Source: Bacillus sp. 491mf (GTDB taxonomy: Bacteria; Bacillota; Bacilli; Bacillales; Bacillaceae_G). From it: a DNA stretch of 58,135 nt. Position 1 is the stretch's first letter, and each line of letters opens with the position of its first letter. The notes below the pieces were generated by a model that worked only from the letters and a program-made list of their open reading frames with translations, had not been told where the DNA came from and ran no database searches. This document shows, piece by piece, positions 1 to 58,135 of this stretch. Both the position numbers and the translations under genes were made by a program. The stretch lies in contig NZ_FOLV01000023.1 of the NCBI RefSeq assembly GCF_900112415.1, forward strand, positions 1 to 58,135, read 5' to 3'.

Positions 1-34
1 AAATTCAGAATATGAAGAATTTAGGGATAGAAGA
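1..34. repeat. Terminal direct overlap, copy 1 (circularity)
   Basis: The first 34 bases are identical to bases 58102-58135. The repeat lies inside one continuous reading frame when the ends are joined, as expected of an assembly overlap on a circular molecule. The unique circle would be 58,101 bp. Confidence 0.93.
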
Positions 35-557
35 TCGGGATATTTTCATAGATAAAGAATCTGGGAAAAATATGGAGCGAGAGAATTACCAAATGCTAAA
101 ACGTCTTGTTCGTACAGGAGATACCATTCTGTTTGACTCATTGACAAGACTTGGAAGAAATATGAATGATACATTAGAAGAATTTAGATACTATGAAAAG
201 CATAAAGTGAATTTACAATTTATAAAGGAACCATATATTAACGTCAATTACACTGGAGAAAGTACAAATGACGTCATTCAGAGTGCAATTCAAAAAGCAA
301 CTCTTACAATATTATCAGCTTTTGCAGAAAAAGAGCGCATTGATATTAAACAACGTCAAGCTGAAGGAATTGCTCTTGCCAGAAAACAAGGTAAACGTTT
401 AGGACGTCCTCCCGTCGAAATAACAGAAGAATTTACGGATGCTTACAAGGAATGGAAATCCGGTTCAATTACAGCAGTAGGAGCCATGAAAAAGTATGGC
501 ATCAAACGTTCTTCTTTTTATAAACTTGCTAAACAGTATGAAGAAAAAATAAAATAA
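1..557 (+). CDS. Serine recombinase/resolvase, C-terminal part (joins 58041-58101)
   Basis: This is the body of a site-specific serine recombinase whose first 20 residues lie at the other end of the window. Joined across the circle (58041-58101 then 1-557) the protein is 205 residues, normal for a Tn3-type resolvase or plasmid multimer-resolution enzyme. Visible motifs are the DSLTRLGRN segment with its arginine, the SAFAEKERI segment at the start of the long E helix, and a C-terminal DNA-binding domain beginning KRLGRPP with a helix-turn-helix (AVGAMKKYGIKRSSFYKLAK). It probably resolves plasmid dimers at a res site just upstream (about 57914-58021). A strong terminator follows at 583-618. 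Confidence 0.93.
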   Translation, partial: IQNMKNLGIEDRDIFIDKESGKNMERENYQMLKRLVRTGDTILFDSLTRLGRNMNDTLEEFRYYEKHKVNLQFIKEPYINVNYTGESTNDVIQSAIQKATLTILSAFAEKERIDIKQRQAEGIALARKQGKRLGRPPVEITEEFTDAYKEWKSGSITAVGAMKKYGIKRSSFYKLAKQYEEKIK

Positions 558-582
558 TAATTTGTCTTATTAACATTATCTA

Positions 583-620
583 AAAAGGAACTTGTAGTGA
601 TTGCTACAAGTTCCTTTTGT
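583..620. terminator. Bidirectional intrinsic terminator between resolvase and CRISPR array 1
   Basis: A perfect 15-bp stem (AAAAGGAACTTGTAG at 583-597 with its complement at 604-618) encloses a 6-base loop, with T-rich DNA on both sides. It would stop resolvase transcripts on the plus strand and pre-crRNA of array 1 arriving on the minus strand. Confidence 0.85.
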
Positions 621-651
621 TTTACTCTTGCTGTGTTTTTGCTCTTGTTGC

Positions 652-2241
652 TCTATATCCCATAACGTTCAGATAAAACTATCCAGTAATCAGTATTGTG
701 AGTAGCGTATAAGTACTTTATATCCCATATAGTTCAGATAAAACTTGTAAAAAGAATTGCTCAAGAGTCAACTATGACATACTTTACATCCCATATGGTT
801 CAGATAAAACTCCAACAGTCCCATTTTCGGTTCATCGGTTTGGCAATTTATATCCCGCATAGTTCAGATAAAACAACTTCCTCGGATAACCATCTCGTGG
901 AATGTACATCTTTAGATCCCACATCGTTCAAATAAAACAAATTCGAAGTTCACTTCTTGTTGCTGTTTCTTGAAATTTATATCCCACATCGTTCAGATAA
1001 AGCTAGAAAATCGTTCTACGCTATATGCAATCGATTCTTCATTTATATCTCACTTAGTTCAGATAAAACTGGATGAAGAAAATTTATGTATGGGATCGAG
1101 TTGAATTTACATCCCACATAGTGAAGATAAAACATTAGCTACAACGGCTAACGCTACAGCAGCAGGCGTCTTTATATCCCATATGGTTCAGATAAAACTG
1201 TTATCAAAGTTGTTGAAGAAAAAATGTCTAAACTCTTTATATCCCATATCGTTCAAATAAAACAAGGATACAGTCACGACAAGTGTTAATCATTCCATCA
1301 TTTATATCCCACTTGGTTCAGATAAAACAACTGGTCAAAACGATAATCCCAAAAAACTAATGACCTTTATATCCCACATAGTTCGAATAAAACTAAAAAA
1401 AGCTTATGAGGAGCTAGATGGACGTCAGCAATTTATATCCCCCATAGTTCAGATAAAACCAAATAAGATTGCTGACTCCATTGTATACGCTCTCACATTT
1501 ATATCCCACATTGTTTAGATAAAACAATTTTAAGTATGATAAAAGGTGCTGTAAACAACATCTTTATATCCCATATCGTTTAAATAAAACAATGTCTGTA
1601 TAAACTTCTTCAATTGTATAACCGTAATTTATATCCCATATAGTTTAGGTGAAACAGATTTACTCTCACTTTGTATAATTCACTAACACTCTTTATATCC
1701 CGTATAGTTCAGATAAAACGAACAGTCAGAGCGAACAATCATCAAAAGATTAAGGATTTATATCCCATATCGTTCAGATAAAACATACAGAAATTAGTTA
1801 TCTTAATTGGTGCAGGTTTCTTTACATCCCATATTGTTCAGATAAAACTTGTAAGCCAGGAGAGCAATGGTTTTGGTACAACTTATTTATATCCCATACA
1901 GTGCAGATAAAACTAGCTTTGTAAAAATGCTTATTCCTTTTGGTGCAGACTTTATATCCCACATAGTTCAAATAAAACTATTTAAAACGGAAGATAAGAC
2001 AAATAGTGAAATCGCCTTTATATCCCTCGTAGTTCAGATAAAACGGCATTAGAAGTTGTGTTTTCCTATCTGGTTCAAGACTTTATATCCCACATAGTTC
2101 TTATAAAACCTCTTTTTGGTACAGCCGGAATAGCTGCTGCTGGCATATTTATATCCCACGTAGTTCAAATAAAACCAGCGTTTTTCTGTGTATTCAACTT
2201 ATCAACAACGTAATTTATATCCCGTATAGTTGAAATAAAAC
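652..2241 (-). CRISPR. CRISPR array 1: 25 degenerate 28-nt repeats, 24 spacers
   Basis: Twenty-five repeats of 28 nt alternate with 24 spacers of 36-38 nt. Read on the minus strand, in the direction away from the leader, the repeat begins GTTTTAT and ends GATATAAA, like type I-B repeats of Clostridium and Bacillus. The repeat next to the leader is 2214-2241; the last is 652-679 and is decayed (TCTATATCC on the plus strand). Repeats start (plus coordinates) at 652, 717, 783, 847, 911, 976, 1042, 1106, 1171, 1236, 1301, 1366, 1432, 1498, 1563, 1628, 1692, 1757, 1821, 1886, 1951, 2017, 2082, 2148 and 2214. Repeats vary mainly in the centre. Spacer targets cannot be assigned without a search. Confidence 0.98.
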
Positions 2242-2301
2242 CCTATCTATATACAAGTGATACCCCTTATGATAGCAACATGTTACCATGTGTAGCAACC
2301 A
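2214..2301 (-). repeat. 88-bp inverted duplication, left copy (leader core plus first repeat)
   Basis: The reverse complement of 2214-2301 is identical over 88 bp to 8917-9004. It covers the first CRISPR repeat and the adjoining leader. Weaker identity continues outward to about 2366, including TATGACAAGGTCTTT on the minus strand. The two copies face outward around the cas operon. Confidence 0.95.
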
Positions 2302-2366
2302 GCATTTTGCAGCGAACGCTCAATCGTATTTTTATATTCTCGTAAAAACACGTAAAGACCTTGTCA
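2242..2366 (-). promoter_or_regulatory. Leader and predicted promoter of CRISPR array 1
   Basis: Reading leftward, the leader carries a candidate sigma-A promoter: -35 TTGCTA at 2298-2293, 18-bp spacing, -10 TATCAT at 2274-2269. Transcription would start about 20 bases before the first repeat. A small dyad ACATG-GTAA-CATGT lies between the two promoter elements. The same sequence is present at array 2. Confidence 0.7.
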
Positions 2367-2508
2367 TATCATCATTTTTTGCATTTCCAAAGAAAACGAG
2401 GTTTACTGCAAAATTACAGAAATACCGCAGAACTTTTAATTTCAGTATATCGAATCAAAAAAAGTTTTCTTTACACAGGAAAAATTCCCATTTATTTCTA
2501 TATATTTA

Positions 2509-2537
2509 TTGAATCTTAATTTTCAGTATATTATAAT
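2509..2537 (+). promoter_or_regulatory. Sigma-A promoter of the cas operon
   Basis: A TTGAAT -35 box (2509-2514) and a perfect TATAAT -10 box (2532-2537) are separated by exactly 17 bp. They lie just upstream of the cas6 ribosome site at 2563-2569. Confidence 0.75.
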
Positions 2538-2575
2538 AAATCTTATGTTCATACTAAAGATTAAGGAGGGAAATG

Positions 2576-3295
2576 ATGAGATTGAAAGTAAGCTTTACTT
2601 GCAAAGTAATTCCTCTCTCGTATCGTTTTATGTTTGTGAGTTTTATCAAAGAAGCTCTAAAAACATCAAACGCAGTATATGCAGAGAACCTATATATCTT
2701 TGAGAATAAACCGAATAAAAAAAGCAAGAATTTTACGTTTTCCGTTTATCTTAAAGACTATGTTTTAAATAATGATGAATTCCTCCTACAGAACGGATTG
2801 GACTGGATTATTAGTTCACCTGATCCTGAATTCATTTCTTATCTAGTAGATGGTTTAAACCAAATTAAAGATTTTCAGTACAAAGGATACAAACTACAGA
2901 AGAAGAACATATCTATACTACCGGAAGTCAAAGTGAAAAGTGATACGGTAGTATTCCGCACCCTTTCCCCTATTTTTATTAAAGATCAAGATGGGAAACC
3001 TCTTGCTCCAACAGAAGAAGGTTATGAAGAGAGTTTCAATTATATTTGTGATATGACTTTGCGTAATTATCATGGAGAAGGCTTGAAAAAACCTTTACAA
3101 TTCACACCTATGAATTTAACAAAACAAGTTGTAAAAGAAAAATTTGATAACACCCCCAATCACCAGCACTTTGAAGCTTATAAAGGAACATTCTTGTTAA
3201 AAGGAGACCAAGAAGACTTAGAAATCCTTCGTCAAATTGGTACATCCTTTAAAAAGTCACAAGGGTACGGCTGCGTGTCCGTGGAGTACCAATGA
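2576..3295 (+). CDS. cas6: Cas6 CRISPR endoribonuclease
   Basis: Cas6 cuts the pre-crRNA within each repeat, leaving an 8-nt 5' handle (here GATATAAA), and in type I-B may stay bound to the 3' end. The 239-residue protein has the usual length and ends with a glycine-rich loop (SQGYGCVSVEYQ), the family hallmark at the end of the second ferredoxin-like fold. Histidines in NYHGEG and NHQHFEAY are candidates for catalysis, which varies in this family. Two ATGs (2573 and 2576) are in frame; 2576 lies 6 bases after AAGGAGG and is preferred. It is the first gene of the operon and overlaps cas8b by ATGA. Confidence 0.9.
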   Translation: MRLKVSFTCKVIPLSYRFMFVSFIKEALKTSNAVYAENLYIFENKPNKKSKNFTFSVYLKDYVLNNDEFLLQNGLDWIISSPDPEFISYLVDGLNQIKDFQYKGYKLQKKNISILPEVKVKSDTVVFRTLSPIFIKDQDGKPLAPTEEGYEESFNYICDMTLRNYHGEGLKKPLQFTPMNLTKQVVKEKFDNTPNHQHFEAYKGTFLLKGDQEDLEILRQIGTSFKKSQGYGCVSVEYQ

Positions 3296-4998
3296 TTCGA
3301 TTATATTTAGAAGATTGGGCTACGAACACTGGTGTTTTGGGGTTTTATCGTATTTTAGAGCATGCTGAAACAGATTTATTTGAAATCGAAGAGACATATA
3401 TAGACTTTGATCCAAAATTGCTTCACGACTTTCCGCAATGGTTTTTCAATTATGCTTTTGATATGTTTTCTGTTGCGAATGAAAAAGAAAATAAAATGAA
3501 TACTGAACTAACATACGCTACATCTAATTTTAAACGTTCTAAAGACTCTATCTTTACTGATATTAAAGGTACAGAAAATAAGCTAAATAAGCGTTTGCCG
3601 ATTGAAGGTGGAGCTTTAAAAGAATTGTTTAGCAGGAAAAAAGATGTATCAAACATTGAAGAATTAAAAACAATCACAAAAGATTATCTGGAGTTGTTAA
3701 AACAAAATCAAGTAAATGAAGTGCTAACATTAAATATGATTCGGTTTCGTTTAGGAGAACTACATGGGCAAACAAGTTTTTTACAAAGATCACGCAGTAC
3801 CTTGAATCGTTCAGAACATGAAGAATTCCTTGCAAGAGACTTTGTTCAACCTATTTTACTAGAACAAGAGGTACTTTCTGTTCTTCGTTCTTCTAACAGC
3901 ACTAACGAAGCAATAGAAAACTTAAACAAAATGATACAGCAATCTGATGAGGAAAATTTTAAAAAGTTAGTGAAACAAATAATTACGAAACTAAAGAAAG
4001 ATGAATTACTGTATTGTCCTGTTATCGAGGGGCAATTTTCTCTTACAGATTACACAGAGGCGGTATTTCTTCCGAATGCAGTCAGTATAGCAAATGCAAC
4101 GAATTACACATGGAATAATCAAAAAACGTTTCCTATATCTAATCTTTATCGATTAATCATGTTTTGTTCTGTTTTTGGGCTCTATAGAGATCACATAGAC
4201 AAAGATACAGTAGTTTATTCCTTTATTCAAACTGATGAAGATTTTGAAACACTAGCGGAAATAAATGATTTATTTGTCACCAATAAAAAGCAAAACAATC
4301 CTTTTGAAGTCTTTTTATACGACACATTAAAAGAAGCCAAAGATAAAGCAAATTGGATTGCTAAAAATATGCTAATTGTTGAATTCCAAAATAGTGGAAA
4401 AAAGACGACTCTTACACAGAATTTTTTATCAGAACATGCCATTCAATACCTTCAAGAGCGCGGAGGAAAAGAGCTCGATCATATTAAATATCGACCGTTT
4501 CGAAACATAATCCTACGTAAGTTATTAAATGGAGAGTATTTTTTTCGTGATATCACTAACCAATTGAGGAAAAACGTAGATAACAATTATTCCAGTTATG
4601 ATACGTATGCAGCCACTTTGGCTATGTTTCATTTAAATAGAATAAAGGAGTGTTATGGCATGTCTAACGAAACACGAGAAGCGCAATATGAATCTATGCA
4701 AAAGAGAATCCAATATGCGCTAATGGATGGACGCGAAGTACGTAGAAGACTAACTGAACGTGGAATGGAGAATAAGATTCCTGGCATTACTTACCGTCTG
4801 TTAAATGCCTTAACTACCAATAATCGTCAACAATTCTTTGAAACATTATTCCGCACCTTTTTATTAGTGGAAAAGAACACTTCTATGTATGTGGATGCTA
4901 CAAGGGAACATAGTAATGAATTTGAAGGTATTGCAAGTGCTTTACTATCCGGATTAAATGACAAACCATATAAAAAAGAAGTGGAGGAAACAAACTAA
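3292..4998 (+). CDS. cas8b: Cas8b large subunit of type I-B Cascade
   Basis: This 568-residue protein sits between cas6 and cas7, where the large Cascade subunit is expected. I assign it by position, size and neighbours, since Cas8 proteins are poorly conserved; no zinc-finger CxxC pair is visible. Its role would be PAM recognition, holding the 5' handle of the crRNA and recruiting Cas3. The start ATG overlaps the cas6 stop (ATGA) and the stop overlaps the cas7 start (TAATG), so translation is probably coupled. The last 112 codons contain a separate ribosome site and in-frame ATG, predicted to make the small subunit Cas11b. Confidence 0.85.
   Translation: MIRLYLEDWATNTGVLGFYRILEHAETDLFEIEETYIDFDPKLLHDFPQWFFNYAFDMFSVANEKENKMNTELTYATSNFKRSKDSIFTDIKGTENKLNKRLPIEGGALKELFSRKKDVSNIEELKTITKDYLELLKQNQVNEVLTLNMIRFRLGELHGQTSFLQRSRSTLNRSEHEEFLARDFVQPILLEQEVLSVLRSSNSTNEAIENLNKMIQQSDEENFKKLVKQIITKLKKDELLYCPVIEGQFSLTDYTEAVFLPNAVSIANATNYTWNNQKTFPISNLYRLIMFCSVFGLYRDHIDKDTVVYSFIQTDEDFETLAEINDLFVTNKKQNNPFEVFLYDTLKEAKDKANWIAKNMLIVEFQNSGKKTTLTQNFLSEHAIQYLQERGGKELDHIKYRPFRNIILRKLLNGEYFFRDITNQLRKNVDNNYSSYDTYAATLAMFHLNRIKECYGMSNETREAQYESMQKRIQYALMDGREVRRRLTERGMENKIPGITYRLLNALTTNNRQQFFETLFRTFLLVEKNTSMYVDATREHSNEFEGIASALLSGLNDKPYKKEVEETN
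4660..4998 (+). CDS. cas11b: Cas11b small subunit from an internal start within cas8b
   Basis: Inside cas8b and in the same frame, an ATG at 4660 (MSNETREA) follows AAAGGAG (4644-4650) with a 9-base spacing, a good Bacillus ribosome site. It would give a 112-residue, mostly helical, basic protein identical to the Cas8b C-terminus. In several type I systems, including I-B, an internal start in the cas8 gene is known to make the Cas11 belly subunits. The sequence signal is direct; the function is inferred from that precedent. Confidence 0.65.
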   Translation: MSNETREAQYESMQKRIQYALMDGREVRRRLTERGMENKIPGITYRLLNALTTNNRQQFFETLFRTFLLVEKNTSMYVDATREHSNEFEGIASALLSGLNDKPYKKEVEETN

Positions 4999-5915
4999 TG
5001 GCTGGATTAACATTAACGATCGTATTTCAAGGAGATTCATTAAATTATGGAGAAGGAATCGGTAATATCTCCGAATTAAAGAAATTTAATCGTGGAAATG
5101 GAGATGTTCATACATTTGCTTCACGGCAAGCTATTCGATACGATATGGTTCGTTTAGGAGCCGAGCGCTATAATTGGAACTTAGATACAGTTGGCCGTGA
5201 CAAAGGTGAAGGGGAAGGAAAAAGCAAAAGCGTAGTTCAATATTCTCCTAGTGCTACCATTCAAGAGTCAGAAGAAATGGATTTATTTGGTTACATGAAA
5301 ACTGTGAAAGGTGATATGGGGAACAAACGTCCAGCTAGCGTTCGTTTGTCTCATGCTGTTTCTCTTGAACCGTACCGAGGAGACTTAGAATTTTTAACAA
5401 ATTTAGGACATGCTTCACGTATCAAAGAAAACCCAAATATCGCAACACATGAGCGGCATACAAGTTTATATTCTTATACCCTTACTATTGATTTAGATAA
5501 AATTGGTGTAGATGGAGAAATTGAATTACCACGTGAAGAAAAGGCAAGACGTATCAAGGAATTCTTAGAAATTGTATTTTCCTTAAATCGTAATATTCGC
5601 GGGCGACAAGAAGACTTATCTCCTTTGTTTGTAATTGGAGGTCTGTATGCTATTAATCAACCATATTTCTTAGGACGCACACAATTAGTTCCGACAAAAC
5701 GTGAATATCGTTTAAATTCTATTATGCTACAAGAAATTTTAGAACGTCGCAGTATGGGACGGACTGTACAAGAACAAACGCATGTTGGTCTGTTATCTGG
5801 TGTTTTCGTGAATGAAGGGGAGTTGCGAACTCTTGTTTCAAGCGACTCAACCCATACAATTCAAGGTATGCTGGATAATCTATTACAACAAGTGGAGAAT
5901 TATTATGTCGGCTAA
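4998..5915 (+). CDS. cas7: Cas7 backbone subunit (Cst2/DevR type)
   Basis: Cas7 polymerises along the crRNA as the Cascade backbone. The 305-residue protein starts with the conserved beta strand (LTLTIVFQGDSLNYGEGIGN) followed by FASRQAIRYD, which marks the Cas7b/Cst2/DevR branch of type I-B. A run of G and K residues near position 70 (GEGEGKSK) is a likely flexible loop. The gene overlaps the cas8b stop by one base and the cas5 start by 11 bases. There is no truncation or frameshift. Confidence 0.93.
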   Translation: MAGLTLTIVFQGDSLNYGEGIGNISELKKFNRGNGDVHTFASRQAIRYDMVRLGAERYNWNLDTVGRDKGEGEGKSKSVVQYSPSATIQESEEMDLFGYMKTVKGDMGNKRPASVRLSHAVSLEPYRGDLEFLTNLGHASRIKENPNIATHERHTSLYSYTLTIDLDKIGVDGEIELPREEKARRIKEFLEIVFSLNRNIRGRQEDLSPLFVIGGLYAINQPYFLGRTQLVPTKREYRLNSIMLQEILERRSMGRTVQEQTHVGLLSGVFVNEGELRTLVSSDSTHTIQGMLDNLLQQVENYYVG

Positions 5916-6576
5916 TACAGCGTTACGAATAAAGTTGTACCAACAAACTGCCTGTTACAAGAAACCAATGGCACAAAAAGCAAAGGAAACCTATCCTCTT
6001 CCACCATATAGTACGGTGAAGGGGTTCCTTCACTATGTATTAGTTGCAAATGAATTAATTCCAATGGAAATCAGCATCCAAGGTACTCACGAAGGAAAGC
6101 TGTTTGATTTGCAAACACATCATTTTTACAAGTCGAAAGAAGTTACTACAATGCCCATGCATGTTCATATGCTAAAAGAAATCTCCCTTATTTTCCATGT
6201 ACGTGCCGAACAAGGTGTATTGGAACAATTACAAACAGCATTAGAAAATATCAATGAAGCACCAAACCTTGGTCGACGTGAAGATTTAGCGGTCATTGAA
6301 GACGTGAAATTCGTAACATTGAACGAAAAACATACAAAAGAAATCATTACACTAAAAAATGATTTCTATATACCACGTCATTGCATTGTTGATCGCCTTG
6401 ATTATATGAATTATAAAGGGATTTCATATCGTTTAAATACGGTATATCAAGTGAAACAAGGAATTCGTACTTGGGAGACGGTTCAAACGCAGTTCTTCCG
6501 TAAAGGAGAAGGATTAAATTCACCTCAGTATATGGAAGATGAAGATGGCCATATTGTATTTTTCCATGCCTTATGA
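5905..6576 (+). CDS. cas5: Cas5 Cascade subunit
   Basis: Cas5 caps the 5' handle of the crRNA and contacts Cas8b. The 223-residue protein begins TALRIKLYQQTACYKKP and continues TYPLPPYSTVKGFLH, the typical N-terminal RAMP fold and PPYSTV turn of Cas5 proteins of this subtype. A longer frame opens at 5812, but ATG 5905 is preferred because it is preceded by GTGGAG and gives the conserved start. The gene is translationally coupled to cas7 (11-base overlap). A 31-base gap with AGGAGGGG leads to cas3. Confidence 0.92.
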   Translation: MSANTALRIKLYQQTACYKKPMAQKAKETYPLPPYSTVKGFLHYVLVANELIPMEISIQGTHEGKLFDLQTHHFYKSKEVTTMPMHVHMLKEISLIFHVRAEQGVLEQLQTALENINEAPNLGRREDLAVIEDVKFVTLNEKHTKEIITLKNDFYIPRHCIVDRLDYMNYKGISYRLNTVYQVKQGIRTWETVQTQFFRKGEGLNSPQYMEDEDGHIVFFHAL

Positions 6577-6607
6577 GTAGGCATGGATTTTTTTCAGGAG
6601 GGGAAAC

Positions 6608-8803
6608 ATGGAAGATTGCATTTACGCAAAGTGGGATCAGCAAACAAGAGAATTTGAAACATTACAAGAACACACAGGACGGGTATTAGAAAATTTATCT
6701 TTACTAAAACACTCGTATGGATCTCTGTTGTCAGAAGAGATTTGGCAACTTGCACAAGTAGCTGCCCAATACCATGATGCGGGAAAGATTTATGAGGGAT
6801 TTCAACAAATTATTAAACTTAATATGGGGTTATCTCCTTTAACAAAACAAGAAATTGAAAAGAAATATCCAAATGTTCCCCATGCTTTTATTTCCTTACT
6901 TTGTGTTCCATTCTTAGAATTACATTATTCCCAAAGTACAGAACGGGTTGTGAAAGAGGCAATTGCACATCATCATGTACGAAACGTAATGTTTGATGCC
7001 CAAATACTAAATGCAGTTTTACCAGATTTAAAAGGAAAAATAGACCGTTTGGAGCAAGAATTGTGTTGTTCTGTTAATAAAGATCTTGATACTACAACTA
7101 TAGGTTGGAAGCCAATTAAGAAAAAGGATAAAGAATATCCTCTCCTTGTGCTTGTAAAGGGACTTTTAAATCGTGTAGATCATGCGGCTTCTGCGGGAGA
7201 ACTTGTCGAATATCATGCAGACAAAGGAGTTGGGACCTATGTCGATGAATTCCTAAAAAGGAATGGTCATAAACCACGCAATCTACAACTCTTTTCTTAC
7301 GAGAATCGAAACAAGAATATTGTGGCTGTTGCACAAACTGGTATGGGAAAAACAGAAGCTTCTTTATTTTGGATTGATGAAGCGAAAGGTTTTATTACGC
7401 TTCCCATCCGTGTAAGTTTAAATGCCTTGTATGAGCGTATAACAAACGGAATGGGATATGTAGATGAAGAGGGGCAAGCGATTGCTGGATTGCTACACAG
7501 TGGTAGCGTGGATTTTCTACAGACATTAAACAACGATTACGAAACCAATGAACTTATTTATGAACAGTCTCGTTTATTGAGTAAAAAGTTAACATTCAGT
7601 ACAATTGATCAAATTTTGAAGTTTCCATTTTTATTTCGAGGATATGAGAAATACTTAGCCACAATGGCGTACTCTAAGATAGTATTAGATGAAATACAGG
7701 GTTATTCTCCGAAAATCTTAGCTGTTTTACTCAAAGCATTGGAAATGATTCACCAATTAGGCGGAAAATTTATGATTATGACCGCTACACTTCCTACTGT
7801 TTTTATGGAAACAATGGAGAAACGAGGAAAAATCAAGGTAAGTGATTTTGTAAAAGAGGAATTCTATAATGACTTAATTCGTCACCGCATATCTATACGT
7901 AAAACAAAGATTGATGAGGATTTAGAACATATTCGTGAAGTTGGACGAAATAAACGTGTATTGATTATTGCTAATACTGTAAAAGAGGCAAAACGTATAT
8001 ATGGGCTGTTTCATAATGAAAATGTAAGGTTGTTGCACACGCAATTTATTCAAAAGGATCGTGCCGTTTTAGAAGAAGAAATTAAGAAATTCGCACCAAA
8101 TGATAAAAACCGCGAAGAACAAAGTGGTATTTGGATTGCCACACAGCTTGTAGAAGCTTCATTAGATATTGATTTTGATTTGTTATTTACTGAAATCTCT
8201 ACATTAGATAGCTTATTTCAGCGTTTAGGTCGTTGTTATCGTGGAAGAGCCTATGAGGGTACAGAACCTAATGTTTTTATTTATACAGAAGCACAAGGGA
8301 TAGGATTCGTTTATGATGAGGATATTGTTCATAACGGTTTAAAACTTTTAGAATCCTTTAACGGACAAACACTGCATGAGAAAACAAAAATGGAGTTTGT
8401 CGAAACGTTATATAAAACAGAAAATCTAAGCAAAAAATACTTAGATGAATTCTACCAAGCTTTAAAGGTACTAGATAAACTTCCACTAAACGATATGAGA
8501 AATACAGAAGCACAAAGGTTGTTGCGTGATATTGATAATTATCAAGTTATTCCCTGTTCTGTATATACAGAGAATCGTGCGCTATTTACTACATTTAAAC
8601 GGGAAAAAGATCCAAATCAGCGAAAATTATTACGAATGCAAATCGAAAGGCTTACAACTTCGATTTCTAGAAAACAAGTTCAACAAAACGGAATAGAAAC
8701 AGAAGAAATTGATATTTCTGGTCTTCAATACATTCGTATTTTACGTTGTAAGTACGATTTTGATAAAGAAAAGATAACAGGAACAGGAATTGTACTTCCG
8801 TAA
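6608..8803 (+). CDS. cas3: Cas3 HD nuclease-helicase
   Basis: Cas3 is the effector that unwinds and degrades target DNA after Cascade binding. The 731-residue protein has an N-terminal HD nuclease domain (H22, H56-D57 in QYHDAGK, AHHHV further on) and a superfamily 2 helicase: Walker A QTGMGKTE near residue 243, LDEIQ near 361, TATLP near 392, VEASLDIDFD near 520 and QRLGRCYRG near 538. All key residues are present, so interference looks functional. Array 2 follows directly; no cas4, cas1 or cas2 gene follows, where type I-B loci normally carry them. Confidence 0.95.
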   Translation: MEDCIYAKWDQQTREFETLQEHTGRVLENLSLLKHSYGSLLSEEIWQLAQVAAQYHDAGKIYEGFQQIIKLNMGLSPLTKQEIEKKYPNVPHAFISLLCVPFLELHYSQSTERVVKEAIAHHHVRNVMFDAQILNAVLPDLKGKIDRLEQELCCSVNKDLDTTTIGWKPIKKKDKEYPLLVLVKGLLNRVDHAASAGELVEYHADKGVGTYVDEFLKRNGHKPRNLQLFSYENRNKNIVAVAQTGMGKTEASLFWIDEAKGFITLPIRVSLNALYERITNGMGYVDEEGQAIAGLLHSGSVDFLQTLNNDYETNELIYEQSRLLSKKLTFSTIDQILKFPFLFRGYEKYLATMAYSKIVLDEIQGYSPKILAVLLKALEMIHQLGGKFMIMTATLPTVFMETMEKRGKIKVSDFVKEEFYNDLIRHRISIRKTKIDEDLEHIREVGRNKRVLIIANTVKEAKRIYGLFHNENVRLLHTQFIQKDRAVLEEEIKKFAPNDKNREEQSGIWIATQLVEASLDIDFDLLFTEISTLDSLFQRLGRCYRGRAYEGTEPNVFIYTEAQGIGFVYDEDIVHNGLKLLESFNGQTLHEKTKMEFVETLYKTENLSKKYLDEFYQALKVLDKLPLNDMRNTEAQRLLRDIDNYQVIPCSVYTENRALFTTFKREKDPNQRKLLRMQIERLTTSISRKQVQQNGIETEEIDISGLQYIRILRCKYDFDKEKITGTGIVLP

Positions 8804-8848
8804 TTTTGTAGTGAACCTCACTACTGTCAAACATACAGAAAATCTTAC

Positions 8849-8976
8849 TATGACAAGGTCTTTCAGCATGTTTGAAGAGCATGCAAAAACATGAACAATG
8901 GTTTACTGCAAAACGTTGGTTGCTACACATGGTAACATGTTGCTATCATAAGGGGTATCACTTGTATATAGATAGG
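8849..8976 (+). promoter_or_regulatory. Leader and predicted promoter of CRISPR array 2
   Basis: This leader is the inverted copy of the array 1 leader. It contains TTGCTA (8920-8925), 18 bp, then TATCAT (8944-8949), and the same ACATG/CATGT dyad between them. Outer homology to the left copy includes TATGACAAGGTCTTT (8849-8863). Confidence 0.7.
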
Positions 8977-9004
8977 GTTTTATTTCAACTATACGGGATA
9001 TAAA
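8917..9004 (+). repeat. 88-bp inverted duplication, right copy
   Basis: This is identical to the reverse complement of 2214-2301 over 88 bp and includes the first repeat of array 2 (8977-9004). Confidence 0.95.
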
Positions 9005-9652
9005 GAATTGACCAAGTATAGAAGGAATGGTTAATGCAAGGTTTTATTTCAACTATACGGGATATAAAGTTAAATAATCTACCTAATACACCAATTGATT
9101 CATTAGGTTTTATTTGAACTATTTGGGATATAAAGGTCGGATTAAAATCTAATAAGCGTAACTCCTTCCCGTTTTCTCTGAACCGTATGGGATATAAGTA
9201 AATTAAGCCAACCATCTTTTTCAGCATATACAACATTTTATCTGAACTATGCGGGATATAAAGTACTGTGAGGTTGAATCTAGAGTTTCACTAAATGGTG
9301 TTTTATCTGAACTATACGGGATATAAATCCTCATATTGTTATAATAAGTCTCACATGTTCTTATCGTTTTATTTCAACTAAATGGGATATAAATTCCATT
9401 TACATCTTGACTATACATAACAACTACTTAAGTTTTATCTGAACCATGTGGGATATAAAGCTCGACTGGAACGATACATTGTCACCCATATAATCGTTTT
9501 ATCTGAACTAAGTGGGATATAAAAACATGTACTGTTACACCTTCTTTTGGCGTTAATACTGTTTTATCTGAACGATATGGGATGTAAATATGTATGCTTT
9601 TGATTTAGAGAATCAAGACTTAGAGTTTTATTTCAACTATTCGGGATATAAA
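8977..9652 (+). CRISPR. CRISPR array 2: 11 degenerate 28-nt repeats, 10 spacers
   Basis: Eleven repeats of 28 nt start at 8977, 9041, 9107, 9171, 9235, 9300, 9366, 9432, 9496, 9561 and 9625, with ten spacers of 36-38 nt. The repeat family is the same as in array 1, and the first repeats of the two arrays are identical. Variants include GTTTTCTCTG at 9171, an A for the first G at 9235 and GATGTAAA at 9561. Transcription is co-directional with the cas genes, from its own leader. The next repeat-length position (about 9690) holds only a weak repeat-like remnant. Confidence 0.97.
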
Positions 9653-9732
9653 ATATGCAATCGACTTAGGTAATGATGTGAGCTTTAAACGAATATAAAC
9701 AATACAAATTGCATTATTAAACTGTACACACT

Positions 9733-9769
9733 AAAAAATGCAAACCTTAATTCTAGGTTTGCATTTTTT
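9733..9769. terminator. Bidirectional terminator after CRISPR array 2
   Basis: AAAAAATGCAAACCT pairs with AGGTTTGCATTTTTT over 15 bp with a 7-base loop, giving A/T tails on both strands. Confidence 0.85.
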
Positions 9770-9899
9770 ATATCCTATTATGGTGCGTGAAATTTTAAAA
9801 AACCTTTATTGAAAATAAACATGGACGAATAGTATTCGACATATTACGAATGCGTTTATATAAAATAATTAAAAGTAAATTACCAATCTATGAAACACA

Positions 9900-9947
9900 A
9901 AAAAGCTGAATCCCTTCTTACAGAAGGAGTTTCAGCTTTTTATTTTT
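9900..9947 (+). terminator. Intrinsic terminator
   Basis: A hairpin with outer stem AAAAGCTGAA/TTCAGCTTTT and inner stem CCTTCT/AGAAGG is followed by TTATTTTTT. The stretch from 9653 to 10075 otherwise holds no gene I can support. Confidence 0.8.
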
Positions 9948-10075
9948 TAAGCATACCCTTTACAACAAGTTGCAATTATACTTCAGTTTATTCGCAACTT
10001 GTAGCTATTAATATGTATGCCATATTCCACAAAAAAAATACAAAAATCTTTTAAGCTCTTAATCTATTTTAAATA

Positions 10076-10113
10076 TATGCACCATCAAAACGACGTATGC
10101 ACCATTCGTGGTG
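10076..10113. promoter_or_regulatory. Helically phased direct repeats, candidate operator
   Basis: TATGCACCAT occurs at 10076-10085 and 10096-10105, exactly 20 bp apart, and the second copy opens a small dyad CACCA-TTCG-TGGTG. It lies about 80 bp before the HTH gene at 10185, so it may be that protein's binding site. Confidence 0.45.
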
Positions 10114-10184
10114 AAAATGTATAAACCAAATTAAAAGTGTCCAAAATAATAGCTAAATAGAGAGGAAGAAAGGAAGGTACTTTT

Positions 10185-10409
10185 ATGAAAGGAAAGCGTA
10201 AAAATCGCACAAAATTAGGAAAGTGGTTGGATCAGCATGGAATAGAACAACAAGAATTAGAACAAGAAACTGGAGTTAGTCGTAATACAATTTCTAGACT
10301 ATGTAATAATAAAACTCATATCCCGAGTTTCCCTGTTGTTCAAAAAGTTATCCGAGCGGTAAGAAAAGTTGAAAGGAATGCTAAAATAACCGACTTTTGG
10401 GATATGTAA
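10185..10409 (+). CDS. Small XRE-family DNA-binding protein
   Basis: The 74-residue protein is almost entirely a helix-turn-helix of the Cro/cI type: LGKWLDQHGIEQQELEQETG then VSRNTISRLCNNKTHIPS, with a short charged tail. Such proteins are usually small repressors. The ribosome site is GGAAGG, 8 bases before ATG. It stands alone, flanked by phased repeats upstream and a terminator downstream. What it controls is unknown; autoregulation and control of the adjacent FtsK-like module are both possible. Confidence 0.8.
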   Translation: MKGKRKNRTKLGKWLDQHGIEQQELEQETGVSRNTISRLCNNKTHIPSFPVVQKVIRAVRKVERNAKITDFWDM

Positions 10410-10446
10410 AAAACACAAGGCAAATAATTTTACCTTGTGTTTTTTT
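10410..10446. terminator. Bidirectional terminator between convergent genes
   Basis: AAACACAAGG pairs with CCTTGTGTTT and is followed by T-rich sequence. It separates the plus-strand HTH gene from the minus-strand operon ending at 10450. Confidence 0.8.
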
Positions 10447-10449
10447 ATT

Positions 10450-11067
10450 CTATAAAATATCTTTTAATAAAAATGTACGAACATATACATTATATTTCAC
10501 TCCATAATCCTCTAGTTTTTTTTCTCGATAATCTGATATCGTAAAAAACAAAACATTAGGTACTATATTATTTTGCTTTCTATATATTTTAGTTATTAAT
10601 CCATAATACTGTATTTTTTCTTCGTTTACTTTCATGTGTTGTAACCTATCAATCTCAACAAAATAGGGCACTTGGTCCTTAACATAGTAAGCATCTGGGA
10701 CAATTGTTTTTTCTCCATTTTGATATCGAAATTGAATGACTTGCTCTATTTTCCAATCAGGAAAATCTAACCACATCCAAGCTTCGTTTCGTAAAATAAT
10801 ATGCTCAAGCTGATGTTTTTTTTTACGTTGATTAGGATCTAATCCTAAAAGAGCAAGACCTTTCTTGTTGAGATAATATACATATTCTCGATTATAAGAA
10901 GTTACATGACAATATTGGCGAAGATCTTTTAAGACACGATTTGCATTTCGAATACTTCCTAAGGCATGAATAGCCTGTAATTGCCTTCTGGTAGCAAATT
11001 CAAGCTTACTTAAACTCAATAAAATCTCGATGTGTCTCGCTTTTTGTTTGAGTTTTTGGTGTTTCAT
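10450..11067 (-). CDS. Replication-relaxation family protein (Replic_Relax-like)
   Basis: The 205-residue protein has an N-terminal winged-helix-like part (FATRRQLQAIHALGSIRNANRVLKDL) and a C-terminal alpha/beta part with PDAYYV and FVEIDR. This matches the replication-relaxation family found beside FtsK-like ATPases on Gram-positive plasmids. Its exact role is uncertain; it may bind DNA during plasmid replication or transfer. It overlaps the upstream FtsK-like gene by 62 bases, but GAGGTGA sits 8 bases before this ATG, supporting the start. It is the last gene of a four-gene minus-strand operon. Confidence 0.7.
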   Translation of the reverse strand: MKHQKLKQKARHIEILLSLSKLEFATRRQLQAIHALGSIRNANRVLKDLRQYCHVTSYNREYVYYLNKKGLALLGLDPNQRKKKHQLEHIILRNEAWMWLDFPDWKIEQVIQFRYQNGEKTIVPDAYYVKDQVPYFVEIDRLQHMKVNEEKIQYYGLITKIYRKQNNIVPNVLFFTISDYREKKLEDYGVKYNVYVRTFLLKDIL

Positions 11068-12190
11068 TTTGTTTAGTCACCTCATATTCTTGTAAAAGCT
11101 CTCTCATCTTTTTATCAGATAAATAAGGGACTTGTAACTCATATATCCGATCTGTTTTGAACAATGCTCTTCCTGGCAAAGAAGGTAAGTTCTCCAATCC
11201 TGACTCATCCAACACAACTTGTGAAGCTACTGTAGTGGGTAATCGGAACCCTAATTTTGCATCACTCATTTGTTTTACAACCGAGGGCACAGAAGTTACA
11301 GTAGGATATTGGGTAGCTAGTATTAATCGAACACCTAATGCCCCACCGATACGTGAAATATGGCTTAGCATATACTGACATTCTTCTAACATTCTATTCA
11401 CATGCTTTGGCAATCCTTTTGCCGGTGCAAGAACAGCACCTTCATCAACTATGACAAAAAAACGATCCTTTTCTTTTGTCTGAACAATATTTTTCATCCT
11501 ATTTTCCTTCATATACTTCCCGCGCTGATGCATTAGAGCCATAACCTTAACAAGTACTTCATGTGCTCTTTCAGGGCTGTCAGCGACTTCCACAACTTGC
11601 TTTAAATCTTGGTATTCTGCAAATTCTAATCCTTCTTCTTTTAGATCTATAATAAAAAAATAAGTATGGTTTGGATTGGATTTAATAAGGGAAGTAACCA
11701 ACACCTTCAAAAAAACTGTTTTCCCCATACGCGTTAAACCGCCCATAAGTAAATGTGGTGTCTGATCGAAATTATGATATAAAGTTGTATCTAATGTTTT
11801 TCCTATTGCAACCTCCCAAGTACCAGGTCGTATCAATTCTTCATTCCATTTCCATTTCTTTGGAATATCTTCTTCAAACACTTGAACATAGAGGAAAGGG
11901 GATTCATAGTGAATTTTGACAGGTTTATTTAATCCTTCAGCAATAACTTCATCTAATTTTTTGATAAGTTGCGAGGGGATTCCTAATGGCAGCTCATAAA
12001 TATAGACCATGCTCTTTTCTTTTTCTTCTTGTCTTTTGAATCTAGGATACTCTAACTTACTTTTTTCTTTCACACAAATATTAGCGATTTCAAAAAATCT
12101 TGCGATCTTTTTTTTATCACTTTGTTTGTAATTTTTATTAAAAATTGCAACAGTAATCATAACAGCAGGAATTGTTAAAAGTTCTAACAT
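11006..12190 (-). CDS. FtsK/SpoIIIE-like DNA translocase
   Basis: This 394-residue ATPase has an N-terminal hydrophobic segment (LLTIPAVMITVAIF), a Walker A motif GGLTRMGKT near residue 150, a Walker B FFVIVDEGA near 243, and ATQYPTV, all typical of FtsK/SpoIIIE motors that pump double-stranded DNA. Proteins of this size on Gram-positive elements act as coupling or mobilisation ATPases. It is translated with the replication-relaxation gene (62-base overlap) and two small genes upstream. Since the plasmid also has a VirD4, this is a second DNA pump with a separate job. Confidence 0.85.
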   Translation of the reverse strand: MLELLTIPAVMITVAIFNKNYKQSDKKKIARFFEIANICVKEKSKLEYPRFKRQEEKEKSMVYIYELPLGIPSQLIKKLDEVIAEGLNKPVKIHYESPFLYVQVFEEDIPKKWKWNEELIRPGTWEVAIGKTLDTTLYHNFDQTPHLLMGGLTRMGKTVFLKVLVTSLIKSNPNHTYFFIIDLKEEGLEFAEYQDLKQVVEVADSPERAHEVLVKVMALMHQRGKYMKENRMKNIVQTKEKDRFFVIVDEGAVLAPAKGLPKHVNRMLEECQYMLSHISRIGGALGVRLILATQYPTVTSVPSVVKQMSDAKLGFRLPTTVASQVVLDESGLENLPSLPGRALFKTDRIYELQVPYLSDKKMRELLQEYEVTKQNETPKTQTKSETHRDFIEFK

Positions 12191-12294
12191 ACTTCTTTAC
12201 CTCCTTATATGGAGGTAGTTGAGGAAAAGTGGAAGGAGAACAATGTTTGACCAATCTATATTGCAGTAACGTTCCTTAACTACCAGATAAGTGT

Positions 12295-12480
12295 CTAACG
12301 TAGAAATACATCTAGCATATCACGTAGCACATACCACACTGTACCAATGAGCAAGCATTTGAGACCCGCACGTAGCACCCAATCGGGAAGGTTTAAACCT
12401 TTCTTTTTCAATAATTTAATTCCTAAAACTGAAGCACCAGTCACACCATAAACAATTCCTAACTCTCCAATGATTGTCAT
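12295..12480 (-). CDS. Small two-helix membrane protein in the FtsK-like operon
   Basis: From ATG 12480, preceded by AAAGGATGG, the frame gives 61 residues with two hydrophobic segments (IIGELGIVYGVTGASVLGI and CLLIGTVWYVL) around a short basic loop. A longer frame upstream exists but overlaps the previous gene and has no ribosome site. The family is unknown. It could anchor the neighbouring DNA pump to the membrane; that is only a context guess. Confidence 0.65.
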   Translation of the reverse strand: MTIIGELGIVYGVTGASVLGIKLLKKKGLNLPDWVLRAGLKCLLIGTVWYVLRDMLDVFLR

Positions 12481-12481
12481 G

Positions 12482-12778
12482 TTATTTCCATCCTTTCGGC
12501 TTGATGGATAGCTTTCCTTGGCAATCTTTGTACAATTGATAATCATCAAGCAATTCATTCCAAGACACAGCCTGTTCATCACCATATAAATCCTCTTCAA
12601 TTTTTTGACTTAAATAATAATAGCCTCGATATTGTCGGTCTAGGTATACCTCATGACGCAACATGTGTTCCTGTATAGCACAAATATCGTCCTCCTTATT
12701 TGTTTTATTAAACATTTGAAGTAAGGTTTTAGAAGAATACAAGTAGGGTGTACTATACAACATTTGATATTGGCTCAC
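12482..12778 (-). CDS. Hypothetical protein, first gene of the FtsK-like operon
   Basis: The 98-residue soluble, tyrosine-rich protein (many YY and QY pairs) starts at GTG 12778 behind GGTGAGGA. An ATG two bases upstream is in another frame and stops at once. No family is recognised. It ends one base before the start of the next gene, so the four genes are probably one transcript. Confidence 0.6.
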   Translation of the reverse strand: MSQYQMLYSTPYLYSSKTLLQMFNKTNKEDDICAIQEHMLRHEVYLDRQYRGYYYLSQKIEEDLYGDEQAVSWNELLDDYQLYKDCQGKLSIKPKGWK

Positions 12779-12854
12779 ATATCCTCACCATCCACATGAA
12801 ATTCTAGGTTCTCTAGATACATATGATTGTGATACCATATTTTGAATTTGTACC

Positions 12855-12878
12855 CGAAAAAAGGACACCTTGTGTCCT
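12855..12878 (-). terminator. Terminator-like hairpin in the leader of the minus-strand operon
   Basis: On the minus strand AGGACAC-AAG-GTGTCCT is followed at once by six T residues. It lies upstream of the first gene of the operon (start 12778), where an intrinsic terminator would act as an attenuator, unless the operon promoter is between 12780 and 12855. Confidence 0.6.
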
Positions 12879-13087
12879 CTTAAAGATAAATATCTAAAGA
12901 GGGTTTTTGAATCATTAGAGGTATATTACTAACAATAAGAAAAACGCGACGTTTGTAAAAAAAGATGCGATGCTTTATCTCTTCAATCAAAGAATTCTAA
13001 ATGAGTTTTAATCTGATTTTTTATAAAACGTAAAGTTCATTTAAAAAGAAAAGGATTCAAATAGATATTTTATCAAGGAGAAATAAA

Positions 13088-14269
13088 ATGCCAAAGAAAA
13101 AGACATTTGAGGAAGTAAAACAAGCATTTAATGCACGAGGTTATAGCTTATTAGAAACTGAATATAAGGGTCAACTGTTTAAAATGAAATTTATCTGTCC
13201 CAATCATACTGATAAGGATACTGAAATCACATATAAACAACTTGCTAGAGGTGAGGGCTGTAAGTATTGTGGTATAGAAAAGGTAGCAAAAGCAGTATCC
13301 GAATCCAGAAGAAAATACTCTATTGAAGATGTAAAGAAAGCTTTGAAACGAAATGGTTGTGAGCTTTTAGATGTAAGAAAACCTTATCGTAACGACAAAG
13401 AGCCAATTCACTACAGATGTAAGTGTGGTAAAGTATGTAAAACAAGTTTTCAAAACTATAAAAGAGGCTCTGGATTATGTAAAAGCTGTACAGGAAAACA
13501 AAAGTCTTTAAAATGGACTTACGAAGAAATTAGTAAAGAATTTGAAAAAGAAGGATGTATCCTTCTGTCTAAAGAAATTCACACTTGCAAAAAATTATCT
13601 TATATATGTTCATGTGGTAATATGGCAGAAGTCAACCTTCAGAACTTTAGAAGAGGGAATAGGTGTAAGGAATGTGCTAATGAACGAAAGAGAAATAATT
13701 ATGAGGATATCAAGAAGAAGTTTGAAGAATATGGTTGTACATTACTAACAACAAAGTATAAAAGCTCAACATTTCAGAAACTAGATTACATCTGTTCTTG
13801 CGGAAATCATCATTCTATAAGACTTCTAGCATTCCAGAGAGGAGAAAGATGTCCCCAATGTTCATCTATTTCTAAAGGCGAAAAGGCAATACTGCATTTT
13901 CTTGAAACGAACAGTATCCAACACAAGTACCAATATATTATAAAAGAGTGTAAAAATATTAATCCTTTACCATTTGACTTCGTTGTTTTTGATAAGACAA
14001 ACTCAATTAAGTGTCTTATCGAATTTGATGGAAGGCACCATTACATTCCAATAAAAAAATGGGGAGGAGATGAATATTTTGAGGAAATAAAGAAGCATGA
14101 CAAAATCAAAAATGAGTATTGTCACACTAACAGCATTCCTCTTTACAGGATTTCATACAAAGAATTAAGGAAAGTGGAGGAAATTCTTACAGAGATATTG
14201 CTAAAAAATAATGGCAAATACATTACTAAATATCTGGCGAAAGCAGATAATTTAACAGTAGTACCTTAG
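13088..14269 (+). CDS. Putative freestanding homing endonuclease (EDxHD/Vsr-like) with four zinc-ribbon repeats
   Basis: The 393-residue protein has about four N-terminal repeats of some 62 residues (near 5-60, 76-135, 140-197 and 201-257). Each has a GC-x-LL motif, a YxCxCG-type knuckle and a CxxC pair after a KRG or ERG turn; these look like DNA-reading zinc modules. The C-terminal domain (about 263-350) carries GEKAI, PFDFVV, IEFDGRHHY and KHDKIKNEYC, matching the E-D-x-H-D pattern of Vsr-related homing nucleases known from Bacillus phages. It probably cuts a defined site to spread its own gene. It stands alone between a minus-strand operon and a convergent gene. A role as a restriction-like nuclease is less likely. 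Confidence 0.7.
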   Translation: MPKKKTFEEVKQAFNARGYSLLETEYKGQLFKMKFICPNHTDKDTEITYKQLARGEGCKYCGIEKVAKAVSESRRKYSIEDVKKALKRNGCELLDVRKPYRNDKEPIHYRCKCGKVCKTSFQNYKRGSGLCKSCTGKQKSLKWTYEEISKEFEKEGCILLSKEIHTCKKLSYICSCGNMAEVNLQNFRRGNRCKECANERKRNNYEDIKKKFEEYGCTLLTTKYKSSTFQKLDYICSCGNHHSIRLLAFQRGERCPQCSSISKGEKAILHFLETNSIQHKYQYIIKECKNINPLPFDFVVFDKTNSIKCLIEFDGRHHYIPIKKWGGDEYFEEIKKHDKIKNEYCHTNSIPLYRISYKELRKVEEILTEILLKNNGKYITKYLAKADNLTVVP

Positions 14270-14311
14270 ACAGCTCATATATTCAAAAAAATTTTTTAGA
14301 CAAACGAAAAA

Positions 14312-14350
14312 CCACCCTTTCTTATCGCCGTCGCAAGCAAAAGGGTGGAT
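14312..14350. terminator. Bidirectional terminator between convergent genes
   Basis: CCACCCTTT (14312-14320) pairs with AAAGGGTGG (14340-14348), with T-rich flanks on each strand. Confidence 0.8.
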
Positions 14351-14362
14351 TTCGTAAAAGAT

Positions 14363-15058
14363 TTAGATTTGAGATTGTAAAAACATCTGAGTGGATTCAT
14401 AAATTTCTTTTTCCTTATATCCTTCTTGAATTAAAATAAAAAGCATATTTAACTCGTACATCAAGATGTAATAATACATGTCAATGGATCCGAAAAACAT
14501 AACCTCATAATGTTCTGGATTAAATACATATCCTTCAAAAAACGTTTCCCCGTTTTTCATTCTTGCTTGAATACGCTTATTACCATCTACACATAAAAAA
14601 GGTTGTTCCATCCCATACATTCTTACAAAATAAGGGGATCTCTTATCCTGTAATTTATTTTTCAGCAAAGGCGTATCAGGATCAACATATAAATGTGAAA
14701 TGTGAATTTCCTCTACATTCATTCTATTCGAAGCTTGAAAATGTTTCATGCTTTCAATATCAAAATGCAGATTAAACACCCCAAAATCTGTAATATGTTC
14801 AAAACTATACATTTCATAGTTTAATGAAGATGCTGAAGGATCATGCTTTATTCTCTGTAAAATCGGATTAGAATCTGGAAATTTTCTAATGTAATCTTTC
14901 ACTTCCTCTTCTTCTTCCAAGAAGATATTTAACCAGTATTTTTTCCATTCTGGAAAAAAGGAAAACCTCCCCAGATACTTAGCTTGAGATTCTAATAATC
15001 CATCAAAATCGAATTCTGTCATAACTATAGGTGTAACAGGTGTAAAAGAGATAGGCAT
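14363..15058 (-). CDS. Hypothetical protein with a possible ParB/Srx-like segment
   Basis: I do not recognise this 231-residue protein. The middle reads VEEIHISHLYVDPDTP and later PFLCVDGNKRIQARMKNG. That order (a strand leading to a proline, then a DGN-x-R loop) resembles the ParB/sulfiredoxin nuclease-like fold, but the match is short. There are no signal peptide or membrane segments. RBS AAGGAGTG lies upstream of ATG 15058. It is monocistronic, with its own terminator shared with the homing endonuclease. Confidence 0.6.
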   Translation of the reverse strand: MPISFTPVTPIVMTEFDFDGLLESQAKYLGRFSFFPEWKKYWLNIFLEEEEEVKDYIRKFPDSNPILQRIKHDPSASSLNYEMYSFEHITDFGVFNLHFDIESMKHFQASNRMNVEEIHISHLYVDPDTPLLKNKLQDKRSPYFVRMYGMEQPFLCVDGNKRIQARMKNGETFFEGYVFNPEHYEVMFFGSIDMYYYILMYELNMLFILIQEGYKEKEIYESTQMFLQSQI

Positions 15059-15182
15059 TTAAAAACACTCCTTGTCAAAAGTATTTAGATTCTTGAACAA
15101 AACGTAAAAGCATTTATAACTTTTCTCTTTATCCCACTTTAACGGGTAGAAAGACCCCCACCTCAAGATACAGAAGTCTTAA

Positions 15183-15524
15183 CTATGCTTTTTGAAATTT
15201 AGAATATATTAAATAAAAAAGTATTACAAAAAACAAAATTCCAGGTGCGAGAGACGAAGAACTACTAGATCCAAATTTATCGACTACAAAAGAGAGCTTT
15301 ATTGCTGGGATTATAAAATAGTAAATAATGGAGATACCACTTATAAACATATATAGTTTAGTTAAAAATCCATCGACTGAACCATATTCATATTCAGCAA
15401 CACTCCATGCTGTTATTGCTAAAAAACCGCCTACAGCTAAGTATTTTATAAATGTGATATCCCTAAAAAAATAGCCAATAATACCAATTAATACAGCCAA
15501 TCCAAATTGAATTAATCGATTCAT
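15183..15524 (-). CDS. Small integral membrane protein
   Basis: From ATG 15524, behind GAGGGGAGGAA, the product is 113 residues with about four hydrophobic segments and a serine run (GSSSSSS) before the last helix. An upstream in-frame start would overlap the previous gene and is not favoured. The gene follows the TcaA-like gene with a 13-base gap and likely shares its transcript, so it may work with that envelope protein. No family is recognised. Confidence 0.7.
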   Translation of the reverse strand: MNRLIQFGLAVLIGIIGYFFRDITFIKYLAVGGFLAITAWSVAEYEYGSVDGFLTKLYMFISGISIIYYFIIPAIKLSFVVDKFGSSSSSSLAPGILFFVILFYLIYSKFQKA

Positions 15525-15537
15525 TATGTTCCTCCCC

Positions 15538-16836
15538 TCATTTCGCATTTGTAATAATATACTTACTCTCTTCATTTACATTTGGTTGTGACGACATAAA
15601 ACCTTGGTTGATATAAGCTTTATCAATTTTCCATGTTTTTTGCTCTTTGTCATATAGGGATTCAAGTGTAACATCTGAATAAATATCTTTTTCAGGTGAA
15701 TACTGTCCGGCAGCCACATGATACATTGCCTTTCCTTCCATTTTTAGAACTGGATATCCCTTATCATTAGACACGATTCTCACAGTTTCTTTATTTAAAT
15801 ATGACTTCACAAGTGTTCCTTTAAATGGCATTAAAAATCCTTTGGAATTAGTTGCAAAGATATCAGCTTGTTCTTTCTTATATTTTTCTGTTGCTGTCGA
15901 AAATGGTTCAATACTCTGTTTTACACTGGCATCCCCATATTCCTTTAGGAATGTGTTATAAAATTCATTCACTTTTGTTTCATCTACTTTAAAAGAGAAA
16001 TTAACATTTCCATAACCAAAACCACTTTTCTTTTCCATGTTCATGTTAGTTGTACCATCCTTTGTCCATGGAAAATCAGCTTTTAAACTAATATCTTTTT
16101 CATCGGACTCATTAATCGGACCAAAATCTTTCGAATCATTATCACCGACTTTAACACCTGTTGGTTGACCCTTAAATAAAATTTCTGATCCAATAAATTC
16201 TTTAGATAAATCAATTTTATGTCCCTTTAAATTGAGTGAAACTTTCTCTACTGGATCTTTACCCTCTAGCTTAATTGTCTTTTTATCTGTAACAGTAGTC
16301 CATGGATACTTCTTTGTTGCTACTAAACTATATTCTCCTGGTAAAAATTTTTCTTGAAAGGTAGAAGGAGATACTTTTTTTCCTTCCAATGTAAGGGTTA
16401 CATCTTTATCCACTTTTTCTAATTGAATACTATAATCTTTAGGTTTTACTACATAATTATCAAAAAAGAGCCACTTCTTACCATCCCTTACAATTTCATA
16501 TGGAACTAGGCCCTTCGAACGTACTTCTAGTACTCTAGGAGCTACGTTTATATTTTCTGTATCCATCATATCTACCACAAGCCTTGAATCCTGTTGTGCT
16601 TGTTTTAAGAAGGATTTAACACCATTCTCAGCAAATGGATATGATTTTGCTTCATTCGGCAAAACAGATAAAAAAGCATTTGCATCTTGTGTTTCAATTG
16701 ATTTTTTAACCGTTTCAACAACTTCCTCCCTAGAATGACTAAGCATAGAGCCGGCAGCGAGAAAGCCCACAACACATAAAGCAGCTATTCCAACTGGCAA
16801 CACAACTTTTTTGCTTTTAAAATATGATATCTCCAT
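15538..16836 (-). CDS. TcaA/YvbJ-like membrane-anchored protein
   Basis: The 432-residue protein has a short cytosolic tail, one N-terminal membrane anchor (VVLPVGIAALCVVGFLAAG), then a long extracellular part of repeated beta-rich modules (VLEVRSKGLVPYEI, DVTLTLEGKKV, FLPGEYSLVATKKYP) and a C-terminal NTF2-like domain. This layout matches the TcaA/YvbJ family of Firmicutes, which affects envelope stress and glycopeptide response; the N-terminal zinc ribbon of chromosomal TcaA is missing. It may change the host surface for plasmid benefit. It is the first gene of a two-gene unit. Confidence 0.7.
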   Translation of the reverse strand: MEISYFKSKKVVLPVGIAALCVVGFLAAGSMLSHSREEVVETVKKSIETQDANAFLSVLPNEAKSYPFAENGVKSFLKQAQQDSRLVVDMMDTENINVAPRVLEVRSKGLVPYEIVRDGKKWLFFDNYVVKPKDYSIQLEKVDKDVTLTLEGKKVSPSTFQEKFLPGEYSLVATKKYPWTTVTDKKTIKLEGKDPVEKVSLNLKGHKIDLSKEFIGSEILFKGQPTGVKVGDNDSKDFGPINESDEKDISLKADFPWTKDGTTNMNMEKKSGFGYGNVNFSFKVDETKVNEFYNTFLKEYGDASVKQSIEPFSTATEKYKKEQADIFATNSKGFLMPFKGTLVKSYLNKETVRIVSNDKGYPVLKMEGKAMYHVAAGQYSPEKDIYSDVTLESLYDKEQKTWKIDKAYINQGFMSSQPNVNEESKYIITNAK

Positions 16837-16960
16837 TATCCAACCTCTTTTCTTACTAAATTTTACAATTCAATTATAAAGCCATAGATGAAACATAAAA
16901 AGGTTTCGAAAATACTTTATCTAAAGATGGCGAATATTCTATAAATTACTTTTAAAAGAA

Positions 16961-16985
16961 AAGAGCTAGATAATTACTAGCTCTT
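16961..16985 (-). terminator. Terminator of the relaxase gene
   Basis: AAGAGCTAG and CTAGCTCTT form a 9-bp stem overlapping the relaxase stop. On the minus strand it is followed by TTCTTTTAAAAG. Confidence 0.75.
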
Positions 16986-19900
16986 ATAAATCTAAGTCTA
17001 CACCTCGTTGTCTTGGACGTTTTATTCTCATTGCTCTTGCTTGTCGTTGTCGTTCCTGAGTTTTTCTATCCGCATCACGTTCAGCTTGCTCAATAGCATA
17101 TAAAATTTCTCCAATTAGACCACCCGCATGTGAATGCTCAGAAGTAGGGATATCAGGTGTGAATTTCGATTGCCACGCTGAACCTTTTTCTACAAATACA
17201 TCTCCACAGTTTTCACATTCCTCACGGAATAATCTCATGAGCGTTGGATTATTTATGTCTATTCCGTACTTATCTAAAACAGCTTGATATGTTGCATAAT
17301 ATTTTTCTAATGTTGCAATATCTTTTTCAGCTTCTTCAGTATTTTGTTTTTCAAAGACAACAATTGCTTTCTTAATTTCTTTCATATTACTAATTGCATC
17401 GTAAATTTCTTCACGCTGATTATAGTTGAATTTTGGTGAATCTTTTAATGTAGAAAATTCAGATACACCAATTACACGGCCATAATAACGATTTGTTTCT
17501 AAAATTTGATGCGCTTGTTCAGGTGTAAAGTATTCAATTTCTTTCCATTCAGGATATTGAAGAGCAAGTTTTAAGATTTCTCTTTCACCAACTACCTCAA
17601 ATGCCTTTTCGATAATTGCTTTCTTTTGTTCATAAGCTTGTTCTTGTGAGAACACTTCTTCAAATTTTGCTTGATTTGCTTTTTGGAACGCCATTTGATC
17701 TGGTGCTTTTCCAAGCCCTTTGGCAAGTTCATCTAGTTTGCGTTCAAATGTACGTTTCCAATTTGTTAATTTATTCATTTCTACTTTCAGTTTTTCATAA
17801 CTTGGCTCTTTAACATAACGTTTTGCATTTTCAATTACTTTGTCACCTTGATATCCTTCAACAAGATAAGCAAATGTTTGTTTTGTAATTTCACCATTTT
17901 GCTTAATATGATCGAATACATATCTTAATTCATCTTTTGTAAATGGTGAAAGGAAGTCTAAGCTAAAGCGTTTGTTGAGTTCGCGAGTTGCTTCGTTTTC
18001 TAATACAACTTTTGCATCTTGAATAATTTCTCGTTGTTGATGCAGCTTATATAACTTTTCATACAATTCATTATTTGATGGATCATTACTAATTTGCTTA
18101 AGTAAAGATTTTTCCCATTTATCTAATTGATCTAAACGTTTTTCACAAGCATCATAACTTACAAAACGTTTCAATTCTTTTGAAGCTAGTTTGATGCTTT
18201 CTCTTTCTTCATTCGTTAAGCTACCTTTTTGCGGACCATCTCTTTCTGGTTTTTCTGGCGCTTCTTTTTTCCAGAACATGTCTCTTTGTTGCTTATATTC
18301 TTCTCTAAATAATTTCAAGAAAGACTTATCCTCGATGCTGAAACCATATTTAGCATACATATTTTCTTTTTGTGTTACAGCGTAATTTTGTAGCAATTGA
18401 ATCTTATTTGAGGATTCTTCAGAACCATCTTTCTTAAACATTGGAATTGCCTTTTTAATTTCTTTTAGTTCGTCTAAAGCTTCATAAATTTCTTTTCTTT
18501 CTTCTTTTGTGAAGCGTGTAAGCTGTTCACGGTTTTCTAATTCGTCAACAGATAATGTACGTCCATGATAACGATTTAACTCTTGAATATCTTTTAATTC
18601 ATGAACAGACAAGTAAGGGAGACGATCCCAATTTGGGTAAGATGCAACTACAGTTCTTCGTAACTCACGCTCTAAAATATCGAAACCATTTTCAATCGCA
18701 TTTCGTTTTTCTTTATACCAGGATTCACGATTTGTAATAGTATCAAATTCTTCTTTATGTTCAGCTTTAAATGCTTTAGGATTTTGTGACTTATTCATTT
18801 GTTCAAATAACTCTTGTTTTCTTTCCTGAAGATTCGATTCCCATCTAGTAAGTTTGTTCAATTCTTTTTGTAGAGTATCAAGCGTGATTGGTGTATCTTT
18901 CATATAACGTTTTGCAATATCTAATTGTTTTGATTGACGATATTCTTCTACCCAATTTATTAAATCATCTTCACTGATTTTGCCATGCTCTTTCATGTGT
19001 TGATATAGTGTACATAATTCACCTTTTGTAAACTCAGATAAAGATTCTGTACTAAAGTGATTTGGAAGTTCTCTAAGTGCTTCTTTTTCAAAGATATCTA
19101 CAGCATTTTCTATTACAGTTTTTTGTTCAGTTACTTTATATAATTGTTGATACAATTCATTATTTGTTGGATCTAATTCTAATTTATTTTGGATACGAGA
19201 TTCCCAATTTTTCAATTGCTCTAAACGTGTAGAACATGATTCATAATTTGCGTATTTTTTTATAACTCGACTTGCATCTTTTAAAGAAACTTTTTCCACA
19301 ACAGACAGTGTATCAAATTCTTTTTCTTGTTTACGAGTTTCTTTAATACGCTGTTTTTCTTCATGGAAAGAACGTACTTCCGCATTATATTTTTTAATCT
19401 CACGATTCAGATCACCTTTCGGTGTTCTGATTCCCTTTTTCTCCATTGCATTTTGTTTCGGACCAAGATGTTGTGTTGGCACGAATAGAAGAGTGTCTTT
19501 TTCTTTTCCTAAGTGAGTATCTAATCGTAAATGAGTAATGCGTTCTTCAAGACCCGCTTTTGCTAATGCTTCATTTGCATGTTTCGCCCACATGGAGCGA
19601 GCTTGAGTAATTGTATCTTTCTCCGCAACAAAACCACGACCACCTTTTACATTTTTGAAACCTGGATTCCATTCCCTTGCCTTTTTTCCAAAACCATTTT
19701 CGTCAATATATCTCATTGTGAGCATGACATGAAAATGCGGATTATTTTCGTCATCACGGTGAATCGCAACATCAGCAACCATTCCATGATTAACAAAATT
19801 TTCTTGAACAAACTCTCTCACTAATTCTTCTTGCTGTTCATGATTAAGTTCTTTTGGAAGCGCAACATTAATTTCTCTTGCTAATTGTGAATCAGATCGT

Positions 19901-20130
19901 TTTTCAACTTTTTCAACTTCATTCCACAATGCTTGACGATCATACACCCACTCAGGAGAATTTTCAGGAGCTAAAACGAAGGCAACAGGTTCTACACCAC
20001 GATGATAAAATTTAATCTCACCTGTAGTTTCATCCACCAATCTGTCTCCAGAACGGTATGCAGCAGCCGCAACTACGTTTCGACCTTCAGATCGTTTGAT
20101 TACTTGGGTATTGTAGTGATAGATTGCCAT
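16984..20130 (-). CDS. mobA: MobA/MobL-type (MOBQ) relaxase with a tandemly duplicated C-terminal module
   Basis: This relaxase would nick oriT and lead the strand into the recipient. From ATG 20130, after GAGGAGGTGA, it has 1048 residues. The N-terminus (MAIYHYNTQVIKRSEGRN, AAAAYRSG) and the metal-binding AIHRDDENNPHFHVML motif near residues 120-134 are those of MobA/MobL; the catalytic tyrosine is probably the one in the AIYHYN segment. The rest is helical and contains two related copies of about 320 residues (roughly 285-610 and 648-970). A longer upstream frame at 20202 lacks a ribosome site. The gene faces the candidate oriT at 20253-20280 and diverges from three accessory genes. Confidence 0.9.
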   Translation of the reverse strand: MAIYHYNTQVIKRSEGRNVVAAAAYRSGDRLVDETTGEIKFYHRGVEPVAFVLAPENSPEWVYDRQALWNEVEKVEKRSDSQLAREINVALPKELNHEQQEELVREFVQENFVNHGMVADVAIHRDDENNPHFHVMLTMRYIDENGFGKKAREWNPGFKNVKGGRGFVAEKDTITQARSMWAKHANEALAKAGLEERITHLRLDTHLGKEKDTLLFVPTQHLGPKQNAMEKKGIRTPKGDLNREIKKYNAEVRSFHEEKQRIKETRKQEKEFDTLSVVEKVSLKDASRVIKKYANYESCSTRLEQLKNWESRIQNKLELDPTNNELYQQLYKVTEQKTVIENAVDIFEKEALRELPNHFSTESLSEFTKGELCTLYQHMKEHGKISEDDLINWVEEYRQSKQLDIAKRYMKDTPITLDTLQKELNKLTRWESNLQERKQELFEQMNKSQNPKAFKAEHKEEFDTITNRESWYKEKRNAIENGFDILERELRRTVVASYPNWDRLPYLSVHELKDIQELNRYHGRTLSVDELENREQLTRFTKEERKEIYEALDELKEIKKAIPMFKKDGSEESSNKIQLLQNYAVTQKENMYAKYGFSIEDKSFLKLFREEYKQQRDMFWKKEAPEKPERDGPQKGSLTNEERESIKLASKELKRFVSYDACEKRLDQLDKWEKSLLKQISNDPSNNELYEKLYKLHQQREIIQDAKVVLENEATRELNKRFSLDFLSPFTKDELRYVFDHIKQNGEITKQTFAYLVEGYQGDKVIENAKRYVKEPSYEKLKVEMNKLTNWKRTFERKLDELAKGLGKAPDQMAFQKANQAKFEEVFSQEQAYEQKKAIIEKAFEVVGEREILKLALQYPEWKEIEYFTPEQAHQILETNRYYGRVIGVSEFSTLKDSPKFNYNQREEIYDAISNMKEIKKAIVVFEKQNTEEAEKDIATLEKYYATYQAVLDKYGIDINNPTLMRLFREECENCGDVFVEKGSAWQSKFTPDIPTSEHSHAGGLIGEILYAIEQAERDADRKTQERQRQARAMRIKRPRQRGVDLDL

Positions 20131-20252
20131 TCGTTTCACCTCCTCATAAATTGAAACTGCTAAACTAAACTTCAAAAGACCCTTCAGGCAACACCGCAGC
20201 ATAGCGAGGACGATTTTTGGTTCTTTGGTTTTCGCGTCGCAGACCGCACACT

Positions 20253-20280
20253 TTGCGCAGCAATGTATAAGTGCGCCCTC
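20253..20280 (+). other. Candidate origin of transfer (MOBQ-type nic region)
   Basis: TAAGTGCGCCCTC at 20268-20280 is the nick-site core known from RSF1010/R1162 and pSK41/pGO1. By analogy the nick is between 20275 and 20276. A small inverted repeat TTGC-GCA-GCAA (20253-20263) lies 4 bases upstream, as in other MOBQ origins. It sits between the relaxase and its divergent accessory genes, the expected place. Confidence 0.85.
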
Positions 20281-20400
20281 TAACTTCGTTCTTAGGGAAA
20301 ATTATAACATTTTATTGAAATTTTCTCAACATTCTGTTATCCTAAAATTAACAAATTTTCAAAAGACAAAAACCTTCAATATAAGAGAGGTGAGAATAAA

Positions 20401-20682
20401 ATGTCAATTCAAAATCCTGAAGAACGATTAGCACATTTAGAAAAGAGACAAAAACAATTGCTGAAAAAGAAAAATGAATTACAACAGAAAATCAAATCTG
20501 AAGACAGAAGAAGGAGAACTCGACGTTTAATTCAAACAGGGGCTATTTTTGAAAAATATTTTGAGTGTGACTCTATTGAAGAAGCTGAACAAATTGCAAT
20601 CCAGTTTGGAGAATTAGTAAAGAAAAAAAAGATTGTCAGAGAGGATTATGTACTTTTAAAAAAAAGAGAAGGAGGAGAATAA
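20401..20682 (+). CDS. Relaxosome accessory protein, MobC-like
   Basis: The 93-residue, very basic coiled-coil protein (RLAHLEKRQKQLLKKKNEL, then RRRRTRRLIQTGAIFEKYF) resembles small mobilisation accessory proteins that bind oriT beside MobA-type relaxases. It starts 270 bases upstream of the divergent relaxase, directly after the oriT region, behind AGAGAGGTGA. It shares the coiled-coil plus R-rich TG motif with the gene at 21439, so the two may be related. Confidence 0.65.
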   Translation: MSIQNPEERLAHLEKRQKQLLKKKNELQQKIKSEDRRRRTRRLIQTGAIFEKYFECDSIEEAEQIAIQFGELVKKKKIVREDYVLLKKREGGE

Positions 20683-20684
20683 CT

Positions 20685-21413
20685 ATGCATCATAACTCCA
20701 CTGGAATTTCTGAACAACTAAAAAAGAATATGGAAGCTTTTACAGAAGCACTCATTATGCATTTACTTCAAAGACGGAAACTACAATCCACTCAAAAAGT
20801 TGAAGAAGAAGTTGAAAAGAAATTAGAAAAAAAGGTTTCTTTACCTAAAGAAGAGATAAAAAAGCATGCAAAGCAAATTACGTATGATGTTATTCATAAA
20901 CTAGAAGAAAAAAAAGAAATAACTGTATTCAATAAAGGCACATATAAACACCCTAGAACCCACGAAATCGTTTACCTTCCTTCTCCACAAATTGCACCTT
21001 ACGGCATGTACAATATTCCAATTGAAAGCGAAAGAATAGCAGCTAGTGTTCCTGAAAGATTGATCGTTGAAAAAACAGATGATGATTTTGATAAAAAATT
21101 TAAATCTGTTCATGAAAATGTGTATTTTAATGTTTATGAATGCCAAGAAAAAGAAGTTTTCTTTATTGGCCGAGAAGTATATGATGCTTCAGAAGCAAGC
21201 GATGGCGTTGTATCTGTTTGTATTGAAAAAATCAGTGACGATTTTGATTCAAAAGAAAAAGCTTTTCTAATTATGGATAAATTTATTGAAGAAGAAATCG
21301 GAAAAGAATTAGAAAAAGATTTAGAGAATGTGTTAGACATCGAAGCAGAGGAATTAGAAGAGGAGATTATTGAAGAACAAGAAATAACAGAAACAATTGA
21401 GATTTCTATGTAA
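20685..21413 (+). CDS. Hypothetical protein of the mobilisation operon
   Basis: The 242-residue protein is highly charged, with an N-terminal helical part (KVEEEVEKKLEKKVS), a central segment of mixed strands with KHPRTHEIVYLPSP, and a strongly acidic C-terminus (LEEEIIEEQEITETIEI). I recognise no family. It begins two bases after the previous gene's stop, with GGAGGAG just ahead, and is followed by another small charged gene, so a relaxosome or transfer role is likely by context. Confidence 0.6.
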   Translation: MHHNSTGISEQLKKNMEAFTEALIMHLLQRRKLQSTQKVEEEVEKKLEKKVSLPKEEIKKHAKQITYDVIHKLEEKKEITVFNKGTYKHPRTHEIVYLPSPQIAPYGMYNIPIESERIAASVPERLIVEKTDDDFDKKFKSVHENVYFNVYECQEKEVFFIGREVYDASEASDGVVSVCIEKISDDFDSKEKAFLIMDKFIEEEIGKELEKDLENVLDIEAEELEEEIIEEQEITETIEISM

Positions 21414-21438
21414 AATTTTTTAAAAGGCGGTGTATACA

Positions 21439-21792
21439 ATGGCTCGAAAAAACAAAACTGAAAAACTTCAAGAGCTTCTAGAAAAAGAAGAACAATTAAA
21501 AAAAGCAAAGCATGATTTACTAAAAGCTATGAAAGCAGAGGAAAAGAAAGAGCGTGAAAAGCGATATAAAAGTACTGGTGAACTAGTAGAAAGTTGTTTC
21601 GACATTGGGCATTTATCATTAGAAGAACGTGAATTATTATTCACCTCTATTTCAACATATGTAAACAGCCAAGTAGCACAGAATTTTCCAAAACAAAACA
21701 ACGATTCTGAAGAAAAAAATAGAGGTTCATCTGAAGATGAACCAGAAGAAATTACTGTAACATCTAGCGATAAAATTTTTCAAGTGTCATAA
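21439..21792 (+). CDS. Second small coiled-coil accessory protein of the mobilisation operon
   Basis: From ATG 21439 behind AGGCGGTG the product has 117 residues: a basic coiled coil (KLQELLEKEEQLKKAKHDLL), then EREKRYKSTGELVESCF and an acidic, serine-rich tail. The RYKSTGELVE motif parallels RRLIQTGAIFE in the protein at 20401, suggesting two diverged copies of one family. An in-frame start at 21430 has poorer spacing. Confidence 0.6.
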   Translation: MARKNKTEKLQELLEKEEQLKKAKHDLLKAMKAEEKKEREKRYKSTGELVESCFDIGHLSLEERELLFTSISTYVNSQVAQNFPKQNNDSEEKNRGSSEDEPEEITVTSSDKIFQVS

Positions 21793-21808
21793 CGAATATG
21801 TTATAAGA

Positions 21809-21851
21809 AAAAATCCCTATTTAGACGTAAAATTCTAAAATAGGGATTTTT
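21809..21851. terminator. Bidirectional terminator between convergent operons
   Basis: AAAAATCCCTATTT (21809-21822) pairs perfectly with its complement at 21838-21851, leaving T tracts on both strands. Confidence 0.85.
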
Positions 21852-21857
21852 AAAAAG

Positions 21858-22343
21858 TTAAAATATAGAGCTTTGATCCACGTTACTAAAAATATTTTCA
21901 GCTTCTTTTGGTGTTGTTTGTTTTTCTGGCAAACTTTCTTCTTTCGGTTTATTTACATTTTGTTGTTGATTCTGTTTTTCTTCTGAATCAACAACAATTG
22001 TTTCATTTTCTGAAGAATGTTGCATTATTTTTAGATCTTCTTTATTTTCAAGATTAGATACTTGTTCTACAGTAGTGTTTACAACCGGAATAGTACCTTC
22101 TTGTAGCGCATTTCTTAATTTTGTTAAATCATTAAAGAATTCTTCTTTTAACAAAAGAGAACGATACATTTCTTGTTGAACATCAAAATTCTTTACATCT
22201 CGATTTCCATATTCACGTATAAAAAATTGTACCAATGTTATTAGTGAATCATTTATATTTCCTTGCGCTTCATACCATTTCCAAAAATCTTCATCTTTAA
22301 TATTTTTCAATTTCCATCCATATTGCTCCGGTCTTTTTTTCAC
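21858..22343 (-). CDS. parR: Likely ParR adaptor protein
   Basis: This 161-residue protein follows parM with a 15-base gap, the place of the DNA-binding adaptor in ParMRC systems. The N-terminal half is helical (VKKRPEQYGWKLKNI, LITLVQFFIREYGNR), and the C-terminal half is low-complexity, rich in Q, E and N, ending in a hydrophobic SSIF that could contact filament ends. I start at GTG 22343 because AGGTGG is 5 bases upstream; GTG 22352 is the alternative. The assignment rests on position and layout. Confidence 0.6.
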   Translation of the reverse strand: MKKRPEQYGWKLKNIKDEDFWKWYEAQGNINDSLITLVQFFIREYGNRDVKNFDVQQEMYRSLLLKEEFFNDLTKLRNALQEGTIPVVNTTVEQVSNLENKEDLKIMQHSSENETIVVDSEEKQNQQQNVNKPKEESLPEKQTTPKEAENIFSNVDQSSIF

Positions 22344-22358
22344 AATTTCCACCTACCC

Positions 22359-23555
22359 TTATCTGGCCAAAACTTCGTTTACAAGTACATCCATACCTTC
22401 AATGTTCATATCAATTGCATACTCTTCCGGAATCCATAGTAACTCTAACTTATTCATCTTACAGAAGGTAGCTAGTTCGTCATATAAATCTTCTTTAAAC
22501 CCAACAGAACCACCACCATAAACAGCAATGACTTGAGCTTCGCTTGCCGTATTTTCTCTGTATTTATTTTTAATATCTTGTAAGATATTTTCAGCTTGAA
22601 CAAATCGAGTTTCATAAAAAAATGATTTCGCTTCTGTATGGAAATTATGTTCTTTATCTTGAAGTATCTCGCTAAATTGTTGTCTTGTTAATTCACCTAT
22701 ACCTGGTTTATCGACTTGTAGCAATTTAATAGCTTCTTTAATCGCATGACCTACACCTTGTTTTTCACCTGTGCAAGCGTCGCTATTAGGATTAACACCA
22801 ACTGTATAGATATACTCTGTCGTTCCATCCCCGATATCCGTGTGTAAAATCTTTTTACGTGAAAATACCGCTTCAGTTAGTAATTTATTAAGTTTATCAT
22901 TACTGTATTTAAGTTCATTTTTACAGAAATCAACATATTGTTTAAACATATCTAAATTCTCTTCACGAATAGCCTTTAACATTAAGTATAACGGTGGAAT
23001 ACCCTCACGAGTTACTTTAACATCATTAAAATCAATTGTTACTGTTACTTTTTCTTCCGCAACATCAACAATAGCAATATGTGTTCCCTCTGAAAAACGT
23101 TCCTGTAAAATTCTAGCTCGTTCAGGAGTCCACTCACTCGCTGGAATAGCTGTAATTAAATCTACTTTTACATTTAATGTTTTAGGTAGTTCTTTTGTAT
23201 CAGCATAAGCTTTTTGAATAGCTTTTGCGGCAGTGATACTAATCGTATGAATGATAGGTAGATCGTCTATATACTTACCACCTTCACTAATATCCATTGA
23301 TTTTACATCTTTTCCGAAATTCATTGCTCGCTCACCAACTAAAAATTGACCACTTCTTTTAATAGCTTTACTAGTAATATGCACATTTAATTCATCTAAT
23401 AAATTAGCAACACATTTTTCAATATTTGTTTCACTAGGCGCAATTGGAGCGAACAATCTTTTATATACACTCTGTACTTTTTCTACTTTGTCACCGACTT
23501 TAAATTTCACTTTATTATTCCCAATATCACTCTTCATATTGAAATACATATTCAT
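22359..23555 (-). CDS. parM: ParM-type plasmid segregation actin
   Basis: The 398-residue protein is an actin-fold ATPase: DIGDGTTEY near residue 235 (phosphate 2 loop), AVYGGGSVGF near 345 (adenosine motif) and a central GEKQGVGHAIKEAI. It would form filaments pushing or pulling plasmid copies apart. Bacillus thuringiensis plasmids are known to carry ParM proteins of this kind that make unusual multi-strand filaments. Start ATG 23555 follows AGGGAG with 9-base spacing. It is the first gene of parMR, with a repeat-rich candidate parC upstream. Confidence 0.85.
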   Translation of the reverse strand: MNMYFNMKSDIGNNKVKFKVGDKVEKVQSVYKRLFAPIAPSETNIEKCVANLLDELNVHITSKAIKRSGQFLVGERAMNFGKDVKSMDISEGGKYIDDLPIIHTISITAAKAIQKAYADTKELPKTLNVKVDLITAIPASEWTPERARILQERFSEGTHIAIVDVAEEKVTVTIDFNDVKVTREGIPPLYLMLKAIREENLDMFKQYVDFCKNELKYSNDKLNKLLTEAVFSRKKILHTDIGDGTTEYIYTVGVNPNSDACTGEKQGVGHAIKEAIKLLQVDKPGIGELTRQQFSEILQDKEHNFHTEAKSFFYETRFVQAENILQDIKNKYRENTASEAQVIAVYGGGSVGFKEDLYDELATFCKMNKLELLWIPEEYAIDMNIEGMDVLVNEVLAR

Positions 23556-23575
23556 AAAAATCATCTCCCTTTCGA

Positions 23576-23845
23576 TGTATATCTTATACCTCAACAATAC
23601 CTTTTTTGTACCTCTTGAATACATTATATACCACAACTAACCCAAAAGCAACCTTTATTATTTTCATTTTGTACAAAAAAGGTACTTTTTTTGTACAATT
23701 TATTATTATTTATTTACAAGTAAACAACAAAGATACCTTAAATATACTTTAATGTTATCTATTTTATACCTTTATTATACAAAATCCATAACAATATTGA
23801 AAATAAATAAATATCGTTATCTAAAAGGTATCCATGTGGTATAAA
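23576..23845. repeat. Candidate parC centromere/operator: scattered ATACCTTT repeats
   Basis: Upstream of parM the motif (A/T)TACCTTT or its complement occurs repeatedly: near 23585, 23598, 23629, 23669, 23733, 23766 and 23825, including a dyad GTACAAAAAAGGTAC (23671-23685). ParR of other systems binds such repeats both to partition and to repress parM. Confidence 0.55.
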
Positions 23846-23966
23846 TTTAGATTCACTTTTAATGTAAATTATATTTCCTCTTAAACGCCATTCGTGAATC
23901 GTAGTTGGAAGTCGAAATTGGGGCAGAAGAGGGGGAGAGAGAATTTATTTTTCGCACCTCAAAAAC

Positions 23967-23994
23967 AAAGAGCCCTAATCTAGGACTCTTTTTC
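23967..23994 (+). terminator. Terminator-like hairpin
   Basis: AAAGAGCCCTA and TAGGACTCTTT pair with one mismatch, followed by a T tract. No plus-strand gene ends here, so the source transcript is unknown. Confidence 0.55.
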
Positions 23995-24120
23995 TTAAAG
24001 CTCTGATTTACGCAATCAAACAGTAGAGAAGTACAGATCGTATCTGTCAATGGTACCGGACTGAGCGTTTTTTGCGAAGGAGGATAAGGAATTGACAGAT
24101 TTACTTTGCCAAGACGCTTG

Positions 24121-24204
24121 AACCTATTGCAAATAGGTTGAAAGGTCTTCCCAACCTGTTTGCCTGGCTAGCGCCGAGCGAGCCCCTGCCAAGATTGGCG
24201 GGGG
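24121..24204. other. Two strong hairpins in a GC-rich island
   Basis: AACCTATT-GCA-AATAGGTT (24121-24139) is a perfect 8-bp stem. CCCCTGCCAA-GA-TTGGCGGGGG (24183-24204) pairs over 10 bp with one T-G wobble and is followed by a G-run. The DNA is much richer in G and C than its surroundings and holds no convincing gene; the frame at 24138 is probably chance. A replication signal or a structured RNA is possible. Confidence 0.5.
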
Positions 24205-24220
24205 GGTGGGGGTGGTTGAT

Positions 24221-24739
24221 TCACTTCCAGAATTGCCACCATCTTTTCTTTTTTTGCTTCTGTTGTTTTGTTTCTATTACTTCTCGCAATGTTTGCAGCA
24301 ACAATTCATCTCGTTTTTTTATACTTTCATCGACATATTTTCGCAATTCCTCTAACTCTTGCTTGATCCTCGCTATTTCATTTTCCGTATTAATAGAAGT
24401 ATGAGTGTGTTTTAATTGTTTTGGTTGTTTGTTGTGGTTGTTATGTATGTTTTCTGCGTTTTCTGTGTTTATAAACTCTTCTTGGACGTTTAAAACATTT
24501 TTTATACACTCTGTAATTGTTCCAAATTCGTTTTCGTGAAGATGTATCATTTTTTGAAAAAGCTCTACATCATATGGGGAATATAGTACTCGGCCATTCT
24601 TTTTTGTAAAACTATAGCCCAAACGTCTGAAATGGCTCGTATAGGTACGTAAGCTACTTGCAGTAACATTTAACTTGTTTACAACATCCGAACTGTTTAA
24701 ATAGCTTTTTGAAGACTCTAGAGTGATGACTTTACTCAT
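24221..24739 (-). CDS. MerR-like HTH and coiled-coil protein (DUF3967-like)
   Basis: The 172-residue protein begins with a winged HTH (LNSSDVVNKLNVTASSLRTYTSHFRRLGYSF), has a middle linker, then a long coiled coil (EIARIKQELEELRKYVDESI) and ends KKKRWWQFWK. That architecture is common on Bacillus plasmids and resembles RacA and DUF3967 proteins, which bind DNA and may anchor it. Start ATG 24739 follows GGGAGGTG. Upstream lie two pairs of 20-bp-phased repeats that could be its operators. Confidence 0.7.
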   Translation of the reverse strand: MSKVITLESSKSYLNSSDVVNKLNVTASSLRTYTSHFRRLGYSFTKKNGRVLYSPYDVELFQKMIHLHENEFGTITECIKNVLNVQEEFINTENAENIHNNHNKQPKQLKHTHTSINTENEIARIKQELEELRKYVDESIKKRDELLLQTLREVIETKQQKQKKKRWWQFWK

Positions 24740-24816
24740 AAATACACCTCCCTTTTTAAACGTAAAAAACATTGTGGATGTTGTAAACATTCGAGACAGT
24801 TATAAAAAAGCCTTGT

Positions 24817-24898
24817 GCTTCCCTAAAACAAGTCAAGCTTCCCTAAAAAAATTATGTGTATTTACAAGGCTCTACAAAGCCTTCCAAAGCTCTACAAA
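24817..24898. repeat. Two pairs of direct repeats spaced 20 bp
   Basis: GCTTCCCTAAAA occurs at 24817 and 24837; GCTCTACAAA occurs at 24869 and 24889. Both pairs are exactly 20 bp apart, two turns of DNA. The repeats lie between two minus-strand genes, upstream of the MerR-like gene. They look like operators or short iterons. Confidence 0.6.
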
Positions 24899-24911
24899 AT
24901 GTGTTTTAGTG

Positions 24912-25550
24912 TTAGTTCTTGCTTGAAATTATTTTTGCAAATATACGTTTCTTTATCTCACATTCAGCAATATGATCTATATTTCCATGTCGCATCCATT
25001 CACTAATTATTTCTTTAATTAGGCTGGCTACAATAAATTCTAAAGGATGTTCGCCAATACAATGTGCCTCCCCAAATAGATCTCTTGATTTTTTTTGAAA
25101 GTCCTTTAAATTGACAATTTCATAATCTACTTTGTTACTAAGAGAAACAGGTGGGAGAATATGTTTGAGTAACCCACATAACAATTGTTCAAGATCGTAT
25201 TCAGCAACATAGACGTCTTTTTTCCAGTGTAATTCTTTAAATTGAATTGGGTTCAGAGTTTTATTTGTTGGCAATACTCTAATAGTTATACCATCATTGT
25301 ACTCAAGGGAACTAAAACCATACGATATGAGATCAAAAACTGTAAGATTACTTAAACGTTTTTGGTAACCCCTAAAAGCATTTTGACGTGCTTGATAAGG
25401 AATATTATATTTTTGTAGATATTTTGGAGTGCAAAATTTATATCCCCATGTATTTTCATAAAGTCCAGGAATGTCTGTTTCTAATACCTCATATAGTTCA
25501 TATTCACCTGTTATTTCATAATTGTTAAATAATAGATTTTCTCCACCCAT
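24912..25550 (-). CDS. Hypothetical protein
   Basis: From ATG 25550 the product is 212 residues, without signal or membrane segments, and contains GYKFCTPKYLQKYNIPYQARQ and a C-terminal helical part (FIVASLIKEIISEWMRHG). No family is recognised. AGGAG lies 12 bases upstream, a long spacing. A longer open frame runs to 25817 but overlaps the preceding HTH gene and lacks a ribosome site, so I treat it as chance. The gene may be co-transcribed with the HTH gene upstream. Confidence 0.55.
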   Translation of the reverse strand: MGGENLLFNNYEITGEYELYEVLETDIPGLYENTWGYKFCTPKYLQKYNIPYQARQNAFRGYQKRLSNLTVFDLISYGFSSLEYNDGITIRVLPTNKTLNPIQFKELHWKKDVYVAEYDLEQLLCGLLKHILPPVSLSNKVDYEIVNLKDFQKKSRDLFGEAHCIGEHPLEFIVASLIKEIISEWMRHGNIDHIAECEIKKRIFAKIISSKN

Positions 25551-25621
25551 GAATTTAATCAACTCCTGCAAAATGTATTTGTTGGTATAATTTGATATCT
25601 TGTATGATTTAAGAATAGAAA

Positions 25622-26122
25622 CTAAAGAAGTTCGGTTAGTTCTATACGATATTTTGAATATAATGGATTCATTTCTAATGGGAAATACCATTCTGTTCTG
25701 AAATACTCTAAAATATACAAGTAATTCGGATGTAAAGTTAAAATATAGAATGAGTTTCTTCGTCTTCCAGCCCCTACTGTTTTTATTTGTTGGCATATTT
25801 CTATTTCTTCTAACCATTTAATTAGTTCATTAATTATAGGATGTGAAACACCAATTTTATATGCCATCTTCTCTTGAGTTAATGTACAATACCCTTTTTC
25901 AATAACAAAGGAAAGAAACATTTTTAGTGTTTCATATTTTCGACTTGTTAAGTATTCTTTCGTTGTTTTACCTTCATTTTCAAAAGTAATTATGTCTATA
26001 ACATTTAATATGTGATTAATGGCTTTGGTAATTATTTTTTTTCTTTTAGGCACACGATATAGTTTTGAATCTAATTTACAGATGATTGGACGCATAGTAT
26101 AGCTTCTAATATTCAATTTCAT
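25622..26122 (-). CDS. Winged-helix DNA-binding protein
   Basis: The 166-residue protein contains a helix-turn-helix (CTLTQEKMAYKIGVSHPIIN, then ELIKWLEEIEICQQIKTVG) followed by a basic wing (GAGRRRNSFYIL). Start ATG 26122 follows GAGGAG. It lies between the rep-like gene and the MerR-like gene on the same strand and could regulate replication or partition. It is not recognised further. Confidence 0.65.
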   Translation of the reverse strand: MKLNIRSYTMRPIICKLDSKLYRVPKRKKIITKAINHILNVIDIITFENEGKTTKEYLTSRKYETLKMFLSFVIEKGYCTLTQEKMAYKIGVSHPIINELIKWLEEIEICQQIKTVGAGRRRNSFYILTLHPNYLYILEYFRTEWYFPLEMNPLYSKYRIELTELL

Positions 26123-26426
26123 TATTTTTCTCCTCACATTTTTTATTTAACTGTAAACTCTGTTTTAAATCCCAAGTATATTCCATTTTAATCTAGCATG
26201 TATTTTTTAAAAAATTATATTAATCACTGTACATAAATGGAGTTTCTTTATTTCTTATATTTATAAATTCACATAGAGATTTGATAAAAGCTTTATTTAA
26301 TTAATAGCTCATTTTTAATGTATAAATTCAAATTTAAGTATAACAATCAATTTTTTATATAAAAAATTTATATAAAAGTAAAACATAAAAAAATATAAAG
26401 TACAAATACTATATAGAGAAATTTCA

Positions 26427-26465
26427 AACTCTCGAATCCCTTGAGGTTCTAAGGATTTGAGAGTT
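26427..26465. terminator. Hairpin with a 13-bp imperfect stem
   Basis: AACTCTCGAATCC pairs with GGATTTGAGAGTT with one mismatch around a 13-base loop. It lies in the 650-bp AT-rich gap 26123-26777, which has no gene but carries three hairpins. Confidence 0.5.
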
Positions 26466-26629
26466 ATCTGAAAACTTGAATCGAAATACTAACTTATTCA
26501 TAAGTACAAGTACAAATAATCCATATTTAAACAAGATTAATAACAACATATTAAGGTTCACACAACTAATTTATTGAATTACTAAGATATTCACAAGTTT
26601 CCAATCGTATTTTAGGAATATAAGGACAT

Positions 26630-26669
26630 AAAAAACAGTAGGGACAAAAAATAGAACCTACTGTTTTTT
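26630..26669. terminator. Bidirectional terminator
   Basis: AAAAAACAGTAGG and CCTACTGTTTTTT form a perfect 13-bp stem with A/T tails on both strands. Confidence 0.8.
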
Positions 26670-26720
26670 AAAATTATGGGGATGAAGAAAGGTTTGATAT
26701 TAAAAGATTGCATGACAAAT

Positions 26721-26754
26721 AGCCTTGTCTTTACCAATTTTTTTGAACAAGGCT
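26721..26754 (-). terminator. Hairpin downstream of the rep-like gene
   Basis: AGCCTTGT and ACAAGGCT form an 8-bp stem just beyond the stop of the minus-strand gene at 26778. Confidence 0.55.
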
Positions 26755-26777
26755 TATAATATATTCATTTTTAAAAT

Positions 26778-28007
26778 TCAAGTAAGTCGGAATGCATTAG
26801 GTACATCTATATCATTAGAAATAAGATCTATAACTAATTTATGACGAGTGTCATCATCTAAATAAGTATCACTCCATGAAACGAGTGATTCACGAAGTTT
26901 TGCTCGTATAAATCCACCGATTGTTTTTATTTTTTCACCGATTGCTAAGAAGCTTTCACATTGATCCATTGCATAGCTCATTGCATAAGTCATAAAGCTA
27001 TCACGAAGCTGTTTATTCTTAATAAAAGCAGCAATTAATGATATTTCGCCTTTGTATGCAACAGTGATATCTTTGCGTTCTTTATTTGTTAAAGCAATAC
27101 CTACTGATTCAAGACGAGCCATTGCTTCTTTACGCATTTTAGCTTCTGTTTGTCTAATTTCAGCTCGATCATTTTCAATCACACATGCAGGATTCATACT
27201 AACCGTAAATTGAGTGATAACAATTTGTTGAATCTTTTCACGTATACGAGCTATGCGTCCTTTACGTGGGTTTCGAACCTTTTTTATAGCAGCATCAAAT
27301 TTGAACACTGGTAAGATAATTTTCAAGTAGTTACGAACTTTTTTTGCATTTCGCCCTAAACGTTCTTTTAAGCCGTCCATATTGCGAGTGAAATAATAAT
27401 CTTCAACAGAATTTTTGCTATATTCAAGTTGATGAGTGAAGTTAGTGCATAGGTTTAAAAATTCAATAATCCCTTTGCTGTCACGATGGGAAACTAACTC
27501 TTTTAAAATAGAAGTCTCTAACAATAAGTGAGGAATTCGAAAATATGAAAGTTTTCCATCATTATCTTTTGTTTCTTTTGATGTACGATTTAATCTTGAA
27601 TAGTTGCAAATTTCATACACTGGAATTTTTCCGTTAATAAAAATTTCTTTAACAAGTCCAGAATGAAGTAAAGCTTGGAAACCTGAATGAATAGTTGTAT
27701 AGGGTATATCAGATTCGTTCGCGATAGTAGATAGTTTGAAATCGCGAGGAAGTCGCCCTAAATCATTTACCTTATAGTGAAGTAAAATGTAAGTGGCTAA
27801 TGCGGATGAAGGCAAAGCATATTCTCCAAGCTCGTTATTTTTGATTAAATATATACGAAGCTCATCAAAAAACTTTGGCCCATGCATGAGGTATTTCGAT
27901 GTTTTATTTTTTTTGCTAAATTTCATGTTTGTTTTAAATGTTTTTGAACCTATTTGAATACCATTTGTTAAATCGGTAGCAGTTACAGTTTCAAAACTTG
28001 TTACCAT
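26778..28007 (-). CDS. Putative plasmid replication initiator (winged-helix)
   Basis: The 409-residue basic protein has an N-terminal winged helix (LSTIANESDIPYTTIHSGFQALLHSGLVKEI), typical of initiators that read DNA with such a fold, and a long C-terminal helical part rich in R and K (KKVRNPRKGRIARIREK). It has no Walker motifs. It starts at ATG 28007 after GGAGG. A divergent small RNA gene lies just upstream and could be a countertranscript. No other gene in the window looks like an initiator. I am moderately sure; a large HTH regulator is the alternative. Confidence 0.5.
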   Translation of the reverse strand: MVTSFETVTATDLTNGIQIGSKTFKTNMKFSKKNKTSKYLMHGPKFFDELRIYLIKNNELGEYALPSSALATYILLHYKVNDLGRLPRDFKLSTIANESDIPYTTIHSGFQALLHSGLVKEIFINGKIPVYEICNYSRLNRTSKETKDNDGKLSYFRIPHLLLETSILKELVSHRDSKGIIEFLNLCTNFTHQLEYSKNSVEDYYFTRNMDGLKERLGRNAKKVRNYLKIILPVFKFDAAIKKVRNPRKGRIARIREKIQQIVITQFTVSMNPACVIENDRAEIRQTEAKMRKEAMARLESVGIALTNKERKDITVAYKGEISLIAAFIKNKQLRDSFMTYAMSYAMDQCESFLAIGEKIKTIGGFIRAKLRESLVSWSDTYLDDDTRHKLVIDLISNDIDVPNAFRLT

Positions 28008-28073
28008 TGAAAAAACCTCCTATTTTTTCCACCACACAGTTACAGAAAAATGTTGGAAAAATAGAGGTTCTTA

Positions 28074-28102
28074 TTCACATTATATTCACCTTGTGATATA
28101 AT
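28074..28102 (+). promoter_or_regulatory. Promoter of the divergent small RNA
   Basis: TTCACA (28074-28079), 17 bp, then a perfect TATAAT (28097-28102), pointing away from the rep-like gene. Confidence 0.7.
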
Positions 28103-28108
28103 CTTAAT

Positions 28109-28238
28109 TACAAGTTTAATTACAAGTGAACATTAAAAAATGTTAAATAAGACCCATACTATTCTGTGGAGTTTTAAATTGGTTCAGGTCGCCAAACTCG
28201 ATACCAATTTAAAACTGAGTGTAGTGGGGTTTTTTTTA
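28109..28238 (+). ncRNA. Candidate small RNA ending in a strong hairpin, divergent to rep
   Basis: From the promoter at 28074-28102 a transcript of about 130 nt would end at a hairpin of 13 perfect base pairs (GTTTTAAATTGGT at 28171-28183 with its complement at 28203-28215), then GGGGTTTTTTTT. The only open frame is short and spans the hairpin, so I prefer an RNA. It lies where an antisense regulator of plasmid copy number would sit if the rep promoter is beyond 28240. Confidence 0.55.
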
Positions 28239-28619
28239 TGCTCTTATATATCTTCTAGAGTTATTTTCTCCTTGAAAAATGCAATCTTTCTTTCTATCTT
28301 ATATTGTTATCAAAATAATATCAATCCCCTTAAGTGCGTTTTGTTATCCTATGCGTAAAAATCTATGCCAATTCTTCATAGAAAATTTAGTTTTTGGTAT
28401 AATATGGAACGAAAATTGGTGGTTTTGGGACAATTATTATCTGAATTTTCTGTAAAATAATTATAAATATTTTAACAAAGGGTGGTATATACATAACCAT
28501 AAGATTTTCGTGTTAAAATGTTTCTAATTATACAATTTATGGAGAATTGACATTAAGTTTTAATATAATGACAAGACAATTTTTCACTACTTTGAATATA
28601 TAGTATTATCAAAGTGTTG

Positions 28620-28717
28620 ATTACCCGATTGCAACAGTAATTTATTAACCTCCAAGAATATAACAAAATATTACACTATAGATCAGAACATTTTTTCTGT
28701 AATTTATACCGGGTAAT
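28620..28717. promoter_or_regulatory. Inverted and direct repeats before aimR
   Basis: ATTACCCG (28620-28627) and CGGGTAAT (28710-28717) form an 8-bp inverted repeat 82 bases apart. Inside, GTAATTTAT occurs near 28637 and 28700. AimR of phage SPbeta binds separated inverted half-sites, so this may be an autoregulatory or target operator. Confidence 0.45.
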
Positions 28718-28747
28718 GTGTCTTGTGTTTGGGAGGGGAGCACTCTA

Positions 28748-29890
28748 TTGGAGAATCTGATGAAAAAGTTGTTGAAAATTAAAGAGGAGAAGAATATAAG
28801 TAGTAGGCAACTTGCAAAGGAGATTAGAACGAGTAAAACTACTATTGATAACGGGCTTCAATGTAAAACGGAGGAGTTTAAATTTGAAGTTTTCTTAAAG
28901 TTAGTTCATTACATTTGCGATAGTTTGGAAGAGCAAAGACAAATGATTCATGAGTATATTCTTCTATGTAATACATCATTAAATGTACGGAAGGCATTAT
29001 GCTATTGTCAAGCAATGGGAGAATACGATTTAATGAAACAAATTATAGAAAAACATGCCGATAAAAAGGGATTAAAGAAGTATTTAGCTGTTTATAAGAT
29101 TCAAAATAAAAGGAATCAAAATGTTGCAAGAGGGCAACAACTTCTCGATGAAATATATACAAAAGATTTTTCATCAGATACAGATTGTCAAGCGGCCTTA
29201 AATATTCTATATATGGAAGCTATGTATGATAAGCAAAATTACAATGCTGTTCTTCCATATGCTGATCGTACAGAAGTTAACTTGAAAGAAGTAAGACAAG
29301 ACTATATTAAACAGTGTTTACAAATGAAATATAAGGAACGACTAGCATATATATATTTAATGAGGAACGATTTGGAAAGATGTCGTAATATATGTTATGA
29401 AATTTTGGATTCTGAAATGGATATTTCTATAATCAAGGCTACAGCTTGGTGCTGTTTGGGCGAAAGTTTTATCTTTGAATGTCCATATACAGCTGAAAAA
29501 TACATAAAAAAAGCAATTTCTTTATGTGAAAACATTCAAGTTCCACAAAAGGCACAAAAATATCTTGCCTTTCATACCACGTTAGCACATCTGTATATAG
29601 AAAACGGTATTAATCTAGATGAAATAAAGTTTGACCTTATTCATAAGTCTGAATTAGCATTTTATGAATGTATGTATGGTGATTGGGAAAAAGGAATTAA
29701 ATTATATGAGGAATTAAGAAAAGACGGAAAAAAACTTACCTCTTTTCAGATGTATTCGTTTTCTAAAGTGAATAATGATATAATAGGATTAAAAGAATCT
29801 TTAGAATCTTTCGAATTGGAAGGTAATGTTTTTTATTCGCAATACGTCAAGAAGGATCTATTAAAAGAAGAGGTGAAGTCATGTGAATAA
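28748..29890 (+). CDS. aimR: AimR-like arbitrium receptor/transcription regulator
   Basis: The protein has an N-terminal HTH (NISSRQLAKEIRTSKTTIDNGL) and a long array of tetratricopeptide-like helices (YIYLMRNDLERCRNICYEIL, ECPYTAEKYIKKAISLCEN, AFYECMYGDWEKGIKLYEEL), the layout of RRNPPA regulators. Length (380 residues from TTG 28748, behind GGGAGGGG) and order fit AimR of SPbeta-like phages. A tiny signal-peptide gene overlaps its 3' end, as for aimP. In phages, AimR activates aimX until bound by the peptide and so sets lysis or lysogeny; here it would tune a plasmid trait. A Rap or PlcR relative is the alternative. Confidence 0.75.
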   Translation: MENLMKKLLKIKEEKNISSRQLAKEIRTSKTTIDNGLQCKTEEFKFEVFLKLVHYICDSLEEQRQMIHEYILLCNTSLNVRKALCYCQAMGEYDLMKQIIEKHADKKGLKKYLAVYKIQNKRNQNVARGQQLLDEIYTKDFSSDTDCQAALNILYMEAMYDKQNYNAVLPYADRTEVNLKEVRQDYIKQCLQMKYKERLAYIYLMRNDLERCRNICYEILDSEMDISIIKATAWCCLGESFIFECPYTAEKYIKKAISLCENIQVPQKAQKYLAFHTTLAHLYIENGINLDEIKFDLIHKSELAFYECMYGDWEKGIKLYEELRKDGKKLTSFQMYSFSKVNNDIIGLKESLESFELEGNVFYSQYVKKDLLKEEVKSCE

Positions 29891-30029
29891 ATTTCTTGTC
29901 GCTACGTTATACACGGTAATAATATTGATATCGTTTTTTCAATTAGAAGCACCAGAGTCACAACACGTACAATCACTAGGAACAAATATACATGATATAC
30001 ATTTGAAAGCCGATCCCGGTGGGGGCTGA
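29883..30029 (+). CDS. aimP: AimP-like signalling pre-propeptide (C-terminal ADPGGG)
   Basis: A GTG start at 29883, 6 bases after GAGGTGA and overlapping the aimR stop by 8 bases, opens a 48-codon frame. The product has a basic start, a hydrophobic export segment (FLVATLYTVIILISFF), a polar linker and the C-terminus KADPGGG. AimP and Phr peptides are exported, trimmed and re-imported as 5-6 residues, so the mature signal is probably ADPGGG or DPGGG. A strong terminator follows at once. Confidence 0.75.
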   Translation: MNKFLVATLYTVIILISFFQLEAPESQHVQSLGTNIHDIHLKADPGGG

Positions 30030-30043
30030 GCCGATTAGATGAG

Positions 30044-30075
30044 AAAGACGCTACTAACAAGTAGCGTCTTTCGTA
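30044..30075 (+). terminator. Terminator of aimR-aimP
   Basis: AAAGACGCTACT (30044-30055) pairs perfectly with AGTAGCGTCTTT (30060-30071) around a 4-base loop. Confidence 0.85.
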
Positions 30076-30170
30076 CTTTCTAAGGATGGTTCATTATTTA
30101 ATATCGAAAAAATTTCGTGCCACTTTGTATAAAAAAATATATATTCAAGTGAAATATGGGAGGTTCGAAA

Positions 30171-30278
30171 ATGGATCTTAATCAAGAATGGTTTAATGAA
30201 ATGATTGATAAGGACAATCAAATTTTAGAAACTTATCGTGAAATCTTGATTTTAATTGAAAATTTCCAAGAGGAATAA
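30171..30278 (+). CDS. Very small acidic helical protein
   Basis: A 35-codon frame starts at ATG 30171 behind GGGAGG with ideal spacing. It encodes one amphipathic acidic helix (WFNEMIDKDNQILETYREIL). It ends 6 bases before the convergent XRE gene. No family is recognised; small partners of XRE or Rap-type regulators are a reasonable guess. Confidence 0.55.
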   Translation: MDLNQEWFNEMIDKDNQILETYREILILIENFQEE

Positions 30279-30284
30279 CATGTT

Positions 30285-30677
30285 TCAACTGTTTTTTAAT
30301 TTGTTTTTAGTTTCAATTCTATGTGTTAAATACTTGGCATACTCAATTAATTCATTTTCTAATAATGGTTTATCCTTATCTGGAACGCTCTTATAACTTT
30401 CATATAAGTCGTGTGCTAAACGTTCTACAATAATCTTTCTATCTTCAGTTGTAAGCGCTTCGCTATCGCCAATTTTATGATTTAGGAGTCGGTCAGTACT
30501 TACATTAAAATAAATAGAGATCTTTTGAAGCATTTCAAAACTTGGTTCTTTCCTGTTATTTTCCCAATTGGAAATAGTGCTACTTGCGACTCCTAGATTA
30601 TCACCAAGTTCTTTCATATTTAATCCCTTGAGGGTTCTTAGGATCCTAACATTTTCTCCGAAATAATTCTGTATCAT
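30285..30677 (-). CDS. XRE-family repressor
   Basis: The 130-residue protein has a classic Cro/cI helix-turn-helix (KELGDNLGVASSTISNWENNRKEPS, residues about 22-46) and a helical C-terminal part likely used for dimers. It diverges from the small XRE gene at 30824 across 146 bp with palindromic sites inside the opposing promoter, an arrangement like phage repressor/Cro switches. It sits between the arbitrium-like pair and the conjugation operon, so it may control transfer genes. Confidence 0.8.
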   Translation of the reverse strand: MIQNYFGENVRILRTLKGLNMKELGDNLGVASSTISNWENNRKEPSFEMLQKISIYFNVSTDRLLNHKIGDSEALTTEDRKIIVERLAHDLYESYKSVPDKDKPLLENELIEYAKYLTHRIETKNKLKNS

Positions 30678-30757
30678 TTATTTCACTCCAATCGTTTTGT
30701 TTACCGTAAGGATAATTTAAAATCCCAAAAGTAAAAAATATTTACATTTAGGATAAA

Positions 30758-30803
30758 AAACTATCCGAAAAGGATTGACATTCTCCTTTTAGGAGAATAG
30801 AAT
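30758..30803 (+). promoter_or_regulatory. Promoter with palindromic operators
   Basis: TTGACA (30775-30780), 17 bp, then TAGAAT (30798-30803) form a strong promoter for the gene at 30824. The whole spacer is a perfect palindrome TTCTCC-TTTTA-GGAGAA (30781-30797), and a second dyad (AGGATA, then TATCC) lies just before the -35. A repressor bound here would block polymerase. Confidence 0.8.
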
Positions 30804-30823
30804 GTAATTAAGGGGGTGATGAA

Positions 30824-31039
30824 TTGACCATGTTACGTAATATTAGAGAACTAAAAGGTTTTACAATTCAGGATGTGTCTAAAGCTTCTAATATACCTGT
30901 AAAAACTTTATATCATATTGAAACAGGTAAAAAGGGTCTTATTGAGAAACGTGCAAAGCTTCTTGCTAATCTCTTTAATGAACCGGTTGAAAAACTATTT
31001 TTCGTTACGTATTATCGTGCATTACCCATCGCAGAATAA
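30824..31039 (+). CDS. Small XRE-family regulator (Cro-like)
   Basis: The 71-residue protein is mostly a helix-turn-helix (FTIQDVSKASNIPVKTLYHIETGKK) with a short C-terminal helix. TTG 30824 is the likely start, 7 bases after AGGGGG; ATG 30830 is the alternative but is too far. It is driven by the operator-bearing promoter at 30775. As the first gene before the adhesin and secretion genes, it may be a transfer activator or a Cro-like antagonist of the divergent repressor. Confidence 0.75.
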   Translation: MTMLRNIRELKGFTIQDVSKASNIPVKTLYHIETGKKGLIEKRAKLLANLFNEPVEKLFFVTYYRALPIAE

Positions 31040-31220
31040 AACAACGTCATGTTATTGATTACAACTATGTAGTTAATATTCCTTCAACTGTATTGTAAAT
31101 TAAATTCGGCAAAAAGACTAAACAATAATCACTAAAAGTGTAACATTCTAACCGTATATCAGTTAAATTCAGAATATTCCGATCTTTGAAAACTTAATGA
31201 TACTAAAGGAGCTGTAAGAA

Positions 31221-33398
31221 ATGATTTTGAAACGATCTTATCAAGCGCTATTACTCACTATGAGTGTACTTTTATTAGTAATGAGCTTCTTAATTCCGAT
31301 GAATAAGGCTAGTGCAGAAGTCATCAATCGTGAGAAGTATGAAATGGATTGGGCATATAGTCCCCAATTCGGTAAAGAAATCCGCACAGAGCTTCTAAAA
31401 AATGCGAGTGGTCAAATTGCGTATTGTCTTGTACACGGGTTAAAGTCTCCTGATGGCCAAGATTTGCCAGAGCAAGGTAGAACGGATGATATTGTGTATC
31501 GTATCTTGTTAAATGGATATCCACAAAAGAGTCCACAAGAACTTGGGGTTTCTACTTGGGAACAGGCTCATTACTCGACGCAACTTGCTGTTTGGAATGC
31601 ACTTGGTCAAATTAATGTGGATGAGCTACAGTTCAAAGATACGGCTGTTAAACAGGCAACAAAAGCGATTATCAACGCAGCGAATGCGAGCCAAGATACA
31701 CAGGATGTATGGATGAATATCGTTCCTGTTGATAAGCAAGAAGCGAAATTAAACGGCGAATACTTCGAAACAACGTATACAGTTCAAACAAATGCGCAAA
31801 AGGGTACATTCAAAGTACAACTGAGTAATGCGCCAGAAGGAACAAGAGTTGTAACAGAAAAAGGTGAAACAAAAGAAACGTTCCAGTTAGATGAAAAGGT
31901 TCGCGTGCAAGTGCCGAAATCCTCTAAGAGCAGCGAATTATCCTTAAAGGTCGTTTCGAATCTAACGAATTATCATGCTGTTGTTTATAAAGGAACAGAT
32001 TCAATCCAGGATGCAACAGTACTATTAGAACGTAATAAAGAGCAAGTAAGCGCAGACTTACAAGTGTACTGGAAAGCAAACGGATCGCTAAAAGTCATGA
32101 AAGTGGATGAGAACAAAAAGCCGCTTTCAGGAGCAACGTTTGAAGTCTTTAACAGCAACAACCAAAGTATGGGAACGATTACAGCTAACGAAGGTGGTAT
32201 TGCTCAATTAGGAAACTTAGAACTAGGCACTTACAGTGTCAAAGAAATTAAGGCGCCTGTAGGATATGTGTTAGATTCCAACCCAAGGTCCATTGAAGTA
32301 AAAACAGGTGAAGTTGCTGTAGTTGAAATGAAAAATGAAAAAATTAAAGGCAATATTCAAATCAAAAAAGTTGATGATTCAGGAAAAGTTCTTTCGGGTG
32401 TAGAGTTTACAGTGTTCACACAAGAAGGCAAAGAAGTAACGAAGGTAACTACTAACGAGCAAGGGATTGCAGAAGTTAAAGGTCTTCCATACAACAAATA
32501 CATCTTTAAAGAAACAAAAGGTGTTCAAGGATATCTTCTAAATGATACAAAATATCCGTTTGAAATTAAGGAGAACGGAAAAGTACTGACATTTACAGTG
32601 GAGAACAAACAAGTAAAAGGGAACGTACAGCTCCTCAAAATCGATCAAGAAAATGCTGATAAGAAATTAGAAGGCACAACATTTATTTTACAAGACAGTA
32701 AAGGGAAGGAAATCAGTGAACATACTACTGATAAAAATGGGCTAATTAAAGTTAATAATTTACCATTTGGAGAGTATCAATTTATCGAAAAAGTATCTCC
32801 AAAAGGATATGTTCTTACTAAAGAGCCTATATCTTTCCGTATTACAGAACATGGAAAAACAATTGAGTTAGTCGCAAAAAACAAACAAATCAAAGGAATC
32901 CTTGAAATTACAAAAGTGGACGTTGCGAATGGGAACACAAAACTTCCTAATGCAGAATTCACAATTTATAATGAGCAAGGTCAAGAGGTAGTGAAAGGAA
33001 AAACAGACAAAAATGGAATTGCGAAATTCGACAAATTGGCCTTTGGAAAGTATACGTATAAAGAAACATTTGCTCCAGAGGGCTATTTATTAAATGAAGA
33101 AACATTCTCTTTTGAAATTAAAGAAGATGGTCAGATTATCAAACACACCGTAAAAGATCAAAAGAAATCGACACCAACACCACTAGAACAACCACAAAAA
33201 CCACAACAAGAACAACCACAAAAACCTCAAGATATTGAAAAACATCCAGAACAAAACGAGAAAAAACCTGAAAGTAAACCACTGCCAATGACAGGAGGAA
33301 AAGAGAGTCCATATAGATCCTGGATTGGAATTGGAGTCCTTGTTATTGCTGCATTTGTAATGGCTTATGCATTTAAAGTAAATAGAAAAACAAGATAA
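31221..33398 (+). CDS. LPXTG surface adhesin with thioester domain and four CnaB repeats
   Basis: The 725-residue protein has a signal peptide (to NKASA, about 32), an N-terminal thioester domain with cysteine in IAYCLVHG and glutamine in STQLAVWNAL, a beta-rich linker, four Cna B-type repeats (near 288, 378, 466 and 556, each starting G-x-L/I-x-KVD and ending GYxL), a P/Q-rich wall-spanning region and LPMTG with a membrane helix and KVNRKTR tail. Sortase would attach it to the wall. Thioester domains can bind host or cell surfaces covalently; before conjugation genes it likely aids contact between mating cells. RBS AAGGAG. Confidence 0.92.
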   Translation: MILKRSYQALLLTMSVLLLVMSFLIPMNKASAEVINREKYEMDWAYSPQFGKEIRTELLKNASGQIAYCLVHGLKSPDGQDLPEQGRTDDIVYRILLNGYPQKSPQELGVSTWEQAHYSTQLAVWNALGQINVDELQFKDTAVKQATKAIINAANASQDTQDVWMNIVPVDKQEAKLNGEYFETTYTVQTNAQKGTFKVQLSNAPEGTRVVTEKGETKETFQLDEKVRVQVPKSSKSSELSLKVVSNLTNYHAVVYKGTDSIQDATVLLERNKEQVSADLQVYWKANGSLKVMKVDENKKPLSGATFEVFNSNNQSMGTITANEGGIAQLGNLELGTYSVKEIKAPVGYVLDSNPRSIEVKTGEVAVVEMKNEKIKGNIQIKKVDDSGKVLSGVEFTVFTQEGKEVTKVTTNEQGIAEVKGLPYNKYIFKETKGVQGYLLNDTKYPFEIKENGKVLTFTVENKQVKGNVQLLKIDQENADKKLEGTTFILQDSKGKEISEHTTDKNGLIKVNNLPFGEYQFIEKVSPKGYVLTKEPISFRITEHGKTIELVAKNKQIKGILEITKVDVANGNTKLPNAEFTIYNEQGQEVVKGKTDKNGIAKFDKLAFGKYTYKETFAPEGYLLNEETFSFEIKEDGQIIKHTVKDQKKSTPTPLEQPQKPQQEQPQKPQDIEKHPEQNEKKPESKPLPMTGGKESPYRSWIGIGVLVIAAFVMAYAFKVNRKTR

Positions 33399-33445
33399 GC
33401 TCAAACAGAACTATAAGAGTTATGAAAAAGAAAGGTATAAGAGAT

Positions 33446-33619
33446 ATGGGTGCAATCAAATCAAGAGAAAAAACAGAAGAATGTTTGTTTGAAGAAAAGA
33501 TTCAGAAGTATGCTTCTGAATTAGAAGAAGATGAATTAGGCTTTTTCAAAGGGTGTAAAAACGCATTTTTGTTCACACTTCCGTTTTGGATAGCAATAGT
33601 ATTCATTTGGCTTTGGTAA
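33446..33619 (+). CDS. Small C-terminally anchored membrane protein
   Basis: The frame encodes 57 residues from ATG 33446 (or 65 from ATG 33422), with an acidic N-terminal part and one C-terminal membrane helix (AFLFTLPFWIAIVFIWLW). The internal start is preferred because AAAGG lies about 10 bases upstream, while the first ATG has no ribosome site. No family is known. It is in the conjugation operon. Confidence 0.55.
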   Translation: MGAIKSREKTEECLFEEKIQKYASELEEDELGFFKGCKNAFLFTLPFWIAIVFIWLW

Positions 33620-33728
33620 ATAAAATGTGAAAAGGTTTGTAACCTACGATATATAGATGACTAGAAAACTATACAGAATGCTTTTAAAAAGAGCATTCTG
33701 TATAAAAATAAGAAAGGAGGGAAAAGAG

Positions 33729-33977
33729 ATGTATATTAATCGTCACGATTGCTGGGAAGCCGTTTGGAAAGAAAAAGTTACAGTCGATGGGGAATTGGAC
33801 ATCGAACAAATTAAACAAGAACTCTTTGAATATCAAACAATACTAGAACAATTCCACAAAAATAACTCTTCGTATAAGCTATCTAAATCGTTTTCTAAGA
33901 ACGTTCATCGCATAGTAAACAAAACAGTCCAAAGGCGCAAAGAAAAGTCTGCAGAACAAGACTATGTACATTGCTAG
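33729..33977 (+). CDS. Small hypothetical protein of the transfer operon
   Basis: From ATG 33729, directly behind AAGGAGGG, the product is 82 residues: MYINRHDCWEAVWKEK, then a helical acidic part and a basic tail. Proteins with this opening are frequent on Bacillus plasmids and phages but have no known role. An upstream in-frame ATG (33657) has no ribosome site. Confidence 0.65.
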   Translation: MYINRHDCWEAVWKEKVTVDGELDIEQIKQELFEYQTILEQFHKNNSSYKLSKSFSKNVHRIVNKTVQRRKEKSAEQDYVHC

Positions 33978-34022
33978 TTAAAACATGTTTTTACGTTATT
34001 AAAAATATTGGGAGGAATTCAA

Positions 34023-34364
34023 ATGAAACTATTTAAGCGTTTCAAACACTCGAAAAGTCAATTGGCGTTTTGGTTAGCGATGTTTGTTTTATTAGCTCCA
34101 GGTGCAGCATCAGCAGAAGGGGCAATTGATCCAAATGCAGCCATTTCTAAAGTATTAACAGCGATTATTGGGGTAGGGGCTGGGATTGCTACAGCTTATT
34201 GTGTTGCTAATGCCTTGTTCTTAATTATTGGTTATATGTCAAAAAAAGAAGCGCATGATCGTGCGGAATTAAAAGGGAAATTGCAGTATCTAGTTATCTT
34301 AGAAATGTTAGCACTGACAATCAGCGGCATTATCTACTGGATTAAAGGCTTATTAGGATACTAA
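34023..34364 (+). CDS. VirB2/pilin-like membrane protein
   Basis: The 113-residue protein has a basic start, a hydrophobic signal (FWLAMFVLLAPGAASA), then two membrane helices separated by a short KKEAHDRAELKGK loop. That is the layout of VirB2-type pilins and Gram-positive TrbC-like proteins. Start ATG 34023 follows GGGAGGA. It precedes the PrgI-like and VirB4 genes, the usual order. Confidence 0.7.
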   Translation: MKLFKRFKHSKSQLAFWLAMFVLLAPGAASAEGAIDPNAAISKVLTAIIGVGAGIATAYCVANALFLIIGYMSKKEAHDRAELKGKLQYLVILEMLALTISGIIYWIKGLLGY

Positions 34365-34376
34365 GGATGATTTTCT

Positions 34377-34745
34377 ATGAATGATTACATGTTAGAAGAA
34401 GCAGTCAAACGAGTTTTAGGGAAAGTTTTATTAGGTGATGAATCTCGAAAAGGTAAAGGGTTTTATATTCCAATGTTTATCGATTCAAAAACGCAAATGT
34501 GGGGCATGTATGTGACAGATTTGCGTTTTTTTCTCCCAAGTGCTCTGTTTGGGATACTTCTCTTTTTTCTTAATACACCTTGGTGGGCCCAACTTTTTAT
34601 AGACTTTACCTCTTTTGTACTCACACTGGCTTTAGTAAAGATAAGACCTTTAAGACGAGATATACCGGCTTATCAACATATTGGGTGGTTCTTTAACTAT
34701 AGAAAAAGACAGAAGCGTTTCTACTATAGAAAGAAGGTGAAATGA
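34377..34745 (+). CDS. PrgI/VirB3-like conjugation protein (TrsC type)
   Basis: The 122-residue protein has a cytosolic N-terminus, two close membrane helices (LRFFLPSALFGILLFFL and LFIDFTSFVLTLALV) and a basic tail (RKRQKRFYYRKKVK). Size, topology and position before VirB4 fit PrgI/TcpE/VirB3 proteins that dock the VirB4 ATPase at the membrane. Confidence 0.7.
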   Translation: MNDYMLEEAVKRVLGKVLLGDESRKGKGFYIPMFIDSKTQMWGMYVTDLRFFLPSALFGILLFFLNTPWWAQLFIDFTSFVLTLALVKIRPLRRDIPAYQHIGWFFNYRKRQKRFYYRKKVK

Positions 34746-34746
34746 T

Positions 34747-35466
34747 ATGCTGAAGTTTTTACAAAATGCTTTAATTAATCGCCAGAAAAATAAAGAGCAG
34801 GAGAAAGAATTAAGCGCACAAGAAATGCTTGTTGTAGAAGATATAAAAGATAATGTGATGATAACCAAAGATAAGAAGTTAGTAATGGTGTTTTGGGTAA
34901 GTGCAATCAATTTAGACTTAATGTCAAATGATGAACAAATTTATGTATTCGAGTCATTTGAAGCCTTTCTTGCAGGGCAAGAAGAAGGGTTTCAAATTGA
35001 AAATATAGCACAACCTGTAAATTTACGGAATTACACTCATTTTTTAGCTGATAGACATGATAATGAGTGCAATCAATTCAAAAAGCGTTTATTAGCAAGT
35101 TATGCATTATTTGCAAATGAGCAGCAAGTTGTAAAAGATGTCATCAAGAAAGAACATTATGTAATCATCGATCAGAAAATTGAAGGTAATGACGAAATTG
35201 CTTATCAAGAAGCTTTACAAGAACTTCGACAGAGAGGAAAAGAAATGCAGGATCAAATTATTTCAATGTTGGGGCAAGATATGAATTTGGAATGCTATAT
35301 GTTGTCAAATGGCCAACTACTTGCTTTGTTACAAATATTCTACAACTATATTGAATCGGTTCATGATGCTTTACATGATGTGGAGGTTCCTCAAATTATT
35401 CGTTGGAAGGATCCAGAAGAAAATCGTGTAGAAGAGCATACAAGTAATGATTATAAAGCTGTATAA
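34747..35466 (+). CDS. TrsD-like transfer protein, probably the split VirB4 N-terminal domain
   Basis: The 239-residue soluble protein begins with a coiled segment and continues MITKDKKLVMVFWVSAINLD, then FESFEAFL and NCxF-like segments similar to N-terminal domains of VirB4. The VirB4 gene that follows is short (640 residues), so the two may be halves of an ancestral long VirB4, as the TrsD/TrsE pair of pSK41/pGO1 seems to be. Start ATG 34747 follows GAAGGTGA. Confidence 0.6.
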   Translation: MLKFLQNALINRQKNKEQEKELSAQEMLVVEDIKDNVMITKDKKLVMVFWVSAINLDLMSNDEQIYVFESFEAFLAGQEEGFQIENIAQPVNLRNYTHFLADRHDNECNQFKKRLLASYALFANEQQVVKDVIKKEHYVIIDQKIEGNDEIAYQEALQELRQRGKEMQDQIISMLGQDMNLECYMLSNGQLLALLQIFYNYIESVHDALHDVEVPQIIRWKDPEENRVEEHTSNDYKAV

Positions 35467-35498
35467 AATAAGGGAAAATTGAGAGGAGGGTGATACAA

Positions 35499-37421
35499 AT
35501 GTTGAGATTGTTGGGGAAAAGGAAAGAAAAAGTAACACAAGAAATTTTTGAAGAAAAAGAATTAATAACATTTAAAGACTTACTTGCTCCTGATGTTATT
35601 GAAGAAAAAGAAGAATATGTGCAACTTGGAGGAAACTATACAAAAACAATAGGGATTTATGACTATCCTAAACATGTTTTTGGAAATTGGCTTTCGCAGC
35701 TTAGAAGATTCAAAGGTAACTTATCTATTTCGGTCCATATAGAAAGAAAACCTAGTGAGGATATGCTTAAGCATTTAAATAGTGCTATTCCTGAATTAGG
35801 TTCTCGTGAAGTAAATGCAGATCAAAGGACGAAGCGTGAATCTAAATTAGAAAAGAAGAATGCTGAGCTTCTTTTAGATAAATTAATTGAAAGTGATCGA
35901 GATGAAGTATTTGCTGTGCATATGTACCTTCACATACAGGCACAGAGTATGAAACAACTTGATAAATTAAATGAGCAAGTTATGCGTGTTGTGCGAAGAG
36001 CAAAACTAAAAGGCACAGAGATTAGGCATCGTTCACTGGAAGCTTTTCACTCTACTTTACCAATTCGACAAAATCAAGTACCTGAGGTCACAAGACGTGA
36101 TATGGATGCTGAAGCATTATCTAGTTTGTTTCCGTTTGATGATTCTGAAATTTTTATGCAGTCTGAAACGGCCATCATTAAAGGAATTAATATTACCACA
36201 GGTAGTTTGGTTATTGTAGATCATTTCAAACTACTGAATCATAACGAGTTTATCGCAGGTTTTAGTGGTACAGGAAAAACAACAACGCTTGTATCGGACA
36301 TTCTTCGGCATTGGATTATGGGGATTATAAATTACATTATCGATCCAGAAGGTGAGCTTACTCCAATTGTAAAAAAACTAGGCGGTACAGTTATTAAACT
36401 TTCAAATATGTCTAAAACCGTTATTAATCCATTAGAAATTTTAAATGCTGAGATTACAGATACAGAAGGGTTTGATGATGAGGGAGAAGTGGAAACATTT
36501 ATGGCTTCATTGCTAGCCCAGAAAATTCAAAGATTGAAACTTTTATTCCGAACAGTAAAGAAAGGCTTATCTCAAGTAGAGGAAGCGTTAATAGAAAAAA
36601 TATTGCTAAAAACCTATGAAAATTGTTCGGCTAACATTACACATGAAACAGATTTTAGAAACTTAAAATCAACGGATTTTCCGACCTTTACAGACATGAT
36701 GAAAGAAATAGAAGGATTGCCATCGGAGGAAGCACATATATTACGCGACTTCAAATTAATTTTTGAAACATATGTGACTGGTTCAAATTCAAACTTATTC
36801 AATGGACATACAAATGTGGATTTAACAAATGATTTAATTTCTTTTGATTTAAAACATCTTGAGGATGGTTCCGATTTGAAGAGAACGGCAATGTACAACG
36901 TTATTACATTCTTGTGGGATGAAATAACAAGGGATAAAACAAGGTTGAAACGTTTAACAATTGATGAGTGTCATGTAGTAGCAGATCCAGATGAACCTCT
37001 TTTAATGAAATTCATTTATCAAATTTATAAAAGGATACGAAAATATAAAGGTGGTGCAACCGTAGCAACGCAGCAAATTGAAGACTATCTAAGTGCAAGT
37101 GATGGAAAAAGAAACTACGGTGCAGCCATCATTGAAAACTCATATACAAAGTTTATTTTAGGCTTAGAAGAACGTGGATTGCAAGACCTAGTTACAAAAG
37201 GTGGTATTCAATTATCAGCAAAAGAATTAGATATTTTACGAAGAAAGATTCGTTGTAAAGGTATTTATTGCATTGGAACCAAACGAGTCCATATGGAAGT
37301 AGTACAAACGCAAGAAGAAGTGCGGCTGTTTGATGCAAGCCGATATGAAAAAACGTTTGGAAGAAATGCGAAGGAGATTCCAGTTTATGATATTCAAGAA
37401 TTGAAACGTGGTGTTAGTTAA
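35499..37421 (+). CDS. virB4: VirB4-family conjugation ATPase (TrsE type)
   Basis: This ATPase powers assembly or substrate movement in type IV secretion. Of 640 residues, it has Walker A AGFSGTGKTTT near 253, Walker B RLTIDECHVVAD near 485, and VATQQIEDYL in motif III position. The N-terminal 250 residues match VirB4 (PKHVFGNWLSQLRRF, FAVHMYLHI). ATG 35499 follows AGGAGGG; GTG 35490 would overlap the ribosome site. The stop overlaps the next start (TAATG). Confidence 0.92.
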   Translation: MLRLLGKRKEKVTQEIFEEKELITFKDLLAPDVIEEKEEYVQLGGNYTKTIGIYDYPKHVFGNWLSQLRRFKGNLSISVHIERKPSEDMLKHLNSAIPELGSREVNADQRTKRESKLEKKNAELLLDKLIESDRDEVFAVHMYLHIQAQSMKQLDKLNEQVMRVVRRAKLKGTEIRHRSLEAFHSTLPIRQNQVPEVTRRDMDAEALSSLFPFDDSEIFMQSETAIIKGINITTGSLVIVDHFKLLNHNEFIAGFSGTGKTTTLVSDILRHWIMGIINYIIDPEGELTPIVKKLGGTVIKLSNMSKTVINPLEILNAEITDTEGFDDEGEVETFMASLLAQKIQRLKLLFRTVKKGLSQVEEALIEKILLKTYENCSANITHETDFRNLKSTDFPTFTDMMKEIEGLPSEEAHILRDFKLIFETYVTGSNSNLFNGHTNVDLTNDLISFDLKHLEDGSDLKRTAMYNVITFLWDEITRDKTRLKRLTIDECHVVADPDEPLLMKFIYQIYKRIRKYKGGATVATQQIEDYLSASDGKRNYGAAIIENSYTKFILGLEERGLQDLVTKGGIQLSAKELDILRRKIRCKGIYCIGTKRVHMEVVQTQEEVRLFDASRYEKTFGRNAKEIPVYDIQELKRGVS

Positions 37422-38500
37422 TGAGTGCGGTCACAACTATACGTGTAGGAGGATTTCTTGCGCGGAACTGGAAAAAAATCGTGGCTGTTATTCTTGGGTT
37501 CTTTGGAATTGTGTTCTTTGTCATTGCGGGCTTTGGTGGACAACAAAGCCCATCTCTCCCTTTTAGTGGGGATGGGAAAGGTGGAAGGGCTAATGTATCC
37601 CCTGAGGTAAGAAAATGGGAGCCAGTGGTGCGGCAATATGCGGAAGAGTTTGGAATAGCTGATTATATTGAATTAATGCTTGCTCAAATGGATGCTGAAT
37701 CAGGAGGACGAGGGCTAGACCCAATGCAATCGTCTGAGGGGCCATTCAACACAAAATACTGTAAGCAAATGAATTGTATTACAGATCCGATTTATTCCAT
37801 TTGGGCAGGTGTTCAAGAATTTAGGGAAGCTCTAATAAAAGCAAAAGGCGATGCTAAATTAGCACTTCAGGGGTACAATTTCGGGTCAGATTTTATCAAC
37901 TATGTTTTTGGGAATGGTGGTGTATATAGTCAGGATTTAGCTATTGCATATTCCAGAAGCAAAAGTACAGGACAATATAGTTGCCAAGGAAGAGATCCAA
38001 ATAATTATAGGACCAAAGTAGGAGCATGCTATGGCGATTTTAAGTATGTTGAAAAAATCTTTGCGAAAATGACATTTGATCCCGCGAATCAAGGAAATGG
38101 CGGTCTTGCAGGAACTGGTGGTCAAATATTTGATGTGAATCAAGTGTATAACAGTATGGCTCAATATCTAGGTCAGAAATATGTTTGGGGAGGAGCTACT
38201 CCGCCAGGTTTTGATTGTAGCGGCCTTATGCAGTGGAATTTTAGGCAGGCTGGGATTATCCTTCCAAGGACAGCCGAGGAACAATATTATGCTACAGCCC
38301 GTGTAAATCCAGAACAACTATTACCAGGGGATTTAGTTTTCTTTTCAGGAACTTATGTTGGAAAAACGGTAACACATGTTGGTATGTACATTGGAAATGG
38401 AAAAATGATTAACTCTAATGATTCAGGTGTGAAAATTGATGACGTGTTTTCGACTTACTGGGCAAAACATTACTATGGTGGAGGACGGATTACTCGGTAA
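37421..38500 (+). CDS. Lytic transglycosylase plus NlpC/P60 peptidase (VirB1/CwlT-like)
   Basis: The protein opens the wall for the transfer channel. Its 359 residues comprise a membrane anchor (KKIVAVILGFFGIVFFVIAG), a lysozyme-like domain with the likely catalytic glutamate in MDAESGG (about 91), and a C-terminal NlpC/P60 domain with Cys in GFDCSGL (about 263) and His in VTHVGMYIG. This is the CwlT/TrsG arrangement of Gram-positive conjugation systems. Translation is coupled to virB4. Confidence 0.92.
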   Translation: MSAVTTIRVGGFLARNWKKIVAVILGFFGIVFFVIAGFGGQQSPSLPFSGDGKGGRANVSPEVRKWEPVVRQYAEEFGIADYIELMLAQMDAESGGRGLDPMQSSEGPFNTKYCKQMNCITDPIYSIWAGVQEFREALIKAKGDAKLALQGYNFGSDFINYVFGNGGVYSQDLAIAYSRSKSTGQYSCQGRDPNNYRTKVGACYGDFKYVEKIFAKMTFDPANQGNGGLAGTGGQIFDVNQVYNSMAQYLGQKYVWGGATPPGFDCSGLMQWNFRQAGIILPRTAEEQYYATARVNPEQLLPGDLVFFSGTYVGKTVTHVGMYIGNGKMINSNDSGVKIDDVFSTYWAKHYYGGGRITR

Positions 38501-38537
38501 GAAATATACGAATCAGTAAAAAAGGAGAAAAGTTTCA

Positions 38538-39104
38538 ATGAATATATTCAAAAATGTCTTAATCGTGGTTTTGCTGATTTCAACTGGAATATTGGGTTAT
38601 ACAAACTTTAAAACTTCAAATCAATTGAAACAGCAAAATGCGAAAGTTGCTAATTTGAGTAATATGGTGTTAACGAAAGGAATTAATGATACATCTCTTA
38701 AAAATGTGAATGAGGGACGAAAAGCGTTAGATGGGTTTGTAACCGCAGCCTTTGAATATTCTTCAGTAAAGGATGATCGCTATGAGAGGGCAAAAGAATT
38801 TGCAACGGATAATGGAATCAAATCAATGAATCCTTCTAGTACTAAAGAAGGGTTTCCAACTTTACCAAAAGATATTTTGTATGAATCAAAAGTTAAAAGT
38901 AAGCAAATTTATTTTACGCCAAGTGAGGATGGGAAAACTGGAAACGGTTTGATTATATTTGATAATGAAATGAAAATAAATAACCAAAGTTCCTCTTCAA
39001 AAATCTTTTTAGAATGTAAACTAGTATTTGACACGAAACAACATAAGTATCTGGTTGATGAAACAAGTGTTGTTTCTCAAACGTCATCATACAAGGAGGA
39101 ATAA
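38538..39104 (+). CDS. Membrane-anchored extracytoplasmic transfer protein, first of a pair
   Basis: The 188-residue protein has an N-terminal anchor (NVLIVVLLISTGILGYTNF), a short coiled coil and a compact outer domain of alternating strands. Position between VirB1-like and VirB6-like genes and single-anchor layout suggest a VirB8/TcpC-like scaffold or a conjugation-specific protein such as TrsF/TrsH, but I see no diagnostic motif. AAAGGAG is upstream. Confidence 0.6.
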   Translation: MNIFKNVLIVVLLISTGILGYTNFKTSNQLKQQNAKVANLSNMVLTKGINDTSLKNVNEGRKALDGFVTAAFEYSSVKDDRYERAKEFATDNGIKSMNPSSTKEGFPTLPKDILYESKVKSKQIYFTPSEDGKTGNGLIIFDNEMKINNQSSSSKIFLECKLVFDTKQHKYLVDETSVVSQTSSYKEE

Positions 39105-39106
39105 AA

Positions 39107-39793
39107 GTGAAAATCAAAAAATCAACATTATTTTTATGGGGAACAGTAGGGGTTTTAATCTTAGCGATTGGAATCATCATGCTATTTGGAAAAGAAGATA
39201 AACCATCAAAAGTAACGCAAGCAAATCAATCTAAAACTTCACAGCAAATTACTCACCAAGAAAAACCTTCTACACAACAACCACAAGCAAAAGAACAAGA
39301 CCCAAAACAACAAGATTCAAATACAAAAGACCTTGAAGTAGGAAATGTCAAAAAAGATGGTATTACAAGTAATGAAAATGAAGATGTAGAACAAGTTAAA
39401 AAACTTGCACTAGATTTTTTTCATCAATTCAATGAAAAAAATGTTGCAGGAATAGAAGCTGAAAAAGTTCAAAATGATTTGTATGAAAAAATTAAACAAA
39501 TGTTTTCAAAAGATTCACTTGAAAAATATTCAGCGCAAGAAATTGCTAAATATTACGAAAAAAACAATTTATATTCTTTTTTAGGGAAAGGTGAAAATTC
39601 TCTAGTTGATTTTAAATTAAAAGAGGTTTCTATAGAATTGGTCGATTATGTAAAAGACGCAAAGATGTACAGGGTTGCTGTAATTATCACGACTAAGCAA
39701 GTCAAAGGTTATACAGCATTAGGAATTATGAAAGAAGGGCAGGAATACAAAATTGTTTATGCACCAGATGTTCGATTTGATCTAATTAAATAA
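39107..39793 (+). CDS. VirB8/TcpC-like membrane-anchored protein
   Basis: The 228-residue protein has an N-terminal anchor (LFLWGTVGVLILAIGIIMLF), a Q/K/P-rich linker of about 65 residues and a C-terminal domain (VKKLALDFFHQFNEKN then YRVAVIITTKQVKGY) resembling the NTF2-like fold of VirB8/TcpC scaffold proteins. It starts two bases after the previous stop with AAGGAGG upstream. Confidence 0.6.
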   Translation: MKIKKSTLFLWGTVGVLILAIGIIMLFGKEDKPSKVTQANQSKTSQQITHQEKPSTQQPQAKEQDPKQQDSNTKDLEVGNVKKDGITSNENEDVEQVKKLALDFFHQFNEKNVAGIEAEKVQNDLYEKIKQMFSKDSLEKYSAQEIAKYYEKNNLYSFLGKGENSLVDFKLKEVSIELVDYVKDAKMYRVAVIITTKQVKGYTALGIMKEGQEYKIVYAPDVRFDLIK

Positions 39794-39807
39794 GAGGAGG
39801 AGTTAAA

Positions 39808-40779
39808 ATGCCAAATCCAGGTGACGTTATTAATGGTGCGATTGATAAAGTAAAGGATGCAGCTAATGTAATTTTAAATCCCATTGATACAGCTACAAAT
39901 GTGATAAAAGGTGCAGCAACCAAAAGTTTCACTGAATTACTGACAGATATTACAAAAGGTGCTGGAGAATCTGTTTTAAAATGGATTAATTGGTTTTTAC
40001 TAGATCCACAGACATATCAAAATCCTACTGTAGATACTGTTGTTGATTTCTTTAAATGGTTAGCAGTTATGTTAGCTATTGCGTTTATGATATATCATGT
40101 CCTTCAAGCAATGCTTCTTGTAAATATCACAGGTGATCGAACTTATGCAAAAGAAAAGGTGGCATCACTTATTCAAGCAATGGTATTAATAGCAATTCTT
40201 CCATGGGTGATTGAAAAGTTATTACAGCTTTGTGAGGGGATTTGTAAATACTTTACCAACAAAGGGATTGATTTTGAACATAGTGCGATAGGTAAATGGC
40301 TAACAACAGGCTCGCCTGACTCAGAATTGGCTAAAATCATGGGGTTAAATCCACAAAGTGCAGTTGCATTTATCGCAATATTCTCACTAGCATTTGTAAT
40401 CTTATTTCTTGTAATCGCATTTCAAGCTTTGAAACGAATGGGGGAATTCGCGTTCTTAGTTGCAACGTCTCCAATTGCAGCAATTAGTTTAGTAAACAAT
40501 GAAATGAATGCATTTCCTGTGTGGTGGCGTGAAATGCTTGCAGTGATATTTACACAAGTGGTGCAAGTTGTACTTCTATATCTAATTGTAAATTGTTTCG
40601 CTACTTTGCAATTAAAATTTATAGCACTTGGTATGGGATTGTGTTTAGTTCTTATTTCGGGACCAACATATTTAAGACAATTCTTATATAGTACGGGTTC
40701 AGGTAAAGCAATGGTTGGTGCAATAGGATCGATGGGGAAAGTTGCAACAGCGAAATTCATTTTAAGAGGGGGACGTTAA
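39808..40779 (+). CDS. VirB6/TrbL-like polytopic membrane protein
   Basis: The 323-residue protein has a hydrophilic N-terminal part and about six membrane helices (for example WLAVMLAIAFMIYHVLQAML and AIFSLAFVILFLVIAFQAL), with GEFAFLVATSPIAAIS, similar to TrbL/VirB6 and TrsL proteins. It probably lines the membrane channel. It follows GAGGAGG and ends one base before the EssB-like gene. Confidence 0.8.
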   Translation: MPNPGDVINGAIDKVKDAANVILNPIDTATNVIKGAATKSFTELLTDITKGAGESVLKWINWFLLDPQTYQNPTVDTVVDFFKWLAVMLAIAFMIYHVLQAMLLVNITGDRTYAKEKVASLIQAMVLIAILPWVIEKLLQLCEGICKYFTNKGIDFEHSAIGKWLTTGSPDSELAKIMGLNPQSAVAFIAIFSLAFVILFLVIAFQALKRMGEFAFLVATSPIAAISLVNNEMNAFPVWWREMLAVIFTQVVQVVLLYLIVNCFATLQLKFIALGMGLCLVLISGPTYLRQFLYSTGSGKAMVGAIGSMGKVATAKFILRGGR

Positions 40780-40780
40780 A

Positions 40781-42091
40781 ATGGCAAAATCACAAATGTT
40801 TTTAGAGGGAACAATTGAATTTGAGGGAAGAGATGCGACATACCGCATCCCTTCTCTGATGACAAAAATTGAACAAGTCGCTGAACTCGCTCGTATAAAG
40901 ACTGAAAAGTCCTTATTTTTTCATTGTAAAGAAATTGAAATGGATAATCAATATATCACCTTTAAATATCATGTTGATGAAGGATTCGTTCCATTTATGC
41001 GAACAAGAAAGTTAGGTCCATTACCTAAACTTGCATTAGTTGAACAATTATTAGAGGTTCAAGGTTTAGAAAATAGTGAGTTTATTACTTTTGTAGTGCC
41101 AGAGAATCTATATGTTTCACCATCACAAGAAATTAAGTTTTTGTACCAAGGAATATCGGGCTTAATGAACCCAATGCATGAACAACACCTGTACTTTTAT
41201 CATACAAAGTGCTTGATTGCATATTTGTACACAAAATATTCTTTTCAGGAAATTAAGCAACAGGGGTTTGGTAAGGTGTTTGAGGAAGCCTCAGATTTCC
41301 TTACATGTGTCTTAGAAGCTAAATCATACAATGACATTCAAATTGCTGTTACACGCGAACGTGAAAGACTACAAGAGTCTTATGTAGAGAAAATTGAAAA
41401 GAAACATTCGGAAAGTGCATTAAAAAAGAAGTGGATTACAATAGGAGCAACATCTTTATGCGCAGCCGGAATCTTTTTCGGAAGTTTTCAATTAGGATCA
41501 ATGCTTCAAAAACCAAATGTTGCAAAGGCAGAACAGCAGTTAGATCAGACAGAGCACTTACTATCATTGTATAGATATCAATACAAGCATGAATATAAAA
41601 AAGTAATTCAATCACTTTCTAAAGCAAAAAATATGAGCAAAGAAGAAAAAGATTTATTATATCAGGCTTATATGGGAGCAAAAGATTACCAAAAAGCAAT
41701 GCAATTAACTTCAGCTCCTGAAGTGCTTGAAGAACTTATCAAAAATAAAAATACAGATGCGATTGCAAAATTAGATTCTAAAGAGCCAGCGGTTCAATTT
41801 GAACAGGCGAACTTAAAAAAAGATGCAGATAAGGTTATTACATTACAGAAAAACGTAAAGATGGATGGAAGACGATTAGGTATGGTTGCATATGCGTATT
41901 TTATGAAAGGAGATCTTGGGAAAGCATTTGAGCTCGGAAAACAAGCAAAAAACAAAGATGTAATGATTGCTGTGAAAAATAAAGATATTGAAAAAATCAA
42001 TAATGATGGTGGGAAATCACCAGAACAGAAAGCAGCAGAAATTGCACCAATACAAGCTGACATTGAAAAAATTAAGAAAGGAGAAATTTGA
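40781..42091 (+). CDS. EssB/YukC-like protein within a type IV secretion operon
   Basis: The 436-residue protein has a cytosolic N-terminal domain of the EssB pseudokinase type (FITFVVPENLYVSPSQEIKF, then LYFYHTKCLIAYLYTKYSF and LEAKSYNDI), one membrane helix (WITIGATSLCAAGIFFGSF) and a C-terminal helical repeat domain (LLYQAYMGAKDYQKAM, GDLGKAFELGKQ). That is the full EssB/YukC architecture of type VII secretion. No other type VII gene is present; it lies between VirB6-like and VirD4 genes. It may be a conjugation scaffold or coupling partner. Confidence 0.75.
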   Translation: MAKSQMFLEGTIEFEGRDATYRIPSLMTKIEQVAELARIKTEKSLFFHCKEIEMDNQYITFKYHVDEGFVPFMRTRKLGPLPKLALVEQLLEVQGLENSEFITFVVPENLYVSPSQEIKFLYQGISGLMNPMHEQHLYFYHTKCLIAYLYTKYSFQEIKQQGFGKVFEEASDFLTCVLEAKSYNDIQIAVTRERERLQESYVEKIEKKHSESALKKKWITIGATSLCAAGIFFGSFQLGSMLQKPNVAKAEQQLDQTEHLLSLYRYQYKHEYKKVIQSLSKAKNMSKEEKDLLYQAYMGAKDYQKAMQLTSAPEVLEELIKNKNTDAIAKLDSKEPAVQFEQANLKKDADKVITLQKNVKMDGRRLGMVAYAYFMKGDLGKAFELGKQAKNKDVMIAVKNKDIEKINNDGGKSPEQKAAEIAPIQADIEKIKKGEI

Positions 42092-44661
42092 TGGCTAGGC
42101 ATATTACTGTAGTTCTTTTAATCAGTTTTTTGTTATTCCTTGTAGATGCGTGTTTAGCGGTAATATTTGCACTAGTTCCTACTACCATTCATGATCCACA
42201 AAATTGGTTGGTACATTTAACAGAGCTAATACAACATCCTATTAATTTAGCGCAAATAGCATGGAAGCAGATGCCTTTTAAGGCGGCACAAGGCCTTGTA
42301 CTTTTATTAGGAATCTATATCTTTTTTAAAGCTAGAAGTGGAAATGATGGAGAATTTAAGATATCTGATAAAAAGACTATGGGTTCCGCGAAATGGGCTA
42401 CAGTAAGTGAGATTTTTAATATCAGATATTTTTCGAAGAAGATGAAAAAGAAAATTTTCATGGATGATTTGAATCGTTCGTTTACATTAAAAAAACAAGT
42501 AGATGAACATAAAAAGTTGATTCAACAAGGCGAAGTTAAGCCGGATATGAACATTGTAAAAAAGATAAAAGAGAGAGCATTAGAGTTTCAACAAACTGAA
42601 AATTTTTTAATTAATCGTATTCAAGAAGAAGCAAATGAACTACCTTATGAAGAAAGAAAAGATTTTATTGAACGTCAATTTGGACAATTAGCAAAACGGT
42701 ATTTATATTATGAGAAAAATGGTGAAATTAATCGTATTGCTTTACGTGATGTAGACGAGAATACTCTTGAAGAATATATTCCTCTTTCTCCTGATTATCT
42801 TCGTGAGTATTCTAGCATGGTTTTTGAAGAATTTACGGATAGAATGGGGAATGTTATCGCGCATTTTCATGATTCACCTGTTATTCAACATCGAAATAGT
42901 AAGTTAGGTAATACTAACTCCTTTATCATAGGTGCTTCAGGTTCATATAAGACACAAAGTATTGTGTACACTAACGTAATTCATGAGATACAAGCAAGTA
43001 TTTTTTGTACAGATCCAAAAGGTGAAGTGTTTGAAAATACATCGGTTATTAAAGAGAAACAAGGTTATGAAGTGAAAGTTATTAACTTTATAGATATGTT
43101 GATTTCTAATTGCTACAACCCATTAGACTATGTTCGAAAAGAAGCGGACGCAACTATTGTTGCAAACAAAATGGTAGAGAGTAAAAACAATCCTGAGAAG
43201 AAAGACATTTGGTATAACTCACAAGTCGCTTTACTAAGAGCTTTAATCTTATATGTAGTGAATGATTTACATCCTTTAAAGCGCAATGTGGAAGGGATTA
43301 TAGATGTACTAAGGCAGTTTGAATCTAAGATTTTAGAAGGAGAAGATGAAGCGGAACTTGATCGTTTATTTTTGAATCTTCCTTATGAGCATCCAGCAAG
43401 GATAGCTTATGAAATGGGTTACAAAAAATCTGAAGATAAAGTACGTTCAGGCATTATTATTTCTCTTTTGACAACTCTCGCAGACTTTACAAGTGAAGCG
43501 GTTCGCAGGTTTACAAGAAGAAGTGATTTCTTTTTAGGGGACTTAGGAAGAAAGAAAATGATTTTGTATTTAATTATTGATCCATTAGATAGTACTTGGG
43601 ATAGTTTAATAAATTTATTTGTTTCACAATTACATTCGGAATTGTATCGTGTTGGGGATGAAAATGGTTCAAAATTGTATGTTCCTTTTAAAGAAATACT
43701 TGATGAAGCGGCTAACTTAGGAAAGCTCCCAAATTATAATCGATTTTTAAGTACTTGTCGTGGTTATGGTATTTCTTCGATGCCGATTATTCAGGATTTA
43801 TCACAATTTGAAGACCTTTATGGAAAAAATGGATTACGTTCAATTTTGGGAGTATGTTCTACCAAAGTAATATTAAAGGCTTCGGAGTTGGAAACGGCTG
43901 AGTATATATCTCGAACATTAGGTGATACAACTGTTGAAAATGAATCGAGGTCAACAAACTCAGGTGGCCATGGTACAACGAGTAGTGTATCTATTCAAAA
44001 TGTAAAAAGAAGACTTATTGATCCAAACGAGATTAAAGGATTAGCAGAAAATGAAGTCTTAGTAATTACTGATAATACAGCTCCTTTTAAGGGAACAAAG
44101 GCATTTCAATTTGAGCTATATAAAGATGGGGCAGGAGAACTCATTAAGGACAAACGTTACTTTAGAAAACGTGAATTGTTTCCAATCAAACAAGACTTTG
44201 AATCAAAAGCCACCTTAGAAGCTAAAATACGAGAATTTGAACAGTTACAAGTTCAAAAAGAAGCAAGTTTACAACAAAAGAATGAGCAAGTAATAGAAGA
44301 AAATAAACAACAAGAAATTGAAAACGAAAAGAAAATTACCAAAGAAGAACAGCAGTTAGCAGTTGTTGAAAAGGCTCGTACATTAATTCCTGAAATGGCC
44401 AAAAAATTTGAAAAGGCGGAAAGAAATCCATTAAATGATAGTGATTCAGAGATTTCTTCAGAAAAAGAAGTAGTACATTCTTCTTTAGAAGAGAAAAAAC
44501 AAGCTGAAGTAAAAGAAATTAAAGCATCAATGGGTAACAAGTTAGACGACATTCTGAAAAAAGCGGCTGTTGGTGAAGTTGCAGCAAATGCTGTAGATGA
44601 GGAATATGAAGATCTTGAAGAATTTGAGGAAGCAATGGGTACTTTAACATTTGAAGATTAA
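42091..44661 (+). CDS. virD4: VirD4/TraG-type coupling protein (TrsK type)
   Basis: The coupling ATPase brings the relaxase-DNA complex to the channel. Of 856 residues, two membrane helices are near the N-terminus; Walker A is GASGSYKTQS near 281, with Y where G is usual, and Walker B is ILDEAANLG near 535. A long E/K/Q-rich coiled C-terminal tail follows. ATG 42091 overlaps the previous stop (TGATG); the in-frame TTG 42088 is less likely. AAAGGAG is upstream. Confidence 0.92.
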   Translation: MARHITVVLLISFLLFLVDACLAVIFALVPTTIHDPQNWLVHLTELIQHPINLAQIAWKQMPFKAAQGLVLLLGIYIFFKARSGNDGEFKISDKKTMGSAKWATVSEIFNIRYFSKKMKKKIFMDDLNRSFTLKKQVDEHKKLIQQGEVKPDMNIVKKIKERALEFQQTENFLINRIQEEANELPYEERKDFIERQFGQLAKRYLYYEKNGEINRIALRDVDENTLEEYIPLSPDYLREYSSMVFEEFTDRMGNVIAHFHDSPVIQHRNSKLGNTNSFIIGASGSYKTQSIVYTNVIHEIQASIFCTDPKGEVFENTSVIKEKQGYEVKVINFIDMLISNCYNPLDYVRKEADATIVANKMVESKNNPEKKDIWYNSQVALLRALILYVVNDLHPLKRNVEGIIDVLRQFESKILEGEDEAELDRLFLNLPYEHPARIAYEMGYKKSEDKVRSGIIISLLTTLADFTSEAVRRFTRRSDFFLGDLGRKKMILYLIIDPLDSTWDSLINLFVSQLHSELYRVGDENGSKLYVPFKEILDEAANLGKLPNYNRFLSTCRGYGISSMPIIQDLSQFEDLYGKNGLRSILGVCSTKVILKASELETAEYISRTLGDTTVENESRSTNSGGHGTTSSVSIQNVKRRLIDPNEIKGLAENEVLVITDNTAPFKGTKAFQFELYKDGAGELIKDKRYFRKRELFPIKQDFESKATLEAKIREFEQLQVQKEASLQQKNEQVIEENKQQEIENEKKITKEEQQLAVVEKARTLIPEMAKKFEKAERNPLNDSDSEISSEKEVVHSSLEEKKQAEVKEIKASMGNKLDDILKKAAVGEVAANAVDEEYEDLEEFEEAMGTLTFED

Positions 44662-44687
44662 GAATGAATAAAGAGGGAGAGAACAAA

Positions 44688-44837
44688 GTGAATCATATAC
44701 TATTTGCTTTATGCATGTTCCTGATTGCTTTAGCAATCAATATGACTTGGATATGGGGTATTAAAATTTGTAAGTCAATCAAATTATATAAAGATATAAA
44801 TAAAACGAAAGGGAAAAATTGCGTCGAAACTAAATGA
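44688..44837 (+). CDS. Small membrane protein at the end of the transfer operon
   Basis: A 49-codon frame starts with GTG 44688 after AGAGGGAG. It encodes a single membrane helix (FALCMFLIALAINMTWIWG) and a basic tail. It is the last gene before a bidirectional terminator. No family is known. Confidence 0.6.
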   Translation: MNHILFALCMFLIALAINMTWIWGIKICKSIKLYKDINKTKGKNCVETK

Positions 44838-44866
44838 ACCCTACTTATTACTTTTCTGTAGGGTTC
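44836..44866. terminator. Bidirectional terminator of the conjugation operon
   Basis: GAACCCTAC pairs with GTAGGGTTC around a loop rich in T. It overlaps the end of the minus-strand RHH gene. Confidence 0.75.
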
Positions 44867-45018
44867 CCGTACTTCTTTAATAAGTCACTAACAGCTTCAT
44901 CTAACAGCTTTGACTTGGGAATACGAGTTTCTTTTGCCAGTTTATCTAGGGAATCCCATAAATCTTTTTCAATAGCGTTAGACAAGGGTTTTCGGTTTTT
45001 AAGGCCTCTGTTTTCCAT
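44848..45018 (-). CDS. Ribbon-helix-helix repressor
   Basis: On the minus strand, a 56-codon gene starts at ATG 45018 behind AGAGGTGAT. The product (KPLSNAIEKDLWDSLDKLA, then ETRIPKSKLLDEAVSDLL) has the strand-helix-helix pattern of RHH regulators: LSNAIEKDLWDSLDKLAKET followed by PKSKLLDEAVSDLLKKYG. It diverges from the zinc-ribbon gene, whose promoter has a tandem 10-bp repeat and palindrome, the kind of site RHH dimers bind. It is likely an autorepressor of this operon. Confidence 0.8.
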   Translation of the reverse strand: MENRGLKNRKPLSNAIEKDLWDSLDKLAKETRIPKSKLLDEAVSDLLKKYGNPTEK

Positions 45019-45066
45019 TGTAATCACCTCTTTAATGTAATTATATAAATTAAATTAATTGCTTTC

Positions 45067-45101
45067 AACTACTTGTAACTACATGTAGTTAAGTGTATAA
45101 T
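45067..45101 (+). promoter_or_regulatory. Promoter with RHH-type operator
   Basis: TTGTAA (45073-45078), 17 bp, TATAAT (45096-45101). AACTACTTGT (45067-45076) and AACTACATGT (45077-45086) are tandem 10-bp repeats, and AACTACATGTAGTT (45077-45090) is a perfect palindrome lying between the promoter boxes. Confidence 0.75.
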
Positions 45102-45159
45102 CTCCTTAAGGTAATACTTGGTAAAAACCAATACAAAATGAAAGGAAGTTTGATATATC

Positions 45160-45687
45160 GTGAATTGTCCTTACTGTGCAACGCAAGTAAAAATCGATGA
45201 AGATGGTGTCGCACAAGAAGCATGTACATTTTGCGGTGCCTTAATTCGTGATGAAAAATCGGGTATATTACAAATTTGTCAAAACGGAGAGCGATATGAG
45301 TTTAAGAAAATGCAGCAACATATTTTTTTAGAACATATAGATCAACCAGTTAATGACTTAAAACAATATCACACTTTTGATTTGTATTTGTTGTTAAAAG
45401 AAGTGAGAGAAGCGCGGTGTCAAACATTTACAGGGCTAAGGATATTAAATAAAGCTTTGGATGATGATGCGCAATTTAAAGATACAGCCGATGAAGTAGG
45501 AAATGATTATGAATATTACACAAGAAAAGCCTGGGTTATTGAAAATATTCTCTTAGAACGTCAAGGATTCTTTCCAGAAAGAATAACAGATCGAGTTCTC
45601 CAATATGTGTGGGAGCAAATTAAAAAATCGAAGAAGAAGCCAATGAAAATTTCAAAAATAAAACGTAAAGAGAAAGCTTGTTTTTAA
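45160..45687 (+). CDS. Zinc-ribbon protein
   Basis: The 175-residue protein starts with GTG and a CPYC then CTFCG pair at the N-terminus, a four-cysteine zinc ribbon. The remainder is helical and ends with a basic tail (KISKIKRKEKACF). No enzyme motif is visible. It is the first gene of the operon with topoisomerase III, and its promoter bears the operator for the RHH gene. Its role is unknown; it may be a DNA- or RNA-binding regulator. Confidence 0.7.
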   Translation: MNCPYCATQVKIDEDGVAQEACTFCGALIRDEKSGILQICQNGERYEFKKMQQHIFLEHIDQPVNDLKQYHTFDLYLLLKEVREARCQTFTGLRILNKALDDDAQFKDTADEVGNDYEYYTRKAWVIENILLERQGFFPERITDRVLQYVWEQIKKSKKKPMKISKIKRKEKACF

Positions 45688-45720
45688 TAAAAGAGTTTAT
45701 GTTAGAAGGGATGAAAAAGT

Positions 45721-47928
45721 ATGATTGCAATTTTGTGTGAAAAAGCGGATCAAGGAAGAACATATGGTGCTTGCTATGAGCATGAAGATAAAAAAAACTA
45801 CATTGAGATTCAACCATGTGAAACATTCCCTGAAGGAGCTGTGATTGTTTGGGCAAGTGGTCACTTATGTGAATTAAAAACACCTGAGATGTATCACGAT
45901 GCATGGGCGCAATGGAAACTAGACACACTTCCTATGATTCCGGAACGGTTTGAATATAAAATAGTTGAAAATAAAACATCATATTTTAATGTTGCTAAAG
46001 AAAAATTACGAGCAGCCAATGAGATTATTATTGCGACAGATTCAGGGGATGAAGGGGAATTGATTGCTCGCTTAATTATTAAAATGGCTGGAGCCAATAA
46101 TAAACCACTAAAGCGGTTCTGGTGTTCTTCAATGGCTCAGGATGCAATCCGAGATGCATTTGAAAATTTACGAGATGCAAAGGAAACAGAAAGTTATTAT
46201 TATGCCGCACAAGCTCGTTCTTACAGTGATTGGTTGGTGGGGATGAATACATCTAGGGCATATTCAATCCTCTTTAGAGACAAATTCGGATTGAAACAAA
46301 CGTATTCTAGCGGACGGGTTCAGACACCAGTTTTGTATCTTATAAATCAACGTGAAGAAGAAATTCAAAACTTCCGGCCTAGAACATTTTATCAAATTGT
46401 AGGTTGGTTTGTGGCAGACGGTATCAAATATGGAGGGCTGTTACTTCAAAATGAAGATACTAAAATATTAGATTATCTAAAGGCTAAAGCCCTATTTGAG
46501 GAATGTAAGCCCATAAAAAAAGCAACCATTCAAAGTATTGAAAGTGAAGAAAAGAAGAAAAATCCACCGAAACTCCATAGTTTATCTACACTCCAAGCGA
46601 AATTAAACCGTAAATATAAATTTTCACCTGAGAAAGTACTAGAATTAGCACAAAGCTTGTATTTAAAAGGCGTTATCAGTTATCCAAGAACTAGCAGTCA
46701 ATATTTAACTGAAGCTGAAGCCTTTGAACTACCTGAAGTATTATCTAATTTAGAAGAATTAGAGCCATATGCAGAATTGCTTAGAAATAGATCCAAAGAT
46801 TACATCGAAGATGATAAAAAATACACAAATGATGAAAAAGTTGAAGATCATTACGCACTAATTCCTACGAAAAATGTACCAGATTTAGCTAGTTTGTCAG
46901 AACAAGAAAGAAAAGTGTATGACGAAATTGTTCGTAGTGTAATTGCAGTACATTATGATGTACATGTTTTTACAGAAACTACAATCCTTACAAACTTAGG
47001 CACACATACATTCATTGCCCAGGGGCGGCAAGTACTTGATGAAGGTTGGCAAGTCGTTTGGAAAAATCCTAATTCTAAAGAAAAAGAAGAAGATCAAAAA
47101 ATTCAAAAACTCCCTATAGTTCAAAATGATCAAAGTATCGATGTAGAAAAGGTTTCTTTCCAAAAGGGGAAAACAAAACCACCTAAAGTATATACAGAAG
47201 GGCAACTTATTACCCTGATGAAAACAGCCGGAAAGTTTGTAGAAGATCCAGAAGTAGATACAGATTTTAATGGCGTTGGCACTGAAGCAACGCGTGCTGG
47301 AATTATAAAAACCCTGAAAGATCGCGAGTACATTTTAATTCGAGATAACAAAGTATCTGTAACAGAAAAAGGGAAAATGTTGATAGAAGCGGTAAGGGGA
47401 ACTTCTCTTGCAAGCGTTGAAATGACAGCGAAATGGGAAATGTTATTATCAAAAATCCGAAATTCAAAAGGGAAAGCCGCAGCCATGTCACATGCATTCG
47501 TTGAAAAGGCAAAAGAAATGACAACGTTTCTTGTAGAAAAAGCAATTAATGAGTGCGATACATGGAATGTTAAAAAATTAGCTGAAGAGGTAAAGGATAA
47601 TGCTATTCATGCAATTGGTAAGTGTCCAATGTGCAAAGAGAATGTAGTGGAAAGAGAAAAAATATATGGCTGTTCTGGATATAAAAAAGATGATCCAAAT
47701 AGTTGTAAATTTACAATACCGAAAGAATTTTTAGGAAAAAAAATTAGTGTCGCTAATGCGCAAAAATTATTAGAAAAGAAGAAAAGTAACTTAATTAAGG
47801 GATTTATTAGCAAAAACCAGAAAGAGTTTGAAGCATATTTGAAATTAGTCAGTGGCGGGAAATTAGAATTCGAATTTCCACAGTCTAAGAAGCAAAAGCC
47901 AAAAAAAGTAGGTAGTAAATCAAAGTAA
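45721..47928 (+). CDS. topB: Type IA topoisomerase III, plasmid type (TrsI-like)
   Basis: The 735-residue enzyme has the Toprim site (CEKADQG, then TDSGDEGE near 106), the active-site tyrosine in GVISYPRTSS near 320, and a C-terminal zinc ribbon (CPMCKEN and CSGYKKDDPNSC). It would relax or decatenate DNA during transfer or replication. Conjugative plasmids of the pSK41/pGO1 type carry such a gene (TrsI) near the transfer set. The acidic triad TDSGDEGE differs from the usual TDxDREGE of chromosomal enzymes, as in other plasmid forms. Confidence 0.92.
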   Translation: MIAILCEKADQGRTYGACYEHEDKKNYIEIQPCETFPEGAVIVWASGHLCELKTPEMYHDAWAQWKLDTLPMIPERFEYKIVENKTSYFNVAKEKLRAANEIIIATDSGDEGELIARLIIKMAGANNKPLKRFWCSSMAQDAIRDAFENLRDAKETESYYYAAQARSYSDWLVGMNTSRAYSILFRDKFGLKQTYSSGRVQTPVLYLINQREEEIQNFRPRTFYQIVGWFVADGIKYGGLLLQNEDTKILDYLKAKALFEECKPIKKATIQSIESEEKKKNPPKLHSLSTLQAKLNRKYKFSPEKVLELAQSLYLKGVISYPRTSSQYLTEAEAFELPEVLSNLEELEPYAELLRNRSKDYIEDDKKYTNDEKVEDHYALIPTKNVPDLASLSEQERKVYDEIVRSVIAVHYDVHVFTETTILTNLGTHTFIAQGRQVLDEGWQVVWKNPNSKEKEEDQKIQKLPIVQNDQSIDVEKVSFQKGKTKPPKVYTEGQLITLMKTAGKFVEDPEVDTDFNGVGTEATRAGIIKTLKDREYILIRDNKVSVTEKGKMLIEAVRGTSLASVEMTAKWEMLLSKIRNSKGKAAAMSHAFVEKAKEMTTFLVEKAINECDTWNVKKLAEEVKDNAIHAIGKCPMCKENVVEREKIYGCSGYKKDDPNSCKFTIPKEFLGKKISVANAQKLLEKKKSNLIKGFISKNQKEFEAYLKLVSGGKLEFEFPQSKKQKPKKVGSKSK

Positions 47929-47933
47929 AGAAG

Positions 47934-47956
47934 AAAAGCCCTTTAGAGGGCTTTTC
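47934..47956 (+). terminator. Terminator after topB
   Basis: GAAAAGCCC and GGGCTTTTC form a perfect 9-bp stem with a 5-base loop. Confidence 0.8.
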
Positions 47957-47989
47957 CATAAAATAAATTAGAAAATAGGGGGAATAGAA

Positions 47990-48430
47990 ATGGGAAAATA
48001 TACAATTGAAGAAACGGTTTACTATGAAAATATTGATTTAAATGTTGAAGTGGCGAGATTTAAAGGAACTGAACAAAAAGCATTTGATTTTGCTAAAAAC
48101 ATGAATGTACAAGTGCTGTTACATGAAAATCATTTGGAAATTGTGATAAATGGTCAATCGTATACACTTCAAAACTTGGATCGTAAGAGATATCAATTTA
48201 GAATTTGTACGAAAAATATTAAACCTATTCCACTTAGCGAGATAGAAAAGATGACTAGTCATGAAAAATTAGCATTATTACAAAATGAATCGTACCAAGT
48301 AACAGAGGAAGACTTTAAAAATGTAAATTGGAATTTTACTGAAGCGTATAAACTTTTAAAAGAAGCATATCCACATAAGAAAGTTTTCATATTTGATTCC
48401 TTGTCTTACTCAGTTAATATTGCTTCATAA
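47990..48430 (+). CDS. Hypothetical protein
   Basis: The 146-residue protein follows ATAGGGGGAATAG. It opens with strands (YTIEETVYYENIDLNVEV) and has a helical end (NFTEAYKLLKEAYPHKKVFIF). I do not recognise a family, membrane segment or motif. It lies between the topoisomerase and SSB genes. Confidence 0.6.
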   Translation: MGKYTIEETVYYENIDLNVEVARFKGTEQKAFDFAKNMNVQVLLHENHLEIVINGQSYTLQNLDRKRYQFRICTKNIKPIPLSEIEKMTSHEKLALLQNESYQVTEEDFKNVNWNFTEAYKLLKEAYPHKKVFIFDSLSYSVNIAS

Positions 48431-48578
48431 TTAGCGATTTATTACCAATTATTTCATGAGTTTCGAAGTCTTTTTTTAACATCCTATGCTAGCTTCATTT
48501 CAAGAAGATGTAAATGAAAAGTTGTCAATTTTCCAAGGAAGTGCAGTGTATTAATAAGAATAAAGGGGGATGTGAATT

Positions 48579-49025
48579 TTGAACCGTACAATTTTAGTTG
48601 GTCGTCTCACAAAAGATCCTGATTTGCGTTTTACACCAAATGGTGTCGCTGTTGCAACATTTACACTTGCTGTGAATAGAACTTATGGAGAAAAAGAAGC
48701 AGACTTCATTTCTATTGTTGTTTGGCGCAAGCAAGCTGAAAATGTAGCAAATTATTTAAAAAAAGGTAGTTTGGCTGGCGTGGACGGCCGCATTCAAACT
48801 CGGAATTATGAGGGGCAAGATGGAAAACGAGTATATGTAACAGAAGTAATTGCAGAATATGTACAATTCTTAGAACCTAAAAATTCCCAATTAGAGAAAC
48901 GACAGCAGCCATTTAATAACGAATATGCTCATGTTGGGGCAGGAAATACGGATATGAAAAAGGGTGAGCCATTTTCAAATGTAGGGAACCCAATTGATAT
49001 AAATGATAATGATTTACCATTTTAA
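48579..49025 (+). CDS. ssb: Single-stranded DNA-binding protein
   Basis: The 148-residue protein has an OB-fold domain (residues 1-104: [39 protein letters not shown]) and the acidic C-terminal tip DNDLPF that recruits replication proteins. It starts with TTG after AGGGGG. Plasmid SSB protects incoming single strands during conjugation and replication. It is shorter than the chromosomal form because of a short linker. Confidence 0.93.
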
Positions 49026-49130
49026 TTTGACAATCCAGATAACTTTTCTGCACAAAATACAGCTTATTTCACACAAGAAATTATATTAAAATAAACATTG
49101 TTAAATAAGATAATTAAAAGGTGGAATTGG

Positions 49131-49409
49131 ATGAAAGCTACAGGAATGACGAGAAAAGTAGATGAATTAGGTCGGGTTGTACTCCCAATTGAGTTAAGAC
49201 GTACCTTAGGGATAGCAGAAAAGGACCCAATTGAAATTTTTGTGGAAGATGAAAAGATTGTTTTAAAGAAGTATAAAGCTCATCAAACGTGTATGATAAC
49301 AGGTGATGTTTCAGAAAAGAATTTTTCTTTAGGTAATGGAAAGGTTGTTCTTAGTCCAGAGGGAGCCGAACTCTTAGCGAAAGAATTACGACAATATCTC
49401 GTTAAATAA
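49131..49409 (+). CDS. AbrB-like transition-state regulator
   Basis: The 92-residue protein matches AbrB: the swapped-hairpin DNA-binding N-terminus (MKATGMTRKVDELGRVVLP, then IELRRTLGI and PIEIFVEDEKIVLKKY) and a C-terminal multimerisation part. Start ATG 49131 is behind AAGGTGG; an upstream in-frame ATG (49098) is not supported. It could link plasmid gene expression to the host growth phase or substitute for chromosomal AbrB. Confidence 0.88.
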   Translation: MKATGMTRKVDELGRVVLPIELRRTLGIAEKDPIEIFVEDEKIVLKKYKAHQTCMITGDVSEKNFSLGNGKVVLSPEGAELLAKELRQYLVK

Positions 49410-49471
49410 AAGGGCTTAACAGAATAATTGGTTGAAAGTTTGTGAAAATCATAAATAAGGGGGATAGGAAA

Positions 49472-49810
49472 ATGTTGAAATTGAATCATTGGTATGAAGC
49501 GGTAAAAAAAGAGGAACTTTTGAAAGTTATGAAAAAGTATCCAATGTTTCCTTTTCTAATCGATGCAGAAGGTGAAGATGAATCGAGTTATTTCCGTTGG
49601 AATCCTAAACGTAATTCAATTGAAAAGGATATTAAAATGCCTAATATTTGGGAAATAAGTGAACTTCATATAGGTTTAGATGATAATTGTGATGAAATAG
49701 AGATTGTTTCATATTGTGTTTATCCGCACTTAGTAATTAATCTTTTAGCTCAAGATAATAGTTGTGTTACAGTTCATAATTTTGATTTTGAACTAAAGTC
49801 ACACCTATGA
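49472..49810 (+). CDS. Hypothetical protein
   Basis: The 112-residue acidic protein from ATG 49472 follows GGGGGATAGG. It contains HWYEAVKKEELLKVMKKYP and FRWNPKRNSIEKD. No family is recognised. It sits between the AbrB-like gene and a terminator. Confidence 0.55.
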   Translation: MLKLNHWYEAVKKEELLKVMKKYPMFPFLIDAEGEDESSYFRWNPKRNSIEKDIKMPNIWEISELHIGLDDNCDEIEIVSYCVYPHLVINLLAQDNSCVTVHNFDFELKSHL

Positions 49811-49862
49811 ATTTCACAATCAATCAATTATTCCGATTACCCAATAAAAGATTATTAAGTAC

Positions 49863-49894
49863 AGACGCTACTTATAAAGTAGGGTCTTTTTTTT
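49863..49894 (+). terminator. Intrinsic terminator
   Basis: AGACGCTACTT and AAGTAGGGTCT pair with one mismatch and are followed by a run of T. Confidence 0.8.
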
Positions 49895-50000
49895 GTCGAA
49901 AAGAAATTGAAAATAATAACAAAAAAGACTTGTAAGTCTTAATTATCCATGAGATAATAGACTTGTAAGGATAACTGATAACGAAAGGGGAAACGAAATT

Positions 50001-50678
50001 ATGGAAAAAATTCATGAAAGTGCTGTCGAAACAGCTAAAAAAATTAGAAGGGAGTTAAAAAAAGCATTTCCAAGTGTTAAGTTTTCCGTAAGATCTAGTA
50101 GTTATAGTGGTGGCTCTTCAGTTGATGTTAACTGGCAAGATGGACCGATGCAAAAAGAAGTTGAAGCGATAATTGAGAGGTTCAATTCATCTTCTTATGA
50201 TGGTATGCAAGACATGAAAGTAACAAGTGGCTATGAATATCAAGGAAAGATATATAATGGTGCTGATTATATATTTGCTAATCGAACATTATCTGAAGAA
50301 TATAAAAAACAAATTCAAGCAGTTGCAATGGAGATGTTTGAAGACTTTCATATAAATGATTGGACATATCAGCAAAAAATGCTACAAGCGGAAGAACATA
50401 TGAAAGGATTGGATAGTGATACTTCAGTGGAAATCAAGGAAGAGCCACAAGAAGAAATAAAGCTTGCTGAAGTTGTGAATTTTCATCAAAGAAAAAAAGA
50501 AAAAGAAATAAATAAGCTAACTTCAGAGCAAAAATTTAAGCTTCTTGCAATGCAGGTAATGTGTAATATATCTGAAGAAGATTTGGAAGGGATTTTTGAA
50601 AGGGGATTGTCAGTAGACCAACTATTCACAGGAGTAGCAAATAGGTACTTTAAAAACCAAAAAGCCATCCGCAGCTAA
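50001..50678 (+). CDS. LPD29-domain protein
   Basis: The 225-residue protein contains KIRRELKKAFPSVKFSVRSS followed by a GGSSVDVNW turn near residues 14-45, typical of the LPD29 accessory domain found in polyvalent proteins of phages and conjugative elements. The C-terminal half is helical and charged. Such domains are thought to act early after DNA entry. RBS AAAGGGG. Confidence 0.65.
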   Translation: MEKIHESAVETAKKIRRELKKAFPSVKFSVRSSSYSGGSSVDVNWQDGPMQKEVEAIIERFNSSSYDGMQDMKVTSGYEYQGKIYNGADYIFANRTLSEEYKKQIQAVAMEMFEDFHINDWTYQQKMLQAEEHMKGLDSDTSVEIKEEPQEEIKLAEVVNFHQRKKEKEINKLTSEQKFKLLAMQVMCNISEEDLEGIFERGLSVDQLFTGVANRYFKNQKAIRS

Positions 50679-50752
50679 ACAGATGACTTGTAGAAGGGAA
50701 TCTGATCCATTCCCTTCTCCTATTATATCACAAATAAGGGAGAGAAAAATAC

Positions 50753-50995
50753 ATGGGATATAAGATAACAAAAGATAACATTCACACTTCACCAGAAGAG
50801 AAAAAATGGTCGGAAGTGGATTATAAGCAAGGAATGCATCGTTTTCGTGTTCTTGATGATGATAAGAATGTATATTTCAGTGGTGTAAGTGATGATGATT
50901 CAGATTTTTCACCTTTAGATGATTATCAATATGTTTATGGTTGTACTGAAATTCAGTACAAAGATGAAAAAACAAATAAATACGTTACTTTATAA
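50753..50995 (+). CDS. Small acidic hypothetical protein
   Basis: The 80-residue acidic protein (DDDKNVYFSGVSDDDSDFSP) follows AAGGGAGAG. It is rich in D and Y and could mimic nucleic acid, but this is only a composition-based remark. No family is recognised. Confidence 0.55.
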   Translation: MGYKITKDNIHTSPEEKKWSEVDYKQGMHRFRVLDDDKNVYFSGVSDDDSDFSPLDDYQYVYGCTEIQYKDEKTNKYVTL

Positions 50996-51050
50996 AAAAC
51001 ACGAATGTTAATGTATTTTATGTTGAATCATTAGAAAGGTGGAATATAAA

Positions 51051-51161
51051 ATGAAAATCTATACATCTGAATGGCTTTCTCTTAGTAAAGAGATAAAGTT
51101 AAAACTGATCCGTTTAGCAATTTTAGAAACGAAAGAAAAATCAAACGCTCTTCGTTTATAA
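51051..51161 (+). CDS. Very small helical protein
   Basis: A 36-codon frame from ATG 51051 behind AAAGGTGGA encodes a basic amphipathic helix (EWLSLSKEIKLKLIRLAILE). It is followed by the terminator at 51196. No family is known; the ribosome site makes it plausible. Confidence 0.5.
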   Translation: MKIYTSEWLSLSKEIKLKLIRLAILETKEKSNALRL

Positions 51162-51195
51162 AATTTATAAAAGGGCTGTAATAGGTTTTAAACAG

Positions 51196-51222
51196 AGGGG
51201 ATTATTATTGTCCCCTTTGTTT
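51196..51222 (+). terminator. Intrinsic terminator
   Basis: AGGGGA and TCCCCT form a stem with a 9-base loop, then TTTGTTTTC. Confidence 0.65.
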
Positions 51223-51251
51223 TCATATCACAACATAAAGGAGAATATCAA

Positions 51252-51500
51252 ATGAAAGAAATTGAGAACTACATGACACCATCTGAAGCAGCATATAAAT
51301 GGGGAGTTAAAAGAGATACTTTAAAAAATAAATATAGTCCGTCTATGCTAAATGAAAAACAGCAAGAAGAGTTACAACAAATGATCGATGAGGGATTAGT
51401 TAAATTCTTTCTACCTCCAACGGGTACAAGAAAAGAATGGATCATATCTAGAAAAGCAATGTTTAAGTGGTTTGGAGAGCCAAAAACTAAAATTGAATAA
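51252..51500 (+). CDS. Excisionase-type helix-turn-helix protein
   Basis: The 82-residue protein has TPSEAAYKWGVKRDTLKNKY, the helix-turn-helix of HTH_17/excisionase proteins, and a C-terminal strand-helix (KEWIISRKAMFKWFG) typical of the same group. It follows AAAGGAG. It may direct DNA bending or act as a regulator. Confidence 0.7.
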   Translation: MKEIENYMTPSEAAYKWGVKRDTLKNKYSPSMLNEKQQEELQQMIDEGLVKFFLPPTGTRKEWIISRKAMFKWFGEPKTKIE

Positions 51501-51739
51501 AATAATTACTCAAAATTTGTGTTTAGGAAAAAGCGAGTGTCCAGATTCGTTTGTAGAACGAGATAGAGGATAAGCTAATACAATTAGATTCAACTTGGCT
51601 AAGTGCTTATAAAAAAGAAAATAGAGCGTTATAAGTAATTTTAGTTAAATTTGTATGTAACGTAGTTCTTTTCATAAGAATAAATATAAAATTTCATATA
51701 CCGCACTTATAATAAAAAACAATTTAACCGCATTTAGGG

Positions 51740-52135
51740 GTTTCCTTGCTTTTTGTTTGGAGTGCTGGCTCGTCGTGTGGGGACGAAACCCCACGTACTA
51801 AACGTATCAAAATTTTGAGTAAGAACTATTTTTGAACGAATGATCTAAGCGGTTCGGCTCGTATAATTGCTAGTCCAAGTCGAGAACCATTGCTTTGCTT
51901 TTTGTCCTTCGGCTTGGCGAAAAAAGCGTATCGAGCCGAAAAAAGTTTGGCAAGGATTGTTTTTTGCTGCAGTAACGAAGTGGAGCAGTAAAAAACAAAA
52001 GGTGGAGATTTTTTGTGTAGGTACGGAACAAAAAATACTACCTGTTCCTTGCGGAACTTTTAGCTTTTTCAGGTTAAGGGTTTTAAAGCCCACCCAACGC
52101 CCGCAGCTGTTAAAATAGAGCGTTGTTTTTTTATT
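51740..52135. other. GC-rich structured region without a convincing gene
   Basis: This region is visibly richer in G and C than the rest of the plasmid and full of short dyads, for example TGGGGACGAAACCCCA (about 51778-51793) and AGGTTAAGGGTTTTAAAGCCC. Weak frames occur on both strands but lack ribosome sites and have odd composition. A structured RNA or a single-strand replication origin are the options I can see. Confidence 0.4.
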
Positions 52136-52166
52136 CCTATTGGCCACAGTTGGATTTAAACCTATA

Positions 52167-52283
52167 AATTTGCGGTATATAATTATTGTGTATTTGTGGT
52201 ACGTAATTTTTGTTGTATTTGTGGTACATAATTTTATTGTATTTATGGTATATAATTATTGTGTATTTCTGATACATATGATA
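52167..52283. repeat. Iteron-like tandem repeat, about 4.8 copies of 24-25 bp
   Basis: Units begin at 52167, 52191, 52216, 52240 and 52264, each close to TATTTGTGGTACATAATT and then a T-rich end. The phase (24-25 bp, over two turns) and AT-rich content resemble iterons bound by an initiator or partition protein. Confidence 0.7.
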
Positions 52284-52412
52284 ACATAATACAAGTAGCT
52301 TTTTAAATTCTGTATACAGTTACTAATTTTTTAGAATTCTATTGTCACAAATAGAAAACCCCTTTCCCCGGCAAGGGAAAGAGGCGAATAAATGTAAAAG
52401 GTCGGCAAACCT

Positions 52413-52724
52413 TTAAGCATTTAGGTTTTCATCATCATTAAACCAATCATTGTACTTTTTCTGAAAAAGGGCGGCAACCCATTTGTAGGTTTTTTTCCAT
52501 ACCGGAAAAAAAATAAGTACAATAAGAGTTAAAACAATTGCTGTGAATCCAAGAGTTTGGTACTTTATTACTGGCCAAAATACTGGAATAGAAAAAGATG
52601 TTCCTGCATTAAGTAGTGGACAAAGCGCAAGATAAATAGAATATGCAGATGTACACATTAAACCAAGAAGCGTACCAATTAGCCACTTGATTGTTAGAAA
52701 TGGTTTTAAAGTCGTTAAAATCAT
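52413..52724 (-). CDS. Small membrane protein
   Basis: The 103-residue protein has three likely membrane segments (LIGTLLGLMCTSAYSIYLAL, a short middle one, and GFTAIVLTLIVLIFFPV) and an acidic tail. It starts at ATG 52724 behind AAGGAAAATG. Alone between non-coding regions, it has no recognised family. Confidence 0.6.
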   Translation of the reverse strand: MILTTLKPFLTIKWLIGTLLGLMCTSAYSIYLALCPLLNAGTSFSIPVFWPVIKYQTLGFTAIVLTLIVLIFFPVWKKTYKWVAALFQKKYNDWFNDDENLNA

Positions 52725-52862
52725 AGTACATTTTCCTTTCTTAAATTATTATTTGAATTGCACAAAACAATGCTTTGTAGTAAACAGTATACAAATACCA
52801 CCTTTCTATAAGGATATCTATTTAAAACGGGATGTAGCCCGTGAATATTAAAGTGACACAAA

Positions 52863-52890
52863 AAAAGCCCGCATTAGGCTTTATTTTTTT
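52863..52890 (+). terminator. Terminator-like hairpin
   Basis: AAAGCC and GGCTTT pair and are followed by TATTTTTTT. The source transcript is unclear. The gap 52900-53707 otherwise contains only short palindromes. Confidence 0.55.
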
Positions 52891-53357
52891 GCCATAAATT
52901 AGTAAAATAAAAAATATGTACAACTCTCTCTTCGAGAGATTATACCATATTAATAGAATAATAGCAATGTATTTTCGATATTATTTTTGTTTTTTTTAAA
53001 AAAATCTACATAATACGAGTTTCCTCCCTTAAATAGCACTTTTTTTGGAAAATGATGAAGTTTTACGAAACCATCAAGGAGTAAATTGTGCACATATTTC
53101 AATACGCTAAAGGATGTTGGCGAGACCCCTTATATGAATATCAAACAGTTTTGATTCAAACACTTAACCCTTCTACCGCCCATTAGTACAAGTAAACAGT
53201 CGTATATTCTCATACAAGTGCTAAAAAATATCTCTCTTTAAGAAATCTAACTCCGCATCTTAAACTTAGCTGTAAATTTATAATATCATGCTTTTAGTGA
53301 AAATTTCACATGTCGTTTTTATAAAAAGATCTTTAATAGTTTGTAATACTTGGTATT

Positions 53358-53380
53358 ACCCTATTAGGGGTCATATGACC
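53358..53380. promoter_or_regulatory. Adjacent palindromes
   Basis: CCCTATTAGGG is followed directly by the perfect palindrome GGTCATATGACC (53369-53380). They lie in an 800-bp gap and could be operators; no promoter is obvious. Confidence 0.35.
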
Positions 53381-53707
53381 GAAAAAAGAAAATTGTACGT
53401 TAAGGAATTTTCTTACATTTATAATCAGTAAATGAACTAACACAAAGATCATATCTACAGATCTGTTTTTCTTTTTTATTTTGATAAGTGTTATTGATAG
53501 CTTACAAACCCTTAATTATCAAGGAGGGGTACAGCCGAGATACGTGTAAAAATAAGTCACAACCTTACTTTTATTCCCAAGCTAATTAAGAATCATTTTT
53601 TTATCTATTATTTTTTATAAACCTCAACGTTATGCTTTCATCATTAATTTTTAAAATTCTATGAAATTACGGTATACTAACAATAAAAAGAACAGGAGAC
53701 GGAGAAT

Positions 53708-54172
53708 ATGATTAATTGGGATTCAATTAATCCACGTCATTTCGAAAAGTTCATTTTCCATGTTTTAGGTAAAAAGGGTTTTCGAAACCGAGAGTGGTTT
53801 GGAAGAGGCGGCGGAGATAAAGGACGCGATGTTGTTGCAAAATATTATGTAGAATTACCTTTTAACCTGGGTTTTGAACAAACCTGGATATTCCAATGTA
53901 AACGTGAAAAACGTATGCCACAACAATCTGAAGTATTTAATGAAATTGTCAAGGCAAAACAGCACCATCCGGATGGTTGGGTATTGGTCACTCCACACAA
54001 TCCTACATCAAACTTTTATGATTTTTTACATAGTCTCGAACAAAATATGGGGTTTAAATTAGTAGTATTTACCCTAGCAGAATTAGAAGAAATTGTACGA
54101 GATCATACAGAATTAAAATATGTCCTACTCCATGGACATTTACCAGAAGAAGGAGAGGAAGAGAATGTATAA
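53708..54172 (+). CDS. Mrr-like restriction endonuclease-fold protein
   Basis: The 154-residue protein matches the Mrr_cat/PD-(D/E)xK nuclease fold: FEKFIFHVLGKKGF, then GGGDKGRDVVAKY with the metal-binding aspartate, and WIFQCKREKR with the Q-x-K motif; GWVLVTPHN follows. It lacks a separate DNA-recognition domain, so it may be a small modification-dependent or defence nuclease. It overlaps the next gene by 8 bases, suggesting a paired function. Confidence 0.75.
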   Translation: MINWDSINPRHFEKFIFHVLGKKGFRNREWFGRGGGDKGRDVVAKYYVELPFNLGFEQTWIFQCKREKRMPQQSEVFNEIVKAKQHHPDGWVLVTPHNPTSNFYDFLHSLEQNMGFKLVVFTLAELEEIVRDHTELKYVLLHGHLPEEGEEENV

Positions 54173-54653
54173 ATTAGAATATGATTATGATGATCGTATC
54201 ATTTATAAAGTAGAAAATGAACACAAAGAAAAAATGGATTTTGAATATCCAAGTGAACCAATTGTATCTCCAAATGGACAGAATACGGTATTCATCGACC
54301 CATTAGAATGGGAAGCCTTAGGTTCTTTGTATATATTTAATAACATCATTGGCGAATTTACAACATTGATTCAACCCGAAGAAAATTTTATTCCAAAATT
54401 TGCAAAGTGGCTCGACCACGAAACACTTGGAGTAATCATTGGTTTTGGGTACGGAACCGTAGCAATCGGAGGCAATTTGTTTACATATAACTTAACAAGT
54501 AAAGAAAAAACGCAGATTACCTCATATGATTTTAATGTACAAATTACAAGCTTCGATATTTTAATGGAAAAGAGAGTTAAATGCAAAGGTATTAAATACA
54601 CAGACGAAGCTTTAAACCAATTCATTGAATTTGAAGAAGTGATTCAATTATAA
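54165..54653 (+). CDS. Partner of the Mrr-like nuclease (DUF4652-like)
   Basis: From ATG 54165 behind AAGGAGAGGAAG the product has 162 residues. It reads as a beta-propeller-like fragment: EPIVSPNGQNTVFIDPLEWEALGSLYIF, then HETLGVIIGFGYGTVAIGGNLFTYNLTS, close to DUF4652 proteins of Bacillus. It overlaps the nuclease stop by 8 bases. An immunity or regulatory role is suggested by coupling only. Confidence 0.6.
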   Translation: MYKLEYDYDDRIIYKVENEHKEKMDFEYPSEPIVSPNGQNTVFIDPLEWEALGSLYIFNNIIGEFTTLIQPEENFIPKFAKWLDHETLGVIIGFGYGTVAIGGNLFTYNLTSKEKTQITSYDFNVQITSFDILMEKRVKCKGIKYTDEALNQFIEFEEVIQL

Positions 54654-54677
54654 AAAGATGCCAAATGGCATCTTTTT
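54652..54677 (+). terminator. Terminator after the nuclease pair
   Basis: AAAAAGATGCC and GGCATCTTTTT form a perfect 11-bp stem with a 4-base loop. Confidence 0.85.
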
Positions 54678-54717
54678 ATTTTCCATTCATTTTTTTAACT
54701 TCTTTTCTAATTGTACC

Positions 54718-54926
54718 AGGGGTATGGCAACCAAAAGCGAAATACGGGGCCATATGCAATAATTCCCCAAAAACATAACCAGATAGTGTAACAAAAAGGT
54801 AGCGATTTTATATTGCGACAAATTATTTTTGGTACAGTATTTAGTAACATAAATGATCGTTTTTGTTACATAATTGGAATCTCCTTGCATATGGCCCTGG
54901 AAAACCATTTTGGTTGCCATACCCCT
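54718..54926. repeat. Large bipartite dyad, about 209 bp
   Basis: Perfect outer arms AGGGGTATGGCAACCAAAA (54718-54736) and its complement (54908-54926), and perfect inner arms GGGCCATATGCAA (54747-54759) and its complement (54885-54897). A third, diverged copy of the outer arm lies in direct orientation at 54952-54972. The centre has no gene. It could be a MITE, a centromere or an origin. Confidence 0.7.
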
Positions 54927-55036
54927 ACCAATTTTTTCATCACTTATTGGTGTAGGGGGTTTGCCAACCAAATGACATAAAACTTACGTTAATACATTTT
55001 TCAGAAGTTAAATCCTTAATGGAGGTTGCTGAAAAA

Positions 55037-55106
55037 CGATTGTTATAAATTATAACAATCGTTGTTGTGATTTATAACAAAGTGTGTTATTTTTGTTATA
55101 AATCAC
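55037..55106. promoter_or_regulatory. Two perfect TTATAAC palindromes before the gene at 55123
   Basis: The first (55037-55061) has 12-bp arms beginning CGATTGTTATAA around one base. The second (55067-55106) has 13-bp arms beginning GTGATTTATAACA around 14 bases. Both overlap the promoter region, as a self-controlling regulator would need. Confidence 0.7.
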
Positions 55107-55122
55107 AAAGGAGGAATTTTCC

Positions 55123-55779
55123 ATGTCGAAGACAATAGGGCTACTTCTTAGTGCCTATCCTTATTTAGAGGATAAAATGAATGCTTATGATAATGTGTTT
55201 ATGCACGATGAAGCGCTTCGCGCTTTAGAAACAGAAGAAGAAAGGACATTTTTAAGAATGCTTTGGTTTTTTAAAAGTCCAAAAGAAAATAGTTTTGATA
55301 TAAATTTGTTATATCAACATTTAATTGGAGAAAAATTGGCGTTCGCATTAGATTTAATAGCTCATTACTTTCGAAATGATACGTATTTACTTCAAGGGTC
55401 AAGTCATAAGTTGATTTTGTCTAGTACGGAATATTTCAGTCAAAGTGAATTTGCAAGAGAATTAATCAGTGCAGGGTTGGACTACAACCAAGCTAAAGTA
55501 GCGACGTATAGAAAAAGAGGAAAGTTTGTTGAGGAAGATGTTATTATCTCTGGTGTTCCTTATTGGTCTAAAGGAACAGTAGAGAATTATATTGATTATT
55601 TAAGGTTATATAAAGATAGCGATTATAAGCCGTATGCGGATTATACAGTTGAAAAAACACCAGGATATATTAGTGGGAAAGAAAGGGGTTCTGTAGAATA
55701 TAAAGTGAAGCCTAATGATAGTTTTACGATTGATACCCCTGTAGAATACGATGTGAATAAAAATAACAAGAAACAATGA
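55123..55779 (+). CDS. Hypothetical protein downstream of palindromic operators
   Basis: The 218-residue protein follows AGGAGGA. It has a helical N-terminal half, LISAGLDYNQAKVATYRKRG, which could be a DNA-binding helix pair, and a charged C-terminal tail. No family is recognised. Two palindromes and a large dyad lie directly upstream, so it may be a replication, partition or regulatory protein acting on them. Confidence 0.55.
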   Translation: MSKTIGLLLSAYPYLEDKMNAYDNVFMHDEALRALETEEERTFLRMLWFFKSPKENSFDINLLYQHLIGEKLAFALDLIAHYFRNDTYLLQGSSHKLILSSTEYFSQSEFARELISAGLDYNQAKVATYRKRGKFVEEDVIISGVPYWSKGTVENYIDYLRLYKDSDYKPYADYTVEKTPGYISGKERGSVEYKVKPNDSFTIDTPVEYDVNKNNKKQ

Positions 55780-55839
55780 TGTGAGCTTATTCCCCTTTTC
55801 GGGGGATGGGTAAAGAAATTATACAAAGGGAGTGTAAAG

Positions 55840-56118
55840 ATGCGTGAAGTGTATCCTGTAAAATATTACAGTACTGAAGGATTTGTTGAGCGAAAATTGG
55901 AAATCAATGAAGAAGATTTACAAAAAATTATTGAGGATTATTTGCAAAGAAATGCTGACTTTGATTTTGATGAAGTTGAAATTATCAATAATCGTCCAAT
56001 GAATATATGGTTATATGCTAAATGTAGGACGTACGTAGATTCTGAAAATCCAGAACAAGATAAAACAGTATTTGAAGCAGACTTGGAGATTACAGGGGAT
56101 TATGACGATAATCTTTAA
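55840..56118 (+). CDS. Hypothetical acidic protein
   Basis: The 92-residue acidic protein (VERKLEINEEDLQKIIEDYL, then FDEVEIINNRPMNIWLYAKC) starts at ATG 55840 behind AAGGGAG. No family is recognised. It ends just before an omega-RNA-like region. Confidence 0.55.
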   Translation: MREVYPVKYYSTEGFVERKLEINEEDLQKIIEDYLQRNADFDFDEVEIINNRPMNIWLYAKCRTYVDSENPEQDKTVFEADLEITGDYDDNL

Positions 56119-56149
56119 CGAATTTACCGAAAGAATTCTCCTTCCTCAA

Positions 56150-56461
56150 GTGTGTGAAGGACGATAGCCCAACGATAGGTGGGAGATGAATTTCGGTTTG
56201 GCTATGCCAAAATTTTTTTGATAAACTAGACATATGAAGTTCTTTGATAACTTGATATATGAGGTTGCAGGAAGAAAATAGAGTGTGAAAACCAAGCCAT
56301 TCGGTTCCTGCGTAAAATATCAACCGTACCAAAAGAGCGTCCAAATGTTGGACATCTAGGGTTGGAACAACCCGAAGTAACGCTCAGGGAGACGAAAGAT
56401 TTCTTTTGTCGTGGAACTGAGAAGCTCCCACTCCAAGCTTTGCTAAGTGGTGAGTAGTTCA
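56150..56461 (+). ncRNA. Orphan omega-RNA-like IS200/IS605 3' end without tnpB
   Basis: About 310 bases are full of helices in the style of TnpB guide RNAs: GTCCAA-ATG-TTGGAC (56340-56354), GGGTTGGAACAACCC, and at the 3' end CTCCCACTCC paired across a loop with GTGGTGAG, ending AGTAGTTCAC at 56461, the usual right end of such elements in Firmicutes. No tnpB or tnpA lies nearby. A frame ending LPQVCEGR just before it may be a tnpB scrap. If processed, the guide would start ATTGATACAATGG. Confidence 0.5.
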
Positions 56462-56493
56462 CATTGATACAATGGTTCTTATAGGAGGAAATC

Positions 56494-57198
56494 ATGTACG
56501 AATTAACAATAGGACTAAAATATGACGAACCTTTAGATTTGCATCATAAATACAGATATGATTTTGTAGGGATTGATTATCAAAATAATTATATTCATGG
56601 ATGCATTTTTGTTTTTCGAACAATTAAAAAAGGTAAAGGGACAGGTAACGTATTAATTGATTTAGTTCACAACTCTAATATCAACGCTCTTAAAGCCCAT
56701 ATTCACGGCGATTGCCACTTTCATATGTTTCAATACAGAATGTCTATACATAACGAACCAATTAAGATTACAGATAATATTTCTTTAGAGAAGGTAAAAA
56801 ATACAACAAACGATGAATATTATGCTCTTATAAAAGAACAAAAATACAAGTTGATTAATGGTGTTCCTGCAATTGATCCAGAGCACAAACACTTCCCAGA
56901 GGTTAAATACCTGTTATTTACAGAATATCATCAATCAATTGCAAATATGGATATTCTTGAACTAGCCCCAATATTCAAGTTACAAGAAGAGCATATTTGG
57001 CATAACAATAGGTACTCGAATTATAATGATACTTCTAAATTGGATGTAGATGATAATAACCTAAATTCTTCTATAAAGTGGAGTCAAGTAAAAGAAATTA
57101 TCCAAAACAAACGAAACCATTTTGAAAAACAAAGCGAAGAAAAGACCAATCAAATCTTTGAACTAAAAAATTCATCCAGATATCGTCCGATTGAATAA
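56494..57198 (+). CDS. Hypothetical protein, downstream of the omega-RNA-like element
   Basis: The 234-residue protein follows AGGAGG. It contains a block rich in histidines (AHIHGDCHFHMFQYRMSIH), a central KYLLFTEYHQSIANMDILEL segment and a basic C-terminal coil. I recognise no family. The predicted guide of the element upstream would lie in this gene's own leader. Confidence 0.55.
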   Translation: MYELTIGLKYDEPLDLHHKYRYDFVGIDYQNNYIHGCIFVFRTIKKGKGTGNVLIDLVHNSNINALKAHIHGDCHFHMFQYRMSIHNEPIKITDNISLEKVKNTTNDEYYALIKEQKYKLINGVPAIDPEHKHFPEVKYLLFTEYHQSIANMDILELAPIFKLQEEHIWHNNRYSNYNDTSKLDVDDNNLNSSIKWSQVKEIIQNKRNHFEKQSEEKTNQIFELKNSSRYRPIE

Positions 57199-57259
57199 TA
57201 GTTCGTTTTGATAAGACAAGCGCAAACACCAAATTAATCCCCCTTTAAAAGAAATCAAG

Positions 57260-57290
57260 AATAGAGACTGACGATGTCAGCCTCTATTTG
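57260..57290. terminator. Bidirectional terminator
   Basis: AATAGAG and CTGAC pair with GTCAG and CTCTATT in a nearly perfect hairpin with a 3-base loop, between convergent genes. Confidence 0.8.
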
Positions 57291-57413
57291 TTAGCTCTTA
57301 AATAAGTCGATAATCGGTTTAAGGAAATTGATTGAGAAAGAGAACGTGATTTCTTTCTCGTTACGTGGATTTTTACCCTCTTCTTGTAATGCTTTGTACT
57401 TAAATTTGAACAT
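57291..57413 (-). CDS. Very small basic protein
   Basis: A 40-codon gene on the minus strand starts at ATG 57413 behind AAGGGGGAAAATGC. The product (MFKFKYKALQEEGKNPRNEK, then a hydrophobic end with SFSINFLKPIIDLF) has a basic amphipathic start. It has a good ribosome site and its own terminator, so I consider it real. No family is known. Confidence 0.6.
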   Translation of the reverse strand: MFKFKYKALQEEGKNPRNEKEITFSFSINFLKPIIDLFKS

Positions 57414-57741
57414 GCATTTTCCCCCTTAAAATTTTTTCGTTAGTTAATATCAAAATTTCATCAATAATCCTTTTGCGATTTTGAAAAATTTTTGATCTAC
57501 TTATAGAGCCTTCTATCGTTCATTAATACAAGTGCTTGTATGTATTTTTACGATGTAATTCCTTATACAAAACTTGCAATTGAACTATTCGTTTTAAAAG
57601 GTTCTACTAGGTATTGCTACTTGAAACGTTTACTTCGTCGGAAATATGTCATTTTTGTAGGATTAGTTTTTAGAAAAAAGGTCTTCTTACTATTCGTTAT
57701 AACAAAAAAATGAACAACGACACACGAAGCAAATAAAAATC

Positions 57742-57847
57742 TTTCACTACTTATAATTCATTTCACATGTATTATCACTTTCACTTATACTTTCACTTTC
57801 ACACAAATAGGGAAGATATCTATCTCCTTCAAAAGGTACACCTTTTG
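57742..57847. repeat. TTTCAC repeats and a palindrome
   Basis: TTTCAC occurs five times (57742, 57760, 57778, 57790 and 57796). About 30 bases later CAAAAGGT-AC-ACCTTTTG (57830-57847) is a perfect palindrome. They lie in the gap 57414-58040, which has no gene; binding sites for an unknown regulator are likely. Confidence 0.5.
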
Positions 57848-57913
57848 GTTCGTTTTTCATTACTACGTATTCAAAGACGTAGAGAACACTTGATATATCT
57901 ATAAAAGTATACC

Positions 57914-58021
57914 TTTACAGATAAATAGAAACCTATGAAAAACCACGTCCGTAAATATTTATTTCTTGTTTTACAGACATCTGTATATTCTATATACCTT
58001 TATAGACATAATTGGTATAAT
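57914..58021 (+). promoter_or_regulatory. Candidate res site and resolvase promoter
   Basis: TTTAYAGAYA-type motifs at 57914, 57970 and 57999 (TTTACAGATA, TTTACAGACA, TTTATAGACA) lie just ahead of the resolvase gene, where res sites usually are. An extended -10 (TGG-TATAAT, 58013-58021) overlaps the last one, so the resolvase may repress itself. Confidence 0.6.
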
Positions 58022-58040
58022 TATCAATGAGGTGTAGCAT

Positions 58041-58135
58041 ATGAAACATAAAAAATTTGGATATGTACGAGTTTCAAGTAAAGATCAAAACGAAGAACGA
58101 CAAATTCAGAATATGAAGAATTTAGGGATAGAAGA
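58041..58135 (+). CDS. Serine recombinase/resolvase, N-terminal part
   Basis: ATG 58041 behind GAGGTG opens a frame reading KFGYVRVSSKDQNEERQIQN, with the catalytic serine in YVRVSS. The frame continues across the circle join into 1-557 and forms a 205-residue resolvase. Bases 58102-58135 are a duplicate of 1-34. Confidence 0.93.
   Translation, partial: MKHKKFGYVRVSSKDQNEERQIQNMKNLGIE
58102..58135. repeat. Terminal direct overlap, copy 2
   Basis: Identical to bases 1-34; see copy 1. Confidence 0.93.

What the first reader, a model, noticed from the sequence alone, without database searches (positions are those of the whole stretch)
28748..30029. Arbitrium-like aimR-aimP pair on a conjugative plasmid
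An AimR-sized TPR regulator is followed by an overlapping signal-peptide gene ending KADPGGG. In phages this system counts infections to choose lysogeny; on a plasmid it could count plasmid-bearing neighbours and gate transfer, copy number or the nearby XRE switch. The target and the peptide code appear worth characterising.
Basis: partly seen in the sequence, partly recalled or inferred. Interest (0 to 1): 0.85.

Follow-up and report, generated by a model that had tools for sequence, protein, structure and literature searches.

The report
Plasmid peptide switch beside conjugation genes
A conjugative plasmid carries the receptor and signal-peptide genes that Bacillus viruses use to count one another, placed in front of its own repressor and transfer genes, so the plasmid may use the same kind of signal to decide when to move to a new cell.

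Summary
Window 28748-29890 encodes an AimR (NCBIfam 377.6 bits, cut-off 70; a profile hits solved AimR structures, no Rap or PlcR). An overlapping 48-aa AimP ORF ends KADPGGG. Next come a 13-pair terminator-like hairpin, a 35-aa ORF in the aimX position, a convergent XRE repressor, a divergent XRE gene, a SpaA/thioester surface protein and T4SS genes. Comparison adds evidence: two plasmids of one Bacillus arachidis strain carry the same AimR-AimP-ORF-XRE-XRE-SpaA order ahead of two further, different sets of conjugation genes. In 9 fetched plasmids with a related Rep-like gene the slot holds Rap-Phr (2), a kinase-regulator set (3) or neither (4). Four phage-plasmids have the aimR-aimP-ORF-XRE part ahead of phage genes. 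Best reading: an arbitrium-like switch used as a peptide-sensing gate on conjugation. AimR on plasmids and conjugative elements is already in print; its use as an exchangeable input to the conjugation switch is what looks new. Not shown: peptide binding, antitermination, direction of control. No AimR operator was found in the window.

The parts
28748..29890 (+). aimR: AimR-family peptide receptor (ATG 28760 matches the start annotated in the B. arachidis relative)
29883..30029 (+). aimP: 48-aa pro-peptide ending KADPGGG, 8-nt overlap with aimR; likely mature ADPGGG (length inferred)
30043..30072 (+). terminator-like hairpin, 13 pairs, right after aimP; the kind of place where phi3T/SPbeta AimR antiterminates
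   Evidence: z -7.1; 3 terminator-like sites in the region, shuffles mean 0.7; role by analogy with PMC10769878
30171..30278 (+). 35-aa ORF in the aimX position with GGGAGG ribosome site; its 3' end lies 6 nt from the 3' end of the convergent repressor gene
30285..30677 (-). XRE repressor-type gene (HTH_3), CI-like by position
30775..30803 (+). promoter-like TTGACA-N17-TAGAAT (11 of 12) with a dyad ATTCTCCTTTTAGGAGAAT (30780-30798) overlapping the spacer; another dyad starts at 30751
   Evidence: promoter-like sites in the region are not more numerous than in shuffles (17 vs mean 19.3)
30824..31039 (+). XRE gene divergent from the repressor, Cro-like by position
31221..33398 (+). SpaA/thioester-domain surface protein ahead of the transfer genes
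34008..44661 (+). T4SS genes: TrbC-like (34008), TraG-type ATPase (35490-37421), lytic transglycosylase/NlpC-P60 (37421), TrbL (39808), VirD4-type coupling protein (42088-44661)
16984..20202 (-). MobA/MobL relaxase
26778..28007 (-). Rep-like gene beside aimR (role inferred from position; no Pfam match over cut-off); relatives lie near aimR in phage-plasmids and near Rap or kinase genes in other plasmids

Best explanation
The locus is an arbitrium-like switch that gates conjugation. AimP is exported and trimmed to about ADPGGG and builds up where most neighbours already carry the plasmid. Peptide-free AimR lets transcription of aimR-aimP run through the terminator at 30043-30072 into the 35-aa ORF and on, antisense, over the convergent repressor gene. 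The ORF product, the antisense transcript or both weaken the XRE repressor, so the promoter at 30775-30803 fires and the second XRE gene, the surface protein and the T4SS are made. Imported AimP blocks AimR, the terminator holds, the repressor wins and transfer stops. Shown here: gene identities, order, hairpin, convergent arrangement, promoter-like site with dyad, conservation, and repetition of the block ahead of three sets of conjugation genes. Inferred: peptide processing and import, AimR binding, antitermination, ORF function and the sign of control.
For: AimR identity. Same cassette ahead of different conjugation genes: window TrbL/VirD4/MobA-MobL, B. arachidis unnamed1 pLS20-type with MobP2, B. 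arachidis unnamed2 Tcp-type. Strong hairpin right after aimP in 8 of 8 AimR loci. Small ORF after it, converging on a repressor-type gene with 1-41 nt between the ends, in 7 of 8. In 9 plasmids fetched for the Rep-like gene the slot holds Rap-Phr in 2 and a kinase-regulator set in 3; Rap-Phr relieves the conjugation repressor of pLS20 (PMC7430634, passages). AimR antiterminates at a terminator between aimP and aimX in phi3T and SPbeta (PMC10769878, passages). Purifying selection on aimR and the repressor.
Against: No operator like those of SPbeta/phi3T (6-bp boxes about 25 bp apart) is conserved after the terminator in window and L001; the best imperfect repeat there is no better than shuffles (P 0.64 window, 0.67 L001, 0.27 L006), although perfect ones stand at that place in phage-plasmids L004 and L027. 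Promoter-like sites in 28000-31300 are no more frequent than in shuffles (17 vs mean 19.3). The ORF rests on 8 substitutions, and the ORF of unnamed2 does not look alike by eye. unnamed2 has no match to the VirD4 coupling-protein family and is typed non-mobilizable by MOB-suite. The Rep-like gene next to aimR leaves copy number open as target. 0 of 4 plasmids fetched for their T4SS ATPase carry AimR. No expression data.
Confidence: 0.6

Rival explanations
1. AimR-AimP controls replication or copy number through the adjacent Rep region, and conjugation only indirectly.
For: aimR is divergent from a Rep-like gene; the intergenic stretch is conserved between window and L001 although the adjacent Rep proteins differ. 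The only long-spaced inverted repeats conserved near aimR lie there (from 28021 and from 28170), and the second is part of a hairpin with a T-run also seen in L006.
Against: The convergent ORF, the XRE pair and the surface protein stay with aimR in the three conjugative cases; the hairpin looks like a Rep-control antisense RNA rather than an AimR box; some plasmids with a related Rep-like gene have other sensors on the repressor side.
Confidence: 0.15
2. The cassette is a relic of a phage-plasmid that no longer does anything.
For: Four phage-plasmids have the aimR-aimP-ORF-XRE order (phage genes); the window's Rep-like gene has relatives in L003 and L005.
Against: dN/dS 0.096 for aimR and 0.095 for the repressor, kept AimP end and overlap; the block is kept in three plasmids with different conjugation genes; conjugative and phage-plasmid AimRs lie on two sides of one branch (91/93, not a starred branch), which does not suggest a recent phage import.
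Confidence: 0.1
3. AimR acts as a plain activator or repressor at another promoter (its own, the Rep promoter or the T4SS promoter), not as an antiterminator, and the 35-aa ORF is incidental.
For: No AimR-type operator found after the terminator in the window.
Against: Hairpin after aimP in 8 of 8 loci and a convergent small ORF in 7 of 8; AimRs of phi3T and SPbeta act at this spot (PMC10769878, passages).
Confidence: 0.25

Closest known systems
Arbitrium (AimR-AimP-AimX) of phages phi3T and SPbeta
   Same: AimR family, aimR-aimP order, terminator after aimP, a transcribed element in the aimX position (a small ORF as in phi3T)
   Different: Beside conjugation genes; the ORF converges on an XRE repressor-type gene and the genes beyond are T4SS, not lytic genes; peptide of DPGGG type, not GMPRGA; the long-spacer operator was not found
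Phage-plasmid B83 and L003, L004, L005, L027 arbitrium loci
   Same: aimR-aimP-small ORF-XRE order with DPG-type peptides in most (B83 from PMC6669507 passages; L027 lacks DPG)
   Different: Those stand ahead of phage genes; the window AimR is 22-26% identical to the three compared, L003, L004, L005
pLS20 Rap-Phr-Rco conjugation switch
   Same: Plasmid-encoded receptor-peptide pair acting on the repressor of the conjugation operon; the peptide shuts transfer (PMC7430634, passages). The likeness to the window is expected, not shown
   Different: Rap binds the repressor protein; the AimRs studied in the papers read act on DNA
PrgX/TraA pheromone systems of enterococcal plasmids
   Same: Peptide-receptor control of conjugation
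   Different: Different receptor subfamily; named from paper passages and general knowledge, not compared by sequence here

Membership tests
AimR receptor family | Scores over curated AimR profiles | tested here: met
   377.6 vs 70 bits; 120 vs 26.7. Control: the profile rings in 4 of 14 named genomes, over the cut-off in 1
AimR receptor family | Nearest solved structures are AimR, not Rap or PlcR | tested here: met
   5 distinct AimR sequences at 1.3e-23 to 4.2e-20; next hit a designed ankyrin at 2.7e-4. Profile of 6 rows, two partial; the single-sequence search found no AimR. The fold prediction never finished
AimR receptor family | N-terminal helix-turn-helix | tested here: inconclusive
   HTH_19 at residues 6-54, 18.7 bits, E 0.0017, below the Pfam cut-off of 30.2; weak match of residues 6-63 to CylR2 (E 0.1). 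The AimR model aligns from residue 10 on
Arbitrium system | aimP directly downstream encoding an exported pro-peptide with the signal at its C-terminus | tested here: met
   for position, size and conserved end; export signal judged by eye, mature length not tested
Arbitrium system | Terminator between aimP and the aimX position | tested here: met
   (predicted hairpin)
Arbitrium system | AimR operator (two boxes about 25 bp apart) downstream of aimP | tested here: not met
   none conserved in window and L001. The locus is therefore called arbitrium-like; only the receptor is filed as AimR family
Arbitrium system | Peptide binds AimR and blocks its action | not testable with these tools
   needs binding and reporter assays
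Rap-Phr | Rap N-terminal domain | tested here: not met
   no Rap family listed for the window protein; RapH_N is found in the B. pumilus pSHB9 protein of the same slot
Temperate phage or phage-plasmid | Phage structural genes | tested here: inconclusive
   10 window proteins scanned; one terminase-family match (46.5 bits) by the TraG-type T4SS ATPase and one PHROG of unknown function; not all ORFs were scanned

The most novel reading that the evidence does not exclude
Bacillus-type plasmids have a plug-in sensor slot between the Rep-like gene and the repressor that governs conjugation, into which AimR-AimP, Rap-Phr or kinase sets are swapped; and because conjugative plasmids and phage-plasmids share near-identical DPG-type peptides, plasmids may overhear arbitrium phages and one another when deciding to transfer.
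Probability: 0.3. Interest if true: 0.82.

Novelty: new variant of a known kind. Interest (0 to 1): 0.64.

Why it matters
Arbitrium is known as a virus decision system. If the same receptor, peptide and repressor layout decides when plasmids conjugate, one signalling toolkit serves both viral lysogeny and plasmid transfer, and signals could cross between them. B. arachidis YX15, with two plasmids whose AimPs end VDPGGG and MDPGGGL and whose AimRs are diverged, is a natural test bed for specificity.

Tried and rejected
Rap or PlcR identity: rejected. Relatives by degenerate DNA scans: none confirmed in viral contigs or genome contigs; tblastn against phages at 1e-5 gave no match. These methods miss diverged AimRs: the AimR of B. 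arachidis unnamed2 was not hit by tblastn from the window protein and was found through the repressor gene, so the misses say little about how common the arrangement is. Whole-genome context of the window: none held. SPbeta-like operator search: negative. Structure prediction: queue full, accepted, unfinished at every later collection; no fold result is claimed. Host identification: megablast of three parts of the window matched no plasmid over most of its length; best 29% of one part, B. arachidis. Rfam over the aim region: nothing at E 0.5. Shared replicon as the anchor: the Rep-like protein next to aimR is unrelated to RepFR55 of unnamed1; a RepFR55 relative (40% over 144 residues) does lie further off in the window.

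Limits: of 32 plasmid records with a relative of the Rep-like gene, neighbourhoods of 9 were fetched for it and 3 were already held (L003, L005, L009); 20 were not read there, C02 among them. Of 3307 records with a TraG-ATPase relative, 4 were fetched for it; the two B. pumilus ones came by the Rep list. tblastn found AimR in 7 plasmid records (union); published censuses report more, so this set is incomplete. The tree holds 8 rows, two of them partial proteins (L004, L002). Shuffles keep base or column composition only, not dinucleotides.

Full report
What is there. The window has an ORF at 28748-29890 (TTG; ATG at 28760 matches the start annotated in the closest relative) and an overlapping ORF at 29883-30029 ending KADPGGG. 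The first is an AimR: 377.6 bits against a cut-off of 70 for the NCBIfam AimR equivalog, 120 against 26.7 for Pfam AimR, 359.9 for phrog_1728. A single-sequence search of solved structures found no AimR, but a profile of six related sequences hit five distinct solved AimR sequences at 1.3e-23 to 4.2e-20 and no Rap or PlcR. The HTH itself is weakly matched (18.7 bits, below the Pfam cut-off).

Anatomy. Directly after aimP stands a hairpin of 13 pairs with a T-rich tail (30043-30072; folding z -7.1). Then come a ribosome site and a 35-aa ORF (30171-30278), an XRE gene on the other strand whose end is 6 nt from the ORF's end, an intergenic region with TTGACA-N17-TAGAAT and a perfect dyad over its spacer, a second XRE gene, and a 725-aa SpaA/thioester surface protein. 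Promoter-like sites in this stretch are not more numerous than in shuffles (17 against a mean of 19.3); terminator-like ones are (3 against 0.7). Downstream on the same strand are TrbC, TraG-type ATPase, lytic transglycosylase, TrbL and VirD4 homologues; a MobA/MobL relaxase lies on the other side.

Relatives. In 72,556 plasmid records, tblastn from three AimRs gave 7 records. With the window that is 8 loci. Three stand ahead of conjugation genes: the window, B. arachidis YX15 unnamed1 (AimR 88% identical) and unnamed2 (AimR 23% identical over 220 residues). Four are phage-plasmids with portal and capsid genes. One, C02, has an aimR with an in-frame stop and no XRE pair seen next to it. The three conjugative plasmids carry different conjugation genes: the window's, a pLS20-type set with VirD4, VirB4 and MobP2 in unnamed1, and a Tcp-type set (TcpD, TcpE, an ATP-binding protein, an FtsK-like DUF87 protein) in unnamed2. 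unnamed2 has no match to the VirD4 family and is typed non-mobilizable by MOB-suite, so its transfer is less sure. The DNA shared by window and unnamed1 covers about 28009-31595 at 82.7% identity: the aim block, the XRE pair and the start of the surface-protein gene. The Rep protein beside it is unrelated in unnamed1. So the block looks like a unit that outlives exchange of the neighbouring replicon and T4SS genes.

Conserved features over the 8 loci: a strong hairpin right after aimP in 8 of 8; a small ORF next, converging on a repressor-type gene with 1-41 nt between the ends, in 7 of 8, not in C02; an AimP with a DPG motif near its end in 7 of 8, not in Priestia, where it ends TTFIAGRY. Peptide ends: window ADPGGG, unnamed1 VDPGGG, unnamed2 MDPGGGL, B7M1 QDPGGGL, C02 ADPGSGMG, Rossellomorea QDPGTGGGF, A. 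caldiproteolyticus RDPGDIG. A DPG motif is reported as widespread in AimR-family peptides (PMC12700828, passages).

The slot. Of 9 plasmids fetched because they carry a relative of the Rep-like gene, 2 have a 366-aa protein plus a 41-aa peptide ORF overlapping by 4 nt in this slot (the pSHB9 protein carries RapH_N and TPR; the pONU554 one was not scanned and its length differs by one codon at most), 3 have a hydrolase, a histidine kinase and a response regulator, 1 has a kinase-regulator pair beyond the repressor, 2 have HTH genes only, and 1 shows no such arrangement. A tenth, L009, held for its T4SS, has the Rep-like gene but no sensor or HTH pair between it and the T4SS. A repressor-type HTH gene pointing back is annotated in 8 of the 9; a divergent HTH partner only in some. 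A Paenibacillus larvae plasmid has an XRE pair before conjugation genes with no AimR annotated in the 24 kb read. A search of 15 whole records with the AimR profile found it over the cut-off in 3, all already known, and under the cut-off in 1 more; 0 of the 4 records fetched for their T4SS ATPase had it. So the sensor looks exchangeable where it exists, and many related plasmids have none.

Selection. Between window and unnamed1: aimR dN/dS 0.096, repressor 0.095, aimP 0.36, 35-aa ORF 0.20 but on only 8 substitutions, so weak. In aimP one of the last six residues differs (A to V).

Mechanism. The layout matches antitermination as reported for phi3T and SPbeta (PMC10769878, passages read): a terminator between aimP and aimX that AimR overrides unless AimP is bound. 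The convergent ORF and repressor gene allow two ways to weaken the repressor: the small protein, and antisense transcription. In pLS20 a Rap-Phr pair relieves the conjugation repressor and the peptide restores repression (PMC7430634, passages). By analogy, AimP should shut transfer when most neighbours carry the plasmid. Against it: the boxes AimR needs, as known from SPbeta (PMC6458997, passages), were not found after the terminator in the window. At that place perfect 10-bp inverted repeats occur in the Rossellomorea and Priestia phage-plasmids (0 of 200 shuffles as good), one-mismatch ones in L003 and L005 (P about 0.07), and nothing better than chance in L001, L006 and L002. The site may be degenerate, or lie elsewhere; the only conserved long-spaced repeats near aimR are on the Rep side. 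I therefore file the receptor as an AimR but call the locus arbitrium-like.

Descent. In a tree of 8 AimR rows the conjugative three and the phage-plasmid four fall on two sides of one branch with 91/93 support, below the starred level, with C02 in neither group and unnamed2 on a long branch. One old move between phage and plasmid is compatible with it, not proven.

What is known. AimR on plasmids and conjugative elements is in print: PMC9765709 (97% of plasmid AimRs with a propeptide candidate), PMC10769878 (introduction) and PMC6669507 (clade 7 with conjugative elements); passages read in each. I did not find a paper on AimR controlling conjugation: searches of the open library with arbitrium+plasmid+aimR+conjugative (17 papers), arbitrium+conjugation (36), AimR+type IV secretion (0) and AimR+AimP+plasmid transfer (1), judged from the listings and from passages of 9 papers. 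The main census (Stokar-Avihail 2019) is not held, so it may contain this.

Noticed in passing
window 28074-28238: Promoter-like TTCACA-N17-TATAAT followed by a long stem-loop and T-run on the + strand, upstream of the Rep-like gene, kept in L001 and (by eye) L006 beside other Rep genes; loop holds CGCCAA. Candidate copy-control antisense RNA; no Rfam match.
   Followed up: partly
window 651-1978 and 9432-9524, with ORFs 2573-8803: CRISPR repeats (RF01352) on both sides of a Cas-like operon (Cas naming by eye).
   Followed up: no
window 24912-26137: RepFR55-like gene present as two overlapping ORFs on the - strand, near the Rep-like gene next to aimR (only the 25622-26137 ORF was compared).
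   Followed up: partly
L001 and L006 (B. arachidis YX15): Two plasmids of one strain with diverged AimRs but AimP ends VDPGGG and MDPGGGL: a natural case to test pheromone cross-talk (the 23% identity is window against L006, and L001 is 88% like the window).
   Followed up: no
L002 9881-11268: C02 plasmid: aimR with an in-frame stop beside an open aimP ending ADPGSGMG, no XRE pair seen.
   Followed up: no
L027 6554-6630, L004 11328-11399, L005 11367-11430: TTTAAGTAAA-N15-TTTACTTAAA (L027, perfect), AAAATAGGGG-N18-CCCCTATTTT (L004, perfect) and a one-mismatch repeat with the L027 box in L005, just after the aimP terminator: candidate AimR operators.
   Followed up: partly
window 24043-24108: Bacillus-plasmid RNA RF01691.
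   Followed up: no
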